Made by a program: the position numbers and the translations under genes
The notes under the pieces: generated by a model
The model's input: only the letters and a program-made list of their open reading frames with translations
Databases searched by the model: none
Told to the model about the DNA's origin: nothing
Origin: Anaerostipes caccae L1-92
Lineage (GTDB): Bacteria > Bacillota > Clostridia > Lachnospirales > Lachnospiraceae
Assembly: GCF_014467075.1 (NCBI RefSeq)
Contig: NZ_AP023027.1
Span: 2,793,501-2,857,500 of the forward strand
Direction: 5' to 3'
DNA: 64,000 nt
Part shown: positions 1 through 64,000 of the stretch, piece after piece
How positions within the stretch are numbered: position 1 is the stretch's first letter
How the letters are laid out: each line of letters begins with the position of its first letter

Positions 1-1674
1 ATCAAAATTTTGTAATGCAAGCTTTTTATTAAAGAGAAAAGAGGAATGTAGAACTTTACATCCTTCAACTTCATACGGAAGAAGTATGATACTTTTTTCG
101 CATATTAAGGAAGAAAAAGTATCAATCATCTTTTCTCCGTCCACACCAAACTGAACAAACTCATCTATTTTCATCTTTCCAAAAAGACGATTTTTTTGAT
201 ACTCGAAAATACTTCTGATCCTGTCTGAATAATTCGTGACTCCCAACTTCTTTCTCAGCCAAAGAAGTGTTTTTTCTTTTACCATAAAAGTATAATTATT
301 TACCAATCCATGGACCTGAACTTCTTTCGGAAGTTCATTCTTTAAGAACTCTACTTTACGGTAAGACAGTTTTCCTTTAAAGCCCAGCATGACATTATAC
401 CCAGAATAATCCAGTGCCTTTAAATACCTGACTAATAAATATTTCTGTGAGTCATCACCCAATGTATCACCGTATACATAAAGATTCTTTTTATTATTCA
501 ATCGTGCAGCTTGTATACAAAGATTTTCTGCTTTTCCCTGGAATACTAATTCCAGTAATTTTCTGCTGGAATGCCTGTCCGCATATTTGCAAAACTTATT
601 TATAAAATTCTTCGTATCAATTTCCCTTACATGATTTATTTCATATAAAAGTGAATCTACATTTTCTACAATTGGAAACGGCAGTTCATCTATGGAAAAA
701 TAAGTTCCTTTTTCTTGTTCATATTTCTCCTGATCATATGCATATAATACAATTGGCTTTTGTGATACTGCGAAATCAAAAATCACGCTTGAATAATCAG
801 AAATCAACATATCACAGTTCTTTAAAAAGTCATATGTCTCCTGATCTTTTGGAAAAGATCTGATGTGCTTGTACTGTTCAAAATCCATATCATTTCCTAC
901 TAAGAAATGCAGATTAACGTATAAGATCTGCTCATCCCCCAGACCTTTATCAATTTCATTTAAAAATTCAGCGACAATTCTTTTTTGCTCTTTTACATTT
1001 GCAATGCGTCCCGACCCGCGCCATGTAGGTAAATACGCAATATTTTTTATCTTTTCTGCCGGTGCACTTCCATCATAAAAGGCATCATTTCTTGGATAAT
1101 CACACATCAGGCACTTGCCAGTCATAAAATTTCTGAGATCATAATCATCTAAAAACACTTCTCTGGTATGATCATTTGGGAACAGTGCATAATCACACAT
1201 TAAATAATTCTTTTGGACATTTGGCAGAGATGTGGCATTTTTCAGATCACTGATCCCTAAATATTTTATTGGAGTTCCATGCCATGTGTTCACATAGACC
1301 TGTTCTTCCCTTTTCACCATATAAGTAGGAAAGGAATTATCCGTAAACAGATATTTTGCTGTGGCGAGATATTCTGCATATTTTTTTGAATTACGAACAA
1401 CAACTTGTGCCTTAAAGAACTTATAATTTTTTAAGATCTCTTTAGTCTTTTTTTCCGTATCTTTGGTAGCCACAAAAATAGGATGTTTATCCTTCCACTT
1501 TGGATTTTGTTCTATTTCCTTGAGAAGATAAAACATATTTCCATTATAGTTTTTGCCTTGAGCTCCCTCCAATAACACCAAAGAGGTATCTACGCACTTT
1601 TTGCGAGAAACCTCTCTGTAAACATCTATAACATCCTTATCGCCCTTTGTAAATCTTTTTAATTTATGCAGCAT
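1..1674 (-). CDS. CDP-glycerol glycerophosphotransferase family protein (3' end beyond window)
   Basis: An open frame of 558 codons starts at an ATG at 1674 and runs off base 1 without a stop, so the C-terminus is missing. AGGTG sits about 6 bases before the ATG, and the start lies 8 bases after the stop of the ABC ATPase gene, so it is the next gene of that operon. Residues 129-140 carry NTWHGTPIKYLG and residues 291-300 ISDYSSVIFD, the two signature regions of TagB/TagF enzymes, which move polyol phosphate from CDP-polyol to a growing polymer at the inner membrane face. The usual KPHP is replaced by LHF near residue 255. After about residue 420 a second region begins (KNLYVYGDTLGDDSQ) that resembles the start of the glycosyltransferase half of the fusion at 4533-7076, so this is probably a third member with the same two-domain design. 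The substrate polyol is not known. Confidence 0.85.
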   Translation of the reverse strand, partial: MLHKLKRFTKGDKDVIDVYREVSRKKCVDTSLVLLEGAQGKNYNGNMFYLLKEIEQNPKWKDKHPIFVATKDTEKKTKEILKNYKFFKAQVVVRNSKKYAEYLATAKYLFTDNSFPTYMVKREEQVYVNTWHGTPIKYLGISDLKNATSLPNVQKNYLMCDYALFPNDHTREVFLDDYDLRNFMTGKCLMCDYPRNDAFYDGSAPAEKIKNIAYLPTWRGSGRIANVKEQKRIVAEFLNEIDKGLGDEQILYVNLHFLVGNDMDFEQYKHIRSFPKDQETYDFLKNCDMLISDYSSVIFDFAVSQKPIVLYAYDQEKYEQEKGTYFSIDELPFPIVENVDSLLYEINHVREIDTKNFINKFCKYADRHSSRKLLELVFQGKAENLCIQAARLNNKKNLYVYGDTLGDDSQKYLLVRYLKALDYSGYNVMLGFKGKLSYRKVEFLKNELPKEVQVHGLVNNYTFMVKEKTLLWLRKKLGVTNYSDRIRSIFEYQKNRLFGKMKIDEFVQFGVDGEKMIDTFSSLICEKSIILLPYEVEGCKVLHSSFLFNKKLALQNFD

Positions 1675-1682
1675 AATAGCAC

Positions 1683-2426
1683 CTATTTAGTCTTCTCTTC
1701 ATAAATTTTACTTACTTCACCAATGTCACCGCTTGCAATAATCCTGCCTTTTTCCAAAAGAATTGCTTTGTTACAGAGTCTCTGAACCTGTTCCAGAGAA
1801 TGAGAGACAAACAGCACCGTAACACCTTTGTCAAACATACTCATAATTTTCGCTTCGCTTTTCCTGCGAAACTTAGCATCACCAACCGACAAAACTTCAT
1901 CCAAAATCAGAATATCCGGTTCAACCAATGTGGCAACGGAAAATCCAAGCCTTGACTTCATTCCTGATGAATAGTTCTTAACAGGCACATCAATGAAATT
2001 ACCAAGTTCTGAAAAGCTGATGATTTCTTCAAGCTTATCATCCAAAAACTTTTTAGAAAATCCAAGAACTGCGCCATATAAATAAATATTTTCACGACCA
2101 GTATACTGTTGGTCAAAACCTGCACCTAATTCAAGCAGCGGAGCAATCTTGCCTTTTGTGACTACCGTCCCTTCTGTTGCTTTCAGTACACCTGCAATAA
2201 CTTTCAGCAATGTACTTTTACCAGCTCCGTTCAATCCTAAAATTCCAAGGCGGTCTCCTTTGTTCAGACTAAAATTTATATCTTTTAAGGCCCAAAATTC
2301 ATTATATGAGATCTGCCTTTTCAGCAATTTTATAACATACTCTTTTAAGTTATCAACTTTTTCCTGACTCAGATTGAACTTCATTCCTACATGCTCAACT
2401 TTTAAAACTTCTTTATTCTTAGCCAT
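1683..2426 (-). CDS. Polysaccharide/teichoic acid ABC exporter, ATP-binding subunit (TagH/Wzt-like)
   Basis: A 247-residue ABC ATPase. Walker A is GLNGAGKST at residues 64-72, the signature is YSSGMKSRLGF near 152-162, Walker B is LILDE at 172-176, and the switch histidine is in VLFVSHS near 209. The signature variant YSSGM and the early motif WALKDINF are typical of ATPases that power export of O-antigen or teichoic acid polymers. The C-terminal carbohydrate-binding domain of Wzt or the extended tail of B. subtilis TagH is absent, so it is the short form. It follows the permease gene by 9 bases, with GGAGGG in the gap before the ATG. With the permease it should export an undecaprenyl-linked polymer completed in the cytoplasm. 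Confidence 0.9.
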   Translation of the reverse strand: MAKNKEVLKVEHVGMKFNLSQEKVDNLKEYVIKLLKRQISYNEFWALKDINFSLNKGDRLGILGLNGAGKSTLLKVIAGVLKATEGTVVTKGKIAPLLELGAGFDQQYTGRENIYLYGAVLGFSKKFLDDKLEEIISFSELGNFIDVPVKNYSSGMKSRLGFSVATLVEPDILILDEVLSVGDAKFRRKSEAKIMSMFDKGVTVLFVSHSLEQVQRLCNKAILLEKGRIIASGDIGEVSKIYEEKTK

Positions 2427-2435
2427 GACACCCTC

Positions 2436-3215
2436 CTATATATGCAGTATGAATTCATCTTGTTTCTTGTAGAAGAAAACCAAGCCTATGACAATACTTA
2501 CTGCAGCAAATGCAACAGATGCGGCTAAAAACTTCATATTCATAGGCAGACCAAAAACAGCCTGTCTGAAATTATGAATCAGCAAATACAAGGGATTGCA
2601 TTTAAGAATCCAGCCAAATCCGGATTTCAGTAATTTCTCAGGATAGTAGAAAATCGCTGAGGCATACATGATGATCATCAGTCCCACGGACCACAGATAT
2701 TCTAAATCCCGGAAAAAAACTGCCATAGTCGAGAGAATCATCCCCACACCAAAAGCTGTCACAAGAATCAAAAATAAAGGTATGATGGCCTGCAGCATAT
2801 AAACAGAAGGATAAACTTTCAGCACAATCCCTACAACCACCAAAACTATCAGTGATATTGCAAAAATAATATAATTGAACAAAACACTGGACAATGGATA
2901 AATATACTTTGGGACATATACTTTTTTTATCATCCCCGCATTCGTTCTAATTGCTTTCATAGCACCGTTTGTCGCCGATGAAAAAAAGCTGTACATAAGG
3001 CGGCCGGTCAGAATATAGACTGGGAACTGCGGGTCTTTGTTGCCGAAAAGCGTACCGAATACAATGCTCAGAACTATCATTGTAAGCAATGGTTCTAATA
3101 AGGTCCAAAGGATTCCCAAATAAGAGCGCCGGTATTTTAATTTGACTCCTTTTTTTACAAGCTCATAGAGCAAAAATCTGTACTTTTTAAAATTTTCAAT
3201 ATATGTTTTCATCAT
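2436..3215 (-). CDS. Polysaccharide/teichoic acid ABC exporter, permease subunit (TagG/Wzm-like)
   Basis: A 259-residue integral membrane protein with about six hydrophobic segments. It opens with the amphipathic stretch VKKGVKLKYRRSYLGILW, a hallmark of ABC-2 polysaccharide exporter permeases, where the basic residues mark the cytoplasmic coupling region. The next gene encodes the partner ATPase. The ATG at 3215 is followed at once by a second ATG; GGAG lies just upstream and serves either. The pair, together with phosphotransferase genes on both sides, implies ABC-dependent export of a phosphate-containing polymer. This would be separate from the Wzx/Wzy system further right. Confidence 0.9.
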   Translation of the reverse strand: MMKTYIENFKKYRFLLYELVKKGVKLKYRRSYLGILWTLLEPLLTMIVLSIVFGTLFGNKDPQFPVYILTGRLMYSFFSSATNGAMKAIRTNAGMIKKVYVPKYIYPLSSVLFNYIIFAISLIVLVVVGIVLKVYPSVYMLQAIIPLFLILVTAFGVGMILSTMAVFFRDLEYLWSVGLMIIMYASAIFYYPEKLLKSGFGWILKCNPLYLLIHNFRQAVFGLPMNMKFLAASVAFAAVSIVIGLVFFYKKQDEFILHI

Positions 3216-3285
3216 TTTTCTCCATATTTATTATCACAACTAACAAATTATATCATTTTTCAGATACATAAACAACCGTACAATC

Positions 3286-4371
3286 TTAGTTCATTCCTAA
3301 TTTTAAATAAAGGCGGCTTTTCATTTTGTTTATCACCTTGTCAAATCTTACAATTCTTTTTAATAATTCTATGAGCAATGAACTCACAAGTGAGACGGCA
3401 AGCAGAACGGCATAGTCCAGCCATGCATAATAAAATGAATAAATAAATTTCTGAAAAAACATCCCTCGGAAAAGAGTATGAATTAAAAACATATTCATGG
3501 AATGTTTCCCAAAGAATACCAAAAGTTGTTTTAAACCTTTAAAATTTACAAGAAAAAGATAACTTATCAAAATTACAAAAGCCGGAGCCAAACAATCCCA
3601 AATATTTATAAATTTTGCTCCAATAAATGGATGCTGTCTAAGTTTTATTATACCAAGCAGGCCGATTGCAGCCAAGGCAAACAGCATTAATTTTTTCCCT
3701 GATTTCTGATTATTATATCCATTTTTAATTTTAGCCAAAATATCATATTCAGCACAATACATTCCCAAAAAATAACATGGCATCCATCTAATAAAGTCTG
3801 TCATAGGCAGCTTCAATGCAAACGGAAGCAGAAATGATATAAATAGTACTAATATATCATATTCCCTTAACATTCTCACAAATATCGGAAAAACAATGAT
3901 AAGTATTGTTGCTAAACTCATATACCACCATGTAGGGCAAAAAACAGGTGTTCCCAGCAGATGTGAGAGCCCTATCGCATCAATAAAAAAATAACAGACT
4001 GACAATGCACCTTTTCCGTAAATCTCCTGAAAGTAACCTGTAGGAATTGCTAACACTTGTACAGCAATAAAAATAAACACAAATCCTGACATAAGAGATG
4101 TATACCTATTAATCAAATATTTTTTCATATCCAGCTTTGTTTTAATCTTTTTCGATGCCGAAGCCATCATGCCATACCCTGTAAGGAAAACGAACATACC
4201 TACACAGATCTTAAAAAAGCCTGCTAAATAAACGACTGCTTCTTTTTCAAATGGAAAAAAGGTAATCGGCAAATTCATCCATCGGTCCGGTCCTAAGAAG
4301 CTGTGATGAAAAAACATAATCAAAATGGCCAGTCCTTTCATAAATAATGTATCCTCTTTACTAAATTTCAT
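3286..4371 (-). CDS. Membrane acyltransferase 3 family protein (OafA-like)
   Basis: A 361-residue, roughly ten-segment membrane protein. The first segment contains GLAILIMFFHHSFLG, with the histidine pair expected in acyltransferase-3 proteins, which carry acetyl or other acyl groups across the membrane onto surface sugars. Later segments such as KHSMNMFLIHTLF fit the family. It is the first gene of the leftward operon that continues with the ABC exporter and the phosphotransferase, so it may O-acylate that polymer. An extended -10 promoter can be seen upstream at 4414-4442. Acceptor and acyl donor cannot be read from the sequence. Confidence 0.82.
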   Translation of the reverse strand: MKFSKEDTLFMKGLAILIMFFHHSFLGPDRWMNLPITFFPFEKEAVVYLAGFFKICVGMFVFLTGYGMMASASKKIKTKLDMKKYLINRYTSLMSGFVFIFIAVQVLAIPTGYFQEIYGKGALSVCYFFIDAIGLSHLLGTPVFCPTWWYMSLATILIIVFPIFVRMLREYDILVLFISFLLPFALKLPMTDFIRWMPCYFLGMYCAEYDILAKIKNGYNNQKSGKKLMLFALAAIGLLGIIKLRQHPFIGAKFINIWDCLAPAFVILISYLFLVNFKGLKQLLVFFGKHSMNMFLIHTLFRGMFFQKFIYSFYYAWLDYAVLLAVSLVSSLLIELLKRIVRFDKVINKMKSRLYLKLGMN

Positions 4372-4413
4372 CGTTCTATCCTTTTCTTGTACTTATTCGT
4401 AATATTTTTTATA

Positions 4414-4442
4414 ATTTTATCATTCTTTTTCTGTTTTTTCTA
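4414..4442 (-). promoter_or_regulatory. Probable sigma-A promoter of the acyltransferase/ABC exporter operon
   Basis: On the minus strand TAGAAA (4437-4442), 17 bases, TAAAAT (4414-4419). A TG one base upstream of the -10 hexamer gives an extended -10 that would compensate for the weak -35. It lies 43 bases before the ATG at 4371. Confidence 0.45.
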
Positions 4443-4457
4443 CATTAAAATATAGTT

Positions 4458-4485
4458 TGGTTTCCTTGATGCTATATGTTAAAAT
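4458..4485 (+). promoter_or_regulatory. Possible weak promoter of the phosphotransferase/glycosyltransferase pair
   Basis: TTGGTT (4458-4463), 16 bases, TAAAAT (4480-4485), in the divergent region upstream of the plus-strand gene starting at 4533. The match is modest. It is the best pair I could find in the gap. Confidence 0.3.
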
Positions 4486-4532
4486 GTTAAGAAGATGTAA
4501 CAAAATGAGATGAAGTAAAATCAGGAGGAATT

Positions 4533-7076
4533 ATGTCAAGTTTTTCACGTTTTAAAAACCAGATAAATACTTTTACAAATATTATAAATACTGAAAAAAG
4601 CAAGCACAATAAAAATGAGGCTAAAATCCGTCAGGCTGCCTATGTCGAATATTATAATAAGAGCAAAATTAATCCTCATGCTGTTTTATATGAATCTTAT
4701 ATGGGACGGGGAATGATTTGTAATCCTTATGCTATTTTTAAAACTTTTAAAAGCAGATCTGATTTTAATAAATATGATCATTACTGGGTATTTGAAGATA
4801 TGGAAGATAACAAAAAGGTAATTGAAGAATATGCTTCATACGATAATGTTCATTTTATCTCCAGGAGTGATGACGAATATTTAAAACAATTGGCCAGTGC
4901 AAAATATCTTATTAATAACGTTACTTTTCCACCTCTTTATACTCCAAAAGAAGGACAGATTTATGTCAATACCTGGCATGGTATCCCCTTAAAGACACTC
5001 GGTTTTGATTTGCCGGATGGCAATGTTGAAACCCGGAATACCATAAAGAATTTTTTGTCATCAGATTATTTAATTTCTCCAAGTGAGTTCATGACCACAA
5101 TTTATAAGCAGGCGTTTAAGCTGGATGGTATCTATCAAGGAAATATCATCCAGGAAGGACAACCTCGAAATGATAATCTATTTAATACAAACAGAAATGA
5201 CATTATAAATAAACTGATTTCCTATGGAGTAAATGTTGATCCGAACAAAAAGATTATCATGTATGCTCCGACATGGAAAGGCGGGGATTACGGAAATCCT
5301 GATATAGGGTTAGAGGAGTATTTTAATTTCATAGATACTCTGGAATCTAATATAAATACTGATGAATATCAAGTCTTAGTTAAACCGCATCAAATTGTAT
5401 ACAAGCATATTAAAAATAATAAGAACATTACTTCACAGTTTATACCTGCGATCATTGATACAAATGAAATCTTATCGGTAGTTGATATTTTAGTTTCTGA
5501 TTACTCCAGTATCTATTTTGACTTTCTGGCAACTGGGCGCCCTATTTTGTTTTATATACCGGATCTTGAAGAATATCAAAAATACAGAGGTCTTTATCAT
5601 TCTATAGACACTCTGCCTGGCCCAAAGACAAAAATCATGGCAGATATTCCGAAATGGATCAATAATCTTGAGTCTGTTATTGAAACATACAAAAGCATAT
5701 ATCACGAACAAAAAACATCATGCTGTCAATATGATGACGGCAATGTCTGCGGCCGCCTATTAGATATTCTGCTTGAGAACAACAAATCACCGTATCACAT
5801 TATATCTGATATGGTGACAGAAAAGAAAAAAGTAGTCATATTTGGCAGTGATTTAAAACCTAATGGCATTACTCAGTCTTTATTAAGTTTATTAAATATC
5901 ATTGACCATGATAAATTTGACATTACATTATTAACTCTTTTAAACAAAAGTATAAATAATACTCCAATTATTAATTCTGTGAATAAGCAAGTAAGAGTCA
6001 TCACTAAAGTTGCCGGAGCAAACAGCAGTCTGAATGATGATATCCGCTATAAATTGATTATGGAGAAAGGAATAGAAAACAGTCTGTGGGATAAAATTGC
6101 TCCTAAATCGTATTTTCGTCGTGAATTTAAAAGAATTTTTGGTAATTCCAGATTTGACTATGCAATTGATTTTACTGGCTACAGCGCTCACCATGCCACT
6201 TTATTTGCATTTTCTGATATTCCAAAAAAGTATATCTGGCAGCACAATGACCTGATAAAGGACAGATTCCGTAAAGTAAATGGTCAAATGCCTTTAAATA
6301 AAGGACTTAAAGTTGTATTTTCAACTTACCCTTACTATGACAAACTAGTTTCCTGCAGTAAATCAGTCATGGACGTAAACAGAAAGTCTTTATCTACGTC
6401 TAAAATAAAAGATAAATTTACATTTGCAAGAAATACGGTTCACTACGAACGCATTCAGGAAGCACTGATGCAGCCCTCTTTCTTAAAGGTTCAAGGAAAG
6501 GATTATTATATAAAATGTATAAACGAGAATTTGGATAATCAAAAAATCAACATGGATATAATGGAAATGCCTGACTCCGACTGTACTGTTTTTGTGACTA
6601 TGGGCCGCCTTTCCCCTGAAAAAAACCATGCTAACCTTATTACAGCTTTCAAAAAGTTTCATCAGGAATACCAAAATACAAAATTATATATCTTGGGTGC
6701 AGGCCCTCTGATGGATGATTTGACAAATCAGATTGTATCGCTTGGCCTGACGGATTCTGTTGTTCTTACCGGTAACTTAAATAACCCCTTTTCTTTTGTA
6801 AAACAATGTAATTGTTTTATACTGCCGTCGAATTATGAGGGACAGCCAATGGTAATACAAGAAGCCCGGGTTTTGGAAATCCCCATTATACTTTCTGATT
6901 TTTCAACAGGAAAAGATACTTATATTGAGAATGGACAGCTGGTCATCAAGAAGGATTCCGAGAGCATTTATAGTGGTTTCAAAGCCTATATGGAAAATAG
7001 AGTTCCACAATACAGCTTTGACCCCCATGAATATAATTTATCTGTTTATAAAGAATTTGAACAATTATTTGATTAG
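4533..7076 (+). CDS. Fusion of CDP-glycerol glycerophosphotransferase-like and GT4 glycosyltransferase domains
   Basis: An 847-residue protein. AGGAGG at 4523-4528 fixes the start. The first 410 residues form a TagB/TagF-type domain with NTWHG at 146-150, KPH at 284-286 and SDYSSIYFD at 322-330, so the catalytic histidines and the CDP-polyol-binding signature are intact. From about residue 432 (KKVVIFGSDLKPNGI) a GT-B glycosyltransferase begins, with GRLSPEKN at 691-698 and SNYEGQPMVIQEA at 766-778, the nucleotide-sugar contact and E-x7-E regions of family GT4. One polypeptide should therefore add both a polyol phosphate and a sugar, as in a glycosylated teichoic acid-like repeat. The gene stands on the plus strand between two leftward operons and is followed 17 bases later by a degenerate paralogue. 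Domain assignments are firm; the exact substrates are inference. Confidence 0.85.
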   Translation: MSSFSRFKNQINTFTNIINTEKSKHNKNEAKIRQAAYVEYYNKSKINPHAVLYESYMGRGMICNPYAIFKTFKSRSDFNKYDHYWVFEDMEDNKKVIEEYASYDNVHFISRSDDEYLKQLASAKYLINNVTFPPLYTPKEGQIYVNTWHGIPLKTLGFDLPDGNVETRNTIKNFLSSDYLISPSEFMTTIYKQAFKLDGIYQGNIIQEGQPRNDNLFNTNRNDIINKLISYGVNVDPNKKIIMYAPTWKGGDYGNPDIGLEEYFNFIDTLESNINTDEYQVLVKPHQIVYKHIKNNKNITSQFIPAIIDTNEILSVVDILVSDYSSIYFDFLATGRPILFYIPDLEEYQKYRGLYHSIDTLPGPKTKIMADIPKWINNLESVIETYKSIYHEQKTSCCQYDDGNVCGRLLDILLENNKSPYHIISDMVTEKKKVVIFGSDLKPNGITQSLLSLLNIIDHDKFDITLLTLLNKSINNTPIINSVNKQVRVITKVAGANSSLNDDIRYKLIMEKGIENSLWDKIAPKSYFRREFKRIFGNSRFDYAIDFTGYSAHHATLFAFSDIPKKYIWQHNDLIKDRFRKVNGQMPLNKGLKVVFSTYPYYDKLVSCSKSVMDVNRKSLSTSKIKDKFTFARNTVHYERIQEALMQPSFLKVQGKDYYIKCINENLDNQKINMDIMEMPDSDCTVFVTMGRLSPEKNHANLITAFKKFHQEYQNTKLYILGAGPLMDDLTNQIVSLGLTDSVVLTGNLNNPFSFVKQCNCFILPSNYEGQPMVIQEARVLEIPIILSDFSTGKDTYIENGQLVIKKDSESIYSGFKAYMENRVPQYSFDPHEYNLSVYKEFEQLFD

Positions 7077-7093
7077 AATTAATGGAGAGATAT

Positions 7094-9421
7094 ATGGATA
7101 CAATTAAGAAACGTAAATTATCTTATGAACAATACAAAAAAGGTATTGATCAACAGCTGCAGAGTTCTGCTGCTGGTTTAAAAAACACAATTTTTTATTG
7201 CGAATGTTTAAAGAAACCTATTATCAAAAATACTGTCTTCTATGAAGCGGACAGTGGAAGCGGTTTAAAAGGTAAACCTAAATCTATGTTTTTAAATGCA
7301 GTTTCTGATTCCAGTCTTACTCATATATGGAGCATTGAATCTCCTGATCTATTGGAGGAAGACTTAACCTATTATGAACAAACCTGTAATATACGTTTTG
7401 TAGAAAGGTACTCTTCTGAATATTACGAATCTCTTGCTGTCTCACAGTATTTAGTTACTGACGGTTATTTTACTTCAACATTCGTAAAGCGTGAGGAACA
7501 GACTCTAATCTGCACGGGAAATGACTCTGCCTTTACATTTTCAGGATATGACAAAGGTATTAGAAATGTTGATACAGAACAATTTGTGGAACGCCATTAC
7601 CTGCAGGCAGATTATATTCTCTCTTCAAATGAACAATATCAGAAGACTGTGCTGGAGAGTGCCTATAAATTAAAACATATGTATGACGGTAAAATTATCC
7701 AAGGAGTACTGCCCTTTCACCCTTCTCATTCATTGCCTTCTGCGTCCAGGTACAGTACAAACTCAAAAAGTACTGTTTTACTTCTTCCAGCACTGCAGTG
7801 CAAAACAGCGGAAGAAATGTCAGCTTCTGCATCATTTTATGCTGATATTATTGAGCAATTAGATTTCGAAGACATTTACATTTCCGTACCACTTGCGGCA
7901 TATGACATATTTCAATTAAATGATGTGATTAGTCAGTACCTTCTACCTCCTCACATTGACTGCCGGGATCTAAAATATAGATGTGTAATTACAGATGGAA
8001 ATGTTTTATATGAAGATTTTGTTCAGATGAAAACCCCGGTTTATATCTTAAAAAACAGGTTGTTAAATGAACAATTATATACCGATTTATTGACTTATTG
8101 TAATCTAAATCCACAAAGCCCAAAAAAGATTAAAGAAATGGTACAGAATAGCGAAGTAAGTTTTCCATACATTCACACTTTGGATAACTCCATCTGGAGT
8201 ACTGTAAAAGAAAATGCTTCTTCCCCATTCGTAACATCTTTTCACAGCACAAAAAAAAGAATAGCATTTTTCATCGATTTCCTGCAAAACCTGGATCAGC
8301 ATGCTTATTTACACTTACTTCATACTTTAGATTGGATCGATTATAACCAGATTGATGTAACTTTAATCGCATCATCTTTCAAGAAAAATGATAAAGAAGT
8401 AATCTCTGAAATAAATAAAAATGTCAGATATTTAGACTGTTCAGGCCGGCTTCCTTATGATAAAGAGGCATATGCAGCGCACAGATATCTTTCAAAATAT
8501 CTCTACAACATGGATAACTCAACAGATATTGTAAATCAGGATATCTTTGAGCTATACAGGAGAAACAGTCAGCGTATTTGTAATAATATTTCTTTTGATA
8601 CAACAATATTATTTGGATATTTTACTCAAAAGGATTATTTGCTCTTTGAAGGATTTTCTTCAAAGAAAAGATTGTATTTGGGTTATCAGAATCTAGCCAA
8701 AGAAAAGGCAATATGGGTGCAGAACAAAACCACTGCTTTTACATTCACCAACAAAATCCGAATATATTCCTCATTTGACGAACGACTCTATTTTAGTGTT
8801 GGTCTGCACAGGTCAAATACAGAAGAATATACCGATTTGGCTTCAGATTGTTCCGCTGTCCCAATCCTTCCTTCTAAGAAACAGCTGGAAGATACAACCG
8901 ATAATATACGTACAGCTGTGTACGATAATCGGGAATATTTTATGATTCCTTGTGGTAATAAACCATTTAAGACGAAAGAGGTTCTATTGTTGCCAAAGGT
9001 AGACAAGTCTAAACTCTCTTACCTTTATGTAATAAATAATGATGAAAACAGAGAGATATTATACTTTTTAGAAACATTTTTGAATGGGTGTAATCAGAAC
9101 GATTGCCAAATGTTTTTAGTAGATAATTACAATTATTTAGATGATAGCATTTTAACTTTTATTGCAAAACATTCCTTATCTGAAAAAATTGTAATACTTA
9201 AAAATATATTTTTAAATAAATCCTATGCTTCCCAGTTTGATGGTATTGTTAGTTTACATCCTCAGGACCCACTCGACTATAATGTTTTATTATCACAATT
9301 TTTTAGAATTGATACAATAATTGTAGAAGATGATAAATTTCAATTAAAAAAACAACCCATGAAAGACTTATCAGCATTGTCTGAAGTCATTACAAAAGAA
9401 ATCTCAAAATTATTTCTTTAA
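7094..9421 (+). CDS. Degenerate paralogue of the phosphotransferase/GT4 fusion (likely non-catalytic)
   Basis: A 775-residue protein. I take the ATG at 7094, which has GGAGAG at 7084-7089; an in-frame ATG at 7082 has no ribosome binding site. The sequence follows the upstream fusion block by block. VFYEADSGSG matches VLYESYMGRG, HIWSIE matches HYWVFE, YILSSNEQYQKTVLESAYKL matches YLISPSEFMTTIYKQAFKL, and KRIAFFIDFL matches KVVIFGSDL. Each catalytic signature is lost: CTGNDSAF stands where NTWHG is expected, no DYSS motif is found, and neither GRLSPEKN nor the E-x7-E of GT4 remains. The frame is intact over 2.3 kb, so the protein is probably kept for a non-enzymatic role, such as a scaffold or regulatory partner of its neighbour. 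A diverged activity cannot be excluded. Confidence 0.7.
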   Translation: MDTIKKRKLSYEQYKKGIDQQLQSSAAGLKNTIFYCECLKKPIIKNTVFYEADSGSGLKGKPKSMFLNAVSDSSLTHIWSIESPDLLEEDLTYYEQTCNIRFVERYSSEYYESLAVSQYLVTDGYFTSTFVKREEQTLICTGNDSAFTFSGYDKGIRNVDTEQFVERHYLQADYILSSNEQYQKTVLESAYKLKHMYDGKIIQGVLPFHPSHSLPSASRYSTNSKSTVLLLPALQCKTAEEMSASASFYADIIEQLDFEDIYISVPLAAYDIFQLNDVISQYLLPPHIDCRDLKYRCVITDGNVLYEDFVQMKTPVYILKNRLLNEQLYTDLLTYCNLNPQSPKKIKEMVQNSEVSFPYIHTLDNSIWSTVKENASSPFVTSFHSTKKRIAFFIDFLQNLDQHAYLHLLHTLDWIDYNQIDVTLIASSFKKNDKEVISEINKNVRYLDCSGRLPYDKEAYAAHRYLSKYLYNMDNSTDIVNQDIFELYRRNSQRICNNISFDTTILFGYFTQKDYLLFEGFSSKKRLYLGYQNLAKEKAIWVQNKTTAFTFTNKIRIYSSFDERLYFSVGLHRSNTEEYTDLASDCSAVPILPSKKQLEDTTDNIRTAVYDNREYFMIPCGNKPFKTKEVLLLPKVDKSKLSYLYVINNDENREILYFLETFLNGCNQNDCQMFLVDNYNYLDDSILTFIAKHSLSEKIVILKNIFLNKSYASQFDGIVSLHPQDPLDYNVLLSQFFRIDTIIVEDDKFQLKKQPMKDLSALSEVITKEISKLFL

Positions 9422-9427
9422 AAAATC

Positions 9428-9474
9428 AAACCCTGCTAACAAAATTTTCTTTGCAGCAGGGTTTAACCTTTTCT
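9428..9474. terminator. Bidirectional intrinsic terminator between convergent genes
   Basis: A perfect 10-base stem, AAACCCTGCT (9428-9437) with AGCAGGGTTT (9455-9464), is followed by AACCTTTTCTATTTT on the plus side and by a T-rich run on the minus side. It separates the gene ending at 9421 from the opposing gene ending at 9503. Confidence 0.8.
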
Positions 9475-9502
9475 ATTTTATTATTATATGAATTTTCTGC
9501 AC

Positions 9503-11521
9503 CTATTTCCTATTTCTTTGATATACGCCAAAGATAATATCAGTATTTTTAAATTCCCTTCCTCTCCAAATCATATTTCCTTTTGGATACGCATCATAAT
9601 TTCCTGTTTGATAAACAGGTACTCTCAGCTGTGAACCATTGGATAAACAAATCACAGATATGCAGTATCCTTTTTGTCCTTTTGGCATAACACCTTTAAG
9701 TAACTTCCAGGTAAAATGACTTTCATCTGTGTTTGGATAAATTTCCTTTTTTTGAAGGATCTGTCCTCTTTCATCCAGTAACCTAATCTGGAATTTTCCT
9801 TTAGAAAATAAAATATTCAGGTCTATGGTATTAAAATCTCTTGACGTTTGGAATGTTTGGCTTAAAATATCCCCTCTCTGCGCAGTGATTTCCCTAGTAT
9901 GAGATCCTTTCATCTGGGCAGCTGCATAATATTTATTATTTTTATGAGACCGGATACTAAAAATGTCATAACGAATATTTAGCATAACTGCCACACATAC
10001 TGCGCAAACAAGATAAATTATTAATGATTTTTTAGAAAACGACAATTTATTATCCTTCTTATTTTTCCAGCCGTCATATCCCATAATCGCTGAGTAAGCC
10101 ATCAATCCCATAAAACAAATACTATATTTAGGATTAGCCTCCCATACACAATGAAATACCATAGCTCCTAATAAAATCAGTGCAATTAGGTAGTTCCACG
10201 AATCAGGCTTTTTCAACAAATATAGAACATTAAGCAGCATAAATAACAAAGTAAGGCTCCTAAACAGATAGCAATACATCAGAAGCCCTCCATTGTCCGG
10301 ACCAGAGATAAAGTCATGCAGCCGAGTATAATCAGGTGCACTGACTAACATTTTACTTGCGTCATCATCTCCAATCAGCCATACTGACCGCAGCTTGATT
10401 CCCACTAATTTTGCGGTACCCCTAATTCCTGCCTTTTGATAGTTTTTTATAATCCTCTTAATATTTGCATCTTGTTTTTCTTTCTTTGTCTTAAAACTAG
10501 ATGTAAACCAAACATCCTCCCTGTTAAATCGCCCATCACCATGAGAGGCCATCATTAGCCAATGGGTAATTGGAAAAGAGTTTTTATTATTTTTAGGCAT
10601 TATGTCTCCAAAGGCACCCTGAAAGAAGCAGCCTCCAGCCAGGATCCCACATAACATCAGAGCACCTGAAAAAATTATTTTTCGTAAATTTATATTACTT
10701 TTGTCTCCGAATACAAAAAAAACAAAAATCAAAGCAATAATCGGAAAGATGTTTGTTATACGAACTTTGATTCCCCAGTATAATATAAATCCTTCCAATA
10801 TACAAAAGATAATTTTCTTCCAACCACTATTTGCCTTTTTAATTATAAGCATACAGGCTATTACTAACATTAAGATAAAAAACGATGCTGTATGTGTATA
10901 ATAATATGGTACAGATAAGTAAGTCCATGGATTTAACAGAAAAAAGAATAGAAATAAATTTGCCAGTCTACAAGTCTTTAAAACCCTGATTACATAATAC
11001 CCCAATAAAATTCCACCATTAATCATTAGGATGTTTAAAACGTTGCCGGCTGCAACCAAGTATTTAGTACCTATTCCCAAGAAAGTTACTATTTTATACC
11101 ATGTATAGATAACAGCTAGATAACCATAATTATTTGGATATTGTGCAAAATAATTTCTAAAATTGGTCAAAGAAATTTCATGCTTATGTTTAACTATGGA
11201 AATCGCTTCATCGTGCAGATATAATAAATCGTTGGTCGGCTGTATTTTTAAATAAAATACAATTATGAGCTGTAAGATAACTGCTATCCCCAGGAATATC
11301 AACACAAAATAGTTTTTTTCAATTAGTTTAGATTTAGTAAAACCAATCCAAACAAAAATAAGCAAAGAAAAGCTTAAAAATAAGGCTGCTACACGCATAG
11401 CAATAGAAATACTTCCAATTTCTTTATTTAAAACTATAAATGGAAAACTTAAAAGCAGGTAAACCAAGAAAATAGATAACCAAATTAAGGGAGCAGAATA
11501 TACTAACTTTTTCAGCTTCAT
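9503..11521 (-). CDS. Multi-membrane GT-C-like glycosyltransferase candidate with extracytoplasmic C-terminal domain
   Basis: A 672-residue protein with about twelve hydrophobic segments and a soluble C-terminal domain of about 130 residues. The loop after the third segment holds NDLLYLHDEAISI, an acidic pattern like the first-loop Asp/Glu of GT-C enzymes that use polyprenyl-phosphate sugars. The C-terminal part (from about TAQRGDILSQTFQTS) is predicted beta-rich and would lie outside the membrane. Its ATG overlaps the stop of the GtrB-like gene in an ATGA, so the two proteins are made together. GtrB enzymes make undecaprenyl-phosphate sugar and a GT-C partner transfers it outside, which fits. 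I infer the function from this pairing; sequence motifs alone give only a membrane protein of the mannosyltransferase-like class. Confidence 0.6.
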   Translation of the reverse strand: MKLKKLVYSAPLIWLSIFLVYLLLSFPFIVLNKEIGSISIAMRVAALFLSFSLLIFVWIGFTKSKLIEKNYFVLIFLGIAVILQLIIVFYLKIQPTNDLLYLHDEAISIVKHKHEISLTNFRNYFAQYPNNYGYLAVIYTWYKIVTFLGIGTKYLVAAGNVLNILMINGGILLGYYVIRVLKTCRLANLFLFFFLLNPWTYLSVPYYYTHTASFFILMLVIACMLIIKKANSGWKKIIFCILEGFILYWGIKVRITNIFPIIALIFVFFVFGDKSNINLRKIIFSGALMLCGILAGGCFFQGAFGDIMPKNNKNSFPITHWLMMASHGDGRFNREDVWFTSSFKTKKEKQDANIKRIIKNYQKAGIRGTAKLVGIKLRSVWLIGDDDASKMLVSAPDYTRLHDFISGPDNGGLLMYCYLFRSLTLLFMLLNVLYLLKKPDSWNYLIALILLGAMVFHCVWEANPKYSICFMGLMAYSAIMGYDGWKNKKDNKLSFSKKSLIIYLVCAVCVAVMLNIRYDIFSIRSHKNNKYYAAAQMKGSHTREITAQRGDILSQTFQTSRDFNTIDLNILFSKGKFQIRLLDERGQILQKKEIYPNTDESHFTWKLLKGVMPKGQKGYCISVICLSNGSQLRVPVYQTGNYDAYPKGNMIWRGREFKNTDIIFGVYQRNRK

Positions 11522-12474
11522 TTACTCTCTCCATCGTTATTTAATATAACTTCATTAATAAACCGTGGCCTCGCCTTTGTTTCCAGATAAACTTTTCCGA
11601 TATATTCCCCAATAATCCCTATGGCCATTAACTGAAATCCTCCCAGAAGCCATATAGACATAATCAGGCTAGTCCACCCGCTAACTGTATTTCCCATAAA
11701 ATATTGTGCTAAAAAATATAGCAATACAATGACACTGATTCCAGATATAGCAACTCCAAAATCAAATATTAAACGAACCGGCTTTATGCTCAAAGAGGTG
11801 ATTCCCTCAAAAGCAAAGGATAACATTTTTTTCAGCGGGTACTTACTTTCTCCGGCAAATCGCTCCCCTCTCTCATAGGCAACAGTGTCCGATTTATATC
11901 CGATCATAGGTACAATTCCGCGCAGAAATAAATTTACTTCTTTAAATTCAGCAAGTCCTTTTAATGCACGTTTACTCATCAATCGATAGTCCGCATGATT
12001 GTAGATGATCTCGCCTCCTAAACGCCTTAATACCTTATAAAAAGTTTCGGCCGTAAACTTTTTGAAGAATGTATCTTTATCTCTCGTACTACGCACTCCA
12101 TATACAATATCACAACCTTCATTGTATTTTTTGATCATCTCATCAACAGCGTTAATATCATCCTGCAGGTCAGCATCCATAGAGACAGCTGCATCAGCAT
12201 GCTCTGCCGCGAAATTTAATCCTGCTAGAAGAGCATTTTGGTGTCCTCTATTTTTAGACAGCTTAATGCCGGAAAATAATGAATTCCTATGATGCAATTC
12301 TTCAATCATAGCCCATGTCTTATCTTTGGATCCATCGTCTACAAAGATGACGTGACTATTCTCAGAAATCTGCTGATTCTGCATTAGAAACTGCATTTTT
12401 TCTTGCAGTCTTGATGATGTCTCCGGAAGTACTTCCTCTTCATTATAACAGGGTACTACAATATATAGTTTCAC
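11518..12474 (-). CDS. Polyprenyl-phosphate glycosyltransferase, GT2 (GtrB/DPM1-like)
   Basis: A GT2 enzyme with VPCYNEEEVLPE near the start, VFVDDGSKDKTW, and MDADLQDD as the metal-binding DxD. It ends with two transmembrane segments, as in GtrB, CsbB and bactoprenol glucosyltransferases, which load a sugar on undecaprenyl phosphate at the cytoplasmic face. The open frame begins upstream at 12501, but I place the start at GTG 12474 (318 residues). AAGGAGG lies 8 bases before it, and the product then begins directly at the GT2 fold (MKLYIVVPCYN). The stop overlaps the next start (ATGA). It is one of two GtrB genes in the window; the other is at 38977-39909. Confidence 0.88.
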   Translation of the reverse strand: MKLYIVVPCYNEEEVLPETSSRLQEKMQFLMQNQQISENSHVIFVDDGSKDKTWAMIEELHHRNSLFSGIKLSKNRGHQNALLAGLNFAAEHADAAVSMDADLQDDINAVDEMIKKYNEGCDIVYGVRSTRDKDTFFKKFTAETFYKVLRRLGGEIIYNHADYRLMSKRALKGLAEFKEVNLFLRGIVPMIGYKSDTVAYERGERFAGESKYPLKKMLSFAFEGITSLSIKPVRLIFDFGVAISGISVIVLLYFLAQYFMGNTVSGWTSLIMSIWLLGGFQLMAIGIIGEYIGKVYLETKARPRFINEVILNNDGESK

Positions 12475-12626
12475 TTTTACATCCTCCTTAAGTAAAAACA
12501 AAGTAGTTATATTTATTGAGATATTTTATATCAGATAATATTCTATTTTATCGTTTGATAACCTCAATGAAATCTTGTAACTTCTAAAAAGCCCAATGTT
12601 CTTTTCTCTAAAATACTTTATCTTTC

Positions 12627-13856
12627 TTATTCCTCCACTTCTTCTAAAGGAAAGAAAAAAATACAATAAATCATAAACATAACCATGGATAATTCCGGAG
12701 TCTGAACTGAGTAATCCATAGAAACTGCAATAAAAAAAGATATCCAGATACTTAGTCTTAAAAAAGAAAATTTTTTCATCAACGAATAGACACAGCTTGC
12801 CAAAAAAAAGCCTAAATAACAGAACCCAACCGGTATCGAAAATCTAAGCATCTCATTTAAAAAAATATTATGACAATTATTTGTTTTCCATGTAGGTGCA
12901 ATTTGTAACCAATCCTTAGGATTTAAAGCAAAACGATTCCCTAATCCTCGTGGATTTTCTTTAATTTTTTCTATTGCCATTTTCCAGATTGGAATTCTGG
13001 AACCTAAATTACTCAGATCTCTTTCTTGAGCTATCCAACTCAAGATCAATTTTGCTGCTCCTAGAGAAGACATCACCAATAATGTAATTTTAGTAAATAG
13101 ATATCTTTTATTAGCAAACAGATAGTCAACAAAATCAGCTGCTAAAATAAATACAGCGCAAACTGTAGAAGTGTTTGTATGAGCAATGAGCAAACAGCAG
13201 AACAACGTTACAAGACTCAGCAGATAGGTAAGCTTATTACGAAACTTCTTTTTATGGACTACAAATAATCCTATAAATAACAGCAGCATACAGGAATACT
13301 GGCATTTATAGAAATAAATCCAGTTAAAACGTTTTTCATAGTAATTAGGATCGATTTTCGTTAAAACAAGTTTAAAATTATATATATGTAAGGACAAATA
13401 ACCTTTTAAATAAAAAGAAACACCTATAACATTAGTTACAATTATTGCCCAAATTGTATATCGAATTATATTTCCTTGTTCAAATATTTCTTTAGTTTTC
13501 ACTAACAAAAGTGTTATTAATAATGCGAAGCTAATTGTTGTGTTCCAACAAGCCCAAGAAAATTGAATAACTTCCAAATTATTTAAATATAAAATATTAT
13601 AACACAGACAAATAGCAAATAACAAAAATCCTCCAAATAAAAATCGAGACATAAACCGTTTATATGGTAAAGCTGTCAATAAAATTATTATTATACCCAG
13701 CAGGGCAAAAAAATTAGTTAATATAAATCTGGAATAATAGCCGTCTAATTCGGGGTTTTTTGCTTTAGTTGTTAAGACCGGTAAAATTAACGCCGAAATT
13801 ACAAAAACTTTTAATATTAAAATAATGATCTTATCTAGTACATTTTTATGCTTCAT
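12627..13856 (-). CDS. O-antigen ligase/polymerase family membrane protein (WaaL/Wzy-like)
   Basis: A 409-residue protein with about eleven hydrophobic segments and one larger external loop. That loop carries SRIPIWKMAIEKIKENP, then GLGNRF and NCHNIFLNEMLRFSI. The pattern R-x-x-x-W...G-x-G followed by H-N-x-x-L marks the WaaL/Wzy superfamily, which transfers lipid-linked sugar chains outside the membrane. A second protein of this class, at 24175-25392, is the better polymerase candidate, so this one may attach finished polymer to the wall or polymerise a different unit. The ATG at 13856 has AGGGGTG upstream. It is the last gene before the GtrB pair. Confidence 0.75.
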   Translation of the reverse strand: MKHKNVLDKIIILILKVFVISALILPVLTTKAKNPELDGYYSRFILTNFFALLGIIIILLTALPYKRFMSRFLFGGFLLFAICLCYNILYLNNLEVIQFSWACWNTTISFALLITLLLVKTKEIFEQGNIIRYTIWAIIVTNVIGVSFYLKGYLSLHIYNFKLVLTKIDPNYYEKRFNWIYFYKCQYSCMLLLFIGLFVVHKKKFRNKLTYLLSLVTLFCCLLIAHTNTSTVCAVFILAADFVDYLFANKRYLFTKITLLVMSSLGAAKLILSWIAQERDLSNLGSRIPIWKMAIEKIKENPRGLGNRFALNPKDWLQIAPTWKTNNCHNIFLNEMLRFSIPVGFCYLGFFLASCVYSLMKKFSFLRLSIWISFFIAVSMDYSVQTPELSMVMFMIYCIFFFPLEEVEE

Positions 13857-13877
13857 TAGTCACCCCTATTTAACCTA

Positions 13878-14012
13878 TTAATTTTCATATTCATCCCAAT
13901 AATGATTCGTTTGAATTAGTTTATAATAATCCTCTGCTAAGATACCAGTTTCCACTAAGTCTCTAAATTTCCCTATTTTATATAAATATTCTACTATTAT
14001 CATGATATTCAT
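13878..14012 (-). CDS. Small ORF or gene remnant (44 codons), unknown
   Basis: A short frame from ATG 14010-14012 to TAA 13878-13880 ends 21 bases before the ligase gene. Its product has ordinary protein composition (for example KFRDLVETGILAEDYYKL and NHYWDEYEN at the end), unlike the low-complexity frames around it. The frame stays open upstream of the ATG for some 20 codons (IYVIIEQKENIVIKC). No clear ribosome binding site is visible. I do not recognise a family. It could be a small real gene or the 3' end of a decayed one. Confidence 0.35.
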   Translation of the reverse strand: MNIMIIVEYLYKIGKFRDLVETGILAEDYYKLIQTNHYWDEYEN

Positions 14013-14407
14013 CAAAAGAATACATTTAATAACAATATTTTCTTTTTGTTCTATAATAACATATATTTTTTAATTCTACTACCTGTGGTAAATCAGTTAT
14101 TTATTTCTTAAATAACCAGATTACATAGAATATTTAAATTCCACCCCTTATAAGTTTTCTGTTAAATAGCTTGCCAGCGGCGTTTATGAAATCATTGAAT
14201 TACCTCACCTAAATTCACAAACATCTTATACCTGTTACCCCTTTGAACATCAGCCACAACGTTTTTACAAGATGAACATTTTTTTATTCACTCTGAAAAC
14301 CTTGTCTACCTCTTTATTTCTCCACCCTCTTTTCTTATTTTTTGATTCTTTCTATCTTTCATCAAAAGATTTCATTTCTTCTCAATTTTTTATATTATTA
14401 TATTAAG
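14013..14407. other. 395-base AT-rich gap without a recognisable gene
   Basis: The stretch between the small ORF and the cytidylyltransferase gene is strongly AT-rich and contains short frames broken by stops on both strands. One minus-strand stretch near 14200-14290 reads like protein (NVVADVQRGNRYKMFVNLGE) before a stop, which may be a relic. No insertion-sequence ends, promoter pair or terminator was evident. Confidence 0.5.
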
Positions 14408-14839
14408 TTATATGTCACAATTTATTTTATGCAATACTTCTGATAGTAATGTCGATGATACTCCTTCTGTATGTGGTAAAAACACAACATCAACACCTAC
14501 TTGAGCAAATTCATCGATCATTTTATTGTACATATCGCTACCCTTCCAATCTGATCCATGAAACAGAGCATCAAAATGAAGATTTTTCCATGCCTCCATT
14601 TTATTCATATTTTTTTGTGGAACTGCTTCGTCAACACATTTTAGCTCTTGTACTATAGCAATTCTTTCTTCAAATGGAATAATTGGCGTTTTATTCTTGT
14701 AGCTTTTAACAACTTCATCAGTACTCACACCAACAATTAAATAATCACATTGTTCTTTAGCTCTTTTAAGAATATTAAGATGTCCAATGTGAAACATGTC
14801 ATATACTCCTGTTGTATATCCTATTTTATAATTTTTCAT
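14408..14839 (-). CDS. Cytidylyltransferase of the TagD/glycerol-3-phosphate type
   Basis: A 143-residue nucleotidyltransferase. GYTTGVYDMFHIGHLNIL near the N-terminus contains the H-x-G-H motif that binds CTP, and EGVSST near residue 130 is the second family signature. TagD-like enzymes join CTP and a polyol phosphate, usually glycerol 3-phosphate, to give CDP-polyol. The frame is open 41 codons further up, but the start is ATG 14839: GAGGAAGAG precedes it, and homologues begin at this point. It is the last gene of the run SDR, MenD-like, flippase, and it is also the only visible CDP-polyol source for the phosphotransferases at 1-9.4 kb. Whether it uses glycerol phosphate or the product of the neighbouring ThDP and SDR enzymes is open. 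Confidence 0.82.
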   Translation of the reverse strand: MKNYKIGYTTGVYDMFHIGHLNILKRAKEQCDYLIVGVSTDEVVKSYKNKTPIIPFEERIAIVQELKCVDEAVPQKNMNKMEAWKNLHFDALFHGSDWKGSDMYNKMIDEFAQVGVDVVFLPHTEGVSSTLLSEVLHKINCDI

Positions 14840-15070
14840 TTTCTCTTCCTCGTAATAAGTTGTAGTGTTTATAAGCCCTCTCCAGGGACTGATACCATAA
14901 TTTTGGAGATACTGTGAAATGGTATTTCTTCCTTTTAATCCATGTCTATGAAAAGATTCCAAGCCTATTAAATACTATTTATAGAAGTTTTCAAAATTTA
15001 AGCCCAAATTACACTTATGTAATTTAATATAAAAAGCATTATAAGAATTAAATTTTAAAAACAGGTCTAT

Positions 15071-15904
15071 CTAACGGTGATAGGATATTGTACCACTACC
15101 GCCACTTATGTAGTAAGTGTCACCAACAATCATATTTCCCATATCGCTTAACATAAAAATGGCCAAATTTGCAATTTCTTCAGGAGTCGCATATCTGTGA
15201 GATGGCTGGTGTTCAAAATAAAGATTTTTATTATTAACATCCTTAACCATTGAAGTAGCCGTTGGACCTGGAGCAATGGCATTAACAATAATACCATATG
15301 GTAAGAGGACATCAGCCAATCCTTTCGTAATTCCATTAACTGCCCATTTAGATATTTGATATGGAGTTGAAGCAGGTCTTAAAGCAGATGACGAAGAGAC
15401 GTTTAATATATGCCCTTTAATCCCTTTTTCAATCATTTGCTTTGCTACTGCTTGACTGATAAAATAAGTTGCTTTTACATTAATATTCATTACTTTATCG
15501 AATTCCTCGACACTTTCATTAAGGAAGTTTAATTCTCCATGAATACCAGCTGAATTAACAAGAATATCAATGCGATTTTCAGGAAAAATCGAAGTAATCT
15601 CTCTCAATATATTTTCAACATCATCTAAGCTACTTAGATCAAAATTATAACTTTTTGCATTTTCTCCCAACTCCAAAGATAGCTTATTTAATTTAGCTAC
15701 ATTGGTCCCACATAATATAACTTTTGCCCCGCTGGCAACTGCCTGCTTTGCAATTGCAAACCCAATGCCACCAGTCCCACCAGTTATCAAAATCACTTTA
15801 TTCTGAAGAATTTTATTTGTATCTACAGGTTGATAAATAGGTATTATCTCCTTTTGGGAAAACATATTTTTAATCTTTCTAAATAATCTACGAATTAAAT
15901 TCAC
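15071..15904 (-). CDS. Short-chain dehydrogenase/reductase
   Basis: A 277-residue SDR with TGGTGGIG at residues 41-48 (NAD(P) binding), NSAG at 117-120, a serine-rich segment at 170-173 and YQISK at 182-186, so the Ser-Tyr-Lys triad is complete. It starts at GTG 15904, served by GGAGAG. The first 30 residues are an added basic, amphipathic segment (LIRRLFRKIKNMF) not part of the usual SDR fold, which might hold the enzyme at the membrane. It lies 23 bases after the MenD-like gene and 231 bases before the cytidylyltransferase. In this setting I infer that it reduces the carbonyl product of the ThDP enzyme. Substrate and cofactor choice are not determinable here. Confidence 0.82.
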   Translation of the reverse strand: MNLIRRLFRKIKNMFSQKEIIPIYQPVDTNKILQNKVILITGGTGGIGFAIAKQAVASGAKVILCGTNVAKLNKLSLELGENAKSYNFDLSSLDDVENILREITSIFPENRIDILVNSAGIHGELNFLNESVEEFDKVMNINVKATYFISQAVAKQMIEKGIKGHILNVSSSSALRPASTPYQISKWAVNGITKGLADVLLPYGIIVNAIAPGPTATSMVKDVNNKNLYFEHQPSHRYATPEEIANLAIFMLSDMGNMIVGDTYYISGGSGTISYHR

Positions 15905-15927
15905 TGTAACTCTCCCATCATTTTATT

Positions 15928-17661
15928 TCACGGGTTTAATATATTTTTAATTTTATCTTTAACATCACTTGGTAATAGTTTAGTGATACCTTTTTTCAGA
16001 GATACAGATGCTGTAGAATGATTATTTGTATTCGAAGCATAAATATCACGTATTAATTCAGAATCTTCATCAATATCTATAAATATCTCTAGAAATAACG
16101 GTGTTTCTGATTCTTGCGCAAAAATTGAAAGAGCATCTCTAACCTCATCATTGCTGGCAGCTGAAAAGTATTCAAATCCAAGTGATTCTACCCATCCTTT
16201 AGCAGTTCTTTTATTTTGCGCACATACAAATTTATCCATACCAGTATATGGCAACTTAATTTTAAACTCTTCTCCACCGCCATTATTTAATAAAATTATT
16301 CTTACATTATTTTTTATACCTCGAATGCTTATTCCATTCATTCCATAAAAGAAACTCAAATCTCCTATTAAAAGGAAAGACAAGTTTTCTGTCACTAATG
16401 AATGACCGATGAATGTAGCGAGACATCCATCAATTCCTAAAGCACCTAGATTGCTGTAGTACTTAACAGTCTTATTAAAATCAAAAAATTGAGTGATCCT
16501 CGTACTGTTTAAAATAGCTGTATGAAGAATTGAATAATCAGGAATGCTCTTTGAGAGTTCTCTTGCAATACTTAAGCTTGAAAATTTTAAATCACCCAAA
16601 TTTATAGAACTGGCCGCATTATTCCATTTCTTATAATATTCATGATTTGCTTCACTAAAATCAACACACGTTAATTTTTGAAAAAACTCAACAAAATTTC
16701 CTTCAAAGATATTTGTTAAAGAAAAATAAGGATCTCTTACACATCCAGAATCTGAAACAAGCCAATTTTCAATTTTCTTATTATACATTCTCAATATCTC
16801 TTTGAGTTTGTAAGTTGCAACAAAATTTCCTAGGGATATCACTATATCAGGTATTAATTCAGGTCTCTTAAACGCATATTCTGTCTCTGTTATCGGATAA
16901 GTAATTACGCATCCGTTACAGTTCAAATTAGAAACAGCTTCTACTGAGTAAAAGCAATCATACTTTTCAAAAAAAGAATTAAATAATTTTATCTGTGTTT
17001 CTTTTATATTTAAGTTTTCTCCAACAACTATCATAATTTTCTTATTCCTTAAATAACTTGAAAATGTAGAAAAGTCTGTGTTTGAAATAGTATGTCGTTC
17101 AATTATTCTTTGTTTTGGAAGTACCTTCTCACTGCATTCCAAAGATAATGTAATAGGAATGTTGATATGTACTGGACCTGTACCATGATGATTTAATTCT
17201 AATAAAGCTTCATTTACTAAACGATTACAATACCACTCATCCATTTCTGTTTTAACAGCCGGAAGTGCAACCTCTTTTTTAATACAACCTTTGAAAATCC
17301 CTACTTGATCAATTTTTTGAAGTTCTAGTTGATCAAGCAGAGATGACAATCCATCCGATGTAATCGCAACAACCGGTACATTTTGATAAAAAGCTTCTGT
17401 TATTCCAGGCAAATAATTACTTACTGCAGTCCCAGCAGTACATACGCAAGCCACTGGCCTCCTCAACTGCTGTGCCATTCCTAAAGCAACATATGCAGCA
17501 TTTCTTTCATCAACCACTGAATAACAATTGAACTCTTTATCGTATTCAAATGATTTTACAATAGGTGCATTTGAACCACCTGGGGATAATACAACATCTT
17601 TAATTTTATACTCTTTGAGAAGCTTTAAAAGTATTTGAACACTTTTTTCGTTTGAATACAT
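15928..17661 (-). CDS. MenD-like thiamine-diphosphate-dependent enzyme in a polysaccharide locus
   Basis: A 577-residue protein with the full three-domain layout of MenD. It has LSPGGSNAPI at 25-34, VDERNA with Glu52 (the ThDP-activating acid), CTAGTAVSNYLPGITEA at 74-90, GALGIDG at 406-412, and the ThDP motif GDLSFFYGMNG at 433-443 ending in NN at 459-460. MenD itself makes SEPHCHC in menaquinone synthesis and has SPGSR in the first motif; here the arginine is missing (SPGGS). No other men gene is nearby, and the neighbours are a flippase, an SDR and a cytidylyltransferase. A role in surface-glycan precursor synthesis is therefore more likely: decarboxylation of a 2-oxoacid, with or without coupling to an aldehyde. 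The start ATG has AAGGAG upstream. Family is certain; reaction is inference. Confidence 0.8.
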   Translation of the reverse strand: MYSNEKSVQILLKLLKEYKIKDVVLSPGGSNAPIVKSFEYDKEFNCYSVVDERNAAYVALGMAQQLRRPVACVCTAGTAVSNYLPGITEAFYQNVPVVAITSDGLSSLLDQLELQKIDQVGIFKGCIKKEVALPAVKTEMDEWYCNRLVNEALLELNHHGTGPVHINIPITLSLECSEKVLPKQRIIERHTISNTDFSTFSSYLRNKKIMIVVGENLNIKETQIKLFNSFFEKYDCFYSVEAVSNLNCNGCVITYPITETEYAFKRPELIPDIVISLGNFVATYKLKEILRMYNKKIENWLVSDSGCVRDPYFSLTNIFEGNFVEFFQKLTCVDFSEANHEYYKKWNNAASSINLGDLKFSSLSIARELSKSIPDYSILHTAILNSTRITQFFDFNKTVKYYSNLGALGIDGCLATFIGHSLVTENLSFLLIGDLSFFYGMNGISIRGIKNNVRIILLNNGGGEEFKIKLPYTGMDKFVCAQNKRTAKGWVESLGFEYFSAASNDEVRDALSIFAQESETPLFLEIFIDIDEDSELIRDIYASNTNNHSTASVSLKKGITKLLPSDVKDKIKNILNP

Positions 17662-17674
17662 AAAAATCTCCTTT

Positions 17675-19111
17675 TTAACTTTTTAAGTTCTTTTCATAAA
17701 GATCCATTAATTTCTTTCTATTAAAAACTAACAGCATTAAAATGACACTTATCACAATATATCTTGCTATTGAATTTGAATATAATATTAGAATTATAAA
17801 TGAACTTATCAGCAAAAATATAGATATCAGTAAAATAAATTTAATATCATAAACTGGTTTACTCTTATTCTCTCTGAGCACTTTATTCATAAAAATAAAA
17901 TGCATTATGCAGAATAAAATAAAACATACTAGAGTCGTATAAGCAGCTGCAATATACCCAAACAATTGTATGAAAATATAATTAAGAATTACATTTATTG
18001 CAGCACCAAAACATGACGCAAATGTAATATATTTTTTTTGTTCATAAAATAATTCGACATTACTAAAAATAGGATATAAAAACTGAAAAAATGCCGCAGA
18101 TGAGACTATAGGTATAATAGAAAGAGATGGATAATAAGCCTCGGTCATCATTAATCTAAATACATCTGGTATAAAGCACATAAGTAATATACAACCTAAA
18201 GCAACAATAACAACTGCTATATTAACAACTTTTTTTAATTTATCAGTTTTACCATCTCTCATCCTTTTAAAAGTAAACGGAGTAATAACAGCTTCAATTC
18301 CACTTGTAACAAGAGTAATTAACATTGAGAAATTATAGGCAACGCTATACATTGCAGCATCCGAATTGCTGCACATTTTCGATATCATGACCCTATCTGA
18401 CTGATTTAAAATCTGGTAAGATAAATAATGTGGAATCAAAACCATATTAAATGTAAATATATATCTCCAAATTGACTTGTCATAGAATTTCTTACCCTTT
18501 GCCAAATTGCTAATGCCTAACACTAAACCAAAAAAGATTTGTACTCCTAATAAACTAAGAATTCTAGCATCAGCTTTATTCGTAGAATATAGCACTAAAA
18601 AATAACCAATAATGGGATTAATAATAGCCGTAAGCACAGATACTAAAACTACTTTTTTATACGAATAATCAAATCTCATTTTTTGAGACCATACATTAAT
18701 TGGTATTTCAAAGAGAACTTGCAGAAACACTGCCAAAGTAATTATCTGAGTTAATCCAAAAAAACCCGATATCTTTTTAATATTCACTAACGACAGAACC
18801 AAAAAGATTACAGAAATTGTAATACCCAATCCCTGTGCGGCAGCGGCATACTCATCTTTTTTTTCGATATTTTTTGATAGACCGACATTAAAACTGCCTG
18901 TCCATACATTCATTGTAATAGTAATAGTGACGAGAAGAACCCAAGATTGATACAAAGATAAAATTCCATACTCCTCTGTAGACATCATCCTAGTGAATAA
19001 AGGTAACGTTATAAAAGAAATCCCCTTCAGTAATACATTTGAAATAGTAAACCATAATGCCGCTTTAATTGGTTTTGAAAGATTATTATATTTCCTCAGC
19101 AATATATTCAT
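17675..19111 (-). CDS. Oligosaccharide flippase (Wzx-like, MOP superfamily)
   Basis: A 478-residue protein with about fourteen hydrophobic segments. It opens with KAALWFTISNVLLKGISF and MSTEEYGILSLYQSW, the usual entry of Wzx-type flippases that carry undecaprenyl-diphosphate-linked repeat units across the membrane. It is the only Wzx seen in the cluster, so it should serve the repeat unit built by the glycosyltransferases at 19-29 kb. It sits 13 bases downstream of the MenD-like gene in map order and is read in the same direction, between the 495-residue unknown transferase and the MenD-like gene. Confidence 0.87.
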   Translation of the reverse strand: MNILLRKYNNLSKPIKAALWFTISNVLLKGISFITLPLFTRMMSTEEYGILSLYQSWVLLVTITITMNVWTGSFNVGLSKNIEKKDEYAAAAQGLGITISVIFLVLSLVNIKKISGFFGLTQIITLAVFLQVLFEIPINVWSQKMRFDYSYKKVVLVSVLTAIINPIIGYFLVLYSTNKADARILSLLGVQIFFGLVLGISNLAKGKKFYDKSIWRYIFTFNMVLIPHYLSYQILNQSDRVMISKMCSNSDAAMYSVAYNFSMLITLVTSGIEAVITPFTFKRMRDGKTDKLKKVVNIAVVIVALGCILLMCFIPDVFRLMMTEAYYPSLSIIPIVSSAAFFQFLYPIFSNVELFYEQKKYITFASCFGAAINVILNYIFIQLFGYIAAAYTTLVCFILFCIMHFIFMNKVLRENKSKPVYDIKFILLISIFLLISSFIILILYSNSIARYIVISVILMLLVFNRKKLMDLYEKNLKS

Positions 19112-19125
19112 GAAAGAACCTCGAT

Positions 19126-20613
19126 CTATTTATCTGTCTTTGTCATATTATTATAGTTCATTACTGCTTTTAAATAAGTATTTTTGAATTCAACAGTATT
19201 CGCAAGATCGATCATACTTGCTATGTCATCAATTGTACTGCATGAAGGAAATCCTAAATTATTTATTCCAACAAAAAAATTTCTTCTCTTTGTAAGATTG
19301 ACTGAACTAAAAGGTATCCCTTTAAAAGCAGCATCAATCATTGATATAGAATGTTCACCAAATACAAAGTCAGCAGTTGTCAGGTCTTCATCAAGAGTAC
19401 TTCTCGAAAAGGAGAACCGAAATTCCTTTCCATCATCTGGAATAGGCATATTGCTTGATAATGTTAAATTTTCTAATCCTAACCATTCAAAATAATTATG
19501 TACTCTATTTATCGCATTTACACCCACATTTTGTGGATGAATCCAAGTAGGATGGCATCTGTATATAAAATGGATATTAGGAAATCTTCTAGCCATTTGA
19601 ACAAAAGCATCAACCATAATGTCATCATCAGATCTATTTTTTAACGCTGTCCAATCACCGGAACCCGATGCAACTATTAACACATTTTTTACATTCATTG
19701 GAAATTTGGGCTCTGGTAAATATAGTTTATTTCTAAAAGGTATCATCTCATATGGTAACCCCTGATTTTTGAACAATTGAGTCCCTAATATATCCCAACA
19801 AAAGTACTTGACATTATTAGGTTTAAAAAAATAATCTTTATGAGAATAATTTGGGGGAAGATAGCCATCTTGAGCCCATCGAACTTCATATTTATCTTCA
19901 TCTGGTACATTACACTTCCCATGTTCATGCCAAGTTGTCATGTAAGTACAAAACTGCTTCGTTTCAAATTCTCCTTTGTTTAATCTATGACATTCTTCTT
20001 CAGAAGGTTTAAATGGTATGCTCAATCTATAGTCTATTCTATTCATTTTTCCTAAAAAAACATATTTGTGACCTTTATAATACGCTACACTCACTTCATT
20101 AGGTTGATGTATAAAAGTTCTTTTTATTACTAATGATTTTAATTTTCTCAATAAACGTATTTTTTTTAATCTCAGCTTAATCTTTTGTTTAAATGTTAAT
20201 GCTTCGGAGTGATAATAATAATCGCATTCCAGAAACTTAAACCCCATTCTTTCCCATGCTTTTAACTCTATTCCTAAGTCATCAGAAAATATATATTTTT
20301 TCCCTTTCTGAAATTGAGAAACAACTTTTGAAATAACCAAAATATTTTTCTTCTTTTTTATATTTTTTAGATACTCTTCATATGGTATACTACTAGAAGA
20401 ATAAGATTCTAAATCTATTTTCTCCATTTCTGTATCAGACAAAAAATCTGCAAAAGTATAAAAATCAATATTTACGAACAACGATTCCAGGAATTTTCTT
20501 TCATTCTCAAACAAAAAATGAGTAGTAATAATAACATTCTTATCTTCTTTTAAATCAGCATATTTTTTTAAACTATCAAGTTTAACATTTTGTGAAAAAA
20601 CGAAAATAGCCAT
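19126..20613 (-). CDS. Putative GT-B-fold glycosyl/phosphotransferase of unknown type
   Basis: A 495-residue soluble protein not assigned to a family by eye. The C-terminal half contains IHFIYRCHPTWIHP, which recalls the KPHP region of TagF-like enzymes. FGEHSISMIDAAFKGIPF follows, placed like the DYSS...D/A segment in the same fold (acidic/Ser motif before an alpha-helix). The N-terminal half has TTHFLFENERKFLE and a basic stretch KLRLKKIRLLRKLKSL that could touch membrane or lipid-linked acceptor. It lies between the GT2 gene and the flippase, in the same operon as the cytidylyltransferase. I infer that it could be the transferase using the CDP-linked product. Start ATG 20613. Confidence 0.5.
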   Translation of the reverse strand: MAIFVFSQNVKLDSLKKYADLKEDKNVIITTHFLFENERKFLESLFVNIDFYTFADFLSDTEMEKIDLESYSSSSIPYEEYLKNIKKKKNILVISKVVSQFQKGKKYIFSDDLGIELKAWERMGFKFLECDYYYHSEALTFKQKIKLRLKKIRLLRKLKSLVIKRTFIHQPNEVSVAYYKGHKYVFLGKMNRIDYRLSIPFKPSEEECHRLNKGEFETKQFCTYMTTWHEHGKCNVPDEDKYEVRWAQDGYLPPNYSHKDYFFKPNNVKYFCWDILGTQLFKNQGLPYEMIPFRNKLYLPEPKFPMNVKNVLIVASGSGDWTALKNRSDDDIMVDAFVQMARRFPNIHFIYRCHPTWIHPQNVGVNAINRVHNYFEWLGLENLTLSSNMPIPDDGKEFRFSFSRSTLDEDLTTADFVFGEHSISMIDAAFKGIPFSSVNLTKRRNFFVGINNLGFPSCSTIDDIASMIDLANTVEFKNTYLKAVMNYNNMTKTDK

Positions 20614-20616
20614 ATT

Positions 20617-21522
20617 CTACCCCTTCCTTTTTATTTTATTTAAAGATAATTTGAAAACTGCAAAAAATAGTTCTTTTCTGCTATAAAATACTTTTATTGA
20701 ATTTTTTAAACTTGAAAGATCATAGGAACAGGGGTTTTTCCTTATTACAAAATTTAAATATAACCTACTAATAAATATAAGATTATCATTTTTAATAGTT
20801 AAAAATGTAGAAGTTTTAATATCTCCATTTATCAATAATTTCAAAATAATTGCCAAATATTCTACGCAAAAAGCATAAAATAAATCATACTTTGCCTTAG
20901 ATATTCCATTCACCGGCAATTCATTAAAGATCTTTCTATTATCAATAATATAATTTTCTCTTTCTTTCTCTGCGAAAAGAACATCCATATGAGGAAATAA
21001 CTCATTAAAATTAGATATATCAACGGGCAGTTTTTCAAAATCACTTTTCCATATTGTCATGCCTGTGGACCAAGAAGACCAATATGATAAATTACATACA
21101 AATTCATCAAATGTTTTAAACATATTTTCTTTTCGCTCAAGCATCAATACCCCATTAGAATAATAAATAATAGGTTTTTTTTCTTTGTGTCTGTCGATAA
21201 AGTCTATTAGTATTTGTAATGTCCCATCAATCAAAAGTGTGCGGTGATTGACAAATTTAATTAATTCACCGGAAGCTCTTTTATAAGATTCAATTTCATT
21301 ATGAAATGGAAGCACCTTTGTTTCCGCATAAAGGATATTGTCATGCTCAGAGGCATATTTTTTAATTAATCTTTTAAATTCAATATTGTTCCCATTATCA
21401 GTAATTACAACTTCAAATAACGAATTATCACAACCTTGTTTATATATACTTTCTAAAACTGGAAAAACCCATTCGACAACCCCATTTGTCGGCATACACA
21501 AAGATAATAGCGGTTTACTCAT
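20617..21522 (-). CDS. GT2 family glycosyltransferase, atypical metal site
   Basis: A 301-residue protein with the GT2 entry LLSLCMPTNG and FEVVITDNGNN. Where most GT2 enzymes show a D-D-D or D-x-D before the acceptor domain, this one reads VNHRTLLIDG. It may use another acidic residue or be altered in donor binding. The start overlaps the end of the FdtA-like gene by 8 bases and the stop is 3 bases before the next gene, so all are co-translated. The donor is unknown; a role in assembly of the repeat unit is inferred from position. Confidence 0.72.
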   Translation of the reverse strand: MSKPLLSLCMPTNGVVEWVFPVLESIYKQGCDNSLFEVVITDNGNNIEFKRLIKKYASEHDNILYAETKVLPFHNEIESYKRASGELIKFVNHRTLLIDGTLQILIDFIDRHKEKKPIIYYSNGVLMLERKENMFKTFDEFVCNLSYWSSWSTGMTIWKSDFEKLPVDISNFNELFPHMDVLFAEKERENYIIDNRKIFNELPVNGISKAKYDLFYAFCVEYLAIILKLLINGDIKTSTFLTIKNDNLIFISRLYLNFVIRKNPCSYDLSSLKNSIKVFYSRKELFFAVFKLSLNKIKRKG

Positions 21523-21940
21523 TGTTTTCCTCTTCCCCCATGATTTTTAAATAGTCATCATAATCACGTATATATTCTTTACTATTGTAGTGAGTACTTG
21601 CAAGCACCAGTAGTACTGAATCAGACGAGAAATCATACATATCTTTCCAAATCATTGTTGGAATATATACCCCCATCATTGGTTTATTTAATTCAACGAC
21701 AAACTCTTCTTTTCCATCTGTAATTCTGACCTTGCTTTTTCCAGATACATTAATTAGAACAAATTCTGACTCTTTATTTGCATGTTGTCCTCTAACAACC
21801 ATTGAGTCGGATTCGTAAATATAAAATACTCTTTGTATATCAAAAGGTATCCCTTTTCCACCTTCTATAACAACTAACTTTCCTCTTTCGTCACCTAAAT
21901 CATCAAAATGTATTATTGGACATTTTTCTTTTATAGACAT
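21515..21940 (-). CDS. fdtA: dTDP-4-oxo-6-deoxyglucose 3,4-ketoisomerase, FdtA/WxcM-like
   Basis: A 141-residue single-domain cupin. VFYIYESDSMVVRGQHANK matches the FdtA/QdtA family, which moves the keto group of dTDP-4-keto-6-deoxyglucose from C4 to C3. The family motif is commonly R-G-x-H-A-H-K; here the second histidine is asparagine (RGQHANK), which could alter stereochemistry or rate. FdtB- and acetyltransferase-like genes are found at 22357-24138, completing a route to dTDP-3-acetamido-3,6-dideoxy-galactose (Fucp3NAc) or an isomer. Unusually, FdtA and FdtB are separated by a 416-base non-coding gap. A short hairpin overlaps the ribosome binding region. Confidence 0.78.
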   Translation of the reverse strand: MSIKEKCPIIHFDDLGDERGKLVVIEGGKGIPFDIQRVFYIYESDSMVVRGQHANKESEFVLINVSGKSKVRITDGKEEFVVELNKPMMGVYIPTMIWKDMYDFSSDSVLLVLASTHYNSKEYIRDYDDYLKIMGEEENNE

Positions 21941-21952
21941 ATTTTATAAACC

Positions 21953-21969
21953 GCCTTTCTTCGAAAGGC
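21953..21969 (-). promoter_or_regulatory. Small hairpin just upstream of the FdtA-like start
   Basis: GCCTTTC (21953-21959), a 3-base loop and GAAAGGC (21963-21969) form a perfect 7-base stem. On the transcript, the AAAGGCGG that serves as ribosome binding site for the gene starting at 21940 partly lies in the stem, so folding could lower translation. It may also be a worn terminator. Confidence 0.4.
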
Positions 21970-22356
21970 ACTGATAGGGTTATGAAACATTTCAAACTTC
22001 ATCTTCCTTTCGTACCTTTATATTATCCCCCCTTTTATAGATTGCTATATGCTATAGAATCTGAGGAGGTGAAGTGGAAGGGCTGCGTATTACAACCCCG
22101 TATATTTTTATAGGGTATCCGTCAAGGCACCAATAAATGACATATTACCGTAGCTCGTAAACTTATCTTATCCCAAATCAACTCGATTTCGCCGGATGGC
22201 CAGTTTCTGCAATCTTCACAGAAGAATCTATCTATATTTAAAAGTCCTTCGTAAAACCTGCTGTGATCTTTCCATCCTCAAAGCCTGGATTTATGCTTGT
22301 ATTAGTATTACTGATATCAACATTCTTACGCCAAGTCCGCACTGATTTCCATCTGC
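21970..22356. other. 387-base non-coding scar between FdtB-like and FdtA-like genes
   Basis: No intact gene is present. On the minus strand, a fragment directly after the FdtB-like gene reads WKSVRTWRKNVDISN and GFEDGKITAGFTKDF before a stop at 22238. A second frame reads PSGEIELIWDKISLRATVIC further on. On the plus strand an AGGAGGTG near 22069 precedes a GTG frame of 20 codons. These look like broken coding remnants rather than a regulatory leader, but I cannot name the parent gene. Confidence 0.45.
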
Positions 22357-23448
22357 TCAAAACGAATTGAGAGCATCAATTACATAGGATTGTTCTTCGG
22401 TTTTCATCCCATTATACATTGGCATTGAAAGTACTGTATCAGCAAAGTTTTCAGTTATCGGCAATGAACCATGTTTGTATCCAAGATACTGATATGCCTC
22501 TGATAAATGCGGAGGAATTGGATAATGAATAATTGTTCCTATACCCTTTTCATTCAGGTAATTCATCAAATCATCTCGTTTATGACATCGAATTACATAT
22601 TGATGCCATACACAGGTTGCTCCTTTTACGAGTAAAGGCAGACTGAATTTTGAATTTTGAATTTCTGTACTATATCTTGCTGCTATCATATTTTTTTCTT
22701 CTGTTAATTCCTGGATATGAGATAATCGAACTCTTAATAATCCTGCTTGTATTTCATCTAACCTTGAGTTTGCGCCAACAGTCTTGTTATAATAACGTTT
22801 TTCACTTCCATAATTTCTAAAAATCCTAAAATCTTTTGCAAGTTGTTCATCGTTTACCACAACAGCTCCGGCATCTCCAAAAGCACCAAGATTTTTAGAT
22901 GGATAAAAAGAAAAACATCCGACATCACCAAAGGTTCCTGTCATTTTTCCTTCAAAACATGCTCCATGTGCTTGTGCACAATCTTCAACTAGTCTTAAAT
23001 TATGCTTTTGGCATATTTGTACTATTTTATCCATTCTGGAGGCCATCCCATACAGATGCACCACTAAAACTGCTTTTGTCCTTGAAGTAATTTTTTCTTC
23101 TATTTTTTCTGTATCTATTCCAAAACTTTCATCTGGCTCTACAAAAACAGGCGTTGCACCATTGATGGTAATCCCCATTATACTGGCAATATAGGTATTA
23201 CCTTGAACGATCACCTCATCTCCAGCGCCAATACCAAGAATTCTAAAAGCAATCCATAGCGCATCCAAACCACTAGCAAGGCTTACACAATATTTTGCTC
23301 CAGTAAATGCTGCAAACTCTTCCTCAAAAGATTTGACTTCCTTTCCTAACACATACCAGCCAGACCGCAATACCTCTAGAGCCTTAGCTTCAAATTCGTT
23401 TTGATATTTAAAAAATCCTCTGTCCATACGATTAGGCATTATTTCCAT
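22357..23448 (-). CDS. fdtB: PLP-dependent sugar 3-aminotransferase, FdtB-like (DegT/DnrJ/EryC1 family)
   Basis: A 363-residue aminotransferase when started at ATG 23448, with AAAGG about 12 bases upstream. The frame is open to a TTG at 23496, but no ribosome binding site serves it. SFYPSKNLGAFGDAGA carries the PLP lysine, VEDCAQAHGA the Asp that contacts the ring nitrogen, and GANSRLDEIQAGLLRV the usual dimer segment. Such enzymes add an amino group to C3 (or C4) of a dTDP-ketosugar with glutamate as donor. Together with the isomerase and the acetyltransferase it should make dTDP-Fucp3NAc or the related Quip3NAc. dTDP-glucose synthesis genes (rmlA, rmlB) must lie elsewhere. Confidence 0.85.
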   Translation of the reverse strand: MEIMPNRMDRGFFKYQNEFEAKALEVLRSGWYVLGKEVKSFEEEFAAFTGAKYCVSLASGLDALWIAFRILGIGAGDEVIVQGNTYIASIMGITINGATPVFVEPDESFGIDTEKIEEKITSRTKAVLVVHLYGMASRMDKIVQICQKHNLRLVEDCAQAHGACFEGKMTGTFGDVGCFSFYPSKNLGAFGDAGAVVVNDEQLAKDFRIFRNYGSEKRYYNKTVGANSRLDEIQAGLLRVRLSHIQELTEEKNMIAARYSTEIQNSKFSLPLLVKGATCVWHQYVIRCHKRDDLMNYLNEKGIGTIIHYPIPPHLSEAYQYLGYKHGSLPITENFADTVLSMPMYNGMKTEEQSYVIDALNSF

Positions 23449-23508
23449 CAATTTTATAATCCTTTCTCTCAAATCCCTTGACCGATCCTCTATCAAACTG
23501 CAATAATT

Positions 23509-24138
23509 TTAATTTTTTAAAATTTCTTCGGTATCTAGCCAACTCAGTTGTTCTACATTTTCAATAGTTTCATAAAAATGTCTTATATTTCTATTAATAA
23601 ACCCATCATTGATTTTTTTGTAATCAATCTCCAAGAGTTTTTCAATTATATTCTTAGAGAAACGAAATTTAATAATTTTTGCAGGAACCCCTCCTACAAT
23701 TGCATAAGGAGGTATATCTTTAGTCACAACAGCCCCTGCTGCAATAATTGCCCCCTGTCCGACGTGAACACCAGACATTATAATCACCCGATAACCTATC
23801 CATACATCATCATCGATAATAATATCACCTTTTGATATACCTTCACGCTGCTGTCCTAAACATTTAACTTTAAACGGGAAAGTCGATATATTCTGTGTAA
23901 AATGATCTGCGTTTAAAATAAACATTACCTCTTGAGCTATCGAACAATAATTTCCAATCTTTAAATGTTCATCTTTTCCCCAGTTTAATACACGGATTGC
24001 TCCATAAGTATTTTTTCCGACACAAACGGCTCCAACGTCAAACTGATTGGCCGCAATTGTTGTATTATGTGAATTATATTTTCTCCATGTCTTCCTAAAC
24101 TGGATCAATTTTAGTCTATTTAATATGCTAACAAACAC
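23509..24138 (-). CDS. Left-handed beta-helix O/N-acetyltransferase (FdtC-like, CatB-related)
   Basis: A 209-residue hexapeptide-repeat acetyltransferase. NYCSIAQEVMFILNADHF contains the catalytic-type histidine of the xenobiotic acetyltransferase group, and VWIGYRVIIMSGVHVGQGAI and GAVVTKDIPPYAIVGGVPAK are the beta-helix turns and the acetyl-CoA loop. It starts at GTG 24138 with AAGGAG 6-7 bases before. FdtC of the dTDP-Fucp3NAc pathway belongs to the same fold class, and the gene is next to the FdtB-like aminotransferase, so N-acetylation of the 3-amino sugar is the probable job. O-acetylation of the glycan is the alternative. Confidence 0.78.
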   Translation of the reverse strand: MFVSILNRLKLIQFRKTWRKYNSHNTTIAANQFDVGAVCVGKNTYGAIRVLNWGKDEHLKIGNYCSIAQEVMFILNADHFTQNISTFPFKVKCLGQQREGISKGDIIIDDDVWIGYRVIIMSGVHVGQGAIIAAGAVVTKDIPPYAIVGGVPAKIIKFRFSKNIIEKLLEIDYKKINDGFINRNIRHFYETIENVEQLSWLDTEEILKN

Positions 24139-24174
24139 TGTTTCTCTCCTTGATATATTATAAAAGTCTCTGGA

Positions 24175-25392
24175 TTACATCTCTTTCTCATAGACTGCAA
24201 ACAACATAAAAAATAATAATGCTGTTGGATTAAAAAAACTGGATTCGGCAATAGACGTAATTAACAAGTAAACGATAGTCATTAACATAGCAAATCCTGC
24301 ATTTTTGTTTAATCTCATTTTTCTCATTGATAATTTTAAAAAATATATGATGATGAATAAAAATAAAATTAAGCCCAGAATCCCAAATTGAGAAAAAATT
24401 GTTGGCCAAAATAAATCTGATAAAAATGCGCTGTAGGAAGGGCTCATCCCCCAATTATACGGATACTTCAATGCAACATACAATGGTGAATAATAATTAA
24501 CTGCAATAGAAGATCCAAAAGTAGCATATCCAGTACCAAATGGAAAATGGCTTAACATTAATTTTAGGCCATCTTTAAATAATATAAGTCTGGGGGAATA
24601 TAAATCTATAGAACCAAAATAAGCTGTCAATTGATCCCTGGCAATGAACGCCGTTCCTATTATACCTAAAAAATATGTAAAGTAATAATTTTTACTTTTA
24701 ACATATTTTATAATAATATAGACAAACCAATAAACTGCAAAGAATCCCAGCGCTTTTCCTCTCAGCGTTGCAACCCCAAAAAACGTAGCCATAAGCATAT
24801 ATTTCAAATTCTGTCCATTTCTGTTATTATAGCCCAAATATATCAATAAAACAGCAGCACTTGAAGCTAAATAGGTTGCATGAGGAAACATTAACTGCAG
24901 GCCGTACATAAAGTAACGATAATCACTTTTAGGGAAGAAGGGAGACAATACAAGATCATGCAATGTAAGCAAAAACAATATCAGGGTTATGAATTTAACA
25001 ATTCTTGTCAGCCCTCCAGAAATGTTTTTATTCTTTTTTGACGCATAAATTATTACTGCTAAATATCCAATTAAAAACCTAGATGTCAAAAGAAATGCGT
25101 CGATAAGCATAGGAATTACTGGTTGATAGTGGTATATGCAACTGGATATAAACCCAATCAGTAAGAAACCAAAGGCGATGCATAATACAAAACTCTTTTT
25201 TTTGAATACTATCCTATAATTACAAATAATATAACATAATAGGATAATAGTAATAAGTTCATCTACATGTTTAAAAAAGAGGTTTAGAAGAATGTTATCT
25301 GAAATCGAGTCTAAACAAGTAATAAACAATAATAAGACAAACAAAATTGCTGTATTAAATTTTCTTAAATTTAATGTCGATGAAACTTTCAT
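24175..25392 (-). CDS. Polysaccharide polymerase candidate (Wzy-like membrane protein)
   Basis: A 405-residue, roughly eleven-segment membrane protein without enzyme motifs outside its loops. A long external loop in the second half contains DLYSPRLILFKDGLKLM and FPFGTGYATFGSS. The arginine and the G-x-G-x-x-x-F pattern match O-antigen polymerase/ligase proteins. It lies inside the glycosyltransferase run and near the initiating transferase, so it is the main candidate for joining repeat units outside the membrane after the flippase. The other Wzy/WaaL-like gene is at 12627-13856. Confidence 0.75.
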   Translation of the reverse strand: MKVSSTLNLRKFNTAILFVLLLFITCLDSISDNILLNLFFKHVDELITIILLCYIICNYRIVFKKKSFVLCIAFGFLLIGFISSCIYHYQPVIPMLIDAFLLTSRFLIGYLAVIIYASKKNKNISGGLTRIVKFITLILFLLTLHDLVLSPFFPKSDYRYFMYGLQLMFPHATYLASSAAVLLIYLGYNNRNGQNLKYMLMATFFGVATLRGKALGFFAVYWFVYIIIKYVKSKNYYFTYFLGIIGTAFIARDQLTAYFGSIDLYSPRLILFKDGLKLMLSHFPFGTGYATFGSSIAVNYYSPLYVALKYPYNWGMSPSYSAFLSDLFWPTIFSQFGILGLILFLFIIIYFLKLSMRKMRLNKNAGFAMLMTIVYLLITSIAESSFFNPTALLFFMLFAVYEKEM

Positions 25393-25420
25393 TATATTTC
25401 TCCAGATAAAGGATAGAAAT

Positions 25421-26569
25421 CTATTTCTTTTTCTTTTTTAAGATTTCTTTCAGTGCTTCTAAGTAGCCGTGACCGAATTTGAGATCAGGTTCCATATATG
25501 CTCCTTCTCCCCATTCATTCCAGGCATTTAAAAATATGAGCCTATGTTCTTTATCTCTTCCTTCTACACATTTAATTGCATTTTCAGCAGCAGATTTAAA
25601 TTTCTCAGGAGTACTGCCATAATAAATCATCGCCTTTCTTCCTGATCTGGGTGACCGATCTCGTTTTGGAATTAACTGCGGATAAATAGATTCTTCAAAA
25701 TCTTCCGGCATAATAAAATGATTCATTATAGTATCATACTTATATCTATCTAATACAATACCCCCAAAATATTTTCTCAAAAAAGAATGTACTGCTTTAT
25801 GCAGTACTCCTGTAGCCTTAAATTCTGCATACTTTAATGTCACAGAATTAATGCCATCGTATCCTTGTGATAATATTCTTTCGTATCTTGGTTTTGTTAA
25901 AGTATCAATTTTCTTCAAATTTTTAGTATTCATAACAGGTAATGCGTCATACTTACATACAAAATAAATTCCTTTTAAATTATTTTGAATAGCTAAGTTT
26001 GTCCATAAATCAATAAAATGTTTAGAATCAGGTATATCATCCGGCTGAAAAATCACAAAAAGCGGTTTCCCGTCCACTGTAATGTATCTTTTATCTTTAA
26101 ATGCTGGCAATACGTCGAAAAAATGATCTATATAATCTTGATCGCCAGGATATAATTGTTCAAAAATCATAGAATCAGAAGAGAAGCTTTTTCCTTTTTC
26201 CCAGCTTCTTGTGGTCCAGCTATGATTTGCCCAACCTAGACAAAAAGGAAAATCCGGTGAACCTGATTTTAATACTTCGTTAAACGGCATATCAAGTACC
26301 TTTTTCCCATTTCCAAACCAATAATGCCAGTAGCAAAAGCCTTCTATTCCACAATCTGCTGCTAATTTTGCCTGTGCTTCTCTTACTTCTGATAACCGTA
26401 AATCATAAAACCCTAAATCCGCAGGAATCTGTGGCTGATAATGTCCTTTAAACAAAGGTTTTGCTTTCGCTACATTTGTCCATTCTGTAAACCCCGGACC
26501 CCAAAATTTATCGTTTTCCGGAACAGGATGATACTGCGGCAAATAGTAAGCAATTACTCTAGCTCTCAT
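25421..26569 (-). CDS. WbsX-type GH99-like glycosyltransferase-associated protein
   Basis: A 382-residue soluble protein. The N-terminus has IAYYLPQYHPVPENDKFWG and GFTEWTNVAKAKPLFKGH, then GFCYWHYWFGNGKKVL and LGWANHSWTTRSW, the hallmarks of WbsX-like proteins that share the GH99 (endo-mannosidase) fold. NAWNEWGEGAYMEPD near the C-terminus is the second conserved block. These proteins are common in O-antigen and capsule loci of many phyla and are annotated as glycosyltransferase or glycan-processing enzymes; the reaction is not settled. It lies between the polymerase and a GT4 gene in one operon. Confidence 0.82.
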   Translation of the reverse strand: MRARVIAYYLPQYHPVPENDKFWGPGFTEWTNVAKAKPLFKGHYQPQIPADLGFYDLRLSEVREAQAKLAADCGIEGFCYWHYWFGNGKKVLDMPFNEVLKSGSPDFPFCLGWANHSWTTRSWEKGKSFSSDSMIFEQLYPGDQDYIDHFFDVLPAFKDKRYITVDGKPLFVIFQPDDIPDSKHFIDLWTNLAIQNNLKGIYFVCKYDALPVMNTKNLKKIDTLTKPRYERILSQGYDGINSVTLKYAEFKATGVLHKAVHSFLRKYFGGIVLDRYKYDTIMNHFIMPEDFEESIYPQLIPKRDRSPRSGRKAMIYYGSTPEKFKSAAENAIKCVEGRDKEHRLIFLNAWNEWGEGAYMEPDLKFGHGYLEALKEILKKKKK

Positions 26570-26583
26570 TATAAATTTCTCCT

Positions 26584-27807
26584 CTAAATTAATAAATCAG
26601 AATAAACTTTAAAAATTTTTTTATAATAGACTTTTGACGTATAATATTTATCAAAAATATCTTTTGAATACCGTTCCATTTTCTGATATTCAGAAGCATT
26701 TAAGTTTTCCATTTTATCAAAACATTTTTTTAAATCAGAAATATCTTTGTTTTTAAATATATATCCATTTTTATTCTCAAAAATCAGCTCTGGGATTCCA
26801 CCTAAATCCGATCCTATTAAAGGCCTACCAAGCTGTAGAGCCTCAATAGCGGAATACGGTCCATTTTCATACCACTCTGACGGTAAAATTACAGCCTTTG
26901 AATTTCCAACAAGAGTTTTTAATTCTATTCCACTTTTGAAACCAAGCATTTTTACATTTTTTATTTTATTCTTATCTATATATTTTTCTAAACGTTCTTT
27001 TAAAGGGCCTGTGCCCACAATGTACATTTCTATTTTACTTTTAACTGCTGCTTTGATAAGGGTTAATACTCCTTTTTCTTCAGATAATCGCCCAAAATAT
27101 AAATAATATTTTTTGAGATTTTCTGGAATCTGTATACACTCAGTATCAGATTCTAAAAAATTTGGAATATGCACAATTCTTTCTTTTTCAATCCCAAACT
27201 GCTCTAATTTTTTTTTATAAAATAGACTCGGTGTAATTATTGTTGAAATGGAATCATAGCTTTTTCTAAACTTATGTACATATCCTTCAATTACATTTAT
27301 ACTACTTTTTACAAAAGAATCTTTAACACAGCGATTCTTTAGACATTGAAAATAATGCCCATGCATGCATTTTTCGCATATTTTCCCATGACTCATCATT
27401 TTATAGTTTAAACAAACCATTTTCAAATCGTGTGCTGTATAGACCGTTGGGATACGATATTTCTTTATCACATCTAAAATAGAAGGAGAAATTTGATGTT
27501 GAAATATATTTAAATGGATTATATCGGGCCGTGTAGCTTTAACCAAATTCTCGAATTTTGTTTTTGCTTCGGTTGAATATATAATATTTTTCGCTAATTG
27601 AATTTTTTTTAATATAGTATTTTTATCATTATAATCAACATTATTGACAAAATATTCAGAATAATCAGACGGAAAATTCCTTTTATCCTTCATAGAAAAA
27701 TCAATCACTTCATGTCCGTGTTGTTCTAAAAGTTTTTTCAAAGAAAAATAGTAAGTTTCACTACCTCCCTTTATATAAAAAAACTTGTTAACCATTAATA
27801 TTTTCAT
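26584..27807 (-). CDS. GT4 family glycosyltransferase
   Basis: A 407-residue GT-B enzyme. VNKFFYIKGGSETYYF at the N-terminus is the acceptor-side glycine loop, YFGRLSEEKGVLTLIKA the nucleotide-sugar-binding start of the second domain, and SEWYENGPYSAIEAL the E-x7-E donor site of family GT4. A four-cysteine cluster in the middle (KICEKCMHGHYFQCLKNRC, residues about 140-160) is an extra that may bind metal; this small insert occurs in a subset of clostridial GT4 proteins. The start overlaps the stop of the DUF1972 transferase gene in an ATGA. Confidence 0.85.
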   Translation of the reverse strand: MKILMVNKFFYIKGGSETYYFSLKKLLEQHGHEVIDFSMKDKRNFPSDYSEYFVNNVDYNDKNTILKKIQLAKNIIYSTEAKTKFENLVKATRPDIIHLNIFQHQISPSILDVIKKYRIPTVYTAHDLKMVCLNYKMMSHGKICEKCMHGHYFQCLKNRCVKDSFVKSSINVIEGYVHKFRKSYDSISTIITPSLFYKKKLEQFGIEKERIVHIPNFLESDTECIQIPENLKKYYLYFGRLSEEKGVLTLIKAAVKSKIEMYIVGTGPLKERLEKYIDKNKIKNVKMLGFKSGIELKTLVGNSKAVILPSEWYENGPYSAIEALQLGRPLIGSDLGGIPELIFENKNGYIFKNKDISDLKKCFDKMENLNASEYQKMERYSKDIFDKYYTSKVYYKKIFKVYSDLLI

Positions 27808-28991
27808 GTTCCTACCTTTTCAACATCTAAAAATGTTGCCTCATACATGTCTACAATAATTTCCCAATTGTAGATTTCTCTTATCCTTTGTTTTGCTTTT
27901 TCTTCATAACATCGGATCTGATCAAAAAATAATTTTTCTGATTCTACGATTATTTTTGCAAGATTTTGTTCTTCTTTATTCCAATAGATTGCTCCATCTT
28001 CAGCAACCTCCCGATTAAACCCTACATCCAACAACAAGTTCAATTTTGTGCTTCCCAGTGCCTCAAGCAGAGAAGGATTGGTTCCGCCCACTTCATGACC
28101 ATGAAGATATCCATAGGCATCCTCACGAATCTTTTTTAACAATTCCTGGTCATATACCGTTCCAACAAACTTGATCCTCCTATCACTTTCAAATATTGTC
28201 TCCTTTTTTAATCTTTCATAGAACTTATTTTTTTCTACATTGGTGATCAAAACAAAATCCTTCTTTGTTTTACATCTCATAAATTCCCGGATCATAGTCT
28301 CATAATTGTTTTCCGGGACAAACCGGCCAACAACCAGATAATATTCCTTCGGCCGGATATGAAATTGTTTGTACCAGTTTGTCAATATTGGATCATTATC
28401 TTTTAAAGAAGATTTCTCAATATCAGCACCGTAAGCAATAAACGTCGTATTAGGATGATACATGCCATATTCTGACCGAATATATCTTTCAATATTTTTT
28501 GAATCGCATATTAATAAATCCGCGTGTTTTACCATACGTTTTTCAGAGGACTTCCAATATTTTTTAATAATCCAGTTCCATTTATCACGCATCCATTCAT
28601 GGCCATCCGGATTGATATATAATTGGACTCCCAATTTATTCATCTGTCGTTTATAATGACCGATGAAAGGTCCGATCCTGCATGCTAGGATGTAAACAAC
28701 AGCGTCTGTTATCTTATGTTGCTTAATATAACTAATACACCATTTCAATGCGGCAAGGTCATAATAAACAGCTTTTGCCGCTCCAATGTTTGGAACATGT
28801 ACATTAAAACAATTAGCCCCATTATATTTAAATGTCGTTTTATCTGCATTCATACACGCTACGTAATATTGAATTGACGCATCTTTTTGATATTCCGTTA
28901 ACTTTTCAACAAATGTTTCAAATCCTCCATATTTTGCAGGGATTCCCTTTGATCCAATGATGAAGATATGCTTTTTTTTAACAGATTTCAT
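27804..28991 (-). CDS. DUF1972-type rhamnosyltransferase-like GT-B protein (Cps2T-like)
   Basis: A 395-residue protein beginning with IIGSKGIPAKYGGFETFV, the characteristic DUF1972 entry, and continuing as a GT4-type fold (VVGRFVPENNYETM, HGHEVGGTNPSLLEALG). Cps2T of pneumococcus, a beta-1,4-rhamnosyltransferase that adds the second sugar of the repeat unit, shares this architecture. It follows the initiating phosphotransferase gene by 26 bases, as expected for the second-step enzyme. Rhamnose as donor is inference; no rml genes are in the window. Confidence 0.8.
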   Translation of the reverse strand: MKSVKKKHIFIIGSKGIPAKYGGFETFVEKLTEYQKDASIQYYVACMNADKTTFKYNGANCFNVHVPNIGAAKAVYYDLAALKWCISYIKQHKITDAVVYILACRIGPFIGHYKRQMNKLGVQLYINPDGHEWMRDKWNWIIKKYWKSSEKRMVKHADLLICDSKNIERYIRSEYGMYHPNTTFIAYGADIEKSSLKDNDPILTNWYKQFHIRPKEYYLVVGRFVPENNYETMIREFMRCKTKKDFVLITNVEKNKFYERLKKETIFESDRRIKFVGTVYDQELLKKIREDAYGYLHGHEVGGTNPSLLEALGSTKLNLLLDVGFNREVAEDGAIYWNKEEQNLAKIIVESEKLFFDQIRCYEEKAKQRIREIYNWEIIVDMYEATFLDVEKVGT

Positions 28992-29017
28992 GCTTTACTA
29001 CCCTCAAATAATAGTTA

Positions 29018-30433
29018 TTATTTTGCCCCACTGCTCCTGAGAACTACCTGAACTGTTCGCAAAATAATCTCAAAATCTCTCTTCAGTGACCAGTTGCTTA
29101 TGTAATCCACATCCATCGCAACAATTTCTTCAAAATCTTTAATATCACTTCTACCGCTAACCTGCCACACACCGGTTAATCCTGGAGTCATGCTAAGCCT
29201 GCGTTTATGATATCCTTCATATTGTTCAAACTCATCTACTGTTGGCGGTCTTGTCCCTACTAAACTCATATCACCTTTCAGCACATTCCAAAATTGAGGT
29301 AACTCATCAATGCTTGTCCTACGAATGAAATTACCTATTTTCGTAATTCTAGGATCATGTTCCATCTTAAACATAAAGCCTTCCATTTCGTTTTGATCCA
29401 GTAATTCCTTTTTTCGCTCCTCCGCATCTGCATACATAGATCGAAACTTATATATTTTAAATATTCTTCCATTTCTTCCCACTCGAAGCTGAGAAAAAAA
29501 TAAAGGCCCTGGTGATTCCAATTTGATTAATGGTCCAATTAGAAGTGTAACAACTCCGGTAATCCCTAATCCCACAAATGCACCAATAATATCCACCACT
29601 CGTTTTATTACAATCATATGTAAAGGAGTATTTTTCTGAACAAATGAAACCGCATTATATTTACCTATTTTTTGTAAATACTTTTCTGTATCAATCTCCA
29701 TTTCAAATAAGTGAATATTTAAATCTACAGTTATGCCCATATCTTCAAATGCACAAATCATTTCTTTGATAGGAATAAGCTGATTATCCGGTACATGAAT
29801 AAAAACTTCATCCACTACAGAACGAATAGCGTACTGTATCATTGTATCATAATCTGCAACTATAGGAATAGATAAAATTTCTTTTCCCACCATATTTTTG
29901 TCAATAATAACTACTCCTGTAATCCATAAATTCCACGTTTTTTCTCTAATAATATTTTCAATTATTTCTTTAGCCCTGTCGCTAGTAGTTACAATCAGCA
30001 TTTTCCGGCTCATGGAACTATGCTTTCTATAGTGTAACATGTATAATCGATAAATTCTATGCATAATCTGCATCCACACTAAACTGAATGCCATGGTCAT
30101 AATATATATAAATCTTGAATAATCCCTGGCATCATCAATCAAATATGCTGCTGTTGCCATAAATGCAGCTGCCATAACATTTGTTTTAATGTTACAGATT
30201 AACTCCTGCCAAAAACTTCTTTTAAAAAAATCATGGTTTGGATTAAATACTAAATACAATAAAGTCAAAACAAAAACCGCAATAAATAAACGATAGAAAA
30301 CCATTTTTTCAGGATCTACCGGGAACGTTCCTCTAAACCTTAAAAAAGTCATTAGAAAATACCCAATTGATATTCCCACAATATCAATTGTAAATATAAT
30401 CAAATTCTGTATCTGAGAATTTTTAACATTCAT
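29018..30433 (-). CDS. Initiating polyprenyl-phosphate sugar-phosphate transferase (WbaP/CpsE-like)
   Basis: A 471-residue protein: about five hydrophobic segments in the first 140 residues, a central soluble domain, and a C-terminal catalytic domain. The last has RVVDIIGAFVGLGI (membrane re-entrant helix), KIYKFRSMYADAEERK, RRTSIDELPQFWNVLKGDMS, VGTRPP and PGLTGVWQVSGRSD, all diagnostic for the family. It transfers a sugar 1-phosphate, often glucose or galactose, to undecaprenyl phosphate and so starts each repeat unit. It is the second gene of the polysaccharide operon proper, after the Wzz-like gene. Confidence 0.92.
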   Translation of the reverse strand: MNVKNSQIQNLIIFTIDIVGISIGYFLMTFLRFRGTFPVDPEKMVFYRLFIAVFVLTLLYLVFNPNHDFFKRSFWQELICNIKTNVMAAAFMATAAYLIDDARDYSRFIYIMTMAFSLVWMQIMHRIYRLYMLHYRKHSSMSRKMLIVTTSDRAKEIIENIIREKTWNLWITGVVIIDKNMVGKEILSIPIVADYDTMIQYAIRSVVDEVFIHVPDNQLIPIKEMICAFEDMGITVDLNIHLFEMEIDTEKYLQKIGKYNAVSFVQKNTPLHMIVIKRVVDIIGAFVGLGITGVVTLLIGPLIKLESPGPLFFSQLRVGRNGRIFKIYKFRSMYADAEERKKELLDQNEMEGFMFKMEHDPRITKIGNFIRRTSIDELPQFWNVLKGDMSLVGTRPPTVDEFEQYEGYHKRRLSMTPGLTGVWQVSGRSDIKDFEEIVAMDVDYISNWSLKRDFEIILRTVQVVLRSSGAK

Positions 30434-30473
30434 ACTTTATCATCCTACCCCTTGTATGACTCAGTTCATTTCT

Positions 30474-31079
30474 TTAATTTCTCTTTGAATATCTTACAAG
30501 ATATATTATAAATAAACTTCCTAATGACAAAATAAATCCTGCTGCCGCACCGATAACAGTGTTCTTTTTAATATTTATCGAATCCTTTATTTCTGGCTTC
30601 TTAGACTGTTCCAAAATTACAGGTTTATTTTTTTTCAATGTCTTGGTAATCGTCTCAATTGTAGTGTCCAAAACTGATTTTGATATTTTCATAGTACGTT
30701 TTGAGTCTCGCTCCGTAACTATAAGTTTGATTATCCTTGCACCTTCTACCTGTTCCACTGCTATAGCACTCTTTACTTTATCCGGTGATATATTTGCTTT
30801 TTTAGCAGCTTTATCACTGATCAAATCAGTTTTTATTAATGCCATATAATCCTGCATCAATTCATTCGCATTATCTCTGATCAACACTTTATCAGAGGTC
30901 CTTGGAACTGTTACATATAATTGAGTTGTAGCCGTATATAACTTCTTGTTTTTAATCTTACTAAACCCAAATACCGCGCCTGCACATATGAACACAGCTA
31001 CTATAATAATAATCCATTTCGACAAAAAGTATTTACACATATCAATCAAGTCAATTTCAATCTCGTCATTTTCGTTCAT
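30474..31079 (-). CDS. Chain-length determinant/Wzz-like protein (CpsC/YveK type)
   Basis: A 201-residue protein with an N-terminal cytoplasmic start EIEIDLIDMCKYFLSKW, a first transmembrane segment, an extracytoplasmic loop with coiled-coil character, and a second segment near the end followed by RYSKRN. This is the short Gram-positive form, which normally works with a separate tyrosine kinase (CpsD/YveL). No CpsD-like kinase or CpsB phosphatase is present next to it. Chain-length control may therefore differ, or the kinase lies elsewhere. It starts 58 bases after the GDPD gene. Confidence 0.85.
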   Translation of the reverse strand: MNENDEIEIDLIDMCKYFLSKWIIIIVAVFICAGAVFGFSKIKNKKLYTATTQLYVTVPRTSDKVLIRDNANELMQDYMALIKTDLISDKAAKKANISPDKVKSAIAVEQVEGARIIKLIVTERDSKRTMKISKSVLDTTIETITKTLKKNKPVILEQSKKPEIKDSINIKKNTVIGAAAGFILSLGSLFIIYLVRYSKRN

Positions 31080-31137
31080 AACCGCTTCCTTTCCTACCAG
31101 CTATTTATTTTGTTTCTTTAGATTCAGAGTCATATAA

Positions 31138-32514
31138 CTACCAAAACTTCCTATTCGTCGTAATATAATCTACTTTTTTACCAATAAAATCCCAAACTTT
31201 TTCTTCATTATCCACAGTCCACAAATTTACCAGTACTTTAGAATCAAGAAACTTCTTCAACGTCGCATCAGAAATCGTCTCATAATTACAGTCTAGCGCA
31301 ATTCCTCTTTTATAATAATAGTTAATCATCCCTGCGTCTGCATTATTGGTCACATGCTGAAGCTTAACATTTGGCATATCTTTAACAATTTTCCTCATCT
31401 CAACCATGGTATCAAAATCATAGGCAATGAACATATATTGTTCGCCGTCCATTTTTTTCTCCACAGTTTCACTTAATTTCTGTAAATCACCTTCCTTAAC
31501 TCCCTGCATCCTGCTGTCCGCAACTCTTCCATTGGTTGTATATTCCATCTTAATTTCAATGACCGGGACCATTCCTTTTTCTTTACACACATCAAGATAT
31601 TCGTCTAAAAATGCTACTTTATTTGCTTTCGGATCATTTTTATATTTAGAATACCCGTTGCCGCTGATAATCTTTAATTTACGGATCTCCGCCTCGGTCA
31701 TATCTTCCGGCCTCTTGTCAACACCACATGTTCTTTTTAAGGTAGTATCATGCACGGCAACAAACTTACCATCTTTCGTCATTCGTATATCTGTCTCTGC
31801 GCCCCAAAAGCCTGCATCTCCTGCTAGCTCAAATGCTTTTACCGTACTCTCCGGCGCCTCAGAACTTAATCCGCGGTGTGCAACAAAGTTTGCATCACTG
31901 CTTTTTATTTTGCCAATCACCCTCACCGGATAACTTGCCTTCTTTTTGCTTCCATCCGCTGCGGTTGCTGTTATCGTCGCTGTCCCCTGTCCCTTTGCAT
32001 AAATCTTTCCGGAAGAATTTACTGTTGCCACCTTAGTGTTTGATGACTTATATGTAACCTTTTTATTATAAGCGTAAGACGGCGACACTGAAGGCTTTCT
32101 TGTATAATACTTTCCCTGTTGAAGTACAGCCTTACTTGTATTAAAAGAAACCTTGGATACCTTTTTCGTTTTTACAGTGACTCTGCATCTTACTTTCTTA
32201 GATTTTTGTGATTTTATTCTAGCTGTTATGTAAGCCTTTCCATTCTTCTTGGCAGTAACAACTCCTTTAGAGTTGACTGTTGCAACTTTTTTATTGCTGG
32301 AATACCACTGTATTTTCCTTTTCTTCGCCTTAGACGGCGTAATTTTTACTGTAAACTTTTTCGTTGTTCCTCTGTACATGGTCTTTTTAGAAGAAACATT
32401 AGAGAATTTGATTTTTTTCACCTTAGGAGTTTTGGCTGATACACTATTTGTGCCCATCAAAATAAACGCCATACATAATGATGCCGTTCGCAGTAAAAAT
32501 TTTAGCTTTTTCAT
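31138..32514 (-). CDS. Secreted glycerophosphodiester phosphodiesterase with Ig-like (BIG2) domains
   Basis: A 458-residue exported protein. I prefer ATG 32514, which has GAGGTG upstream; an in-frame ATG at 32526 is possible. After a signal peptide (LRTASLCMAFILMGTNSVSA) come two Lys-rich BIG2 repeats, about residues 30-115 and 118-200 (SSNKKVATVNSKGVV and SSNTKVATVNSSGKI are equivalent positions). A GDPD domain follows, with VAHRGLSSEAPEST, GAETDIRMTKDG and VHDTTLKRT, carrying the expected His, Glu/Asp and His. GDPD enzymes cleave glycerophosphodiesters to glycerol 3-phosphate and an alcohol. Placed at the head of a cluster with glycerol-phosphate-type transferases, it may trim or recycle phosphodiester decorations on the surface. 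No sorting signal is visible. Confidence 0.87.
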   Translation of the reverse strand: MKKLKFLLRTASLCMAFILMGTNSVSAKTPKVKKIKFSNVSSKKTMYRGTTKKFTVKITPSKAKKRKIQWYSSNKKVATVNSKGVVTAKKNGKAYITARIKSQKSKKVRCRVTVKTKKVSKVSFNTSKAVLQQGKYYTRKPSVSPSYAYNKKVTYKSSNTKVATVNSSGKIYAKGQGTATITATAADGSKKKASYPVRVIGKIKSSDANFVAHRGLSSEAPESTVKAFELAGDAGFWGAETDIRMTKDGKFVAVHDTTLKRTCGVDKRPEDMTEAEIRKLKIISGNGYSKYKNDPKANKVAFLDEYLDVCKEKGMVPVIEIKMEYTTNGRVADSRMQGVKEGDLQKLSETVEKKMDGEQYMFIAYDFDTMVEMRKIVKDMPNVKLQHVTNNADAGMINYYYKRGIALDCNYETISDATLKKFLDSKVLVNLWTVDNEEKVWDFIGKKVDYITTNRKFW

Positions 32515-32591
32515 ACTACACCTCATACTTTCTCTCTCATGCTGATCAGTAAATATCAGTCCCCATCCTAACCCTATCTCTGTGATTCCCT

Positions 32592-32620
32592 ATTTTATCA
32601 CAAAAGTAACATATCTACAA
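32592..32620 (-). promoter_or_regulatory. Probable sigma-A promoter for the GDPD/polysaccharide operon
   Basis: On the minus strand TTGTAG (32615-32620), 17 bases, TAAAAT (32592-32597), with a TG upstream of the -10. The next start codon is about 75 bases downstream. No terminator is visible between the GDPD gene and the Wzz-like gene, so this promoter may drive the whole cluster. Confidence 0.6.
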
Positions 32621-32683
32621 CATATTTGCCTAATTCTTTTAACAAATTCAGACATTTCTCAACTGCTAATGAAAGTTTTTTCA

Positions 32684-34675
32684 CTATAATTTTATTTTCT
32701 TGATGATCTCATTCCCACTTTTGTCTATGACATATACGGTATAATAACGGCCTTTTTTTCCTTGAAATTCTGCTTTCCCTTTTTTATTTTTTAATTTCGT
32801 TCCTTTTTTCCCTTTTTTAAAATAGGAAACTGATTTTTTCCCTTTTGCATATCTGAATTTCAATGTCTTCTTGCTCTCATCTGAAGCTGTTATTTTAACC
32901 TTCGTACTTTTTCGGCTCTTTCTATATTTTTTCACTTTAAGCTTCGGCGCTTTCCCCGCAGTTATTTTTACTGTCTTTACTGTCTGATTTCCCGCATTGT
33001 CTCTGGCATATATCGTATAATAGTCTGTCTTTTTAACTTTAATGGAACTGTTTTTTACAGAATAACCCCTTTTCCCGTTTGCAAAGTATGAAGCAGTCTT
33101 CTTGCCCTTTATGTATTTTACTTTTGTAATTTGCGTACTGCCTCTTTTCTTCGCACTTACCTTTACCAGAGAATAATTCTTTTTCTTTGATGTCTTTACC
33201 GTAATATATGGAGGATAATAATTGGAATTGACGGTCTTCTCAGCATTTAAATACCCGCCGGAAGCTGTCTTTCCATTCAAGCTGCTGAGTCTGGTTGCTC
33301 CGCGTTTCAGCGCAGATTTCACCATGGCCGGTGTTACTCCCGGATATTTTGCATAGATCAGCGCCGCCGTACCCGTCACCATTGGAGCTGCCATGGACGT
33401 TCCGCTTTCAATGATTCCTCTTTCTCTGACACCCAGCCCAAAGATATCAGTTCCGGGAGCAGCCAAAAGCACACTCTTTTTCCCGTAGTTTGAATACCCG
33501 TCTAAATATCCGTTGTAATCCAGATTCGCAACAGATATTACGTTGCTGTAATTATAGCTGGCAGGATAAACAGGATACCGGTCATTATTATTTCTCTCAT
33601 TTCCGGCGGCACAGATAAACAGCATATCTTTATTTTCTTTTATGACATCCCGAAGCATCCTGTCATTTTGATAGGACCCAAAGCTGAAATTGCAGATTTT
33701 CGCCCCCATCTTTTTTGCATATTTAATTCCTTTAATGACGCTGAGTGTTGTCCCTTCTCCCTTTTTTCCGCCCAAAACTTTTATGGACATCAGCTTTACA
33801 TTTGTACCGGACGCAATGCCTGCGATGCCGTATCCGTTATTGCGGACAGCAGCAATCGTACCGGCACCATGGGTACCATGGTCGTCTTCATAAGAGACAT
33901 ACTCCTTGGAGACTCGATAATACTTATTTGAAAATACCTTATTGTTATTATTATAGAAATTCCACCCGTAAATATCGTCTTTATAACCGTTTTTATCGCT
34001 GTCTTTTCCGTTCTTCTTTTCTTTCGGATTTTTCCACATGACAGATTTCAGATCAGGGCTGGAATAATCCACTCCCGTGTCAATATTTGCAACGATTACT
34101 TTTTGGGTATTATTTTTGTTCATCTGTTTCCAGAGATTCTTTATATTAATATCCAATCCTTTTTTCTGTGAAATAGTCTCGTCCTGTCTCCCTTCTTGAT
34201 CATAGACATAATCTGCGAGATTCGATCCATAGTTCAATAGCCCCCACTGTACATAAAAGAATGGATCATTGACTCCTGCTGTCTTCATCGCAGTCTCTTT
34301 CCCTGATGTCCTGCCGTTTCCGTCTACAAGCCGATAGACATAGTTTGGCTGAACATATTCTACGTCGCTGTTTTGATCCAGTTTTTTAACTGCTGCTGCC
34401 GTCTCTTTCTTCGTATCTGTCTTTACGACAGCCATGGAGTCGGTCACCTGCTGTGCATCTCCCGGGGACTCATTCATGATGTTTTCCTTCTCATTCTCGG
34501 ACAGGCCGTCTTTAAACTTTACAATGACTTCCTTTGTTTTATATTCATCTGTATCTGTGACAGAAACCGATGTATTTTCTGCTGTGTCCGCCTTTACTTC
34601 CTTTATCTCCGGCTGAAAAAGCGAGAGATTGCCTACAAGGCAGACTGCTGCCAATCCTCCGATTATTTTTCTCAT
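32684..34675 (-). CDS. Secreted subtilisin-like serine protease (S8) with two C-terminal Lys-rich repeats
   Basis: A 663-residue protein from ATG 34675, which overlaps the stop of the upstream gene (ATGA) and has AGAGGAG before it. It has a signal peptide, an I9-like propeptide (about 48-115, EVIVKFKDGLSENEK to VEYVQPNYVY), and a peptidase domain with Asp199 in ANIDTGVD, His266 in DDHGTHGAG, oxyanion Asn359 in CAAGN and Ser427 in GTSMAAP. The triad is complete. After about residue 500 two similar repeats of about 75 residues follow (KGKKTASYFANGKRG and KGKKSVSYFKKGKKG; YTIYARDNAGN and YTVYVIDKSGN), which look like Ig-type wall- or glycan-binding modules. No anchor motif is seen. Its target may be a surface protein. 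Confidence 0.9.
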   Translation of the reverse strand: MRKIIGGLAAVCLVGNLSLFQPEIKEVKADTAENTSVSVTDTDEYKTKEVIVKFKDGLSENEKENIMNESPGDAQQVTDSMAVVKTDTKKETAAAVKKLDQNSDVEYVQPNYVYRLVDGNGRTSGKETAMKTAGVNDPFFYVQWGLLNYGSNLADYVYDQEGRQDETISQKKGLDINIKNLWKQMNKNNTQKVIVANIDTGVDYSSPDLKSVMWKNPKEKKNGKDSDKNGYKDDIYGWNFYNNNNKVFSNKYYRVSKEYVSYEDDHGTHGAGTIAAVRNNGYGIAGIASGTNVKLMSIKVLGGKKGEGTTLSVIKGIKYAKKMGAKICNFSFGSYQNDRMLRDVIKENKDMLFICAAGNERNNNDRYPVYPASYNYSNVISVANLDYNGYLDGYSNYGKKSVLLAAPGTDIFGLGVRERGIIESGTSMAAPMVTGTAALIYAKYPGVTPAMVKSALKRGATRLSSLNGKTASGGYLNAEKTVNSNYYPPYITVKTSKKKNYSLVKVSAKKRGSTQITKVKYIKGKKTASYFANGKRGYSVKNSSIKVKKTDYYTIYARDNAGNQTVKTVKITAGKAPKLKVKKYRKSRKSTKVKITASDESKKTLKFRYAKGKKSVSYFKKGKKGTKLKNKKGKAEFQGKKGRYYTVYVIDKSGNEIIKKIKL

Positions 34676-37338
34676 ATAACTCCTCTTTTCTTTCTCATTA
34701 TTACTATATAAATAATAAATATACATCCGGCCATACTGCTGACGGCAGCCCCCGGAACCAGCCATGGCGTCCGGTATCTTAAAGTGATCTTGTGTTCTCC
34801 CGGCTTCAGCACCAGCCCCATATACATTCCATTTGTTTTTATGATTTGCTGCTTCTCTCCATCAACTTCGGCTGACCAGCCCTTGGAATACGGAATCGGA
34901 ATGCATAATAATTTTGTTTTCTTCGTCGTGATCTCTCCGTTAAAAACATTATTCTTATAGGAAATATTTTTTAATGAATTACGTTTTCTGTTCTTCATCT
35001 CCTTTTTCATATCCTGCGGCTTCACAGAAATTAGCGAAACCTCATCCACCTTATACGTTCCGGTACTCGGAAACTGGAATTTAAGTTTTCCGCTGTCCGA
35101 TATCTTCATCAGATAATCATGCCTTCCAAAATAGTAGGAGCTCATCTTATCCTGAATATAAATATGGTGTTCCTCCGAACCGTCTGTCACATCAATTCCA
35201 CGGTTTCCCTTTTTCCCTTTCAAAGCAATCTCGCCAATATTAGACTTATTCTTTGTCAACGGACTGTAATGAAGATTTTTTATATAAATATAGTGATCTT
35301 TCTCCGGATCGAGTTTTAAACGGTATTCTTTACTTTTACCGGCCTTATTTACAGACGTACTGTGTTTCCCGGAAAGAATTTTGTCTTCTGTCTGCGCTGC
35401 CAGGCCGCTCTGCTTTTTCAGGCCTTTTACCTCATCTTCCAGAACCGCACATTTCAGCATGGCCTGCTCCCGCTCTGCTCCATTCATTGTATCATATTTT
35501 TTTTGGCTGATCCATGAATCATAGGTATAACCAAACGGAAGTGCATATGGATTTTCATACACCCTCGATTCTTCTGTTTCATCCAGGAGACGGTATCCCT
35601 CCAGCTTCTGGCTTCCCGGCACCGTAATGTATTTTACAGAGGCAAGACTTAAAAGTCCCTGCCTGAGGTCCAGTCCATGGTATTTATCTGCGTACTGCAT
35701 TCCCAAAGTCTCATAACTTTTTACAGCTTCCATTATCTCCTTTGGAATAATGCTGTAATAGGCACTGACTGTATTCAGCCCATCCAACAGTCCATAATTG
35801 TGAAATCTCTGGCCCTCATCGTGCACCCTGACCAGCTGTCCGCCCGCCTGTTTTCTCAACCGTTTATTTTCCTCTGTCTGAATCGCTTTCAATGCCTCTC
35901 CTGAATCTAAAAATTCACCGGCATAGTACCTTCCCCCGTCACCAAAGCGGTAAAACCCATGGACTCCTATACTGGCCACAACCAGGACAGCAACGGCAAT
36001 CCGAGTCACCATATGTTTATCATCCATTCCTTTCCACTGAAAGAAGAGGAAGACCAAATAAAACAAGAACAAAAAGATGCCTGCGATGTAAGCCCCATCA
36101 TTTTTAAATACTTCCGGCTTGCTCAGCTCTGCCACTTTGATGATCAGATTATAGATTGAAATGCCCACCAGAATACCGATAATCTGGCGTTTTGACATGT
36201 GAAAGAGCCTCGGATACATCTCTGCCACAAGCAGTGCTATAATAAATGTAAACGCAAAACTCCAGCGGTTGGTCACATAAGAAAAACCATTGAAGATATA
36301 TCCGAACACCGGGAGTGCCAGGAATATCATGCATCCGACAAATGCCATCTTATACTTTTTGTGTTTCATTCTTCTTGAATACATCAAAAATAATACAACG
36401 ATGCCGGCAATCGGAATGAAACCTACGTTGGTAGACTGTCCGCTGTTTCCGTACCCCACAAAATTTTCCAAAAACAAAACGTAATATTTGAAGGGATATG
36501 CGATCAGATTGTGGACCTGTCCGCCTCCCCGTCCATTTCCTAAAAATCCATAGACTGCGGGCAGAAGGATCACTGCCGACAGGGCAACTCCCAGTATATA
36601 ATATCCTGCAAAGTTTCTGAGCAGAACAAAAAAATTCTTCAGCCGTTCCTTTGTATAGTATTGGTAAAAGCGAATCAGCGCATAAATTACCGTAAAAATA
36701 GTCAGCATATATAAGAAATAAAAATTGCTCATAGAGGCCACAGCCGTGACAATAATAAATAAAAACGGCCGTTCCTTTTTAAAAATCTTTTCAACACCAA
36801 GGCATAAAAGCGGAAAATAAATCATCGGATTGATAAAAAACGGATGCCTCAGCCCTGACCGAAACGTAAATCCGCAGAATACATAGACAAGCGCCCCTAA
36901 AACAACTGCAAAATTATTTTTGTTCATCTTTCTTCCATATGCCATAAATGCGGCACCAGAAAGGAACATGCGCAGCAGAATCATGAAGTTATACATAGCC
37001 TCGGTATGTTTCACAGGCACAAAGATATACAGAAGATTCAGGGGATCTCCGATCGCATAATAATTTAGAGTCGATAAAATATCTCCCCCGTAACCGAGAC
37101 TCATATTCCACATAGGAAGAGACAGATGGCCTGATGCAATATTATTAAACAGTTCCCGCAGGTAATGTCCCCAATAGGCCAGTGATTCAAAATGCTGTGA
37201 CAGCCCGTCCTCTACCCCTGCGGCCCAGACAAAAGATTTGCCCTCCGCAATAAATGGATAAAATGCTGTAAAGCACATGAAAACAAATAACACGAGATAT
37301 AGTAAATAATATTTTCTTGTATTCTTTTGTGGCGTCAT
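34672..37338 (-). CDS. YfhO family membrane protein (GT-C-like, cell-wall glycosylation)
   Basis: An 888-residue protein with about twelve N-terminal hydrophobic segments and a large C-terminal extracytoplasmic region ending in a last transmembrane segment and basic tail. ATG 37338 is preceded by AAGGAGAG; an upstream in-frame start at 37389 has no such site. Motifs such as GHYLRELFNN, LPMWNMSLGYGGD and GWSAEVDGEKQQI are typical of YfhO. In Bacillus and Listeria YfhO-type proteins act with CsbB/GtrB and GtcA/GtrA to decorate teichoic acids with sugar. GtrA and GtrB genes are found at 37565 and 38977, so the full set is present. It is coupled to the subtilase gene by an ATGA overlap. Confidence 0.88.
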   Translation of the reverse strand: MTPQKNTRKYYLLYLVLFVFMCFTAFYPFIAEGKSFVWAAGVEDGLSQHFESLAYWGHYLRELFNNIASGHLSLPMWNMSLGYGGDILSTLNYYAIGDPLNLLYIFVPVKHTEAMYNFMILLRMFLSGAAFMAYGRKMNKNNFAVVLGALVYVFCGFTFRSGLRHPFFINPMIYFPLLCLGVEKIFKKERPFLFIIVTAVASMSNFYFLYMLTIFTVIYALIRFYQYYTKERLKNFFVLLRNFAGYYILGVALSAVILLPAVYGFLGNGRGGGQVHNLIAYPFKYYVLFLENFVGYGNSGQSTNVGFIPIAGIVVLFLMYSRRMKHKKYKMAFVGCMIFLALPVFGYIFNGFSYVTNRWSFAFTFIIALLVAEMYPRLFHMSKRQIIGILVGISIYNLIIKVAELSKPEVFKNDGAYIAGIFLFLFYLVFLFFQWKGMDDKHMVTRIAVAVLVVASIGVHGFYRFGDGGRYYAGEFLDSGEALKAIQTEENKRLRKQAGGQLVRVHDEGQRFHNYGLLDGLNTVSAYYSIIPKEIMEAVKSYETLGMQYADKYHGLDLRQGLLSLASVKYITVPGSQKLEGYRLLDETEESRVYENPYALPFGYTYDSWISQKKYDTMNGAEREQAMLKCAVLEDEVKGLKKQSGLAAQTEDKILSGKHSTSVNKAGKSKEYRLKLDPEKDHYIYIKNLHYSPLTKNKSNIGEIALKGKKGNRGIDVTDGSEEHHIYIQDKMSSYYFGRHDYLMKISDSGKLKFQFPSTGTYKVDEVSLISVKPQDMKKEMKNRKRNSLKNISYKNNVFNGEITTKKTKLLCIPIPYSKGWSAEVDGEKQQIIKTNGMYMGLVLKPGEHKITLRYRTPWLVPGAAVSSMAGCIFIIYIVIMRKKRGVI

Positions 37339-37419
37339 GAATGTCTCTCCTTTAAATCTGATCTTCTTTTTCCAGAACAAAGCTGTCAAGATATGATATC
37401 ATAAATTAAAATATGATTT

Positions 37420-37448
37420 ATTATATCATAGACGACTATATATTTCCA
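37420..37448 (-). promoter_or_regulatory. Sigma-A promoter of the YfhO/subtilase operon with palindromic surroundings
   Basis: On the minus strand TGGAAA (37443-37448), 17 bases, TATAAT (37420-37425), extended by TG. Just downstream (37391-37430) lie near-palindromes such as TATGATATCATA and ATATGATTTATTATATCATA, which overlap the -10 and could be operator sites. Confidence 0.6.
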
Positions 37449-37493
37449 TATTGCTGTTCAGATCTTTGTTAATGTAAGAAATTCTTCATATTG

Positions 37494-37522
37494 TTGCAAA
37501 ATATTGTATGTAATCTTATAAT
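37494..37522 (+). promoter_or_regulatory. Sigma-A promoter of gtrA
   Basis: TTGCAA (37494-37499), 17 bases, TATAAT (37517-37522). The start codon at 37565 lies 42 bases downstream with AGAGGA in between. Confidence 0.7.
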
Positions 37523-37564
37523 GTAATAAGTTAAAATCTATAGAAACCGAAAGAGGAAATCAAT

Positions 37565-37999
37565 ATGATAAATATAATAAAAAAATTATGGAACAATCAA
37601 GGGCTCCGTTATGTTTTTTTCGGAGGATGCACAACACTTGTCAACCTTTTAATTTTTAATGTTTTGGTGTATGCCTGCCAAGTAAACTATACAATCAGTA
37701 ACATTATTTCAGTAGCTTCCGCTATCGTATTTGCTTTTGTTGTGAATAAGATTTTTGTATTTGTATCCAAAAGTTCTTCCTGGAAAGAAGTATGGATTGA
37801 ATTCTGCCGTTTTGTTCTGGGGCGTCTTTCTACAATGATCATCGAAGTCGGCGGTGTTTTTGTTCTCGTCCAGTATATCAGCCAGGCAAAATGGCTTGCA
37901 AAGCTGGAAACTCAAATTATCGTTACAATCGTAAACTATTTTATCAGTAAATTCCTTGTATTTAAAGAAACAACTGCAAAGGATGAAACAACTTTATGA
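37565..37999 (+). CDS. GtrA-family membrane protein
   Basis: A 144-residue protein with four hydrophobic segments and the GtrA entry LRYVFFGGCTTLVNLLIFNVL, then VVNKIFVFVSKSSSWK and ISKFLVFKE at the end. GtrA/GtcA proteins are thought to flip undecaprenyl-phosphate sugar to the outer membrane face for a GT-C transferase. It is divergent from the YfhO gene and near a GtrB gene, which supports one three-part glycosylation system. It could also serve the GtrB/GT-C pair at 9.5-12.5 kb, which lacks its own GtrA. It has AGAGGA as ribosome binding site and no obvious terminator after it. Confidence 0.9.
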   Translation: MINIIKKLWNNQGLRYVFFGGCTTLVNLLIFNVLVYACQVNYTISNIISVASAIVFAFVVNKIFVFVSKSSSWKEVWIEFCRFVLGRLSTMIIEVGGVFVLVQYISQAKWLAKLETQIIVTIVNYFISKFLVFKETTAKDETTL

Positions 38000-38017
38000 T
38001 CTTGCGCTAAAAATTTT

Positions 38018-38046
38018 TTGACCATGGCATCATTTCATTATATTAT
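38018..38046 (+). promoter_or_regulatory. Upstream promoter of the PIG-L gene
   Basis: TTGACC (38018-38023), 17 bases, TATTAT (38041-38046), about 180 bases before the start codon at 38227. It is the first of two promoter-like pairs in tandem. Confidence 0.55.
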
Positions 38047-38123
38047 CATTTTGTTACATTTTGAGTGACAATATAACAGATATTTTTATAAAGTTAAATA
38101 ATCTTACAAAACATCGAACTCTC

Positions 38124-38152
38124 TTGAAAACCTCTGCCTTTGATTCTATAAT
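38124..38152 (+). promoter_or_regulatory. Proximal promoter of the PIG-L gene
   Basis: TTGAAA (38124-38129), 17 bases, TATAAT (38147-38152). It would give a leader of roughly 70 bases containing ACGGAGG just before the ATG at 38227. Confidence 0.7.
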
Positions 38153-38226
38153 AATGTAGCTTATATAACTCATCCGTTATATTCGATTTTACATTCAAAT
38201 TAGAAACCCTCAAAACGGAGGCCGTC

Positions 38227-38940
38227 ATGAAACTTGACCGTTCACAAAAGATAATCATATGCTTCACTCTAATTTTTGCCTTTGTCCTGGCAGTACACAG
38301 TACTTCTCTGCCGGTGAAAGAAGATGCTACAAATAAATATTTGGACACCTTGGATTTAAAAGGTGTTGACCGCCTTATGATCGTGGCACATCCCGACGAT
38401 GAATCTCTGTGGGGCGGCGCCCATCTGGCAAAAGACCGGTATCTGGTTGTGTGCCTTACCAATGCAAGTACATACCATCTCACTAGATATAAAGAATTCA
38501 AATATGCCATGAACGTGGCCGGTTCCCCCAGTATTATGCTGAACTACCCGGACTATGTCAACAGAAGACGCGTCTCATGGAAACCATACAAGGGCCGCAT
38601 TGAACAAGATATCCTGACTTTACTTCGGTATAAGAAATGGAAAGTGATCGCTACCCATAACCCTGAAGGGGAATATGGGCACCCTCACCATATCGGAACA
38701 TCTAACATCGTAACTTCTGCCGCAAAAAAAGAACATGATTTTGACCGGCTCTATTATTTCGGCAGATATTACAGGCAGCTCCCTCCTGACCGGCCCATCG
38801 GTCCGCCTCAGGATCCAAAATACATGCGGGTCAAAAAAAGGATGTTTCCCTACTATTACAGAGAACGCAGAACGATACGAAAACACCGGCAGATGCACTA
38901 CTATGAAAATTGGGTCAAAGCGACTGACTGGGATTCATAG
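38227..38940 (+). CDS. Membrane-anchored PIG-L/LmbE family deacetylase
   Basis: A 237-residue protein. Residues 8-24 form an uncleaved signal-anchor type segment, and AHPDDESLWGGAHL begins at residue 54, the zinc-binding motif of PIG-L deacetylases. The second zinc site is GHPHHIGT near 155, so the metal site appears complete. The family removes N-acetyl groups from GlcNAc-type sugars. The N-terminal segment suggests that the active site faces outside, unlike cytoplasmic LmbE relatives, so the substrate may be an exported glycan. It has CGGAGG as ribosome binding site and stands between gtrA and the opposing gtrB gene. Confidence 0.85.
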   Translation: MKLDRSQKIIICFTLIFAFVLAVHSTSLPVKEDATNKYLDTLDLKGVDRLMIVAHPDDESLWGGAHLAKDRYLVVCLTNASTYHLTRYKEFKYAMNVAGSPSIMLNYPDYVNRRRVSWKPYKGRIEQDILTLLRYKKWKVIATHNPEGEYGHPHHIGTSNIVTSAAKKEHDFDRLYYFGRYYRQLPPDRPIGPPQDPKYMRVKKRMFPYYYRERRTIRKHRQMHYYENWVKATDWDS

Positions 38941-38941
38941 C

Positions 38942-38978
38942 AAAACAGCGGAAGGATTCAGATCCCTCCGCTGTTTTT
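38942..38978. terminator. Intrinsic terminator shared by convergent genes
   Basis: AAAACAGCGGA (38942-38952) pairs with TCCGCTGTTTT (38967-38977), an 11-base perfect stem, followed by T-rich sequence on the plus side. It lies between the PIG-L stop and the stop codon of gtrB, and would work in both directions. Confidence 0.8.
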
Positions 38979-39909
38979 AGTTTACGTTCTTTGTCTCTGT
39001 TATTTCTGATATAATATATCTCGGCCGCATTTTCACTTCTTCGTAGATTTTCGACAGATAATATCCGATCACTCCCAGACTGAACATCAGAATGCTTCCA
39101 ATGATCAGCAGAAGCAGTATAACTGTCGTAAAACCGGCCACAGCCCTTCCGCTGAAATACAGATACAGTGACTGTACTGCCAGTACGATTGCAAACAGGA
39201 AAAAGATCACACCGCAGAATGTAACCACCTGCATTGGCACAGCACTGAACGAAGTAATATTGTTAATGGCATATTTGAACAGTGACTTCATGGACCACTT
39301 TGATTCTCCAGCCTCGCGCTCCTGGACATGAAATTCCACATAAGTAGTCTTAAACCCAACCCAGGAAGACAGTGCCCGGAAAAACACATTCCGCTCCGGA
39401 AGTTTCAGAAATTCATCCACAGCGGCCCGGTCAAGAAGCTTAAAATCAGATGCCCTGGACATATCGACCCCTGTGGCATTGCTTATGATCTTATAAAATG
39501 TTTTGGCAAAAAATTTGTGAAGAAATCCCTCCCTGCCTCTCGAGGCCTTAACGCCTTCGATCACCTGATAACCCTGTTCCCAAAGCCGGTACATTGTGAT
39601 AAGAGTCTCCGGAGGATGCTGGAGATCGCAGTCCATGACTGCCACACAGTCTCCGGAGGCATTGGCGAGTCCCGCAAACACGGCTCCTTCTTTCCCAAAA
39701 TTTCTGGAAAAACAGATTCCCTTAATATTTGAATTCTTCTTTGAAGCTTCCTTAATCCGTTCCCATGTCTGATCTTTGGATCCGTCGTTGACAAAAACCA
39801 GCTCATAGCTTATGTCTTCATTCTCCATCAGCCGGGCGATTGTCCCGGCCGTTTTTTCTATCATCTGTTCTTCATTATAAGCCGGAAGGACGATTGACAT
39901 TGTCTTCAT
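38977..39909 (-). CDS. Polyprenyl-phosphate glycosyltransferase, GT2 (GtrB/CsbB-like)
   Basis: A 310-residue GT2 protein. It has MSIVLPAYNEEQMIE, FVNDGSKDQTW, MDCDLQHPPE (the DxD region) and two C-terminal hydrophobic segments around residues 230-290, as in GtrB and CsbB. It should make undecaprenyl-phosphate sugar for the YfhO-type transferase, with GtrA as flippase. It starts 10 bases after cdaR, so it is the last gene of the cdaA operon; the common partner glmM is absent from this position. Confidence 0.9.
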   Translation of the reverse strand: MKTMSIVLPAYNEEQMIEKTAGTIARLMENEDISYELVFVNDGSKDQTWERIKEASKKNSNIKGICFSRNFGKEGAVFAGLANASGDCVAVMDCDLQHPPETLITMYRLWEQGYQVIEGVKASRGREGFLHKFFAKTFYKIISNATGVDMSRASDFKLLDRAAVDEFLKLPERNVFFRALSSWVGFKTTYVEFHVQEREAGESKWSMKSLFKYAINNITSFSAVPMQVVTFCGVIFFLFAIVLAVQSLYLYFSGRAVAGFTTVILLLLIIGSILMFSLGVIGYYLSKIYEEVKMRPRYIISEITETKNVN

Positions 39910-39919
39910 AATTAGGCTC

Positions 39920-41149
39920 CTATTCTGATACTGTGATTTTTACCTGTACGTTTCCTATGATGTCCATATTTTTTACTTCTTTCAGCTGGACCTGGACCGT
40001 ATGCGTGCCGGTTTCATAGACAGAGACGTCAATCTTCGGATTTAAATCCTTAGCCGTCAAATCGTCTACAACGGATTTCAGCCCCGTCACTTTGATCGGT
40101 ACTTCAGACTGGTCGAATTCAATCTTATAATTATTTTCATTATTGATCAGCTGGATCTGATCCGTGGAGAGAGTGATCGTCCGTTTTTTATACTTCTCAA
40201 TGTTTGCTTTTACGACGATATCTTCGATCTTGCTTGTGTCTTTTACAAATGTGATCCCTTCCGGCAGTTTGATGTCCGCTGCTTTGATGGTCTTTTCTAT
40301 ACTTTTTGTACTGTTGCTTATGTCGATCGTAGAAAGCGCGATCTCATCGACCTGATCCAGTGCGTCCTGCTCACCGGTAATCTCAATCTCCTCAGGTGAA
40401 TAGTCGATACTTCCAAGGGCATAGCCCTTAGCCGGAGTTCCCTTTGTCTTGACTACAATCGGCACGGTTTTAGTCCTGCTGAATTTTATTTTCACTTTTA
40501 CTTCATCATTGTCCAGCTTCAGCCGGGACTGATCTACCTGTTCTCCTTCACTGTCATAGCAGACAACTTTATGAGTGATCGAGATGTCCTTTTTCAGGCC
40601 GGTAACGTCCACGATGACCTTGATGGATTTTACCTGCTTAACCACACTTTTTGGCCCTGAAATGGATATCAGGTTCGGCGCGGCCGTTTTGCTTCCAACT
40701 GCATAGCCCGATGCCGGTCTACCCGTTGTCTCTACCGTTACCGGTACCTGGACTCTCCTCAGGTCTTCCAGTTTCACTTTAACGCTTTGGTTGTTGCCTG
40801 ATACAATCTCCAGCTGATCTGCAAATTTCAGCGGTACAATCTTAATAGGAATTGAATTCACTTTTGACATGGAAGATACATCTGCGGTAGCCCGGAAGTC
40901 ACTTTTCTTGAGCTTATCGAGGACTGTTTTTTTGCCTTTGACCGTAAAACTGACGGTTGAACCCTCCGTGATCTTATAAGTCCTGTTCAGTTCATCCAGC
41001 ACCTGTTCATTGAGCATATCCACAGGAATATTAGAAAAAGATTTTGTGATCACCGGGTCCTCTGTATTAATGACAAACAGCCAGAGAAGGATTGCAAGAA
41101 CAAGAGAGAATACTTTTAATATGAGATCATTTCCTAATTTTTCTTTCAT
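39920..41149 (-). CDS. cdaR: CdaA regulatory protein CdaR (YbbR-domain protein)
   Basis: A 409-residue protein with one N-terminal membrane segment (LKVFSLVLAILLWLFVIN) and four extracytoplasmic YbbR repeats. The repeats show phrases such as VPVTVETTGRPASGYAVGS and VPIVVKTKGTPAKGYALGS. CdaR binds the membrane part of CdaA and modulates c-di-AMP synthesis. The start ATG lies within the 3' end of cdaA (23-base overlap), so translation is coupled. Confidence 0.92.
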   Translation of the reverse strand: MKEKLGNDLILKVFSLVLAILLWLFVINTEDPVITKSFSNIPVDMLNEQVLDELNRTYKITEGSTVSFTVKGKKTVLDKLKKSDFRATADVSSMSKVNSIPIKIVPLKFADQLEIVSGNNQSVKVKLEDLRRVQVPVTVETTGRPASGYAVGSKTAAPNLISISGPKSVVKQVKSIKVIVDVTGLKKDISITHKVVCYDSEGEQVDQSRLKLDNDEVKVKIKFSRTKTVPIVVKTKGTPAKGYALGSIDYSPEEIEITGEQDALDQVDEIALSTIDISNSTKSIEKTIKAADIKLPEGITFVKDTSKIEDIVVKANIEKYKKRTITLSTDQIQLINNENNYKIEFDQSEVPIKVTGLKSVVDDLTAKDLNPKIDVSVYETGTHTVQVQLKEVKNMDIIGNVQVKITVSE

Positions 41150-42008
41150 TGCGGTTCAATCCTTTCCAGAGTCTGAATTTTCTTCCGTCGCTGTAATCAC
41201 TCTTTACCACAGCCAGTCGGTCTCTCAGCTGCTGCGGGGTCAGTCCCCTGTAAATCCTTCCTCCCTGGGCAATGGAGACACCTCCCGTCTCCTCTGAGAC
41301 TACGATCGTCACACTGTCGGAAACTTCGCTGATTCCCACCGCTGCCCTGTGCCTGGTCCCCAGTTCTTTTCCTATCTCAAGACTGTCACTCAGCGGAAGG
41401 TAGCAGGTTGCCGATACGATCCGGTTGCTTCTCACGATCACTGCCCCGTCATGAAGCGGGGTATTATGCTCAAAAATATTGATCAGAAGCTGGCTGCTCA
41501 TCTTCGCATCCACAGGAATCCCTGTCCTCTCGTACTCTCCCAGCGGAACCTCTCTCTCCAATACGATCAGTGCTCCGGTCTTAACCTTTGACATCTCGAT
41601 GGTAGCGCGAACGATCTCCTGTATCGTCCGGTCTGTATATCCTATTTTCTCATCCCGGCTCTCATCTGAAGAAAAAAGATTTACGATAGGATTTTTCCTA
41701 CCGAGCTGTTCCAGGGCATTCCTGAGTTCCGGCTGAAAAACGATGATCGCCGCAGTCACTCCCACTCCCATTGTATTATTGATGAGCCAGGAGATCGTGT
41801 GCAGCTGAAAAACATAAGCAGCCATTGCCACGAAAACAAGCAGCATGATCCCTTTTAACAGCGTCCATGCCCTTGTATTTTTGATCCAGCGGGCAATTTC
41901 ATAGATCAGCACGCTGACAATCAGGATATCCAGAATATCTGTAATTGACATCTGCGGAATGGACAACCAATATAAATACTTTTCGATGACTGATAAAAAC
42001 TGCTCCAA
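41127..42008 (-). CDS. cdaA: Diadenylate cyclase CdaA
   Basis: A 293-residue enzyme with three N-terminal transmembrane segments and a DAC domain. LHDGAVIV at 185-192 holds the catalytic DGA and GTRHRAAVG at 217-225 the RHR motif, both complete. CdaA makes c-di-AMP from two ATP, a messenger that controls potassium uptake and wall homeostasis. It starts at TTG 42008, with GGGAGAG 6-7 bases upstream, directly after the stop of the previous gene. Potassium transporter genes of the type inhibited by c-di-AMP occur at 57.7-59.9 kb. Confidence 0.95.
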   Translation of the reverse strand: MEQFLSVIEKYLYWLSIPQMSITDILDILIVSVLIYEIARWIKNTRAWTLLKGIMLLVFVAMAAYVFQLHTISWLINNTMGVGVTAAIIVFQPELRNALEQLGRKNPIVNLFSSDESRDEKIGYTDRTIQEIVRATIEMSKVKTGALIVLEREVPLGEYERTGIPVDAKMSSQLLINIFEHNTPLHDGAVIVRSNRIVSATCYLPLSDSLEIGKELGTRHRAAVGISEVSDSVTIVVSEETGGVSIAQGGRIYRGLTPQQLRDRLAVVKSDYSDGRKFRLWKGLNRNERKIRK

Positions 42009-42010
42009 AT

Positions 42011-42967
42011 CTACTCTCCCTTATGTTTTTTAAATCCAAATTTCTTGCCTGAAGGATTGATCTTTGTAATATTGATTTCCTCTTCGTTGACCCTGCTCTT
42101 CGGAATCGCTTTGACGTAATAGTAATAATCCTCGTCCTCGAACTCCATCGTCTCCTGTCTGGAATAGTCAATGACAACTTTGAAAAACTGCATGATCATG
42201 ACCGCCAGGATGCTTAATGCCGCGACAGCCAGTTCCCCTGCGATATCTACACGGTTGCCCGTAAAAAACCCTCCTACGAGGACAACGATTACATAGGCAA
42301 TCCCTCCGATAAAAATCGAAAAGTACCATCCATAATCCACCTGCATTTTTCGAATGCCCACGACCAGTGCCGCTACAAATATAAAACAGAGGATATATAC
42401 AATCAATTCCTTATTTTCTATAGTTCCCTGAAGCACAAAATTATACAGCTGACTTCCGAAGGAGCCGTTGTTTACCTGTACAACACCGCTTTGGACCGTC
42501 ATAGCAAAAATATATAAGAATGTGCCCATGACGATGGCCGGAATCCCTGTAATGCCGATAAAAGAACCTACATAAAGCGGCACCACAGCAGGCAGATGAA
42601 AAAAGAAAAATACCGGTGTCATAAACAAAAGGTATCTCATCCCCGGAAACATTCTCTGATATAACAGATAGTAAATACCAAGTATTATGAAATATAAGAT
42701 TCCAATCTCAACAGATACCATGGATAAATGAATGATGATGATCAGATTGCAAAGTAAAAATGTCATTGAAAATGGAAGAAACACACAGATTCCTGCCAGA
42801 ATCAGGATACTGAACGGCTGATTCAACACTTTGGAATACCCAAACAGGGAGTTTATCACATAAAAGATAAACACTCCTCCGATAAATTTTCCCACCGGGC
42901 CGCAAACCTGCCAGTGGGAAGACAGGAAATTCAAAATTTTTTCTCTATAAATCAATAATTTTTCCAT
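42011..42967 (-). CDS. Uncharacterised polytopic membrane protein of the cdaA operon
   Basis: A 318-residue protein from ATG 42967 (GAGGAG 7 bases upstream; an in-frame start at 42985 is less likely). It has about nine hydrophobic segments and a charged C-terminal tail of about 50 residues with acidic EFEDEDYYYYVKA and basic KKFGFKKHKGE. I do not recognise a family with a known role. It begins inside the previous gene (23-base overlap) and ends just before cdaA, which implies co-production with the cyclase. A transport or regulatory partner of CdaA is a guess from position only. Confidence 0.75.
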   Translation of the reverse strand: MEKLLIYREKILNFLSSHWQVCGPVGKFIGGVFIFYVINSLFGYSKVLNQPFSILILAGICVFLPFSMTFLLCNLIIIIHLSMVSVEIGILYFIILGIYYLLYQRMFPGMRYLLFMTPVFFFFHLPAVVPLYVGSFIGITGIPAIVMGTFLYIFAMTVQSGVVQVNNGSFGSQLYNFVLQGTIENKELIVYILCFIFVAALVVGIRKMQVDYGWYFSIFIGGIAYVIVVLVGGFFTGNRVDIAGELAVAALSILAVMIMQFFKVVIDYSRQETMEFEDEDYYYYVKAIPKSRVNEEEINITKINPSGKKFGFKKHKGE

Positions 42968-43406
42968 CTGCCAACTCCTCTGCATCCATATCTATCTTAG
43001 GACTGTTGTCCTCTTTTTCTTCCTCTTCGTAAACTTCAAGAAGCTTTTCAAGCTGTCTTTCATAAGCTTTGATTCGTACCATGGCCTCATTATAGCGCTT
43101 CTCTGCCCTTCTTCTGGTAGACTTTACATAGCAGAAAAAAAGAATCCCGAAACAAATCAGTATTAGTATTGCCGGAACAGCAATCGTTCCCTTTCTCATC
43201 ATGGAAATCACATCCTCCATGCGGAAAATAACGATAATCCCTGTTAAAAGAAGCAGTGCAACCACTAAGGCCACGCCTACTTTCATCGTCTCCATTCTTA
43301 CATAATCACCGCAGCTGTACCGGTTTATGCGTAAATCTCCGGTTCCCTCTTTTTTTTCATATTGGGCCAGGGACGTCATAATCTTTACTTTTTCTTCTGA
43401 AATCAC
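42945..43406 (-). CDS. Uncharacterised two-segment membrane protein, first gene of the cdaA operon
   Basis: A 153-residue protein with two hydrophobic segments (about 43-62 and 75-93) followed by a charged coiled-coil-like stretch (RRRAEKRYNEAMVRIKAYER) and an acidic end (VYEEEEKEDN). It starts at GTG 43406, with GGAGG upstream. A promoter whose -35 lies in the preceding terminator is found at 43451-43479. No family is recognised; overlap with the next gene suggests the two products act together. Confidence 0.7.
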   Translation of the reverse strand: MISEEKVKIMTSLAQYEKKEGTGDLRINRYSCGDYVRMETMKVGVALVVALLLLTGIIVIFRMEDVISMMRKGTIAVPAILILICFGILFFCYVKSTRRRAEKRYNEAMVRIKAYERQLEKLLEVYEEEEKEDNSPKIDMDAEELADGKIIDL

Positions 43407-43450
43407 AGGATGTACCCCTCCTTCTTAGCTGCATATCTGGGCATGGTGAC

Positions 43451-43479
43451 ATTATATCACAAAACAAGGTACAGACCAA
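43451..43479 (-). promoter_or_regulatory. Sigma-A promoter of the cdaA operon
   Basis: On the minus strand TTGGTC (43474-43479), 17 bases, TATAAT (43451-43456) with an extended TG. The -35 hexamer lies within the terminator stem of the upstream gene, so terminator and promoter overlap. Confidence 0.7.
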
Positions 43480-43492
43480 GGAGTCTGTACCT
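43457..43492 (-). terminator. Intrinsic terminator after the metallophosphoesterase gene
   Basis: AGGTACAGAC (43467-43476) and GTCTGTACCT (43483-43492) form a 10-base perfect stem with a 6-base loop. In the minus direction it is followed by TGTTTTGTG. It ends the DUF4474/phosphoesterase transcript. Confidence 0.75.
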
Positions 43493-43510
43493 CATAATTT
43501 ACTCTTTTAT

Positions 43511-44419
43511 TTACTTCTCTGCTGCGGCATACTCTGTCAGGGATACCGGGTCCTCCAGTACCTCTCTCTCAACTCTGAGTATTCTGTCCTCTCCGGACCG
43601 GACAGACCATTTTACGAGAGAAATCCGATTGTCTTCAATTTCAATACATGTAATACACCTGGGATGCACACAGCTTCCGGAATTAAAATAGGTTCCTTCT
43701 CCCGGTTTTGAAAACGCCGGCCGGTGCGTATGCCCGGCGATCAAAATCTTTTTTCTGCTGCTGCCGTAATCGGCCAGTCTTTTTTCGATCCGCTCTTTAG
43801 CCTTTCTCGGACGTCCGGCTCCGGTGGGATCTAAAAACCCGATCAATTCCATATATCTCCATACATATCTCACTAAAAACCTGGAAACCGGCCAAAGGGT
43901 ATCGTTCAGAAAATCTCCCTGATGTCCGTGTACCATAAAAATTTCTTTTCCATCTTTTCTGTTTCGGAAAATCAGCCCCTCCCGGACAGAGATATCCGGA
44001 AAGAGAGACTGCACCTGATGGGCAGCATCGCAGTAATAACATCCGCAGTGCCTTTGCATATAGCTTTTATTCCGTTTCACGATGTCATGGTTTCCATATA
44101 CCATATAAAGCCGTTTCTCTTCGTAGAATCTCGACATCATCCAGAAAATGTCATCATGAACCTCTACGATTGTCTTTAATTTTCTGTTTTCCCACAGCTC
44201 GTCACCGTCTCCAAGCTCAACATAGGTAAAACCTTTCTGAAAATAATACTCCAGTGCGCCAAAACACACTGCCTGGTTAGCCAGAAAATTATCTCCTGCA
44301 TTTCCCTGTCCTCTGTGGCAGTCACTCATAACTACCAGTTTTGTGCCGGAATCAAATGGTATAACTGGAACATGTTTATATACCTGATCCAATTTCCGCT
44401 CTACTGCCCGGCAGTTCAT
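43511..44419 (-). CDS. Metallophosphoesterase (calcineurin-like, LpxH-related)
   Basis: A 302-residue protein from ATG 44419, which overlaps the stop of the DUF4474 gene (ATGA). The frame extends to a TTG at 44440 without a ribosome binding site. Metal-binding motifs are in order: SDCHRGQG at 32-39, LGDGDELWE at 69-77, YGNHD at 108-112, HGHQGD and AGHTHRPAF later. It is close to UDP-2,3-diacylglucosamine hydrolase-like phosphoesterases, but a Gram-positive substrate is not known. Coupling to a Pro/Cys-rich DUF4474 protein is the only context clue. Confidence 0.85.
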   Translation of the reverse strand: MNCRAVERKLDQVYKHVPVIPFDSGTKLVVMSDCHRGQGNAGDNFLANQAVCFGALEYYFQKGFTYVELGDGDELWENRKLKTIVEVHDDIFWMMSRFYEEKRLYMVYGNHDIVKRNKSYMQRHCGCYYCDAAHQVQSLFPDISVREGLIFRNRKDGKEIFMVHGHQGDFLNDTLWPVSRFLVRYVWRYMELIGFLDPTGAGRPRKAKERIEKRLADYGSSRKKILIAGHTHRPAFSKPGEGTYFNSGSCVHPRCITCIEIEDNRISLVKWSVRSGEDRILRVEREVLEDPVSLTEYAAAEK

Positions 44420-45636
44420 TCTTCTCTGTGCTTTCCGCAATGATGACAGGAATCTGACGGCCGGCAGCAGCAGTCATTGGAATCACACTGCCGTCTCGGC
44501 GGACAGGATCGGCACGGATGGCATGGGGGTTCCGATGGACATGGCGGATGCGGTGGACACGGCGGTTTCGGTGGACACGGCGGCTCTGGCGGACACGGCG
44601 GTTTCGGTGGACACGGCGGCTCTGGCGGACACGGCGGCTCTGGCGGACACGGCGGTTTCGGTGGACACGGCGGCTTTGGCGGATGCGGCGGTCTTGGCTC
44701 GGGCCGCTTTCCCGTCAGCCAGTCTTTGATCCATCCAAATGCTTCATAAATTCCTTTTGCGTAAAGAGAATCCACAAAGATTGTATAGAGCTCCGGCATG
44801 ACAGCCTTTATATATTCAATCTTATCAAGTGTATTTGGATATTTTTCTGTGGTAAATTCATACAGCCTGCAGTTATTTTTATTGGTTTTCTGTACAACAG
44901 CTTCCTGAATGCCGTCTCTGGCTTCCGGCTGCACTGAATGAGGTTCCGTATAATGGATATTCACAGTATTCCTGCGCACCGAAAATTCTCTTCTTCTATA
45001 ACCAAGTTTCTTCAAACTATCTATAAAAGAATCCCTCATTTCACGGTTTGGAAACGTGATGGATGCGTCCATAGTAAGAGTATCCGTCTCTGAAAACTCA
45101 CCGAGTTTAAAGCCGGTCAGCCACCAGTGGACCGCCCTGCGGCGCAGAAGAACTTTTCCGTTTTTCCTCAATACATAAGATAACGGAAGTCTCTCATCAT
45201 CCCGTATATTTTCATAGAAAGTTCCTTTGAATTTTTCGTGATCGATATCCTCCCGTTTTGTGTTGTAGATACCGATCTCTCCTCCTGTTGTTATTCCATA
45301 CTGTCCCTTCCACAGTTCGATCAGCCATCTCTTTCCTCCATAGGAGAATTCAACAGGCTCACAGTCCATGATCATATTAAACATCGGCGCTGCTTCATCA
45401 TAAAGCCGGCAGTATCCGACCTCACGCTGCCAGCAGTCCATCAGTGAATAAAAGTAGTCACCGTTTATTTCATATGCAAACCCGGCATCTTTCAGGTCGG
45501 CATTTAATTCCATTTGCTGGCGCTGTATATCCGCAGTCGGACGGAAACGGCGGCTTCTGATACGCCATATGATCAGGGCAATCAGCACAGCCGCTGCTAC
45601 AACAGCCAGGATAATGATAATAGATGTTGCTAACAC
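44416..45636 (-). CDS. DUF4474 membrane protein with Pro/Cys repeat tail
   Basis: A 406-residue protein starting at GTG 45636 with AAGGAAG upstream. One N-terminal membrane segment (3-25) is followed by a basic RIRSRRFR, so the rest should lie in the cytoplasm. Residues about 45-300 match DUF4474 as I know it from Lachnospiraceae (QREVGYCRLYDEAAP, KRWLIELWKGQYGITTG). After residue 315 the chain turns into repeated PPCPPK/PPCPPE units, about ten in all, and ends in a Cys/His-rich tail (DSNDCCCRPSDSCHHCGK). The tail could bind metal or stack as polyproline helix. No function is known. The repeat DNA may vary in copy number. Confidence 0.8.
   Translation of the reverse strand: MLATSIIIILAVVAAAVLIALIIWRIRSRRFRPTADIQRQQMELNADLKDAGFAYEINGDYFYSLMDCWQREVGYCRLYDEAAPMFNMIMDCEPVEFSYGGKRWLIELWKGQYGITTGGEIGIYNTKREDIDHEKFKGTFYENIRDDERLPLSYVLRKNGKVLLRRRAVHWWLTGFKLGEFSETDTLTMDASITFPNREMRDSFIDSLKKLGYRRREFSVRRNTVNIHYTEPHSVQPEARDGIQEAVVQKTNKNNCRLYEFTTEKYPNTLDKIEYIKAVMPELYTIFVDSLYAKGIYEAFGWIKDWLTGKRPEPRPPHPPKPPCPPKPPCPPEPPCPPEPPCPPKPPCPPEPPCPPKPPCPPHPPCPSEPPCHPCRSCPPRRQCDSNDCCCRPSDSCHHCGKHREE
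44540..44700 (-). repeat. Tandem 18-base coding repeat (PPCPPK/E units)
   Basis: Units of the form GGCGGACACGGCGG plus TCT or TTT/TTC recur with 18-base period across this stretch, with sparse base changes. They encode the Pro/Cys tail of the DUF4474 protein. Such near-identical tandem units allow slippage, so strains may differ in length. Confidence 0.85.
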
Positions 45637-45744
45637 AATATTTCTTCCTTTATTTATCTTCGTAATACATTTTATTCCACATCTCCTTTTTTCGTTACTT
45701 TTTGACTTTGACTAAAAATTCTTTCAATTTCTATTTCTTGACCA

Positions 45745-45792
45745 TAACAGAAAAGGACACCTCTCTAACATATTTTTTAGAAAAGTGTCCTT
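45745..45792 (-). terminator. Likely terminator after lysS
   Basis: AAGGACAC (45753-45760) pairs with GTGTCCTT (45785-45792), and CTAA/TTAG extends the stem inside. In the minus direction the stem is followed by TTTTCTGTT. It lies 58 bases past the lysS stop. Confidence 0.65.
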
Positions 45793-45849
45793 GTAGTACT
45801 ATATATTTATCTGTACTAAGATCGGGTTTATTTTAAAAAGCTTTAAGAT

Positions 45850-47763
45850 TTAATACAGCTTTGCTCCCGCCGGAATCCGGTCATCCACCATCAGCAGATT
45901 TAATCCCTCTCTTCCGCCTTCCTCGTGTACTGCTGAAATCAGCATACCCTCAGAATCAATGCCCATCATCTTTCTCGGGGGCAGATTTACGATTGCGACT
46001 GCAGTCTTTCCAATCAGTTCTTCCGGTTCATAATACTCGTGAATACCGCTTAAAATCGTGCGTTTCCGGTCTGTTCCGTCATTCAGAGTAAACTTCAGAA
46101 GCTTCTTGCTCTTCGGAACTTCCTCACATGCCTCGATCTTCACGGCACGGAAATCGGACTTGCTGAACGTGTCAAAGTCAATCATTTGTTCAAAAAGCGG
46201 CTCGATTTTTACATTGGAAAAATCAACTTTCTCAGCCGTTTTTTTCTCTGCTGCTGCAGCTTTTTCCGCCTTTGCCCCGCCCTTCTTGGCATCCAGTGAC
46301 TTCATCGTCGGGAATAACAGCACATCCCTGATCGCTGATGAGTCTGTCAGCAGCATGACCATTCGATCGATTCCAAAGCCAATGCCTCCTGTCGGCGGCA
46401 TACCGATCTCTAACGCATTCAGAAAATCTTCGTCTGTGGAATTTGCTTCTTCGTCACCCTGGGCAAGCAGTTCTTCCTGTGCCTTAAACCGTTCTCTCTG
46501 ATCGATGGGATCATTAAGCTCAGAGTAGGCATTTGCCATTTCCCATCCGTTCATGAAAAACTCAAACCGTTCCACATAGTCCGGATTTTCCGGCTTCTTT
46601 TTTGTAAGAGGAGAGATCTCCACCGGATGATCCAAAACAAAGGTAGGCTGAACAAGTTTATCTTCCACAAACTCCTCAAAGAACAGATTGAGGATATCTC
46701 CTTTTTTATGGCGCTCTTCATATTCCACATGGTGTTCATCCGCGGCTTTCCTTGCGTCTTCAACCGTATGGATCTCGTCAAAGTCAACACCTGCATATTT
46801 CTTTACAGCATCAACCATCGTAATCTTTTCAAACGGTTTGCCCAAATCCATCTCAATGCCATTGTAGGTAATCGTGGTGCTTCCCACGACTTCCTGTGCC
46901 AGGTAGCGGTACAGGTTTTCTGTCAGCTCCATCATTCCATTATAATCTGTATACGCCTGGTATAATTCCATCAGCGTAAATTCCGGATTATGTCTGGTGT
47001 CCACACCCTCATTTCGGAATACCCGGCCGATCTCATACACTTTTTCCAGACCGCCGACAATCAGTCGCTTTAAATAAAGTTCCAGAGAAATACGGAGTTT
47101 TACGTCTTCATCCAATGCATTATAGTGGGTCTCAAACGGTCTGGCCGCTGCTCCCCCGGCATTCGGCACCAGCATCGGTGTTTCTACTTCCATAAATCCC
47201 TGTCCGTCTAAGAAAGAACGGATCTTGCTGATGATCTTAGAACGTTTAATAAACGTGCCTTTAGATTCCTCATTCATGATCAGATCCACATACCTCTGGC
47301 GGTATCTGGCATCGGTATCCTTTAAGCCATGGAACTTCTCCGGAAGGGGCTTCAGACTTTTTGATAAGAGTACAACCTCTTTTGCGTGGATGGACTTTTC
47401 CCCGGTTTTGGTCACAAATACAGTTCCTTTGATTCCAATGATATCTCCGATATCCATCTTTTTAAAATCCTTGTATTCCTCTACACCGATTTCGTCTCTG
47501 GCCACATATGCCTGAATACGTCCCTCAAGATCCTGAATATTACAGAAAGAAGCCTTTCCCATGACCCTCTTGAACATCATCCGGCCTGCAACAGACACTT
47601 CTTTTCCTTCCAGTTCTTCAAAATGATCTTTGATCTCCATAGAGTGGTGCGTTGTATCATACTTCATGATCTCAAACGGATTTTTCCCTGCACTCTGTAA
47701 TTCTTCCAGTTTATTTCTGCGTACCCTGACAAGTTCGCCCGCATCTTTGTTCTGTTCTGCCAC
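45850..47763 (-). CDS. lysS: Lysyl-tRNA synthetase, class II, with C-terminal tRNA-binding domain
   Basis: A 637-residue enzyme. The OB-fold anticodon domain spans about 60-160; class II motif 1 lies around [10 protein letters not shown], motif 2 is [17 protein letters not shown] and motif 3 [13 protein letters not shown]. Standard bacterial LysS ends near residue 500. Here an Ala/Lys linker is followed by about 115 residues ([16 protein letters not shown] to [10 protein letters not shown]) of the Trbp111/EMAP-II type tRNA-binding fold, as found at the end of many MetRS. GTG 47763 is the start, 12 bases after greA. The extra domain should increase tRNA affinity. Confidence 0.93.
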
Positions 47764-47775
47764 TTTCCAACCCTC

Positions 47776-48255
47776 TTACTTTCTCTTAACGTCTAAAACT
47801 TTATATTGATTCACCTGGCCTACGCCTTCCACTTCTACCACATCTCCGATCTTCGCCCCGAGCAGTGCCTTGCCGATCGGTGCTTCATTGGAAATCTTAT
47901 TATTCAGGATATCGGCCTCTGTGGAACCGACGATATGATAAGTAACTTCTTCCTTAAATGTAAGGTCCTCTAACTTTACAAGGCAGCCAAGGCTGATGAC
48001 ACCATGCTGGAATTCCTCATCGATCACCTCTGCATTTTTCAGGATCTGTTCTAATTCTTCGATCCTTGCCTCAATGTCCCTCTGCTCATCTTTCGCAGCA
48101 TCGTACTCAGCATTCTCTGATAAGTCTCCCTGCTCTCTCGCTTCTTTGATCTTCTGGGCTACTTCTTTTCTTTTGACAACCTTTAAATCCTGTAATTCAT
48201 CCTCTAAAGTTTTTAAACCCTCCTGAGTCAGAATATTCTTTTTTGCTTCTGCCAT
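47776..48255 (-). CDS. greA: Transcription elongation factor GreA
   Basis: A 159-residue protein. The N-terminal coiled coil carries the acidic tip [16 protein letters not shown] near 42-57, which inserts in the RNA polymerase secondary channel to promote cleavage of backtracked RNA. The C-terminal FKBP-like domain has [17 protein letters not shown]. Length is normal. It has its own consensus promoter at 48322-48351 and is followed by lysS, so the two form a transcript. The greA-lysS pairing is common in clostridia. Confidence 0.96.
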
Positions 48256-48321
48256 ATTTTCGCTTCCTTTCCTTCTATATCAATCCTTCTGTCCGTCTGG
48301 TTCGTACACGCTCATCCGTAA

Positions 48322-48351
48322 ATTATATCTCAGTACTGTTTTATTTGTCAA
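48322..48351 (-). promoter_or_regulatory. Consensus sigma-A promoter of greA-lysS
   Basis: On the minus strand TTGACA (48346-48351), 18 bases, TATAAT (48322-48327). Both hexamers are perfect. The -35 lies inside the last codons of dusB, and the greA start is 66 bases downstream. Confidence 0.85.
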
Positions 48352-49339
48352 CAGAGGACGCCCCGTTATTTCTGATGATCGCCTCCAGTTCCCCTATACT
48401 CTCTGCATGGTTTACCTGATCTCTCAGCTTTGCCGCACCGGCGAGCCCATGGGTATACCATGAGACATGCTTTCTCATCTCCCGGATGCCGATGTATTCG
48501 CCTTTGTACTCGATCATCATTCTCGCATGTCTCAGAATCATCTGGATAATCTCTTCAATCTCCGGCCGCGGCATCAGTTCCCCTGTGTCAAAATAATGAC
48601 ATAGTTCTTTGAAGATCCACGGATTTCCTTTGGCTCCTCTGGCAATCATAAAGCCGTCACAGCCGGTCTCCCGAAGCATCGCTTCCGCATCCAGAGGTGA
48701 ATTGATATCACCGTTTCCTATCACCGGAATGGAAACGGCTTCTTTGACCTGTCTTATGATATCCCAGTCCGCTTTCCCGGAATAATACTGTTCTCTTGTT
48801 CTTCCATGGACAGCGACTGCTGCCGCTCCGCTCTGTTCTGCGATCTTTGCCATCTCCACTGCGTTTACATGTTCATCATCAAAACCTTTTCTGATCTTCA
48901 CCGTTACCGGTACACTTAACCTGTCTGCCATGGCTTTAATGATCTTTCCTGCAAGGACAGGATCTTTCATCAGAGCCGATCCGTCTCCGTTATTTACAAT
49001 CTTCGGCACCGGACATCCCATGTTAATGTCAATAAGGTCAAAACCCATTTCCTGGACCCGGACAGCCATATCCGCCATCAGTTCCGGTTCTGAGCCAAAA
49101 ATCTGCGCCGCAATGGGCCTTTCCCATTCTTCTTTTGCAAGCAAAGGTCCTGTATTGGGACTATTGTAATACATACCTTTTGCGCTGACCATTTCTGTAT
49201 AGAGAAGTCCCGCACCCATTTCTTTGCACAGCAGCCGGTAAGGAAGGTCCGTGACTCCTGCCATCGGGGCCAGCAAAAAAGGATGTTCTATTTCAATATC
49301 TCCAATGATCAGCGGGTTTAGTCTACTGCTGCTTTTCAT
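48341..49339 (-). CDS. dusB: tRNA-dihydrouridine synthase, DusB type
   Basis: A 332-residue flavoenzyme that reduces uridine in the tRNA D-loop. [13 protein letters not shown] starts the FMN barrel, [17 protein letters not shown] holds the catalytic cysteine, [11 protein letters not shown] and [15 protein letters not shown] bind FMN and tRNA, and GNGDI closes the site. It overlaps the 3' end of coaX by 17 bases, so it belongs to the biotin/pantothenate operon. Confidence 0.94.
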
Positions 49340-50090
49340 AAATAATCCGCAATCCCTTCAATGTCAGTGTATCGTCAAAACAGTTGATCTCCGGCACTTC
49401 CCTGGAAATCATCTTTCCAAGTCCCCCGGTCGCCACGACTTTCATGTCTTTAAATCCCGTTTCCTTCTTCATCTGCTCAATGATATATTTGGTCTCCCCG
49501 ATCACTCCGTACATAAGTCCCGCCTGCATGCTTGTGATCGTATTTGTGGCAAGGATACTCTCCGGCGTCTTGATCTCGATCTCCGGAAGTCTTGCCGCTC
49601 CCTTCCATAATGCATTGGCAGAGGTTCGGATGCCCGGTGCGGTGACTCCGGCCAGAAATACTCCGTCTTCCGTAACCACGTCATAGGTAGTGGCCGTCCC
49701 GTAATCGATTACCAGAGTAGGCCCCCCGTAAATTTCATAGGCAGCTACAAGGTCCACGATACGGTCTGCTCCTACCTCCCTGGGATTCAGTCTTCCCAAG
49801 TTGATTCCTGTCTTGATGCCGGGTCCGACGATCACCGGAGTCACATCAAAATATTTGATGATTCCGTTGGTGAGAGAATACATGATATTCGGCACAACCG
49901 ATCCGATGATCGCAGCGCTGATCTGTTTTGTATCCAGCCCCTTGGCGGCGATCATATCCCGGATCAGGATTCCGAACTCATCTGAAGTTCTCGGAAGTTT
50001 CGTTGTGATACGAAACAGTTCCACCAGATCCTTCTCCACAAAGATACCAGCTGTAATATTGGTATTTCCCACGTCCATAGTCAATAACAT
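49323..50090 (-). CDS. coaX: Type III pantothenate kinase
   Basis: A 255-residue member of the ASKHA fold. [13 protein letters not shown] is the phosphate-binding loop, [11 protein letters not shown] and [13 protein letters not shown] carry the pantothenate-binding and catalytic Asp residues. It phosphorylates pantothenate in the first step of CoA synthesis and is not feedback inhibited, needing a monovalent cation. It follows the small unknown gene by 3 bases and overlaps dusB. Confidence 0.95.
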
Positions 50091-50093
50091 TGC

Positions 50094-50423
50094 TTATACC
50101 TCTTCTCCCAGAAAGAACACCCGAAAAAACAGTTCCAGCGATTCCCAGAGATCCGCTCTGTCCCGCTGCATTTCTTTTATCTTCAGTGCACTTCCGATTT
50201 CATCATAAAAATAATCATTTTCCGCTGCTGTCGTTTTAAATGACAGCTTCCCGTCCTCATCAAACTCAAGCGTTAAGATGCCCCCGATCTCTTCTGTGTA
50301 CAGCACACAGGCAATCTTTAATTCATCCTTGATCTGCTGGGGAAGGGATTCAAAATCTTCATTTAAATAATATTTCTTTTCATATCCATTGGAACCGCAT
50401 AGAGTTATGGTCTCCTGATACAT
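50094..50423 (-). CDS. Small conserved-looking protein of unknown function
   Basis: A 109-residue acidic protein (YYLNEDFESLPQQIKDEL, LTLEFDEDGKLSFKTTA) with no membrane segment. It lies 12 bases after birA and 3 bases before coaX. The position between birA and coaX is, as far as I know, usual in Lachnospiraceae (possibly the group called DUF6145). No catalytic motif is seen. Function unknown. Confidence 0.75.
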   Translation of the reverse strand: MYQETITLCGSNGYEKKYYLNEDFESLPQQIKDELKIACVLYTEEIGGILTLEFDEDGKLSFKTTAAENDYFYDEIGSALKIKEMQRDRADLWESLELFFRVFFLGEEV

Positions 50424-50435
50424 ACTTCCTCCTGT

Positions 50436-51419
50436 TTATACACTGTAACCGTGGATTCCCCGTATCGATACTTCTCCAGAAAAAATCTCTCTGGTCCGTC
50501 CAAGAGAATCTTCCACGATCAATTCTCCGCGCCGGTTGATCCCCCCGGACTTACACATATATTCATCATTTCCCCTCATAACTTTGATTTCCTGTCCGCG
50601 ATGCGCAAGAAAACTGTTGTATTCTTCCATCAGCATGGAAAAATCCTGAGTTTTTTTAAAGATCTCATAATCATGCTCAAAATGTTCCAAAACTCTGCAG
50701 AGAAGTGCGATCCGGTCAGCAGGTTTTCCCGTCTCTAAAAACAGAGACGTAGCTTTGTCCCTGACTTCTTCCGGAAATTGTTCAATATTGGCATTGATCC
50801 CGATCCCTACAACAATATAATTCAGTTCATCCATCTGAGCACTCAGTTCCGTGAGGATTCCGCATACTTTTTTTCCGTTGATCAGGACATCATTGGGCCA
50901 TTTGATCTTTCCGTCAATGCCTGCTGCATCTTTGATTCCTTTTTCTACAGCCAGAGCCGCCACAAGGGTCAGCATGGAGCTGTTTTCCAGTTCCACATCC
51001 GGTCTCAGCACAAAACTCATCCAGACACCCTGTCCCGGCACTGAAACCCAGGAACGGCCTCTTCTGCCCTTCCCTGAAGTCTGCTCTTCCGCCGTCACAA
51101 GTGTCCCATGAGAAGCTCCCGCCTCCGCGAGTCTCCTCGCCTCCAGATTGGTGGAATCCACTGTCTTCATCACCTTAACCGTTTTACCAAGCCAGGAAGT
51201 TGACAGACTGCTCTTTATATCTTCTGCCAGAAGAATATCCGGGCTTTTCACCAGTTTATATCCCTTATTACTCACAGAGTCAATGACGTAGCCTTCTTCT
51301 TTTAATGCCTTTATATGTTTCCAGACTGCGGTTCTCGACACCCCGAATGTTTCGCACAATTCCTGCCCGGATACATAGCCGCCGCATTGTTTTAATCGTA
51401 TGAGTATCTTTTCTTTCAT
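50436..51419 (-). CDS. birA: Bifunctional biotin operon repressor/biotin-protein ligase
   Basis: A 327-residue BirA with an N-terminal winged helix (SGQELCETFGVSRTAVWKHI, about 14-33). The catalytic domain has TSGKGRRGRSWVSVPGQG for biotinoyl-AMP, KWPNDVLINGKKVCGIL with the active lysine, and a C-terminal SH3-like domain. It attaches biotin to carboxylase subunits and can repress biotin genes. It starts 3 bases after argF stops. Confidence 0.95.
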   Translation of the reverse strand: MKEKILIRLKQCGGYVSGQELCETFGVSRTAVWKHIKALKEEGYVIDSVSNKGYKLVKSPDILLAEDIKSSLSTSWLGKTVKVMKTVDSTNLEARRLAEAGASHGTLVTAEEQTSGKGRRGRSWVSVPGQGVWMSFVLRPDVELENSSMLTLVAALAVEKGIKDAAGIDGKIKWPNDVLINGKKVCGILTELSAQMDELNYIVVGIGINANIEQFPEEVRDKATSLFLETGKPADRIALLCRVLEHFEHDYEIFKKTQDFSMLMEEYNSFLAHRGQEIKVMRGNDEYMCKSGGINRRGELIVEDSLGRTREIFSGEVSIRGIHGYSV

Positions 51420-51422
51420 TGT

Positions 51423-52361
51423 TTATTTTTCCCCGAGTGTTGCAACCATAACCGCCTTAATCGTATGCATGCGGTTCTCCGCCTCATCAAAAATCACTTC
51501 TGCATGTTTTTCAAATACATCTTCCGTGACTTCATTTCCTTTTACCGCCGGCAGACAGTGCATGACAACGGTTGTATCCTTCTCTGTTTTCTTCATCAGT
51601 TCATCGTTGACCTGGAAGGGCTTCAGAAGAGCCACCCTCTCTGCGGCTTTGTCTTCTTCCCCCATAGAGCACCAAACGTCGGTATAAATACAGTCGGCTC
51701 CCTTCACGGCATCGGTGTCTTCGGTAAAGGTAAGTTTGGCTCCGGATTCCTTGGCATACGTTCTGCACTGCTCGATTAATTCTTCTTTCGGCCACAGGCT
51801 CTTAGGCGCCAGACAGGTGAAGTTAATCCCCATCTTTGCACATCCGATCATTAACGAATTGCCCATGTTATTGCGTCCGTCCCCTGCGAAAACGAAGTTT
51901 AATCCCTTTAATTCTCCGAACTGTTCTCTCAGAGTCAGAAAGTCTGCCAAAATCTGTGTCGGATGATAATCATCAGTAAGTCCGTTCCATACCGGAACAC
52001 CGCTGTATTTCGCCAGCTTTTCCACATTTTCATGTAAAAATCCCCGGAATTCAATTCCGTCGAACATTCTTCCGAGGACTCTGGCCGTATCCTCTACACT
52101 TTCTTTATACCCAAGCTGGATGTCGTCCTTTCCTAAATATTCAGGATGTCCGCCTTCATCGATACATCCGATGGTGAATGCGCACCTCGTCCTAGTGCTC
52201 GGTTTTTCAAAAATAAGGGCGATATTTTTACCCTTCAAACTATCTCCTGTGATCCCTTTTTTCTTATCTTCTTTTAACTGTGCCGCAAGATCCAGCAGGT
52301 AACTGATCTCTTCCGGGGTAAAATCCTTCAGTGTTAAAAAATTTCTTCCTTTTAAATTCAT
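51423..52361 (-). CDS. argF: Ornithine carbamoyltransferase
   Basis: A 312-residue transcarbamylase. [10 protein letters not shown] is the carbamoyl-phosphate loop, [14 protein letters not shown] and DVWCSMGEE follow, and MHCLPAVKG carries the ornithine-site cysteine. It makes citrulline from ornithine and carbamoyl phosphate. CGGAGGAAG precedes the ATG. It stands alone without other arg genes, in a run from the SGNH hydrolase to birA. Either arginine synthesis or arginine deiminase use is possible. Confidence 0.95.
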
Positions 52362-52399
52362 CTTTCTTCCTCCGTTTTATGGACTTTGCATAACAATCA

Positions 52400-53053
52400 T
52401 TATATAGCACCCAATATGTTTTCACAAGCCTTACTGATGGCTTCTCCCAGCTTTCTGTGCCCCTCCGCGCTCAAATGGCATGCATCTTTTTCGGACGGTT
52501 CCGCAAACTGTGCGGCATCCATAAAATGAATACCATAAAGGTCCGCCCATTCTTTATAAACAGGCGCCAGGCGCTTGGAATATTCATAAGCCCTCTCAAA
52601 ACCCATAGTCTCTCCGTCTGCCACTTCGCTTATATTTTGCCCGATCAGGATCGGCGACACCAGAAGGATCTCAGACGGCTTTCCATCCTCTCTCTTCTGC
52701 GGAGTGATCTCAAGTATCTTTTTGACCAGCCGTTCAATGGCCTTCCCAATATCCACCGGGGTCAGCTGGAAACGGATCTTCAGATCATTTGTTCCGAGCA
52801 TCAGCACAACCAGATCCAGAGGCCCGTGCGAATGGAGACAGGGTTCCAGATAGGCAAAACCATTTCTGCCCGGACGGATCTCGTCTTCAAAGCAGGTGGT
52901 CCTTCCGTTGAGGCCCTCCGGAATCACCCTGGCCCGTCCCTCCATATTTTTCTCTAATATACTCGTCCATCTCAAGTCATATGGATACCGGAAACCATTT
53001 TCCGGATTATAGCCGTATGTATTTGAATCTCCGTAACACAGTATTGTTTTCAT
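52400..53053 (-). CDS. SGNH/GDSL-type hydrolase (arylesterase-like)
   Basis: A 217-residue cytoplasmic esterase. The start is ATG 53053, with AAGGAGG 7 bases upstream; the open frame begins earlier at 53107 without support. Block I is CYGDSNTYGYNP with the nucleophile Ser8, block II GLNGRTT, block III MLGTNDLK and block V DACHLSAEGH, so the Ser-Gly-Asn-His set is complete. The group includes arylesterases and acyl hydrolases of broad range. No signal peptide is present. Its stop is 38 bases before argF. Confidence 0.88.
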   Translation of the reverse strand: MKTILCYGDSNTYGYNPENGFRYPYDLRWTSILEKNMEGRARVIPEGLNGRTTCFEDEIRPGRNGFAYLEPCLHSHGPLDLVVLMLGTNDLKIRFQLTPVDIGKAIERLVKKILEITPQKREDGKPSEILLVSPILIGQNISEVADGETMGFERAYEYSKRLAPVYKEWADLYGIHFMDAAQFAEPSEKDACHLSAEGHRKLGEAISKACENILGAI

Positions 53054-53080
53054 AAGAAACCTCCTTATAGAAGAACAAAA

Positions 53081-53202
53081 GTGTGCTTCGCACACCTCGC
53101 AAACCAATTTTTTCTAAACACAGCTTTTGTTCAGCGCGCGAAGCTGTGCATTCTGCCCGCAGGGCTTTTATTCCATAGGACGAATTTTCCTATGGAATAA
53201 AA
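53081..53202. repeat. Cluster of stem-loops upstream of the SGNH gene
   Basis: Four inverted repeats follow each other: GTGTGC/GCACAC (53081-53095), CACAGCTT/AAGCTGTG (53119-53148), GCCC/GGGC (53155-53165), and a perfect 15-base arm pair TTTTATTCCATAGGA/TCCTATGGAATAAAA (53166-53202). None has a T-run in the direction of the operon downstream except the separate terminator to the right. They form a highly structured leader or spacer. Confidence 0.65.
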
Positions 53203-53235
53203 ACAGCCGCTTCTTATCATCGTCATAAGAAGCGG
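53198..53235 (-). terminator. Intrinsic terminator of the amino-acid ABC transporter operon
   Basis: CCGCTTCTTAT (53207-53217) and ATAAGAAGCGG (53225-53235) form an 11-base stem with a 7-base loop. In the minus direction CTGTTTTTATT follows. It lies 18 bases after the stop of the ATPase gene. Confidence 0.85.
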
Positions 53236-53252
53236 TTGCTCTGTATCGTTTA

Positions 53253-54002
53253 TTATAATACCTGATTTAAGAAATTGATGGTTCTTGGTTCCTTTGGATT
53301 GGCCAGCAGTTCATGCGGTTCTCCCTGTTCGACGATATATCCACCGTCCATGAAAATGATACGGTCCGCAACTTCTCTCGCAAAGCCCATCTCATGTGTC
53401 ACAACAACCATGGTCATTCCATTCTTGGCCAGCTGTTTCATAACATTTAAAACTTCACCGACCATCTCCGGGTCCAGTGCACTGGTCGGCTCATCAAACA
53501 GCATGATGTCAGGATGCATGGCAAGCGCCCTCGCAATCGCCACACGCTGTTTCTGTCCTCCGGAAAGCTGTGCCGGATAGACATCAGCCTTTTCTTCGAG
53601 TCCCACATCTTTCAGCAAATTTCTTCCGACCGTCTTGGCCTCGTCCAATGTCATTTTCTTTAACTGTACCGGAGCCATTGTAATGTTTTCCAGCACGGTC
53701 TTGTGAGGAAACAGATTAAAATGCTGAAACACCATGCCGATATTCTCTCTCACTTTATTAATATCTGTACCCTTGTCTGTGATGTCGAATCCGTCGACAA
53801 CAACTTCTCCTCCGGTGATCGTTTCAAGTCGGTTAAGACACCTTAAAAATGTACTCTTTCCGGAACCGGAAGGTCCGATCAGACATACGACCTCTCCGTC
53901 TGCGACTTCCAGATCCATTCCTTTTAATACCTCTAGCTCACCAAAACTCTTGACCAGCCCTTTTACTTGAACCTTCACTTTTTTATTATCTTTATTTTCC
54001 AT
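53253..54002 (-). CDS. glnQ: Polar amino-acid ABC transporter, ATP-binding protein (GlnQ-like)
   Basis: A 249-residue ATPase from ATG 54002 (AAAGGAAG upstream), overlapping the permease gene by 11 bases. [15 protein letters not shown] is Walker [17 protein letters not shown] the signature, and [19 protein letters not shown]alker B with D-loop. The downstream [18 protein letters not shown] is characteristic of the polar amino-acid uptake family. It energises import with the permease and lipoprotein encoded upstream. The exact amino acid is not determinable. Confidence 0.93.
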
Positions 54003-54675
54003 AAGACAACTTCCTTTCCACAATATTTGCCACCTTAGAAAGGATGGTGCAGATCACCAGGTAATAGATGGCTGCCATCACATAAATGCTCATGACAGAG
54101 GTCGGCTCGTTTGCAGTAATGATCTGGCTGTTCATCGTAAGCTCCCGGATACCGATAGCGTAAACCAGTGATGTATCCTTAATGGAAATGATGAACTGAT
54201 TAATGATGGATGGAAGCATGGTCCTGATAGCCTGAGGAAGGATTACTTTTGACATAGCCTTCCCGTAAGGCAGTCCCAGACTCCTTGCTGCCTCCATCTG
54301 ACCCTTGTCCACAGATTCGATTCCACCCCGGACAATCTCTGCCATATAAGCTCCGGCGTTTAAACTGAGGGCTACAACGGCAGCCACAAAAGGACCTCCG
54401 AAATCATCCCAGTTTAAATCCATAGGCTGCAGAAAGGCTCCCGCCACTCCATAGTACATAATAAATACCTGTACGACAAGAGGAGTTCCCCGGATAATAT
54501 CTACGTAAATTTTGCAGATAATATTCAGTATCTTGTTTTTTGATACGCTGAACATACCAAAAATAATACCGATGATGCTGGCACAGATCAGAGAAGCCAG
54601 GGCAAGCTGCAGTGTCAGTCCCAGCGCCGTCGAGAATGACGGAAAATACTGTTGAAATAGTTCTATAAAGTTCAT
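53992..54675 (-). CDS. glnP: Polar amino-acid ABC transporter, permease (GlnP-like)
   Basis: A 227-residue membrane protein with about five segments. [19 protein letters not shown] near the N-terminus and the coupling [20 protein letters not shown] are family-typical. [19 protein letters not shown] is the EAA-loop entry. It likely acts as a homodimer. It is 11 bases after the binding protein gene. Confidence 0.93.
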
Positions 54676-54686
54676 AATCTGTCCGC

Positions 54687-55493
54687 CTACTTAGTCTTTG
54701 TATATTTATCTACAATTTCCTGATATTTTCCGTTGTCTTTGATCTTCTTTAATCCGCTGTTAAACTTCTCTACAAGTTCAGAGTTTTTGCCCTTCTTTAC
54801 AGCAAATCCATACTGGCTTCCGCTCTCGGATGTGAAAGCAACCTGTAATTTAAGATTCTTCTGACCGATCTGATAAGAAATGACAGGGAAGTCTTCAAAA
54901 CATGCAGCTGCATTTCCTGTCAGCACTGCCTGGTACATGGTCGGTGAATCCTTGAACTGTCTTACTTTATATCCATATTTTTCAGCATTTTCGTTGGCAT
55001 ATGTGGCACCTACCGTACCTACCTTTGCTGCTACTGTCTTTCCTTTCAGGCTGGAAAGTGCTTCTTTTTCTGCTTTTTTCTTGTCTTTTATATTATCAAA
55101 TGTTTTTCCGCCCTTTTTCACAGCGAAAGCTACTTTAGAATCGTAGTAAGCCTCAGAAAAATCATATTTCTGCTTTCTTTCCTTCGTGATAGACATACCC
55201 GCGATCATACCGTCGCTCTGTCCGGACTCCACAGAAGCCATGGCAGCGTCAAATCCTACTGCAGTCACTTTGTATTTGAATCCTTCTTCTTTTGCAATCG
55301 CTTCTAATAAATCAAGGTCGATTCCTACACGGTTTCCATCCTTATCTTCAAATTCGAATGGTGTAAATGTGGTGTCAGACGCAATCTTATATGTCTTTTC
55401 CTTGGAGTCTTTCTTATTTCCGCCGCCGCATGCAACCAGGCTGATTCCCATGACAGCTGCGAGACCTACTGCTAAAACTTTTTTCAATCTCAT
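54687..55493 (-). CDS. Amino-acid-binding lipoprotein of the ABC transporter (GlnH-like)
   Basis: A 268-residue SBP_bac_3 protein. GISLVACGGG is a lipobox with the lipidated cysteine at residue 22, followed by SDTTFTPFEFEDKDG, GIDLDLLEAIAKEEG and DGMIAGMSITKERKQKYDFS, the ligand-pocket segments of polar amino-acid receptors. It is anchored outside the membrane. It is first in the operon, with its own promoter at 55559-55587, and AGGAGG before the ATG. Confidence 0.93.
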   Translation of the reverse strand: MRLKKVLAVGLAAVMGISLVACGGGNKKDSKEKTYKIASDTTFTPFEFEDKDGNRVGIDLDLLEAIAKEEGFKYKVTAVGFDAAMASVESGQSDGMIAGMSITKERKQKYDFSEAYYDSKVAFAVKKGGKTFDNIKDKKKAEKEALSSLKGKTVAAKVGTVGATYANENAEKYGYKVRQFKDSPTMYQAVLTGNAAACFEDFPVISYQIGQKNLKLQVAFTSESGSQYGFAVKKGKNSELVEKFNSGLKKIKDNGKYQEIVDKYTKTK

Positions 55494-55558
55494 TCCTTTT
55501 TCCTCCTAAATGATAATATTCGTGTCTTTCCGTTATGAAAAAGTACACACTAATAAAT

Positions 55559-55587
55559 ATTATATCTTATTTTGAAGAATTGGTCAA
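55559..55587 (-). promoter_or_regulatory. Sigma-A promoter of the amino-acid ABC transporter operon
   Basis: On the minus strand TTGACC (55582-55587), 17 bases, TATAAT (55559-55564). The -35 lies within the final codons of the SPFH gene; the lipoprotein start is 65 bases downstream. Confidence 0.85.
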
Positions 55588-56538
55588 ACTCTCTTCAATT
55601 TGGTCTTTTAGTGACGGTTTTTGATCTTCAGCCACTTCTGTGATAGATTTCACCAGTCCTGCGATACCCTGGATTTCTGATGGGATAATGATCTTTGTCG
55701 CTTTTCCGTCAGCCGCTTTTGCGAATGCCTCCAGGCTCTTTAACTGCAGAACTGCGTTGTCTGCAGAGGCTTTCTTTAAGAATTCAATACCATCTGCATT
55801 CGCCTGCTGGATCTGTTTGATCGCTTCCGCCTGGCCTTCTGATTCCCTAATCGTCGCTTCTTTGTTCGCTTCTGCGCGCAGAATTGCAGATTCTTTGTCA
55901 CCCTCTGCTTCCAGGATCACAGATTCCTTATGTCCTTCTGCACGAAGAATAGAAGATTTCTTTTCACCTTCCGCACGAAGGATTGCCTCCCTCCGCTCTC
56001 TTTCCGCTTTCATCTGTTTTTCCATGGCATCCTGAATTGCTGCCGGAGGAATAATGTTTTTCAATTCCACACGGTTGACTTTGATTCCCCATGGGTCTGT
56101 CGCCTCATCCAGGGTAGCACGCATCTTTGTATTGATCGTTTCTCTGGATGTCAGTGTCTGGTCGAGTTCCAGATCACCGATGATGTTTCTAAGTGTTGTA
56201 GCCGTCAGGTTTTCGATCGCCATGATCGGATTCTCGACTCCGTAGGAATAGAGCTTTGGATCTGTGATCTGAAAGTAAACTACGGTGTCGATCTGCATGG
56301 TAACATTATCTTTCGTGATGACCGGCTGAGGCGGAAAATCCACAACCTGTTCCTTCAAGTTAACTCTTCTTGCCACACGGTCAATGAACGGGACCTTGAT
56401 GTGAAGCCCTACAGACCATGTTTCCTTGAATGCTCCCAGACGTTCCACCACATAGGCATTTGCCTGCGGAACGATCCGGATGCTGGAAAGCATCGCCATG
56501 ATGATAATAAAAAATAAGATCAATAATAAAATAAACAC
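55567..56538 (-). CDS. SPFH/Band 7 domain protein (stomatin/QmcA-like)
   Basis: A 323-residue protein with one N-terminal membrane segment, an SPFH domain (IRIVPQANAYVVERLGAF, VVDFPPQPVITKDNVTMQ) and a long charged coiled coil with recurring ILRAEGEKKSS, ILRAEGHKESV, ILEAEGDKESA, ILRAEANKEA. It starts at GTG 56538 with AGGAGG upstream. SPFH proteins form ring-shaped membrane microdomain scaffolds. The NfeD gene immediately upstream is the usual partner. Confidence 0.92.
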   Translation of the reverse strand: MFILLLILFFIIIMAMLSSIRIVPQANAYVVERLGAFKETWSVGLHIKVPFIDRVARRVNLKEQVVDFPPQPVITKDNVTMQIDTVVYFQITDPKLYSYGVENPIMAIENLTATTLRNIIGDLELDQTLTSRETINTKMRATLDEATDPWGIKVNRVELKNIIPPAAIQDAMEKQMKAERERREAILRAEGEKKSSILRAEGHKESVILEAEGDKESAILRAEANKEATIRESEGQAEAIKQIQQANADGIEFLKKASADNAVLQLKSLEAFAKAADGKATKIIIPSEIQGIAGLVKSITEVAEDQKPSLKDQIEESLTNSSK

Positions 56539-56548
56539 TCTGCACCTC

Positions 56549-56974
56549 CTACTTCTTGCTCACGATTAGTTTCACGCCTTGAATTTCCTCTACGATTACC
56601 TCTGTCTCTTCCGGGATCTCATCATCATCGGCAGAACGCGCTGTCCACTCCATTCCCTGGATATAGACCATTCCCTGTCCTTTGATATTGACGATTCTTT
56701 TCTTTACGATTCCTGTCTTCCCGATCAGGCTTTCTGCGTTGGTCTTTTCCGTCTTGTTGTTCAGATATTTTTGGGCCCATGGCCTTGCAAATACAAAAAC
56801 CACACAGGAAACTGCCACAGCCAGGATCAGCTGCCCGAAAAACGGCAGACCCAGCCCCGCACCGATGGCTGCTGCTAAAGATCCCACCGCAAACCAAATA
56901 CTTGTAAGTCCCAATGTCAGAATTTCAAGCAACAGGAAAACAGCTACCGCAATCAACCAGTATACCGTATACAT
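56549..56974 (-). CDS. NfeD-family membrane protein
   Basis: A 141-residue protein with two to three hydrophobic segments in the first 70 residues and a C-terminal OB-fold (SLIGKTGIVKKRI, MEWTARSADDDEIPE, VEEIQGVKLIVSKK). This short NfeD form lacks the protease domain. It partners the SPFH protein encoded 10 bases downstream, probably in membrane organisation. It starts 2 bases after the methyltransferase gene. Confidence 0.9.
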   Translation of the reverse strand: MYTVYWLIAVAVFLLLEILTLGLTSIWFAVGSLAAAIGAGLGLPFFGQLILAVAVSCVVFVFARPWAQKYLNNKTEKTNAESLIGKTGIVKKRIVNIKGQGMVYIQGMEWTARSADDDEIPEETEVIVEEIQGVKLIVSKK

Positions 56975-56976
56975 AA

Positions 56977-57750
56977 TCAGCTACCTCCTTTTTTCTGCCT
57001 CCTGGCCTCATACATAAGAAGTCCTCCGGCCATAGCTGCATTTAATGATTCGACCCGGCCTTCCATGGGAATTCTGATCCTCTTGTCTGCCAGCGCCGCA
57101 ATTCTGTCTGTCAGTCCATTCCCCTCATTGCCGATGAGAAATGCGCTGATCTTATCGTATGATTCATCTGTATAGTCTGTGCCGTTCAAGTGTGCCGCAT
57201 ACACATGTACCGACTGCTGCCTTAAATACTCCACCGTTTCGGCAAGATCCTCTGTATAAGTGAATGGAACCCGGAATATAGAGCCCATCGTAGATCTTAT
57301 GACTTTAGGATTATAGATATCCACAGTATCCCTGCTCATGATGATGCCGCTCACACCGGCTCCTTCTCCCGTCCGAATCAGCGTCCCCAGGTTTCCCGGG
57401 TCCTGCAGATTCTCCAGAAGAAGAATACTGCTTCCGCTGCGCTTTAGTATCTCAGAGAGAGTCGATTGTTTCATCTTCACAAGGGACAAGATCCCCTGAG
57501 GCGTCTCCGTATCCGAAATCTCACGGAACACTTTAGGCGAAACCTCTTCAAACGGAATACCTTTCAGTTCTTCCCCATGCAGCTTTAAAAAGTCACTGGA
57601 AACAAAAACCTTTGCCCTCTGCTCTTCCGGAATCTCCCGAAAGATTCGAAGGCCCTCAGCCACAAATAATCCGGTTCTTTTCCTCTCCCTGGAACTTTTT
57701 TTAAGCTTTATCACCTGTCTGATCTGCTTATTCTGTACCGTTGTAATCAT
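56977..57750 (-). CDS. SpoU/TrmH-family RNA 2'-O-methyltransferase
   Basis: A 257-residue SPOUT enzyme. An N-terminal substrate-binding domain (QIRQVIKLKKSSRERKRTG) is followed by the knot domain with LLENLQDPGNLGTLIRT, IGNEGNGLTD and IPMEGRVESLNAAMAGGLL, the three SpoU motifs. It should methylate a ribose in rRNA or tRNA with SAM; the site cannot be told. It is 11 bases after the ktrA gene. Confidence 0.92.
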   Translation of the reverse strand: MITTVQNKQIRQVIKLKKSSRERKRTGLFVAEGLRIFREIPEEQRAKVFVSSDFLKLHGEELKGIPFEEVSPKVFREISDTETPQGILSLVKMKQSTLSEILKRSGSSILLLENLQDPGNLGTLIRTGEGAGVSGIIMSRDTVDIYNPKVIRSTMGSIFRVPFTYTEDLAETVEYLRQQSVHVYAAHLNGTDYTDESYDKISAFLIGNEGNGLTDRIAALADKRIRIPMEGRVESLNAAMAGGLLMYEARRQKKGGS

Positions 57751-57761
57751 AAGTTATTCCT

Positions 57762-58406
57762 TTATCTGAGCTTGATTAAGTCCTCTTTATTCCCGATGAC
57801 AATCAGGCTGTCACGTTCATTCAGAATCTGATCGGGATCCGGCGCTCCGTTAAAGTCCTCGCCGCTGTGAATCGCCACTACATTGATGTTGTATTTCCCC
57901 CGGATGTCCAGCTGGCGCAGATTTTTTCCGACCCATCCCTTTTTCAGGTGAATCTCTACAATACTCGTCTTTGAGGAAAGGTCAAAAAGATCCATCACTT
58001 TCCCGCTGACCAGATTGTAGGCAGTCCTTGCTCCCATCTCTTCTTCCGGATATACCACCTCATCGGCACCGATCCTTTTGAGTATCTCTCCTTTCAGTCT
58101 GCCATCGGCTTTGGCGAGAATATACGGAACTCCGATCTCTTTAGCAATCATCAAAGCCATCACACTGGCCTCCAGACTCTCCGCGGTAGCAATGACAAGC
58201 CCATCCATTTCTTCCAGACCGATACTGTTCATCACCTCCATGTCCGTAACATCCGCACAGACTGCGCAGGTGACATAATCCACAATATCCCGGACCAATT
58301 CTTCCTTCTGATCCACTGCCAGCACTTCGGCGCCGTCTTTCATCAGGTTCAGAGCCACACTCTTTCCAAACTTTCCGAGGCCGAGCACCGCATATGATTT
58401 TCCCAT
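57762..58406 (-). CDS. ktrA: Potassium uptake regulatory subunit (KtrA/TrkA-like, RCK domains)
   Basis: A 214-residue protein from ATG 58406, with AAAGGAG 8 bases upstream; the frame is open to 58484. VLGLGKFGKSVALNLMKDGA is the nucleotide-binding Rossmann motif of RCK_N, and the last 75 residues are the RCK_C domain, the site where c-di-AMP binds in many Firmicutes. It gates the KtrB channel. A 16-base inverted repeat lies between the ktrB stop and this gene. Confidence 0.92.
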   Translation of the reverse strand: MGKSYAVLGLGKFGKSVALNLMKDGAEVLAVDQKEELVRDIVDYVTCAVCADVTDMEVMNSIGLEEMDGLVIATAESLEASVMALMIAKEIGVPYILAKADGRLKGEILKRIGADEVVYPEEEMGARTAYNLVSGKVMDLFDLSSKTSIVEIHLKKGWVGKNLRQLDIRGKYNINVVAIHSGEDFNGAPDPDQILNERDSLIVIGNKEDLIKLR

Positions 58407-58481
58407 CTTTCTTACTCCTTTATATATCATCGTATAAAATATATTCCTGCAAAACACAATTTGTACTGTAGAAACTATCTC

Positions 58482-58542
58482 CATTGTTCACATGATTGGA
58501 GTGAGGCATTCTAAGAGCCGAACGAAAATCATGTGAACAATG
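58482..58542. repeat. Perfect 16-base inverted repeat between ktrB and ktrA
   Basis: CATTGTTCACATGATT (58482-58497) and AATCATGTGAACAATG (58527-58542) are exact reverse complements separated by 29 bases. It begins 3 bases after the ktrB stop in the minus direction. No T-run follows, so it is not a standard terminator. As RNA it would form a strong hairpin that could stall 3' decay or pause transcription between the two genes. Confidence 0.8.
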
Positions 58543-58545
58543 CCT

Positions 58546-59904
58546 TTATCCTAAAATTATATCTTCTTCCGGATATGTTGCCAATACTTTCTTTTTTCCG
58601 CGGACTGCGAAACCGACTGCCAGAGACACCGGCCCGACTCTGCCAAGATACATGGTGATGATGATCGCCAGCCTCCCGATCACACTCAAGTCCGGGGTCA
58701 GACCTTTGCTCAGACCCACAGTGCCCAGCGCAGAGACACACTCATAGCATGTATCCATAAAGGAGGCTGAATCGGATACCAGTACGACCAAAATAGAAGA
58801 CAGCAGTACAATCAAATTGACACAGATAATGGTCAGTGCTTTCGGTATGACTGTCATCGGTATCGTTCTTTTAAATATATGAATCGCACCCTCCTGCTTC
58901 ACTGTCACAAGCACACAGTATACTAACACAACAAACGTCACAGTCTTTACTCCTCCGGCCGTTCCCACCGGCGATCCTCCGATAAACATTAGGATCATAG
59001 AGATCAGTGAAGATCCTTCTGTCAGTGCAGCCTGAGGCACTGTCTCAAATCCTGCGGTCCTCACCGTGACAGACTGGAACATGGATGCCATCAGTTTATT
59101 GCCAAGTGACAGATTGCCTATGGTTTTAGTATTTGCAAATTCAAAGATAAAAATGAAGACTGTACCAATAAAAATTAAGATGACCGTAGTAGACAGCACG
59201 ATTTTAGAGTGCAGCTTCAATTTCCCAAAAGCTCTTTTTAACGGAAACTCCCTGTGAATTAATCCGCGGAAGACCCTGAGCAGGTCTCTCCACACAATAA
59301 AACCAAGCCCGCCCAGCACGATCAGTCCCATGACCGTAAAATTCACAGCCGGATTCGTAATATAGCTTCTCAGACTGTCGGTCTGTATAATATCGATGCC
59401 CGCATTGCAGAATGCGGATACAGAATTAAACACAGATGCCCAGATGCCGTATCTCACACCGAACTCAGGGATAAACTGGGTTGCAAACAGCGCCGCACCG
59501 ATTCCCTCTATAATAAAAGTACCTTTTAAAATCTTCCTCACCAGCTCAATAAGGCCGGACATTGTATTCAAGCTGAAGGACTCCTGAATCAGCATCCTGT
59601 TTTTCATTGTCAGCTTTTTTTTCAGAAACAGGAACATTCCTGTGGTAAATGTAATCACGCCCAGTCCGCCCAGCTGTATCAGCACAAGGATCACAAGCTG
59701 GCCGAAGGTGCTCCAGTAAGTCATCGTCGTCTCAACCACCAGTCCGGTTACACAGACTGACGTTGTCGATGTAAAAAGTGCGTTAATATACGGCGTGGCT
59801 TCGCCGCTTTTTGACGAAATCGGCAATGTCAGCAGCACAGACCCAATCAGTATGACAAATAAGAATCCAAACAAAATAATATGGACCGGCTTAATCTTTT
59901 TCAT
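58546..59904 (-). CDS. ktrB: Potassium uptake membrane subunit (KtrB/TrkH-like)
   Basis: A 452-residue protein with four repeated membrane-pore-membrane units. Selectivity filter segments can be seen in TTSVCVTGLVV, VSAFCNAGID, QSVTVRTAGFET and CVSALGTVGLSKG, each with its conserved glycine. It forms the ion path for Na+- or H+-linked K+ uptake, regulated by the RCK protein encoded downstream. Length matches KtrB (about 450) rather than TrkH (about 480). It is separated from ktrA by 139 bases with an inverted repeat. Confidence 0.93.
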   Translation of the reverse strand: MKKIKPVHIILFGFLFVILIGSVLLTLPISSKSGEATPYINALFTSTTSVCVTGLVVETTMTYWSTFGQLVILVLIQLGGLGVITFTTGMFLFLKKKLTMKNRMLIQESFSLNTMSGLIELVRKILKGTFIIEGIGAALFATQFIPEFGVRYGIWASVFNSVSAFCNAGIDIIQTDSLRSYITNPAVNFTVMGLIVLGGLGFIVWRDLLRVFRGLIHREFPLKRAFGKLKLHSKIVLSTTVILIFIGTVFIFIFEFANTKTIGNLSLGNKLMASMFQSVTVRTAGFETVPQAALTEGSSLISMILMFIGGSPVGTAGGVKTVTFVVLVYCVLVTVKQEGAIHIFKRTIPMTVIPKALTIICVNLIVLLSSILVVLVSDSASFMDTCYECVSALGTVGLSKGLTPDLSVIGRLAIIITMYLGRVGPVSLAVGFAVRGKKKVLATYPEEDIILG

Positions 59905-59930
59905 TCCCTTTCAATTCTCCTTACATACAG

Positions 59931-59960
59931 AAAAAGCCATCTTTAAAAGATCGCTTTTTC
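59931..59960 (-). terminator. Terminator after pfkA
   Basis: AAAAAGC (59931-59937) pairs with GCTTTTT (59953-59959), and ATCTTT/AAAGAT extends the stem inside with one mismatch. In the minus direction it ends in GGCTTTTTCTG. It lies between pfkA and ktrB. Confidence 0.7.
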
Positions 59961-59972
59961 CATAAAATCTTT

Positions 59973-60962
59973 TTATTTTCCAAGTAAATGGGCAATCTGT
60001 AATTGATAATCATCCACATGCTTTTCCATTGCCAGTCCCTCGTCCATATCGATGTCCATGAACTTGCCGTTCTGGTATCCGACGATGCGGTTGCTCTTTC
60101 CTGCACATAAGAGATCCACCGCATAAGCTCCCATCATAGAAGCATATACCCTGTCTTTGGCTGTCGGGCTTCCGCCTCGCTGCATATGTCCTAAAATAGT
60201 AGCTCTTGTCTCGATTCCTGTAGCCGCCTCAATTCTCTTGGCCATACCGTAGGAGTGTCCGACACCTTCTGCATTAATGATCATGTGATGTGTCTTTCCT
60301 AAAGCTCTGTTCCTGAGCAGGTGTTCAATGATCTGCTGTTCCAGCTTCGGCATATTGCCGTCAAAACTTTCAGGAATCAGGATATCCTCTGCTCCTGTTG
60401 CCATTCCGCACCACAGTGCGATATATCCGGCACCCCGTCCCATAACCTCGACAATGCTGCAACGCTCGTGGGATGTAGATGTATCTCTGATCTTATCGAT
60501 CGCTTCCATGGCTGTGTTGACTGCCGTATCAAAACCGATTGTATACTCGGTACATGCAATGTCCAGATCGATGGTTCCCGGAATTCCAATGGTGTTGATT
60601 CCAAGTTCCGCAAGCCTCTGGGCTCCCTGGAAAGAACCGTCTCCTCCGATAACTACCAGTCCGTCGATCCCCTGTTCCCGGCACACTTCTGCGCCCCTCT
60701 TCTGTCCTTCCGGTGTCTTAAACTCATCACAGCGGGCGGTAAATAAAATTGTGCCTCCCCGTGAAATACTGTCTGCAGTATGTCTTGAAGTCAGATCGAT
60801 GATATCTTCATTCAATAACCCATTATAACCTTTTCTAATACCTTTTACATTTAAACCGCGCTCCAGGCCGACCCTTACGACTGCTCTGGTGGCAGCATTC
60901 ATAGCCGGTGCATCTCCTCCGCTGGTCAGTACTCCAATTGTTCTTACTTTCGGTGTTCCCAT
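59973..60962 (-). CDS. pfkA: 6-phosphofructokinase
   Basis: A 329-residue kinase from ATG 60962, which has GGAGG 8 bases upstream; a TTG frame start at 60977 would include the ribosome binding site itself. LTSGGDAPAMNAATRAVVR binds ATP phosphates, VIGGDGSFQGAQRL is the glycine loop (Gly at the position that favours ATP over pyrophosphate), and PGTIDLDIACTEYTIGFDTA holds the catalytic Asp region; MGRGAGYIAL and the MQRGGSPTAKDR end fit. It commits fructose 6-phosphate to glycolysis. It is read after dnaE, an arrangement common in Firmicutes. Confidence 0.95.
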   Translation of the reverse strand: MGTPKVRTIGVLTSGGDAPAMNAATRAVVRVGLERGLNVKGIRKGYNGLLNEDIIDLTSRHTADSISRGGTILFTARCDEFKTPEGQKRGAEVCREQGIDGLVVIGGDGSFQGAQRLAELGINTIGIPGTIDLDIACTEYTIGFDTAVNTAMEAIDKIRDTSTSHERCSIVEVMGRGAGYIALWCGMATGAEDILIPESFDGNMPKLEQQIIEHLLRNRALGKTHHMIINAEGVGHSYGMAKRIEAATGIETRATILGHMQRGGSPTAKDRVYASMMGAYAVDLLCAGKSNRIVGYQNGKFMDIDMDEGLAMEKHVDDYQLQIAHLLGK

Positions 60963-61043
60963 GTTATAATCCTCCAAATAATAGCATAAAATTATATTTT
61001 GTTAGACTCATTTTAATGCATTTGTTAAAAGTTTTCAATATAA

Positions 61044-64000
61044 TTATTTTAACCCTGTCTTCTTGACTCTGATGTTTCCCTTCCCATACTGTTCTCCAAG
61101 AGCATAAATGAGTTCATCCTCACTGTTTACCGCATACATCCGGTCCAGCCTGTTCACGGCTCTCTCTTTCCGACAGTAGACGATGACAGGATTGCTGCCC
61201 TGATGTGATTTCAGAATGTCATAAAAACGGTCCTGTTCTGCAAAAAAACGGTCTTTATCATCAAACTGCACCCAGACTTCCTGTGCAAGATCATCAAACA
61301 CAGTAATCTGGCTGCTGACCATCTTGCTCTCTTCCTCCGAAATCGAAGTATTTCCTTTTACAAAGATTTTGGCATCCTCCTTCAAAAGGTGCTGGTACTT
61401 ATTAAATTCTCTGGGGAAAACAATGACCTCAACCGTTCCCATCAGATCCTCCAGTGTCAGAAATGCCATATTCTGATTGGTCCTGGTGAGTTTCACCTTC
61501 ATATCACTGATGATGCCGCCGATAATACAAGTCTGTTTATCCCTCAGCACCGGCTGTCCCGTGTCCTCCTCAGCTGTAAAATCTGCAGTGCTGGCCGTTG
61601 TGAGCCGCTCCAGAATCTCCACATCATCTTCCAGCGGATGTCCGCTTACATAGATCCCAAGCACTTCTTTTTCCATGGCCAGTCTCTGCTCTTTATCGAA
61701 TTCCCCAACGTCAGGATATTCTATCTCAAAGTTCTTCTGCTGGTCCTCCGACATAAAGTCCAAAATACTCATCTGCCCGGATATCTCATGCTTCCGCTCC
61801 TTCTGGATGCTTTCCAAAATACTTGCATATACGAACATCTGCTGTTTCCTTGTATATCCAAGTTCGTCCAGCGCTCCGGATTTTATCAGGCTTTCCACGG
61901 TCCTTTTGTTCATTTCTTTGCTGGAAAGCCGTTCTATCAGATCCCTCAGGCTCTTGTAGCTGCCGCCCTCGGATCTTTCCCGTAAAATCTCTTCAATGAC
62001 CGGCTTTCCAAGGCTCTTTATGGCACTCAGTCCATACCGGATACATCCGTCATCCACAGAAAATGCGCCTTCCCCCTTATTGATATCCGGCGGAAGAATC
62101 TTAATTCCCATTTTCCTGCATGCATAGATATATTCAGATACTTTATTAGTATTTCCCAAAACAGAGGTCAGCAATGCGGCCATAAATTCTTTCTGATAAT
62201 GACACCTCAGAAAAGCGGTCTGGTAGGCGACGACCGCATAGGCTGCCGCATGGGACTTGTTGAAAGCATATTTAGCAAAGTCCAGCATCTCATCCCATAT
62301 ATGATTTGCCGTCTTCTCATCGATTCCGTTTTTTATACAGCCCGGGATATCCTCTTTTTCATTTCCGTAGACAAAATTTTTCCGCTCTTTAACCATGACA
62401 TCGCCCTTTTTCTTGGACATGGCACGGCGGACAAGATCACTGCGGCCAAGAGTATAGCCGGCCAGCTCCATTACGATCTGCATGACCTGTTCCTGATATA
62501 CAATACAGCCATACGTAGGCTTCAGGATCTTCTCCAGCTGCGGGCAGTCATAGCGGATACTGTCTTTGTCCACCTTCCCTTTTACATATCTCGGAATAAA
62601 ATCCATAGGCCCCGGACGGTAAAGGGAAATTCCGGCGATGATCTCTTCCAGGCTTTCCGGCTTCAGTTCCTTCATAAACGCTTTCATTCCGCCGCTTTCC
62701 AGCTGGAACACGCCTTCCGTCCGCCCCTGGCTGATCATTTCATATACCTTGGGATCTTCTGTGTCGATCTGATTTATGTCGAAGGGCTTCCCTTCCCTTT
62801 TCTCGATCAGATGGACTGCATCCTGGATAACGGTAAGAGTCCTTAGGCCCAGGAAATCCATTTTCAATAGTCCCAGTTCCTCAATGGTTGTCATCGTAAA
62901 CTGGGTCGTTACGGCGTCATCCGCTCCTTTCGCCAAAGGCACAAATTCGTCGATGGAGTCTTTGCCGATCACCACGCCTGCTGCATGCATGGAGGCGTGT
63001 CTCGGCAGGCCTTCCAGCCTCCTGGACATGTCAATCAGATACTTGGTCTCCTCGTCTTCCGCATATGCCTTCTTCAGGTCAGGACTTTTTTTCAGTGCCC
63101 CCTCGATGGTGATATTGAGTTCATTGGGCACCATCTTTGCAATCCCGTCTACCTTTGCATATGGAATATCAAGAACCCTGCCCACATCACGGATCACGGC
63201 CCTCGCTGCCATAGTTCCGAATGTAATGATCTGAACAACCTTATCCTTGCCGTACTTTTCAACCACATAGTCTATGACTTCCTGTCTTCGCTCATAACAG
63301 AAATCGATATCAATATCCGGCATGGAAACACGTTCCGGATTCAGGAATCTCTCGAACAGGAGCTGATATTTGATCGGCTCGATGTCCGTGATCTCCAGAC
63401 AGTAAGACACAATACTTCCGGCTGCGGACCCGCGGCCGGGACCTACGGCAATACCATGTTCTTTGGCATAGTGAATAAAATCCCAAACGATGAGAAAGTA
63501 ATCCACATATCCCATATTTTCAATGGTTTTCAGCTCAAATTCCAGGCGCTCCCTGAGTTCTTCAGTCACATCGTCATAGCGGCGGCAGATGCCCTCTTCA
63601 CAGAGCTTTCTTAAATAAGAAGTCGATGTATCACCTTCCGGCACATCAAATTTCGGCACCTTCTGCTCACCGAAGATGATCTCAACATTGCACCGCTCGG
63701 CGATCTTTCCGGTGTTTTCCACTGCCTGCCTGGCATACGGAAAAAGCCGCTCCATTTCTTCCGGGGACTTGAGATAATACTGTCCGCCTTCATATCTCAT
63801 TCTGTCCTCATCAGCGACCTTTTTTCCTGTCTGGATACAGAGCAGAATATCATGGGGTTCCACGTCCTCCGCAAATGTATAGTGGATATCATTGGTTGCC
63901 ACCAGTTCGATTCCGGTCTCCTTTGACATCTTGATCAGCGCAGAATTTACCGTTGTCTGCTCACTGATCCCGTGATCCTGCAGTTCCAAAAAGAAATTGC
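61044..64000 (-). CDS. dnaE: DNA polymerase III subunit alpha (N-terminus beyond window)
   Basis: The frame is open through the right edge; the last bases read as NFFLELQDHGI, an internal DnaE sequence, so the start lies outside and no start in the window is used. About 985 residues are present. The end of the PHP domain is followed by the polymerase core with VGPGRGSAAGSIVSYCL and MPDIDIDFCYERR (catalytic aspartates), then the helix-hairpin region and a C-terminal OB-fold (CIIGGIISDMKVKLTR). This is the DnaE1-type replicase subunit, not PolC. pfkA follows after 81 bases. Confidence 0.96.
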   Translation of the reverse strand, partial: NFFLELQDHGISEQTTVNSALIKMSKETGIELVATNDIHYTFAEDVEPHDILLCIQTGKKVADEDRMRYEGGQYYLKSPEEMERLFPYARQAVENTGKIAERCNVEIIFGEQKVPKFDVPEGDTSTSYLRKLCEEGICRRYDDVTEELRERLEFELKTIENMGYVDYFLIVWDFIHYAKEHGIAVGPGRGSAAGSIVSYCLEITDIEPIKYQLLFERFLNPERVSMPDIDIDFCYERRQEVIDYVVEKYGKDKVVQIITFGTMAARAVIRDVGRVLDIPYAKVDGIAKMVPNELNITIEGALKKSPDLKKAYAEDEETKYLIDMSRRLEGLPRHASMHAAGVVIGKDSIDEFVPLAKGADDAVTTQFTMTTIEELGLLKMDFLGLRTLTVIQDAVHLIEKREGKPFDINQIDTEDPKVYEMISQGRTEGVFQLESGGMKAFMKELKPESLEEIIAGISLYRPGPMDFIPRYVKGKVDKDSIRYDCPQLEKILKPTYGCIVYQEQVMQIVMELAGYTLGRSDLVRRAMSKKKGDVMVKERKNFVYGNEKEDIPGCIKNGIDEKTANHIWDEMLDFAKYAFNKSHAAAYAVVAYQTAFLRCHYQKEFMAALLTSVLGNTNKVSEYIYACRKMGIKILPPDINKGEGAFSVDDGCIRYGLSAIKSLGKPVIEEILRERSEGGSYKSLRDLIERLSSKEMNKRTVESLIKSGALDELGYTRKQQMFVYASILESIQKERKHEISGQMSILDFMSEDQQKNFEIEYPDVGEFDKEQRLAMEKEVLGIYVSGHPLEDDVEILERLTTASTADFTAEEDTGQPVLRDKQTCIIGGIISDMKVKLTRTNQNMAFLTLEDLMGTVEVIVFPREFNKYQHLLKEDAKIFVKGNTSISEEESKMVSSQITVFDDLAQEVWVQFDDKDRFFAEQDRFYDILKSHQGSNPVIVYCRKERAVNRLDRMYAVNSEDELIYALGEQYGKGNIRVKKTGLK

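Follow-up and report, generated by a model that had tools for sequence, protein, structure and literature searches.

A MenD-like enzyme with a probable reductase partner in a glycan locus of Anaerostipes caccae: a possible carboligase module beside an apparently separate nucleotidyltransferase module

MenD is the SEPHCHC synthase of the menaquinone (vitamin K) pathway; it is encoded in the men operon and acts on isochorismate by Stetter-type chemistry. According to the available text of one source, Arg32 and Arg106 of this enzyme bind isochorismate, Arg428 binds 2-oxoglutarate, and Arg409 touches both substrates (PMC2914249). Carbon-carbon bond formation on sugars is described for a different set of enzymes: in the available portions of the respective papers, yersiniose synthesis involves YerE, which decarboxylates pyruvate and attaches the activated acetaldehyde to a sugar carrying cytidine diphosphate (PMC12247030), and in paulomycin a branch of this kind is reduced by Pau7, an AKR-family ketoreductase (PMC4753412). 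The term "MenD" has no occurrence in the available part of that review on branched sugars (PMC12247030), and our literature search, covering titles and abstract openings, returned no description of a MenD-like enzyme in glycan loci.

We analyzed a 64,000-nucleotide stretch of the Anaerostipes caccae L1-92 genome (the window), in which five ORFs on the same strand occupy positions 14408-20613 (Table 1). A sequence-only reading had placed here five codirectional genes for a putative GT-B transferase, a flippase, a MenD-like enzyme with intact ThDP motifs lacking the Arg of SPGSR, an SDR, and an H-x-G-H enzyme, and this description was borne out. The flippase matched PF01943, the H-x-G-H enzyme matched CTP_transf_like and contains F-H-I-G-H, the SDR matched adh_short and carries the Rossmann glycine motif TGGTGGIG and the Y-x-x-x-K of classical SDRs, and a GT-B fold was predicted from the structure model of the 495-residue protein. 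Within the gap that separates the SDR from the cytidylyltransferase gene, we saw neither a terminator-like site nor a scar of a lost gene; one weak promoter-like match (9/12) is located at 14948-14919, in a region having fewer such matches than its shuffles. ORFs shorter than 90 aa were left out of the analysis, as were those shorter than 100 aa in the Pfam neighbor counts for MenD loci and controls.

Table 1. Features of the locus, with positions in the window and the basis of each assignment
Feature	Position	Strand	Basis
Stand-alone cytidylyltransferase-family enzyme, proposed separate module	14408..14839	-	ORF 14408-14962; CTP_transf_like E 1.9e-20
Gap between SDR and cytidylyltransferase	14840..15070	-	231 bp
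Classical SDR, 277 aa, probable partner reductase	15071..15904	-	adh_short E 4.6e-49
MenD-like ThDP enzyme, 577 aa	15928..17661	-	TIGR00173 nearest curated family; motifs; alignment to MenD
Wzx-type flippase	17675..19111	-	PF01943 E 1.3e-16
495-residue GT-B-fold protein, probable transferase of the cytidylyltransferase module	19126..20613	-	Structure model
FdtA-type 3,4-ketoisomerase homologue	21515..21940	-	Present in 4/4 loci found with the 495-residue protein
DegT-family sugar aminotransferase	22357..23496	-	Present in 4/4 loci found with the 495-residue protein

The MenD-like protein resembles SEPHCHC synthase in its intact catalytic Glu (DER) and metal-binding ThDP motif (GDLS...NN), in its equivalent of Arg409, and in its best structural matches; among the 50 PDB matches listed for the structure model, all are MenD, with a poor superposition of the model as a whole (TMq 0.39-0.54, rmsd 17.6-20.0). 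It differs in lying outside a men operon, in scoring 236.2 bits (237 in a second search) against menD TIGR00173, which is below the equivalog cut-off of 244.2, and in several active-site residues. Positions were assigned by alignment to reference MenD proteins from men-type loci (n = 8, the MenD fragment of L123 being excluded), all eight of which keep Arg32, Arg106, Arg409, Arg428, and Ile489. Glu52, Asp434, Asn460, and Arg388 (Arg409 of Bacillus subtilis MenD) are kept in the window protein, whereas Ser30 and Gly104 occupy the positions of the isochorismate-binding Arg32 and Arg106, Leu405 that of the 2-oxoglutarate-binding Arg428, and Glu465 that of Ile489. SPGSR is replaced by SPGGS, and TPP_enzyme_N was the sole Pfam match.

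In the tree, MenD-like genes not located in men operons group into a single clade (support 100/99) that is sister to Bacteroides-type MenD. Of its 39 rows, 33 come from fetched loci, five are metagenome proteins, and one is the window; the window's own subclade contains no other fetched locus, its remaining members being metagenome proteins without gene context. Residues were tabulated for 34 of the 35 MenD-like loci, with the truncated L049 sequence excluded. The catalytic Glu was present in 34/34 sequences and Arg409 was kept in 33/34, having been lost in the L044 fusion, which has a long branch on the tree; Arg428 was lost in 29/34, and Ile489 was replaced by an active-site Glu in 24/34. 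All four Arg residues are kept in five glycan-clade members (L038, L042, L113, L114, and L148), some of which may therefore still use a dicarboxylate donor. Scanning genome contigs for related loci yielded a single one (L001, 30% identity), which comes from a Flavobacteriales MAG and, by gene cluster, has a neighbor of the isochorismate synthase type; the viral collection yielded none. The plasmid collection contributed five records: a glycan locus of Ruminococcus albus and four Bacteroidales loci of men type, two of which were recognized by annotation and two by gene cluster. A match in G776, on a contig barely longer than the match itself, was excluded from the fetched loci.

The pairing of the MenD-like enzyme with a reductase, proposed in the sequence-only reading, recurs well beyond the window. 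A reductase (SDR, aldo-keto reductase, or MocA) was found in 28 of the 35 MenD-like loci, no more than two genes from MenD in 27, although these counts, like those for PF04230 below, are not independent because the loci are related and the profiles were seeded from them. Classical SDRs were present in 16 loci and extended SDRs in 12, with both types in three; of three further loci, one has a MocA-type protein, one an aldo-keto reductase, and one an aldo-keto reductase in fused form. The fused protein is an AKR::4Fe-4S::MenD polypeptide of 1046 aa in L148. The use of unrelated reductases in the same role argues that reduction of the product matters. Relatives of the window SDR (49-56% identity) are encoded within two genes of MenD-like genes in L041, L116, L118, L139, and L151, and in G209, a genome of the same genus, the genes for PF04230, the MenD-like protein, and a 56%-identical SDR are consecutive, with no cytidylyltransferase in the stretch examined. 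Relatives of the SDR at E ≤1e-45 were present in four other genomes among 200, beside MenD in G018 and G130 and away from it in G177 and G029:C16. The profiles detected no reductase in seven of the 35 loci; in L048, L049, and L154 the contig ends beside MenD (L154 having no recognized glycan gene at all), and L044, L045, L113, and L117 are not cut there.

Polysaccharide pyruvyl transferases of family PF04230 were another frequent neighbor, with homologues in 30/35 MenD-like loci (≤2 genes away in 23) as compared to 2 of the 14 control loci, from which L095, a TagD locus, was excluded. In L044 the two are fused (PF04230::MenD, 1093 aa). A separate Pfam count of 125 proteins within two genes of MenD gave 22 for PF04230, 15 for adh_short, and 8 for Epimerase; for 122 control proteins (13 loci, as the L088 cytidylyltransferase was lost in ORF picking), PF04230 and adh_short were not among the first 25 families listed. 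No PF04230 match was obtained at the window locus or elsewhere in its genome, which makes the window atypical.

With moderate confidence, we interpret the region as two modules: one, a MenD-derived carboligase with a ketone reductase, would build a glycan unit that is branched or extended, and the other, separate from it, would serve a nucleotide-activated alcohol. In the first, the MenD-like enzyme may use ThDP to decarboxylate a 2-oxo acid other than 2-oxoglutarate and attach the acyl carbanion to a glycan precursor such as a sugar nucleotide, at either a carbonyl group or an activated double bond, and the SDR would then reduce the resulting ketone to yield a C-branched or chain-extended unit. 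This sequence of steps would parallel that of YerE and a ketoreductase for yersiniose-type sugars, here on a MenD scaffold. As far as the available portions of the sources describe them, YerE/ErwE-type systems share with the proposal the decarboxylation of a 2-oxo acid, C-C bond formation to a sugar ketone, later reduction, and a surface-glycan setting (PMC12247030, PMC4753412); this comparison concerns the described chemistry, and the best curated and structural matches of the window protein are MenD. In the second module, the cytidylyltransferase may generate CDP-glycerol or a similar CDP-alditol, from which the 495-residue protein would transfer the alcohol to the repeat unit with no need for the first module.

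A simpler scheme, in which the MenD-like enzyme acts as a decarboxylase releasing a free aldehyde that the SDR reduces to an alcohol or hydroxy acid for attachment as a substituent, is unlikely. It would fit the pairing of a ThDP enzyme with a reductase and the loss of acceptor-binding Arg residues from the window protein, but the retention in 33/34 sequences of Arg409, which contacts both MenD substrates according to the available text (PMC2914249), makes a second, polar substrate likely. Furthermore, no activating ligase or acyl carrier was found among 20 window proteins scanned with Pfam (the window holds more).

The cytidylyltransferase-family enzyme likely starts at the ATG at 14839 (143 aa), preceded by GAGGAAGAG, and most relatives begin at the equivalent position; an upstream TTG gives 184 aa. 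Its best curated match was the HldE-type adenylyltransferase domain TIGR02199 (87.5 bits, cut-off 181.5), followed by glycerol-3-phosphate cytidylyltransferase TIGR01518 (80.9 bits, cut-off 165.4), and its best PDB match was ethanolamine-phosphate cytidylyltransferase. The equivalog matches, all below cut-off, include CDP-forming and ADP-forming kinds; CTP may be the activating nucleotide. TagD belongs to the same HxGH nucleotidyltransferase family and is clearly similar, but its motif RTEGISTT reads HTEGVSST in the window enzyme. Another gene of the TagD kind, 40% identical, is present in the window's genome (G000:C1:2791429-2791794). Relatives of the enzyme share a stretch with PF04464-type transferases in 5/14 control loci and with LicD in 3/14. 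The 495-residue protein did not reach the Pfam gathering score of the PF04464 (TagF) CDP-glycerol glycerophosphotransferases and had no Pfam match at E ≤0.001 (none at E ≤0.01 for four relatives). In its predicted GT-B fold, TagF scored level with other GT-B proteins and UDP-GlcNAc 2-epimerases scored as well, so that the model fails to distinguish a TagF-like GT-B protein from an epimerase-like one. Searching PDB sequences with profiles of the 495-residue protein and of PF04230 gave nothing useful, and the two are not close by profile (hhalign 0.5%).

The sequence-only reading had joined the MenD-like enzyme, SDR, and cytidylyltransferase in one series, in which a 2-oxo acid is coupled or decarboxylated, the product is reduced, and CDP-X is formed for transfer by the 495-residue protein; no kinase would be needed if the acceptor were already phosphorylated (e.g., glyceraldehyde 3-phosphate). 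We rejected this trio as a single unit, and consider the scheme quite unlikely, because the cytidylyltransferase and the 495-residue protein occur without MenD and SDR. The 495-residue protein was found in 4 of 200 genomes, and each time genes for the cytidylyltransferase, FdtA, and DegT shared its locus; the suggested association of the cytidylyltransferase with the 495-residue protein therefore stood in 4/4. In all three genomes other than the window's (G022, G180, and G112), these four genes share a locus without MenD or a window-type SDR, whose place is taken in G022 by a second cytidylyltransferase; loss of synteny among the three genes in relatives had been set beforehand as evidence against the series. 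Gene order in the window favors the trio, as does the fusion of same-family cytidylyltransferases to MocA-type oxidoreductases in L112 and L129, but these two and the window are the only MenD-like loci with this family in the stretch examined (3/35, leaving 32 without). An SDR-type domain is also fused to a same-family cytidylyltransferase in L094, yet it is only 27% identical to the window SDR over 114 residues. Four clusters of MenD-like and 495-residue proteins matched in exact contig size (0.53 expected per offset from off-by-1-to-40 controls), from which we conclude that this pair probably recurs beyond the window, and MenD and cytidylyltransferase clusters matched in two (0.24 expected). 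Against the trio, a tree of the 495-residue protein (quick method, many weak forks) scatters MenD-linked members over three or more positions, at one of which they group with L137, a member not linked to MenD.

We give little weight to a more speculative Clostridia cassette, in which PF04230 would add an enolpyruvyl or other pyruvyl-bearing group to a sugar, the MenD-like enzyme would add an acyl carbanion to the activated double bond of that group by the Stetter-type chemistry of MenD on isochorismate, with the conserved Arg409 holding the carboxylate, and the reductase would reduce the ketone; if true, the products would represent acidic sugar ethers of a new, C-C-extended class, and the window would need some other protein or acceptor in place of PF04230. 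That the protein is a genuine SEPHCHC synthase, serving menaquinone or a related naphthoquinone as the closest curated family and the listed PDB matches might suggest, is highly improbable: the TIGR00173 score, the lost Arg32, Arg106, and Arg428, the glycan-locus setting, and the best genomic match to MenB, the men gene tested (172 bits, cut-off 342.7), led us to reject a menaquinone role, in agreement with the sequence-only reading, and the window's genome holds no second MenD-like gene. A phosphonate pathway with the MenD-like enzyme as phosphonopyruvate decarboxylase, which resembles the aminoethylphosphonate route in theme, is scarcely credible and largely refuted because PEP mutase, which the sequence-only reading had not found in the window, had 0 matches across the one-contig genome.

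A MenD-derived carboligase acting with a reductase would be a new form of known ThDP-plus-ketoreductase chemistry. Some database records label proteins of this clade as menaquinone enzymes, and their owners can consequently be credited with vitamin K chemistry that may be absent from them. The MenD/reductase/PF04230 set, which recurs and includes natural fusions, points to a step of C-C bond formation in the synthesis of surface glycans that has yet to be described. The set provides defined enzymes for assay, with possible use as biocatalysts, and leads to the prediction that polysaccharides of MenD-like loci contain a branched or extended unit.

The sequence-only reading had described five genes in one direction: a cytidylyltransferase-family gene, an SDR, a MenD-like gene, a flippase and a 495-residue GT-B protein. 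ORF calling and family searches confirmed their positions. They lie within a surface-polysaccharide locus that encodes a flippase, FdtA, DegT, a WbsX-type transferase and Wzy-like and Wzz proteins, and that adjoins teichoic-acid-type genes (an ABC-2 transporter gene and two PF04464-matching proteins). The two PF04464 proteins and two Wzy/ligase-like proteins occur together in this one locus. A second cytidylyltransferase-family gene, 40% identical to that of the window, is found directly beyond the window edge in the one-contig, 3.59-Mb genome (G000).

The best curated family of the MenD-like enzyme was menD (236.2 bits, under the equivalog cut-off of 244.2). The G000 genome held four other matches to this model, each ≤58 bits, and a search of it for one men gene, MenB, returned none above cut-off. 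For the AlphaFold2 model (mean pLDDT 84.3), every one of the 50 listed PDB matches was a MenD structure, with poor whole-chain superposition (TMq 0.39-0.54, rmsd 17.6-20.0). In a mutagenesis study of Bacillus subtilis MenD (PMC2914249), Arg32 and Arg106 serve isochorismate, Arg428 mainly 2-oxoglutarate, Arg409 both substrates, and Ile489/Phe490 isochorismate binding and cofactor placing. The aligned residues in the window enzyme are Ser30, Gly104, Leu405, Arg388 and Glu465/Phe466, respectively. The full residue set is kept in 8/8 reference MenD proteins (from loci with other men-type genes). With several of these residues replaced, the window protein is a ThDP enzyme of MenD descent and should not produce SEPHCHC.

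Relatives of this enzyme were found, in overlapping genome samples, in 13/200 genomes of the family (≥180 bits, own included; the best match in the rest was ≤52 bits among the matches listed), 2/11 of the genus, 15/392 of the order (one, G833, with an isochorismate-synthase-type neighbour), 10/391 of the class and 6/398 of the phylum, three of these last being men-type loci. We examined 35 MenD-like loci, window included and several cut by contig ends; in all except L154 a glycan gene or a partner of the cassette was recognised. A single clade (support 100/99) took in 39 rows of the tree; its sister is Bacteroides-type MenD, of which two sequences come from annotated men operons. The catalytic Glu was present in 34/34 locus sequences and Arg409 in 33, compared with 5 for Arg428, 15 for Arg106 and 14 for Arg32; the Ile489 position was Glu in 24. 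Five sequences (L038, L042, L113, L114 and L148) kept all four arginines and clustered together outside the others, a grouping that is weakly supported (86/58). Tandem MenD-like ORFs were also seen (see table).

With profiles built from the MenD-like loci, a reductase was detected in 28/35 of them, in 27 within two genes of MenD: a classical SDR in 16, an extended SDR in 12 (both in three), and a MocA-type protein, an aldo-keto reductase and a fused aldo-keto reductase in one further locus each. A homologue of PF04230, the polysaccharide pyruvyl transferase family, was similarly detected in 30/35 (23 within two genes) versus 2/14 control glycan loci picked by cytidylyltransferase (Fisher p 4.7e-6, the loci not being independent). 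Since the profiles came from MenD loci, the count was redone with Pfam: 125 proteins within two genes of MenD included 22 PF04230, 15 adh_short and 8 Epimerase matches, and for the control set (122 proteins lying up to five genes from a control cytidylyltransferase, 13 loci) the first 25 listed families included neither PF04230 nor adh_short. The MenD-like, reductase and PF04230 set is linked by two fusions: a 1046-residue aldo-keto reductase::4Fe-4S::MenD protein in L148, adjoining an FrhB::PF04230 fusion, and a 1093-residue PF04230::MenD protein in L044, on a long branch and with Arg409 lost. L084 and L137 also carry FrhB-like genes, there next to the cytidylyltransferase. In own-genus genome G209 (L139), PF04230, MenD-like and 56%-identical SDR genes are consecutive, with no cytidylyltransferase in that stretch; the window has the SDR, and PF04230 was not found anywhere in the G000 genome. 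SDR relatives (E ≤1e-45) occurred in 4 other genomes among 200, adjoining MenD in G018 and G130 and not in G177 and G029.

The equivalog matches of the putative cytidylyltransferase were all under cut-off, the best being an adenylyltransferase domain. Its relatives (E ≤1e-30, 43-71% identity) occurred in 10 other genomes (145 searched, own included), and the 14 control stretches held a PF04464-type transferase in five and LicD in three. In loci L083 and L090 a ThDP enzyme of another kind accompanies the cytidylyltransferase. The 495-residue protein is predicted to adopt a GT-B fold (mean pLDDT 88.2), with UDP-GlcNAc 2-epimerases and TagF tied as matches; by profile it matches PF04464 weakly. 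It occurred in 4/200 family genomes, in all four with cytidylyltransferase, FdtA and DegT in the same locus; the stretches examined around it in the three genomes besides the window's contained no MenD or matching SDR. The gene order is transferase-Wzx-cytidylyltransferase-cytidylyltransferase in G022, transferase-Wzx-cytidylyltransferase in G180 and transferase-Wzx-MenD-SDR-cytidylyltransferase in the window. The cytidylyltransferase/495-residue module is thus found in loci that lack MenD/SDR, and most MenD-like genes (32/35 loci) in turn are not accompanied by that module.

These distributions leave unsupported, as one unit, the proposal that MenD-like enzyme, SDR and cytidylyltransferase form one pathway supplying CDP-X to the 495-residue transferase. 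Exact contig-length matches between the lists of the top 120 proteins point to four metagenome contigs on which a MenD-like and a 495-residue gene lie together, and to one or two shared by MenD-like and cytidylyltransferase genes. On the 495-residue tree (a quick method with many weak forks, MenD status known for a minority of rows), the members linked to MenD occupy at least three positions, one beside unlinked L137. The MenD-like/495-residue combination therefore probably recurs beyond the window, which keeps the single pathway alive at low probability. Fusions in L094 and in two loci with MenD-like genes, L112 and L129 (Ruminococcus albus plasmid pRUMAL01), show that the cytidylyltransferase family can pair with a reductase.

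Coordinates of features in the window (G000:C1:2793501-2857500) and in fetched loci (L numbers)
Feature	Locus	Position	Strand	Remark
Five genes	window	14408-20613	-	
Two PF04464-matching proteins	window	4533-9421	+	Pfam match
Two Wzy/ligase-like membrane proteins	window	12627-13856, 24175-25392	-	second a weak match under cut-off
SDR-like domain::cytidylyltransferase (window's family), 393 aa	L094	9053-10231	+	
Cytidylyltransferase::MocA-type oxidoreductase	L112	5412-6755	-	adjoins class-V aminotransferase; LicD in locus
Cytidylyltransferase::MocA-type oxidoreductase	L129	1334-2605	+	adjoins class-V aminotransferase; LicD in locus
FrhB-type F420-hydrogenase-beta-like domain::PF04230	L148	1714-4218	-	4Fe-4S motifs
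Tandem MenD-like ORFs	L039	5106-8663		one copy split or shortened
Tandem MenD-like ORFs	L041	6807-10195		one copy split or shortened
Tandem MenD-like ORFs	L120	7621-10172		one copy split or shortened
Two different family cytidylyltransferases in tandem	L084	9234-10216	+	57% and 69% identical to window's
ThDP enzyme (all three Pfam TPP domains) + HMGL-like protein	L083	12282-16308	-	
ThDP enzyme (all three Pfam TPP domains) + HMGL-like protein	L090	11968-14594	+	

Conservation of a MenD-derived enzyme/reductase pair across glycan loci is supported; our searches of open-licence papers found no description of such a pair, which is weak evidence. In the likeliest scheme, the MenD-like enzyme would take a 2-oxo acid that is not 2-oxoglutarate, generate an acyl carbanion from it and add this to a sugar-derived acceptor; the SDR would reduce the resulting ketone. 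The known parallel is YerE followed by ketoreduction (PMC12247030, PMC4753412). The PF04230 association suggests a bolder, less probable version, in which PF04230 would add a pyruvyl-bearing group, the MenD-like enzyme couple onto its double bond and the reductase act on the ketone.
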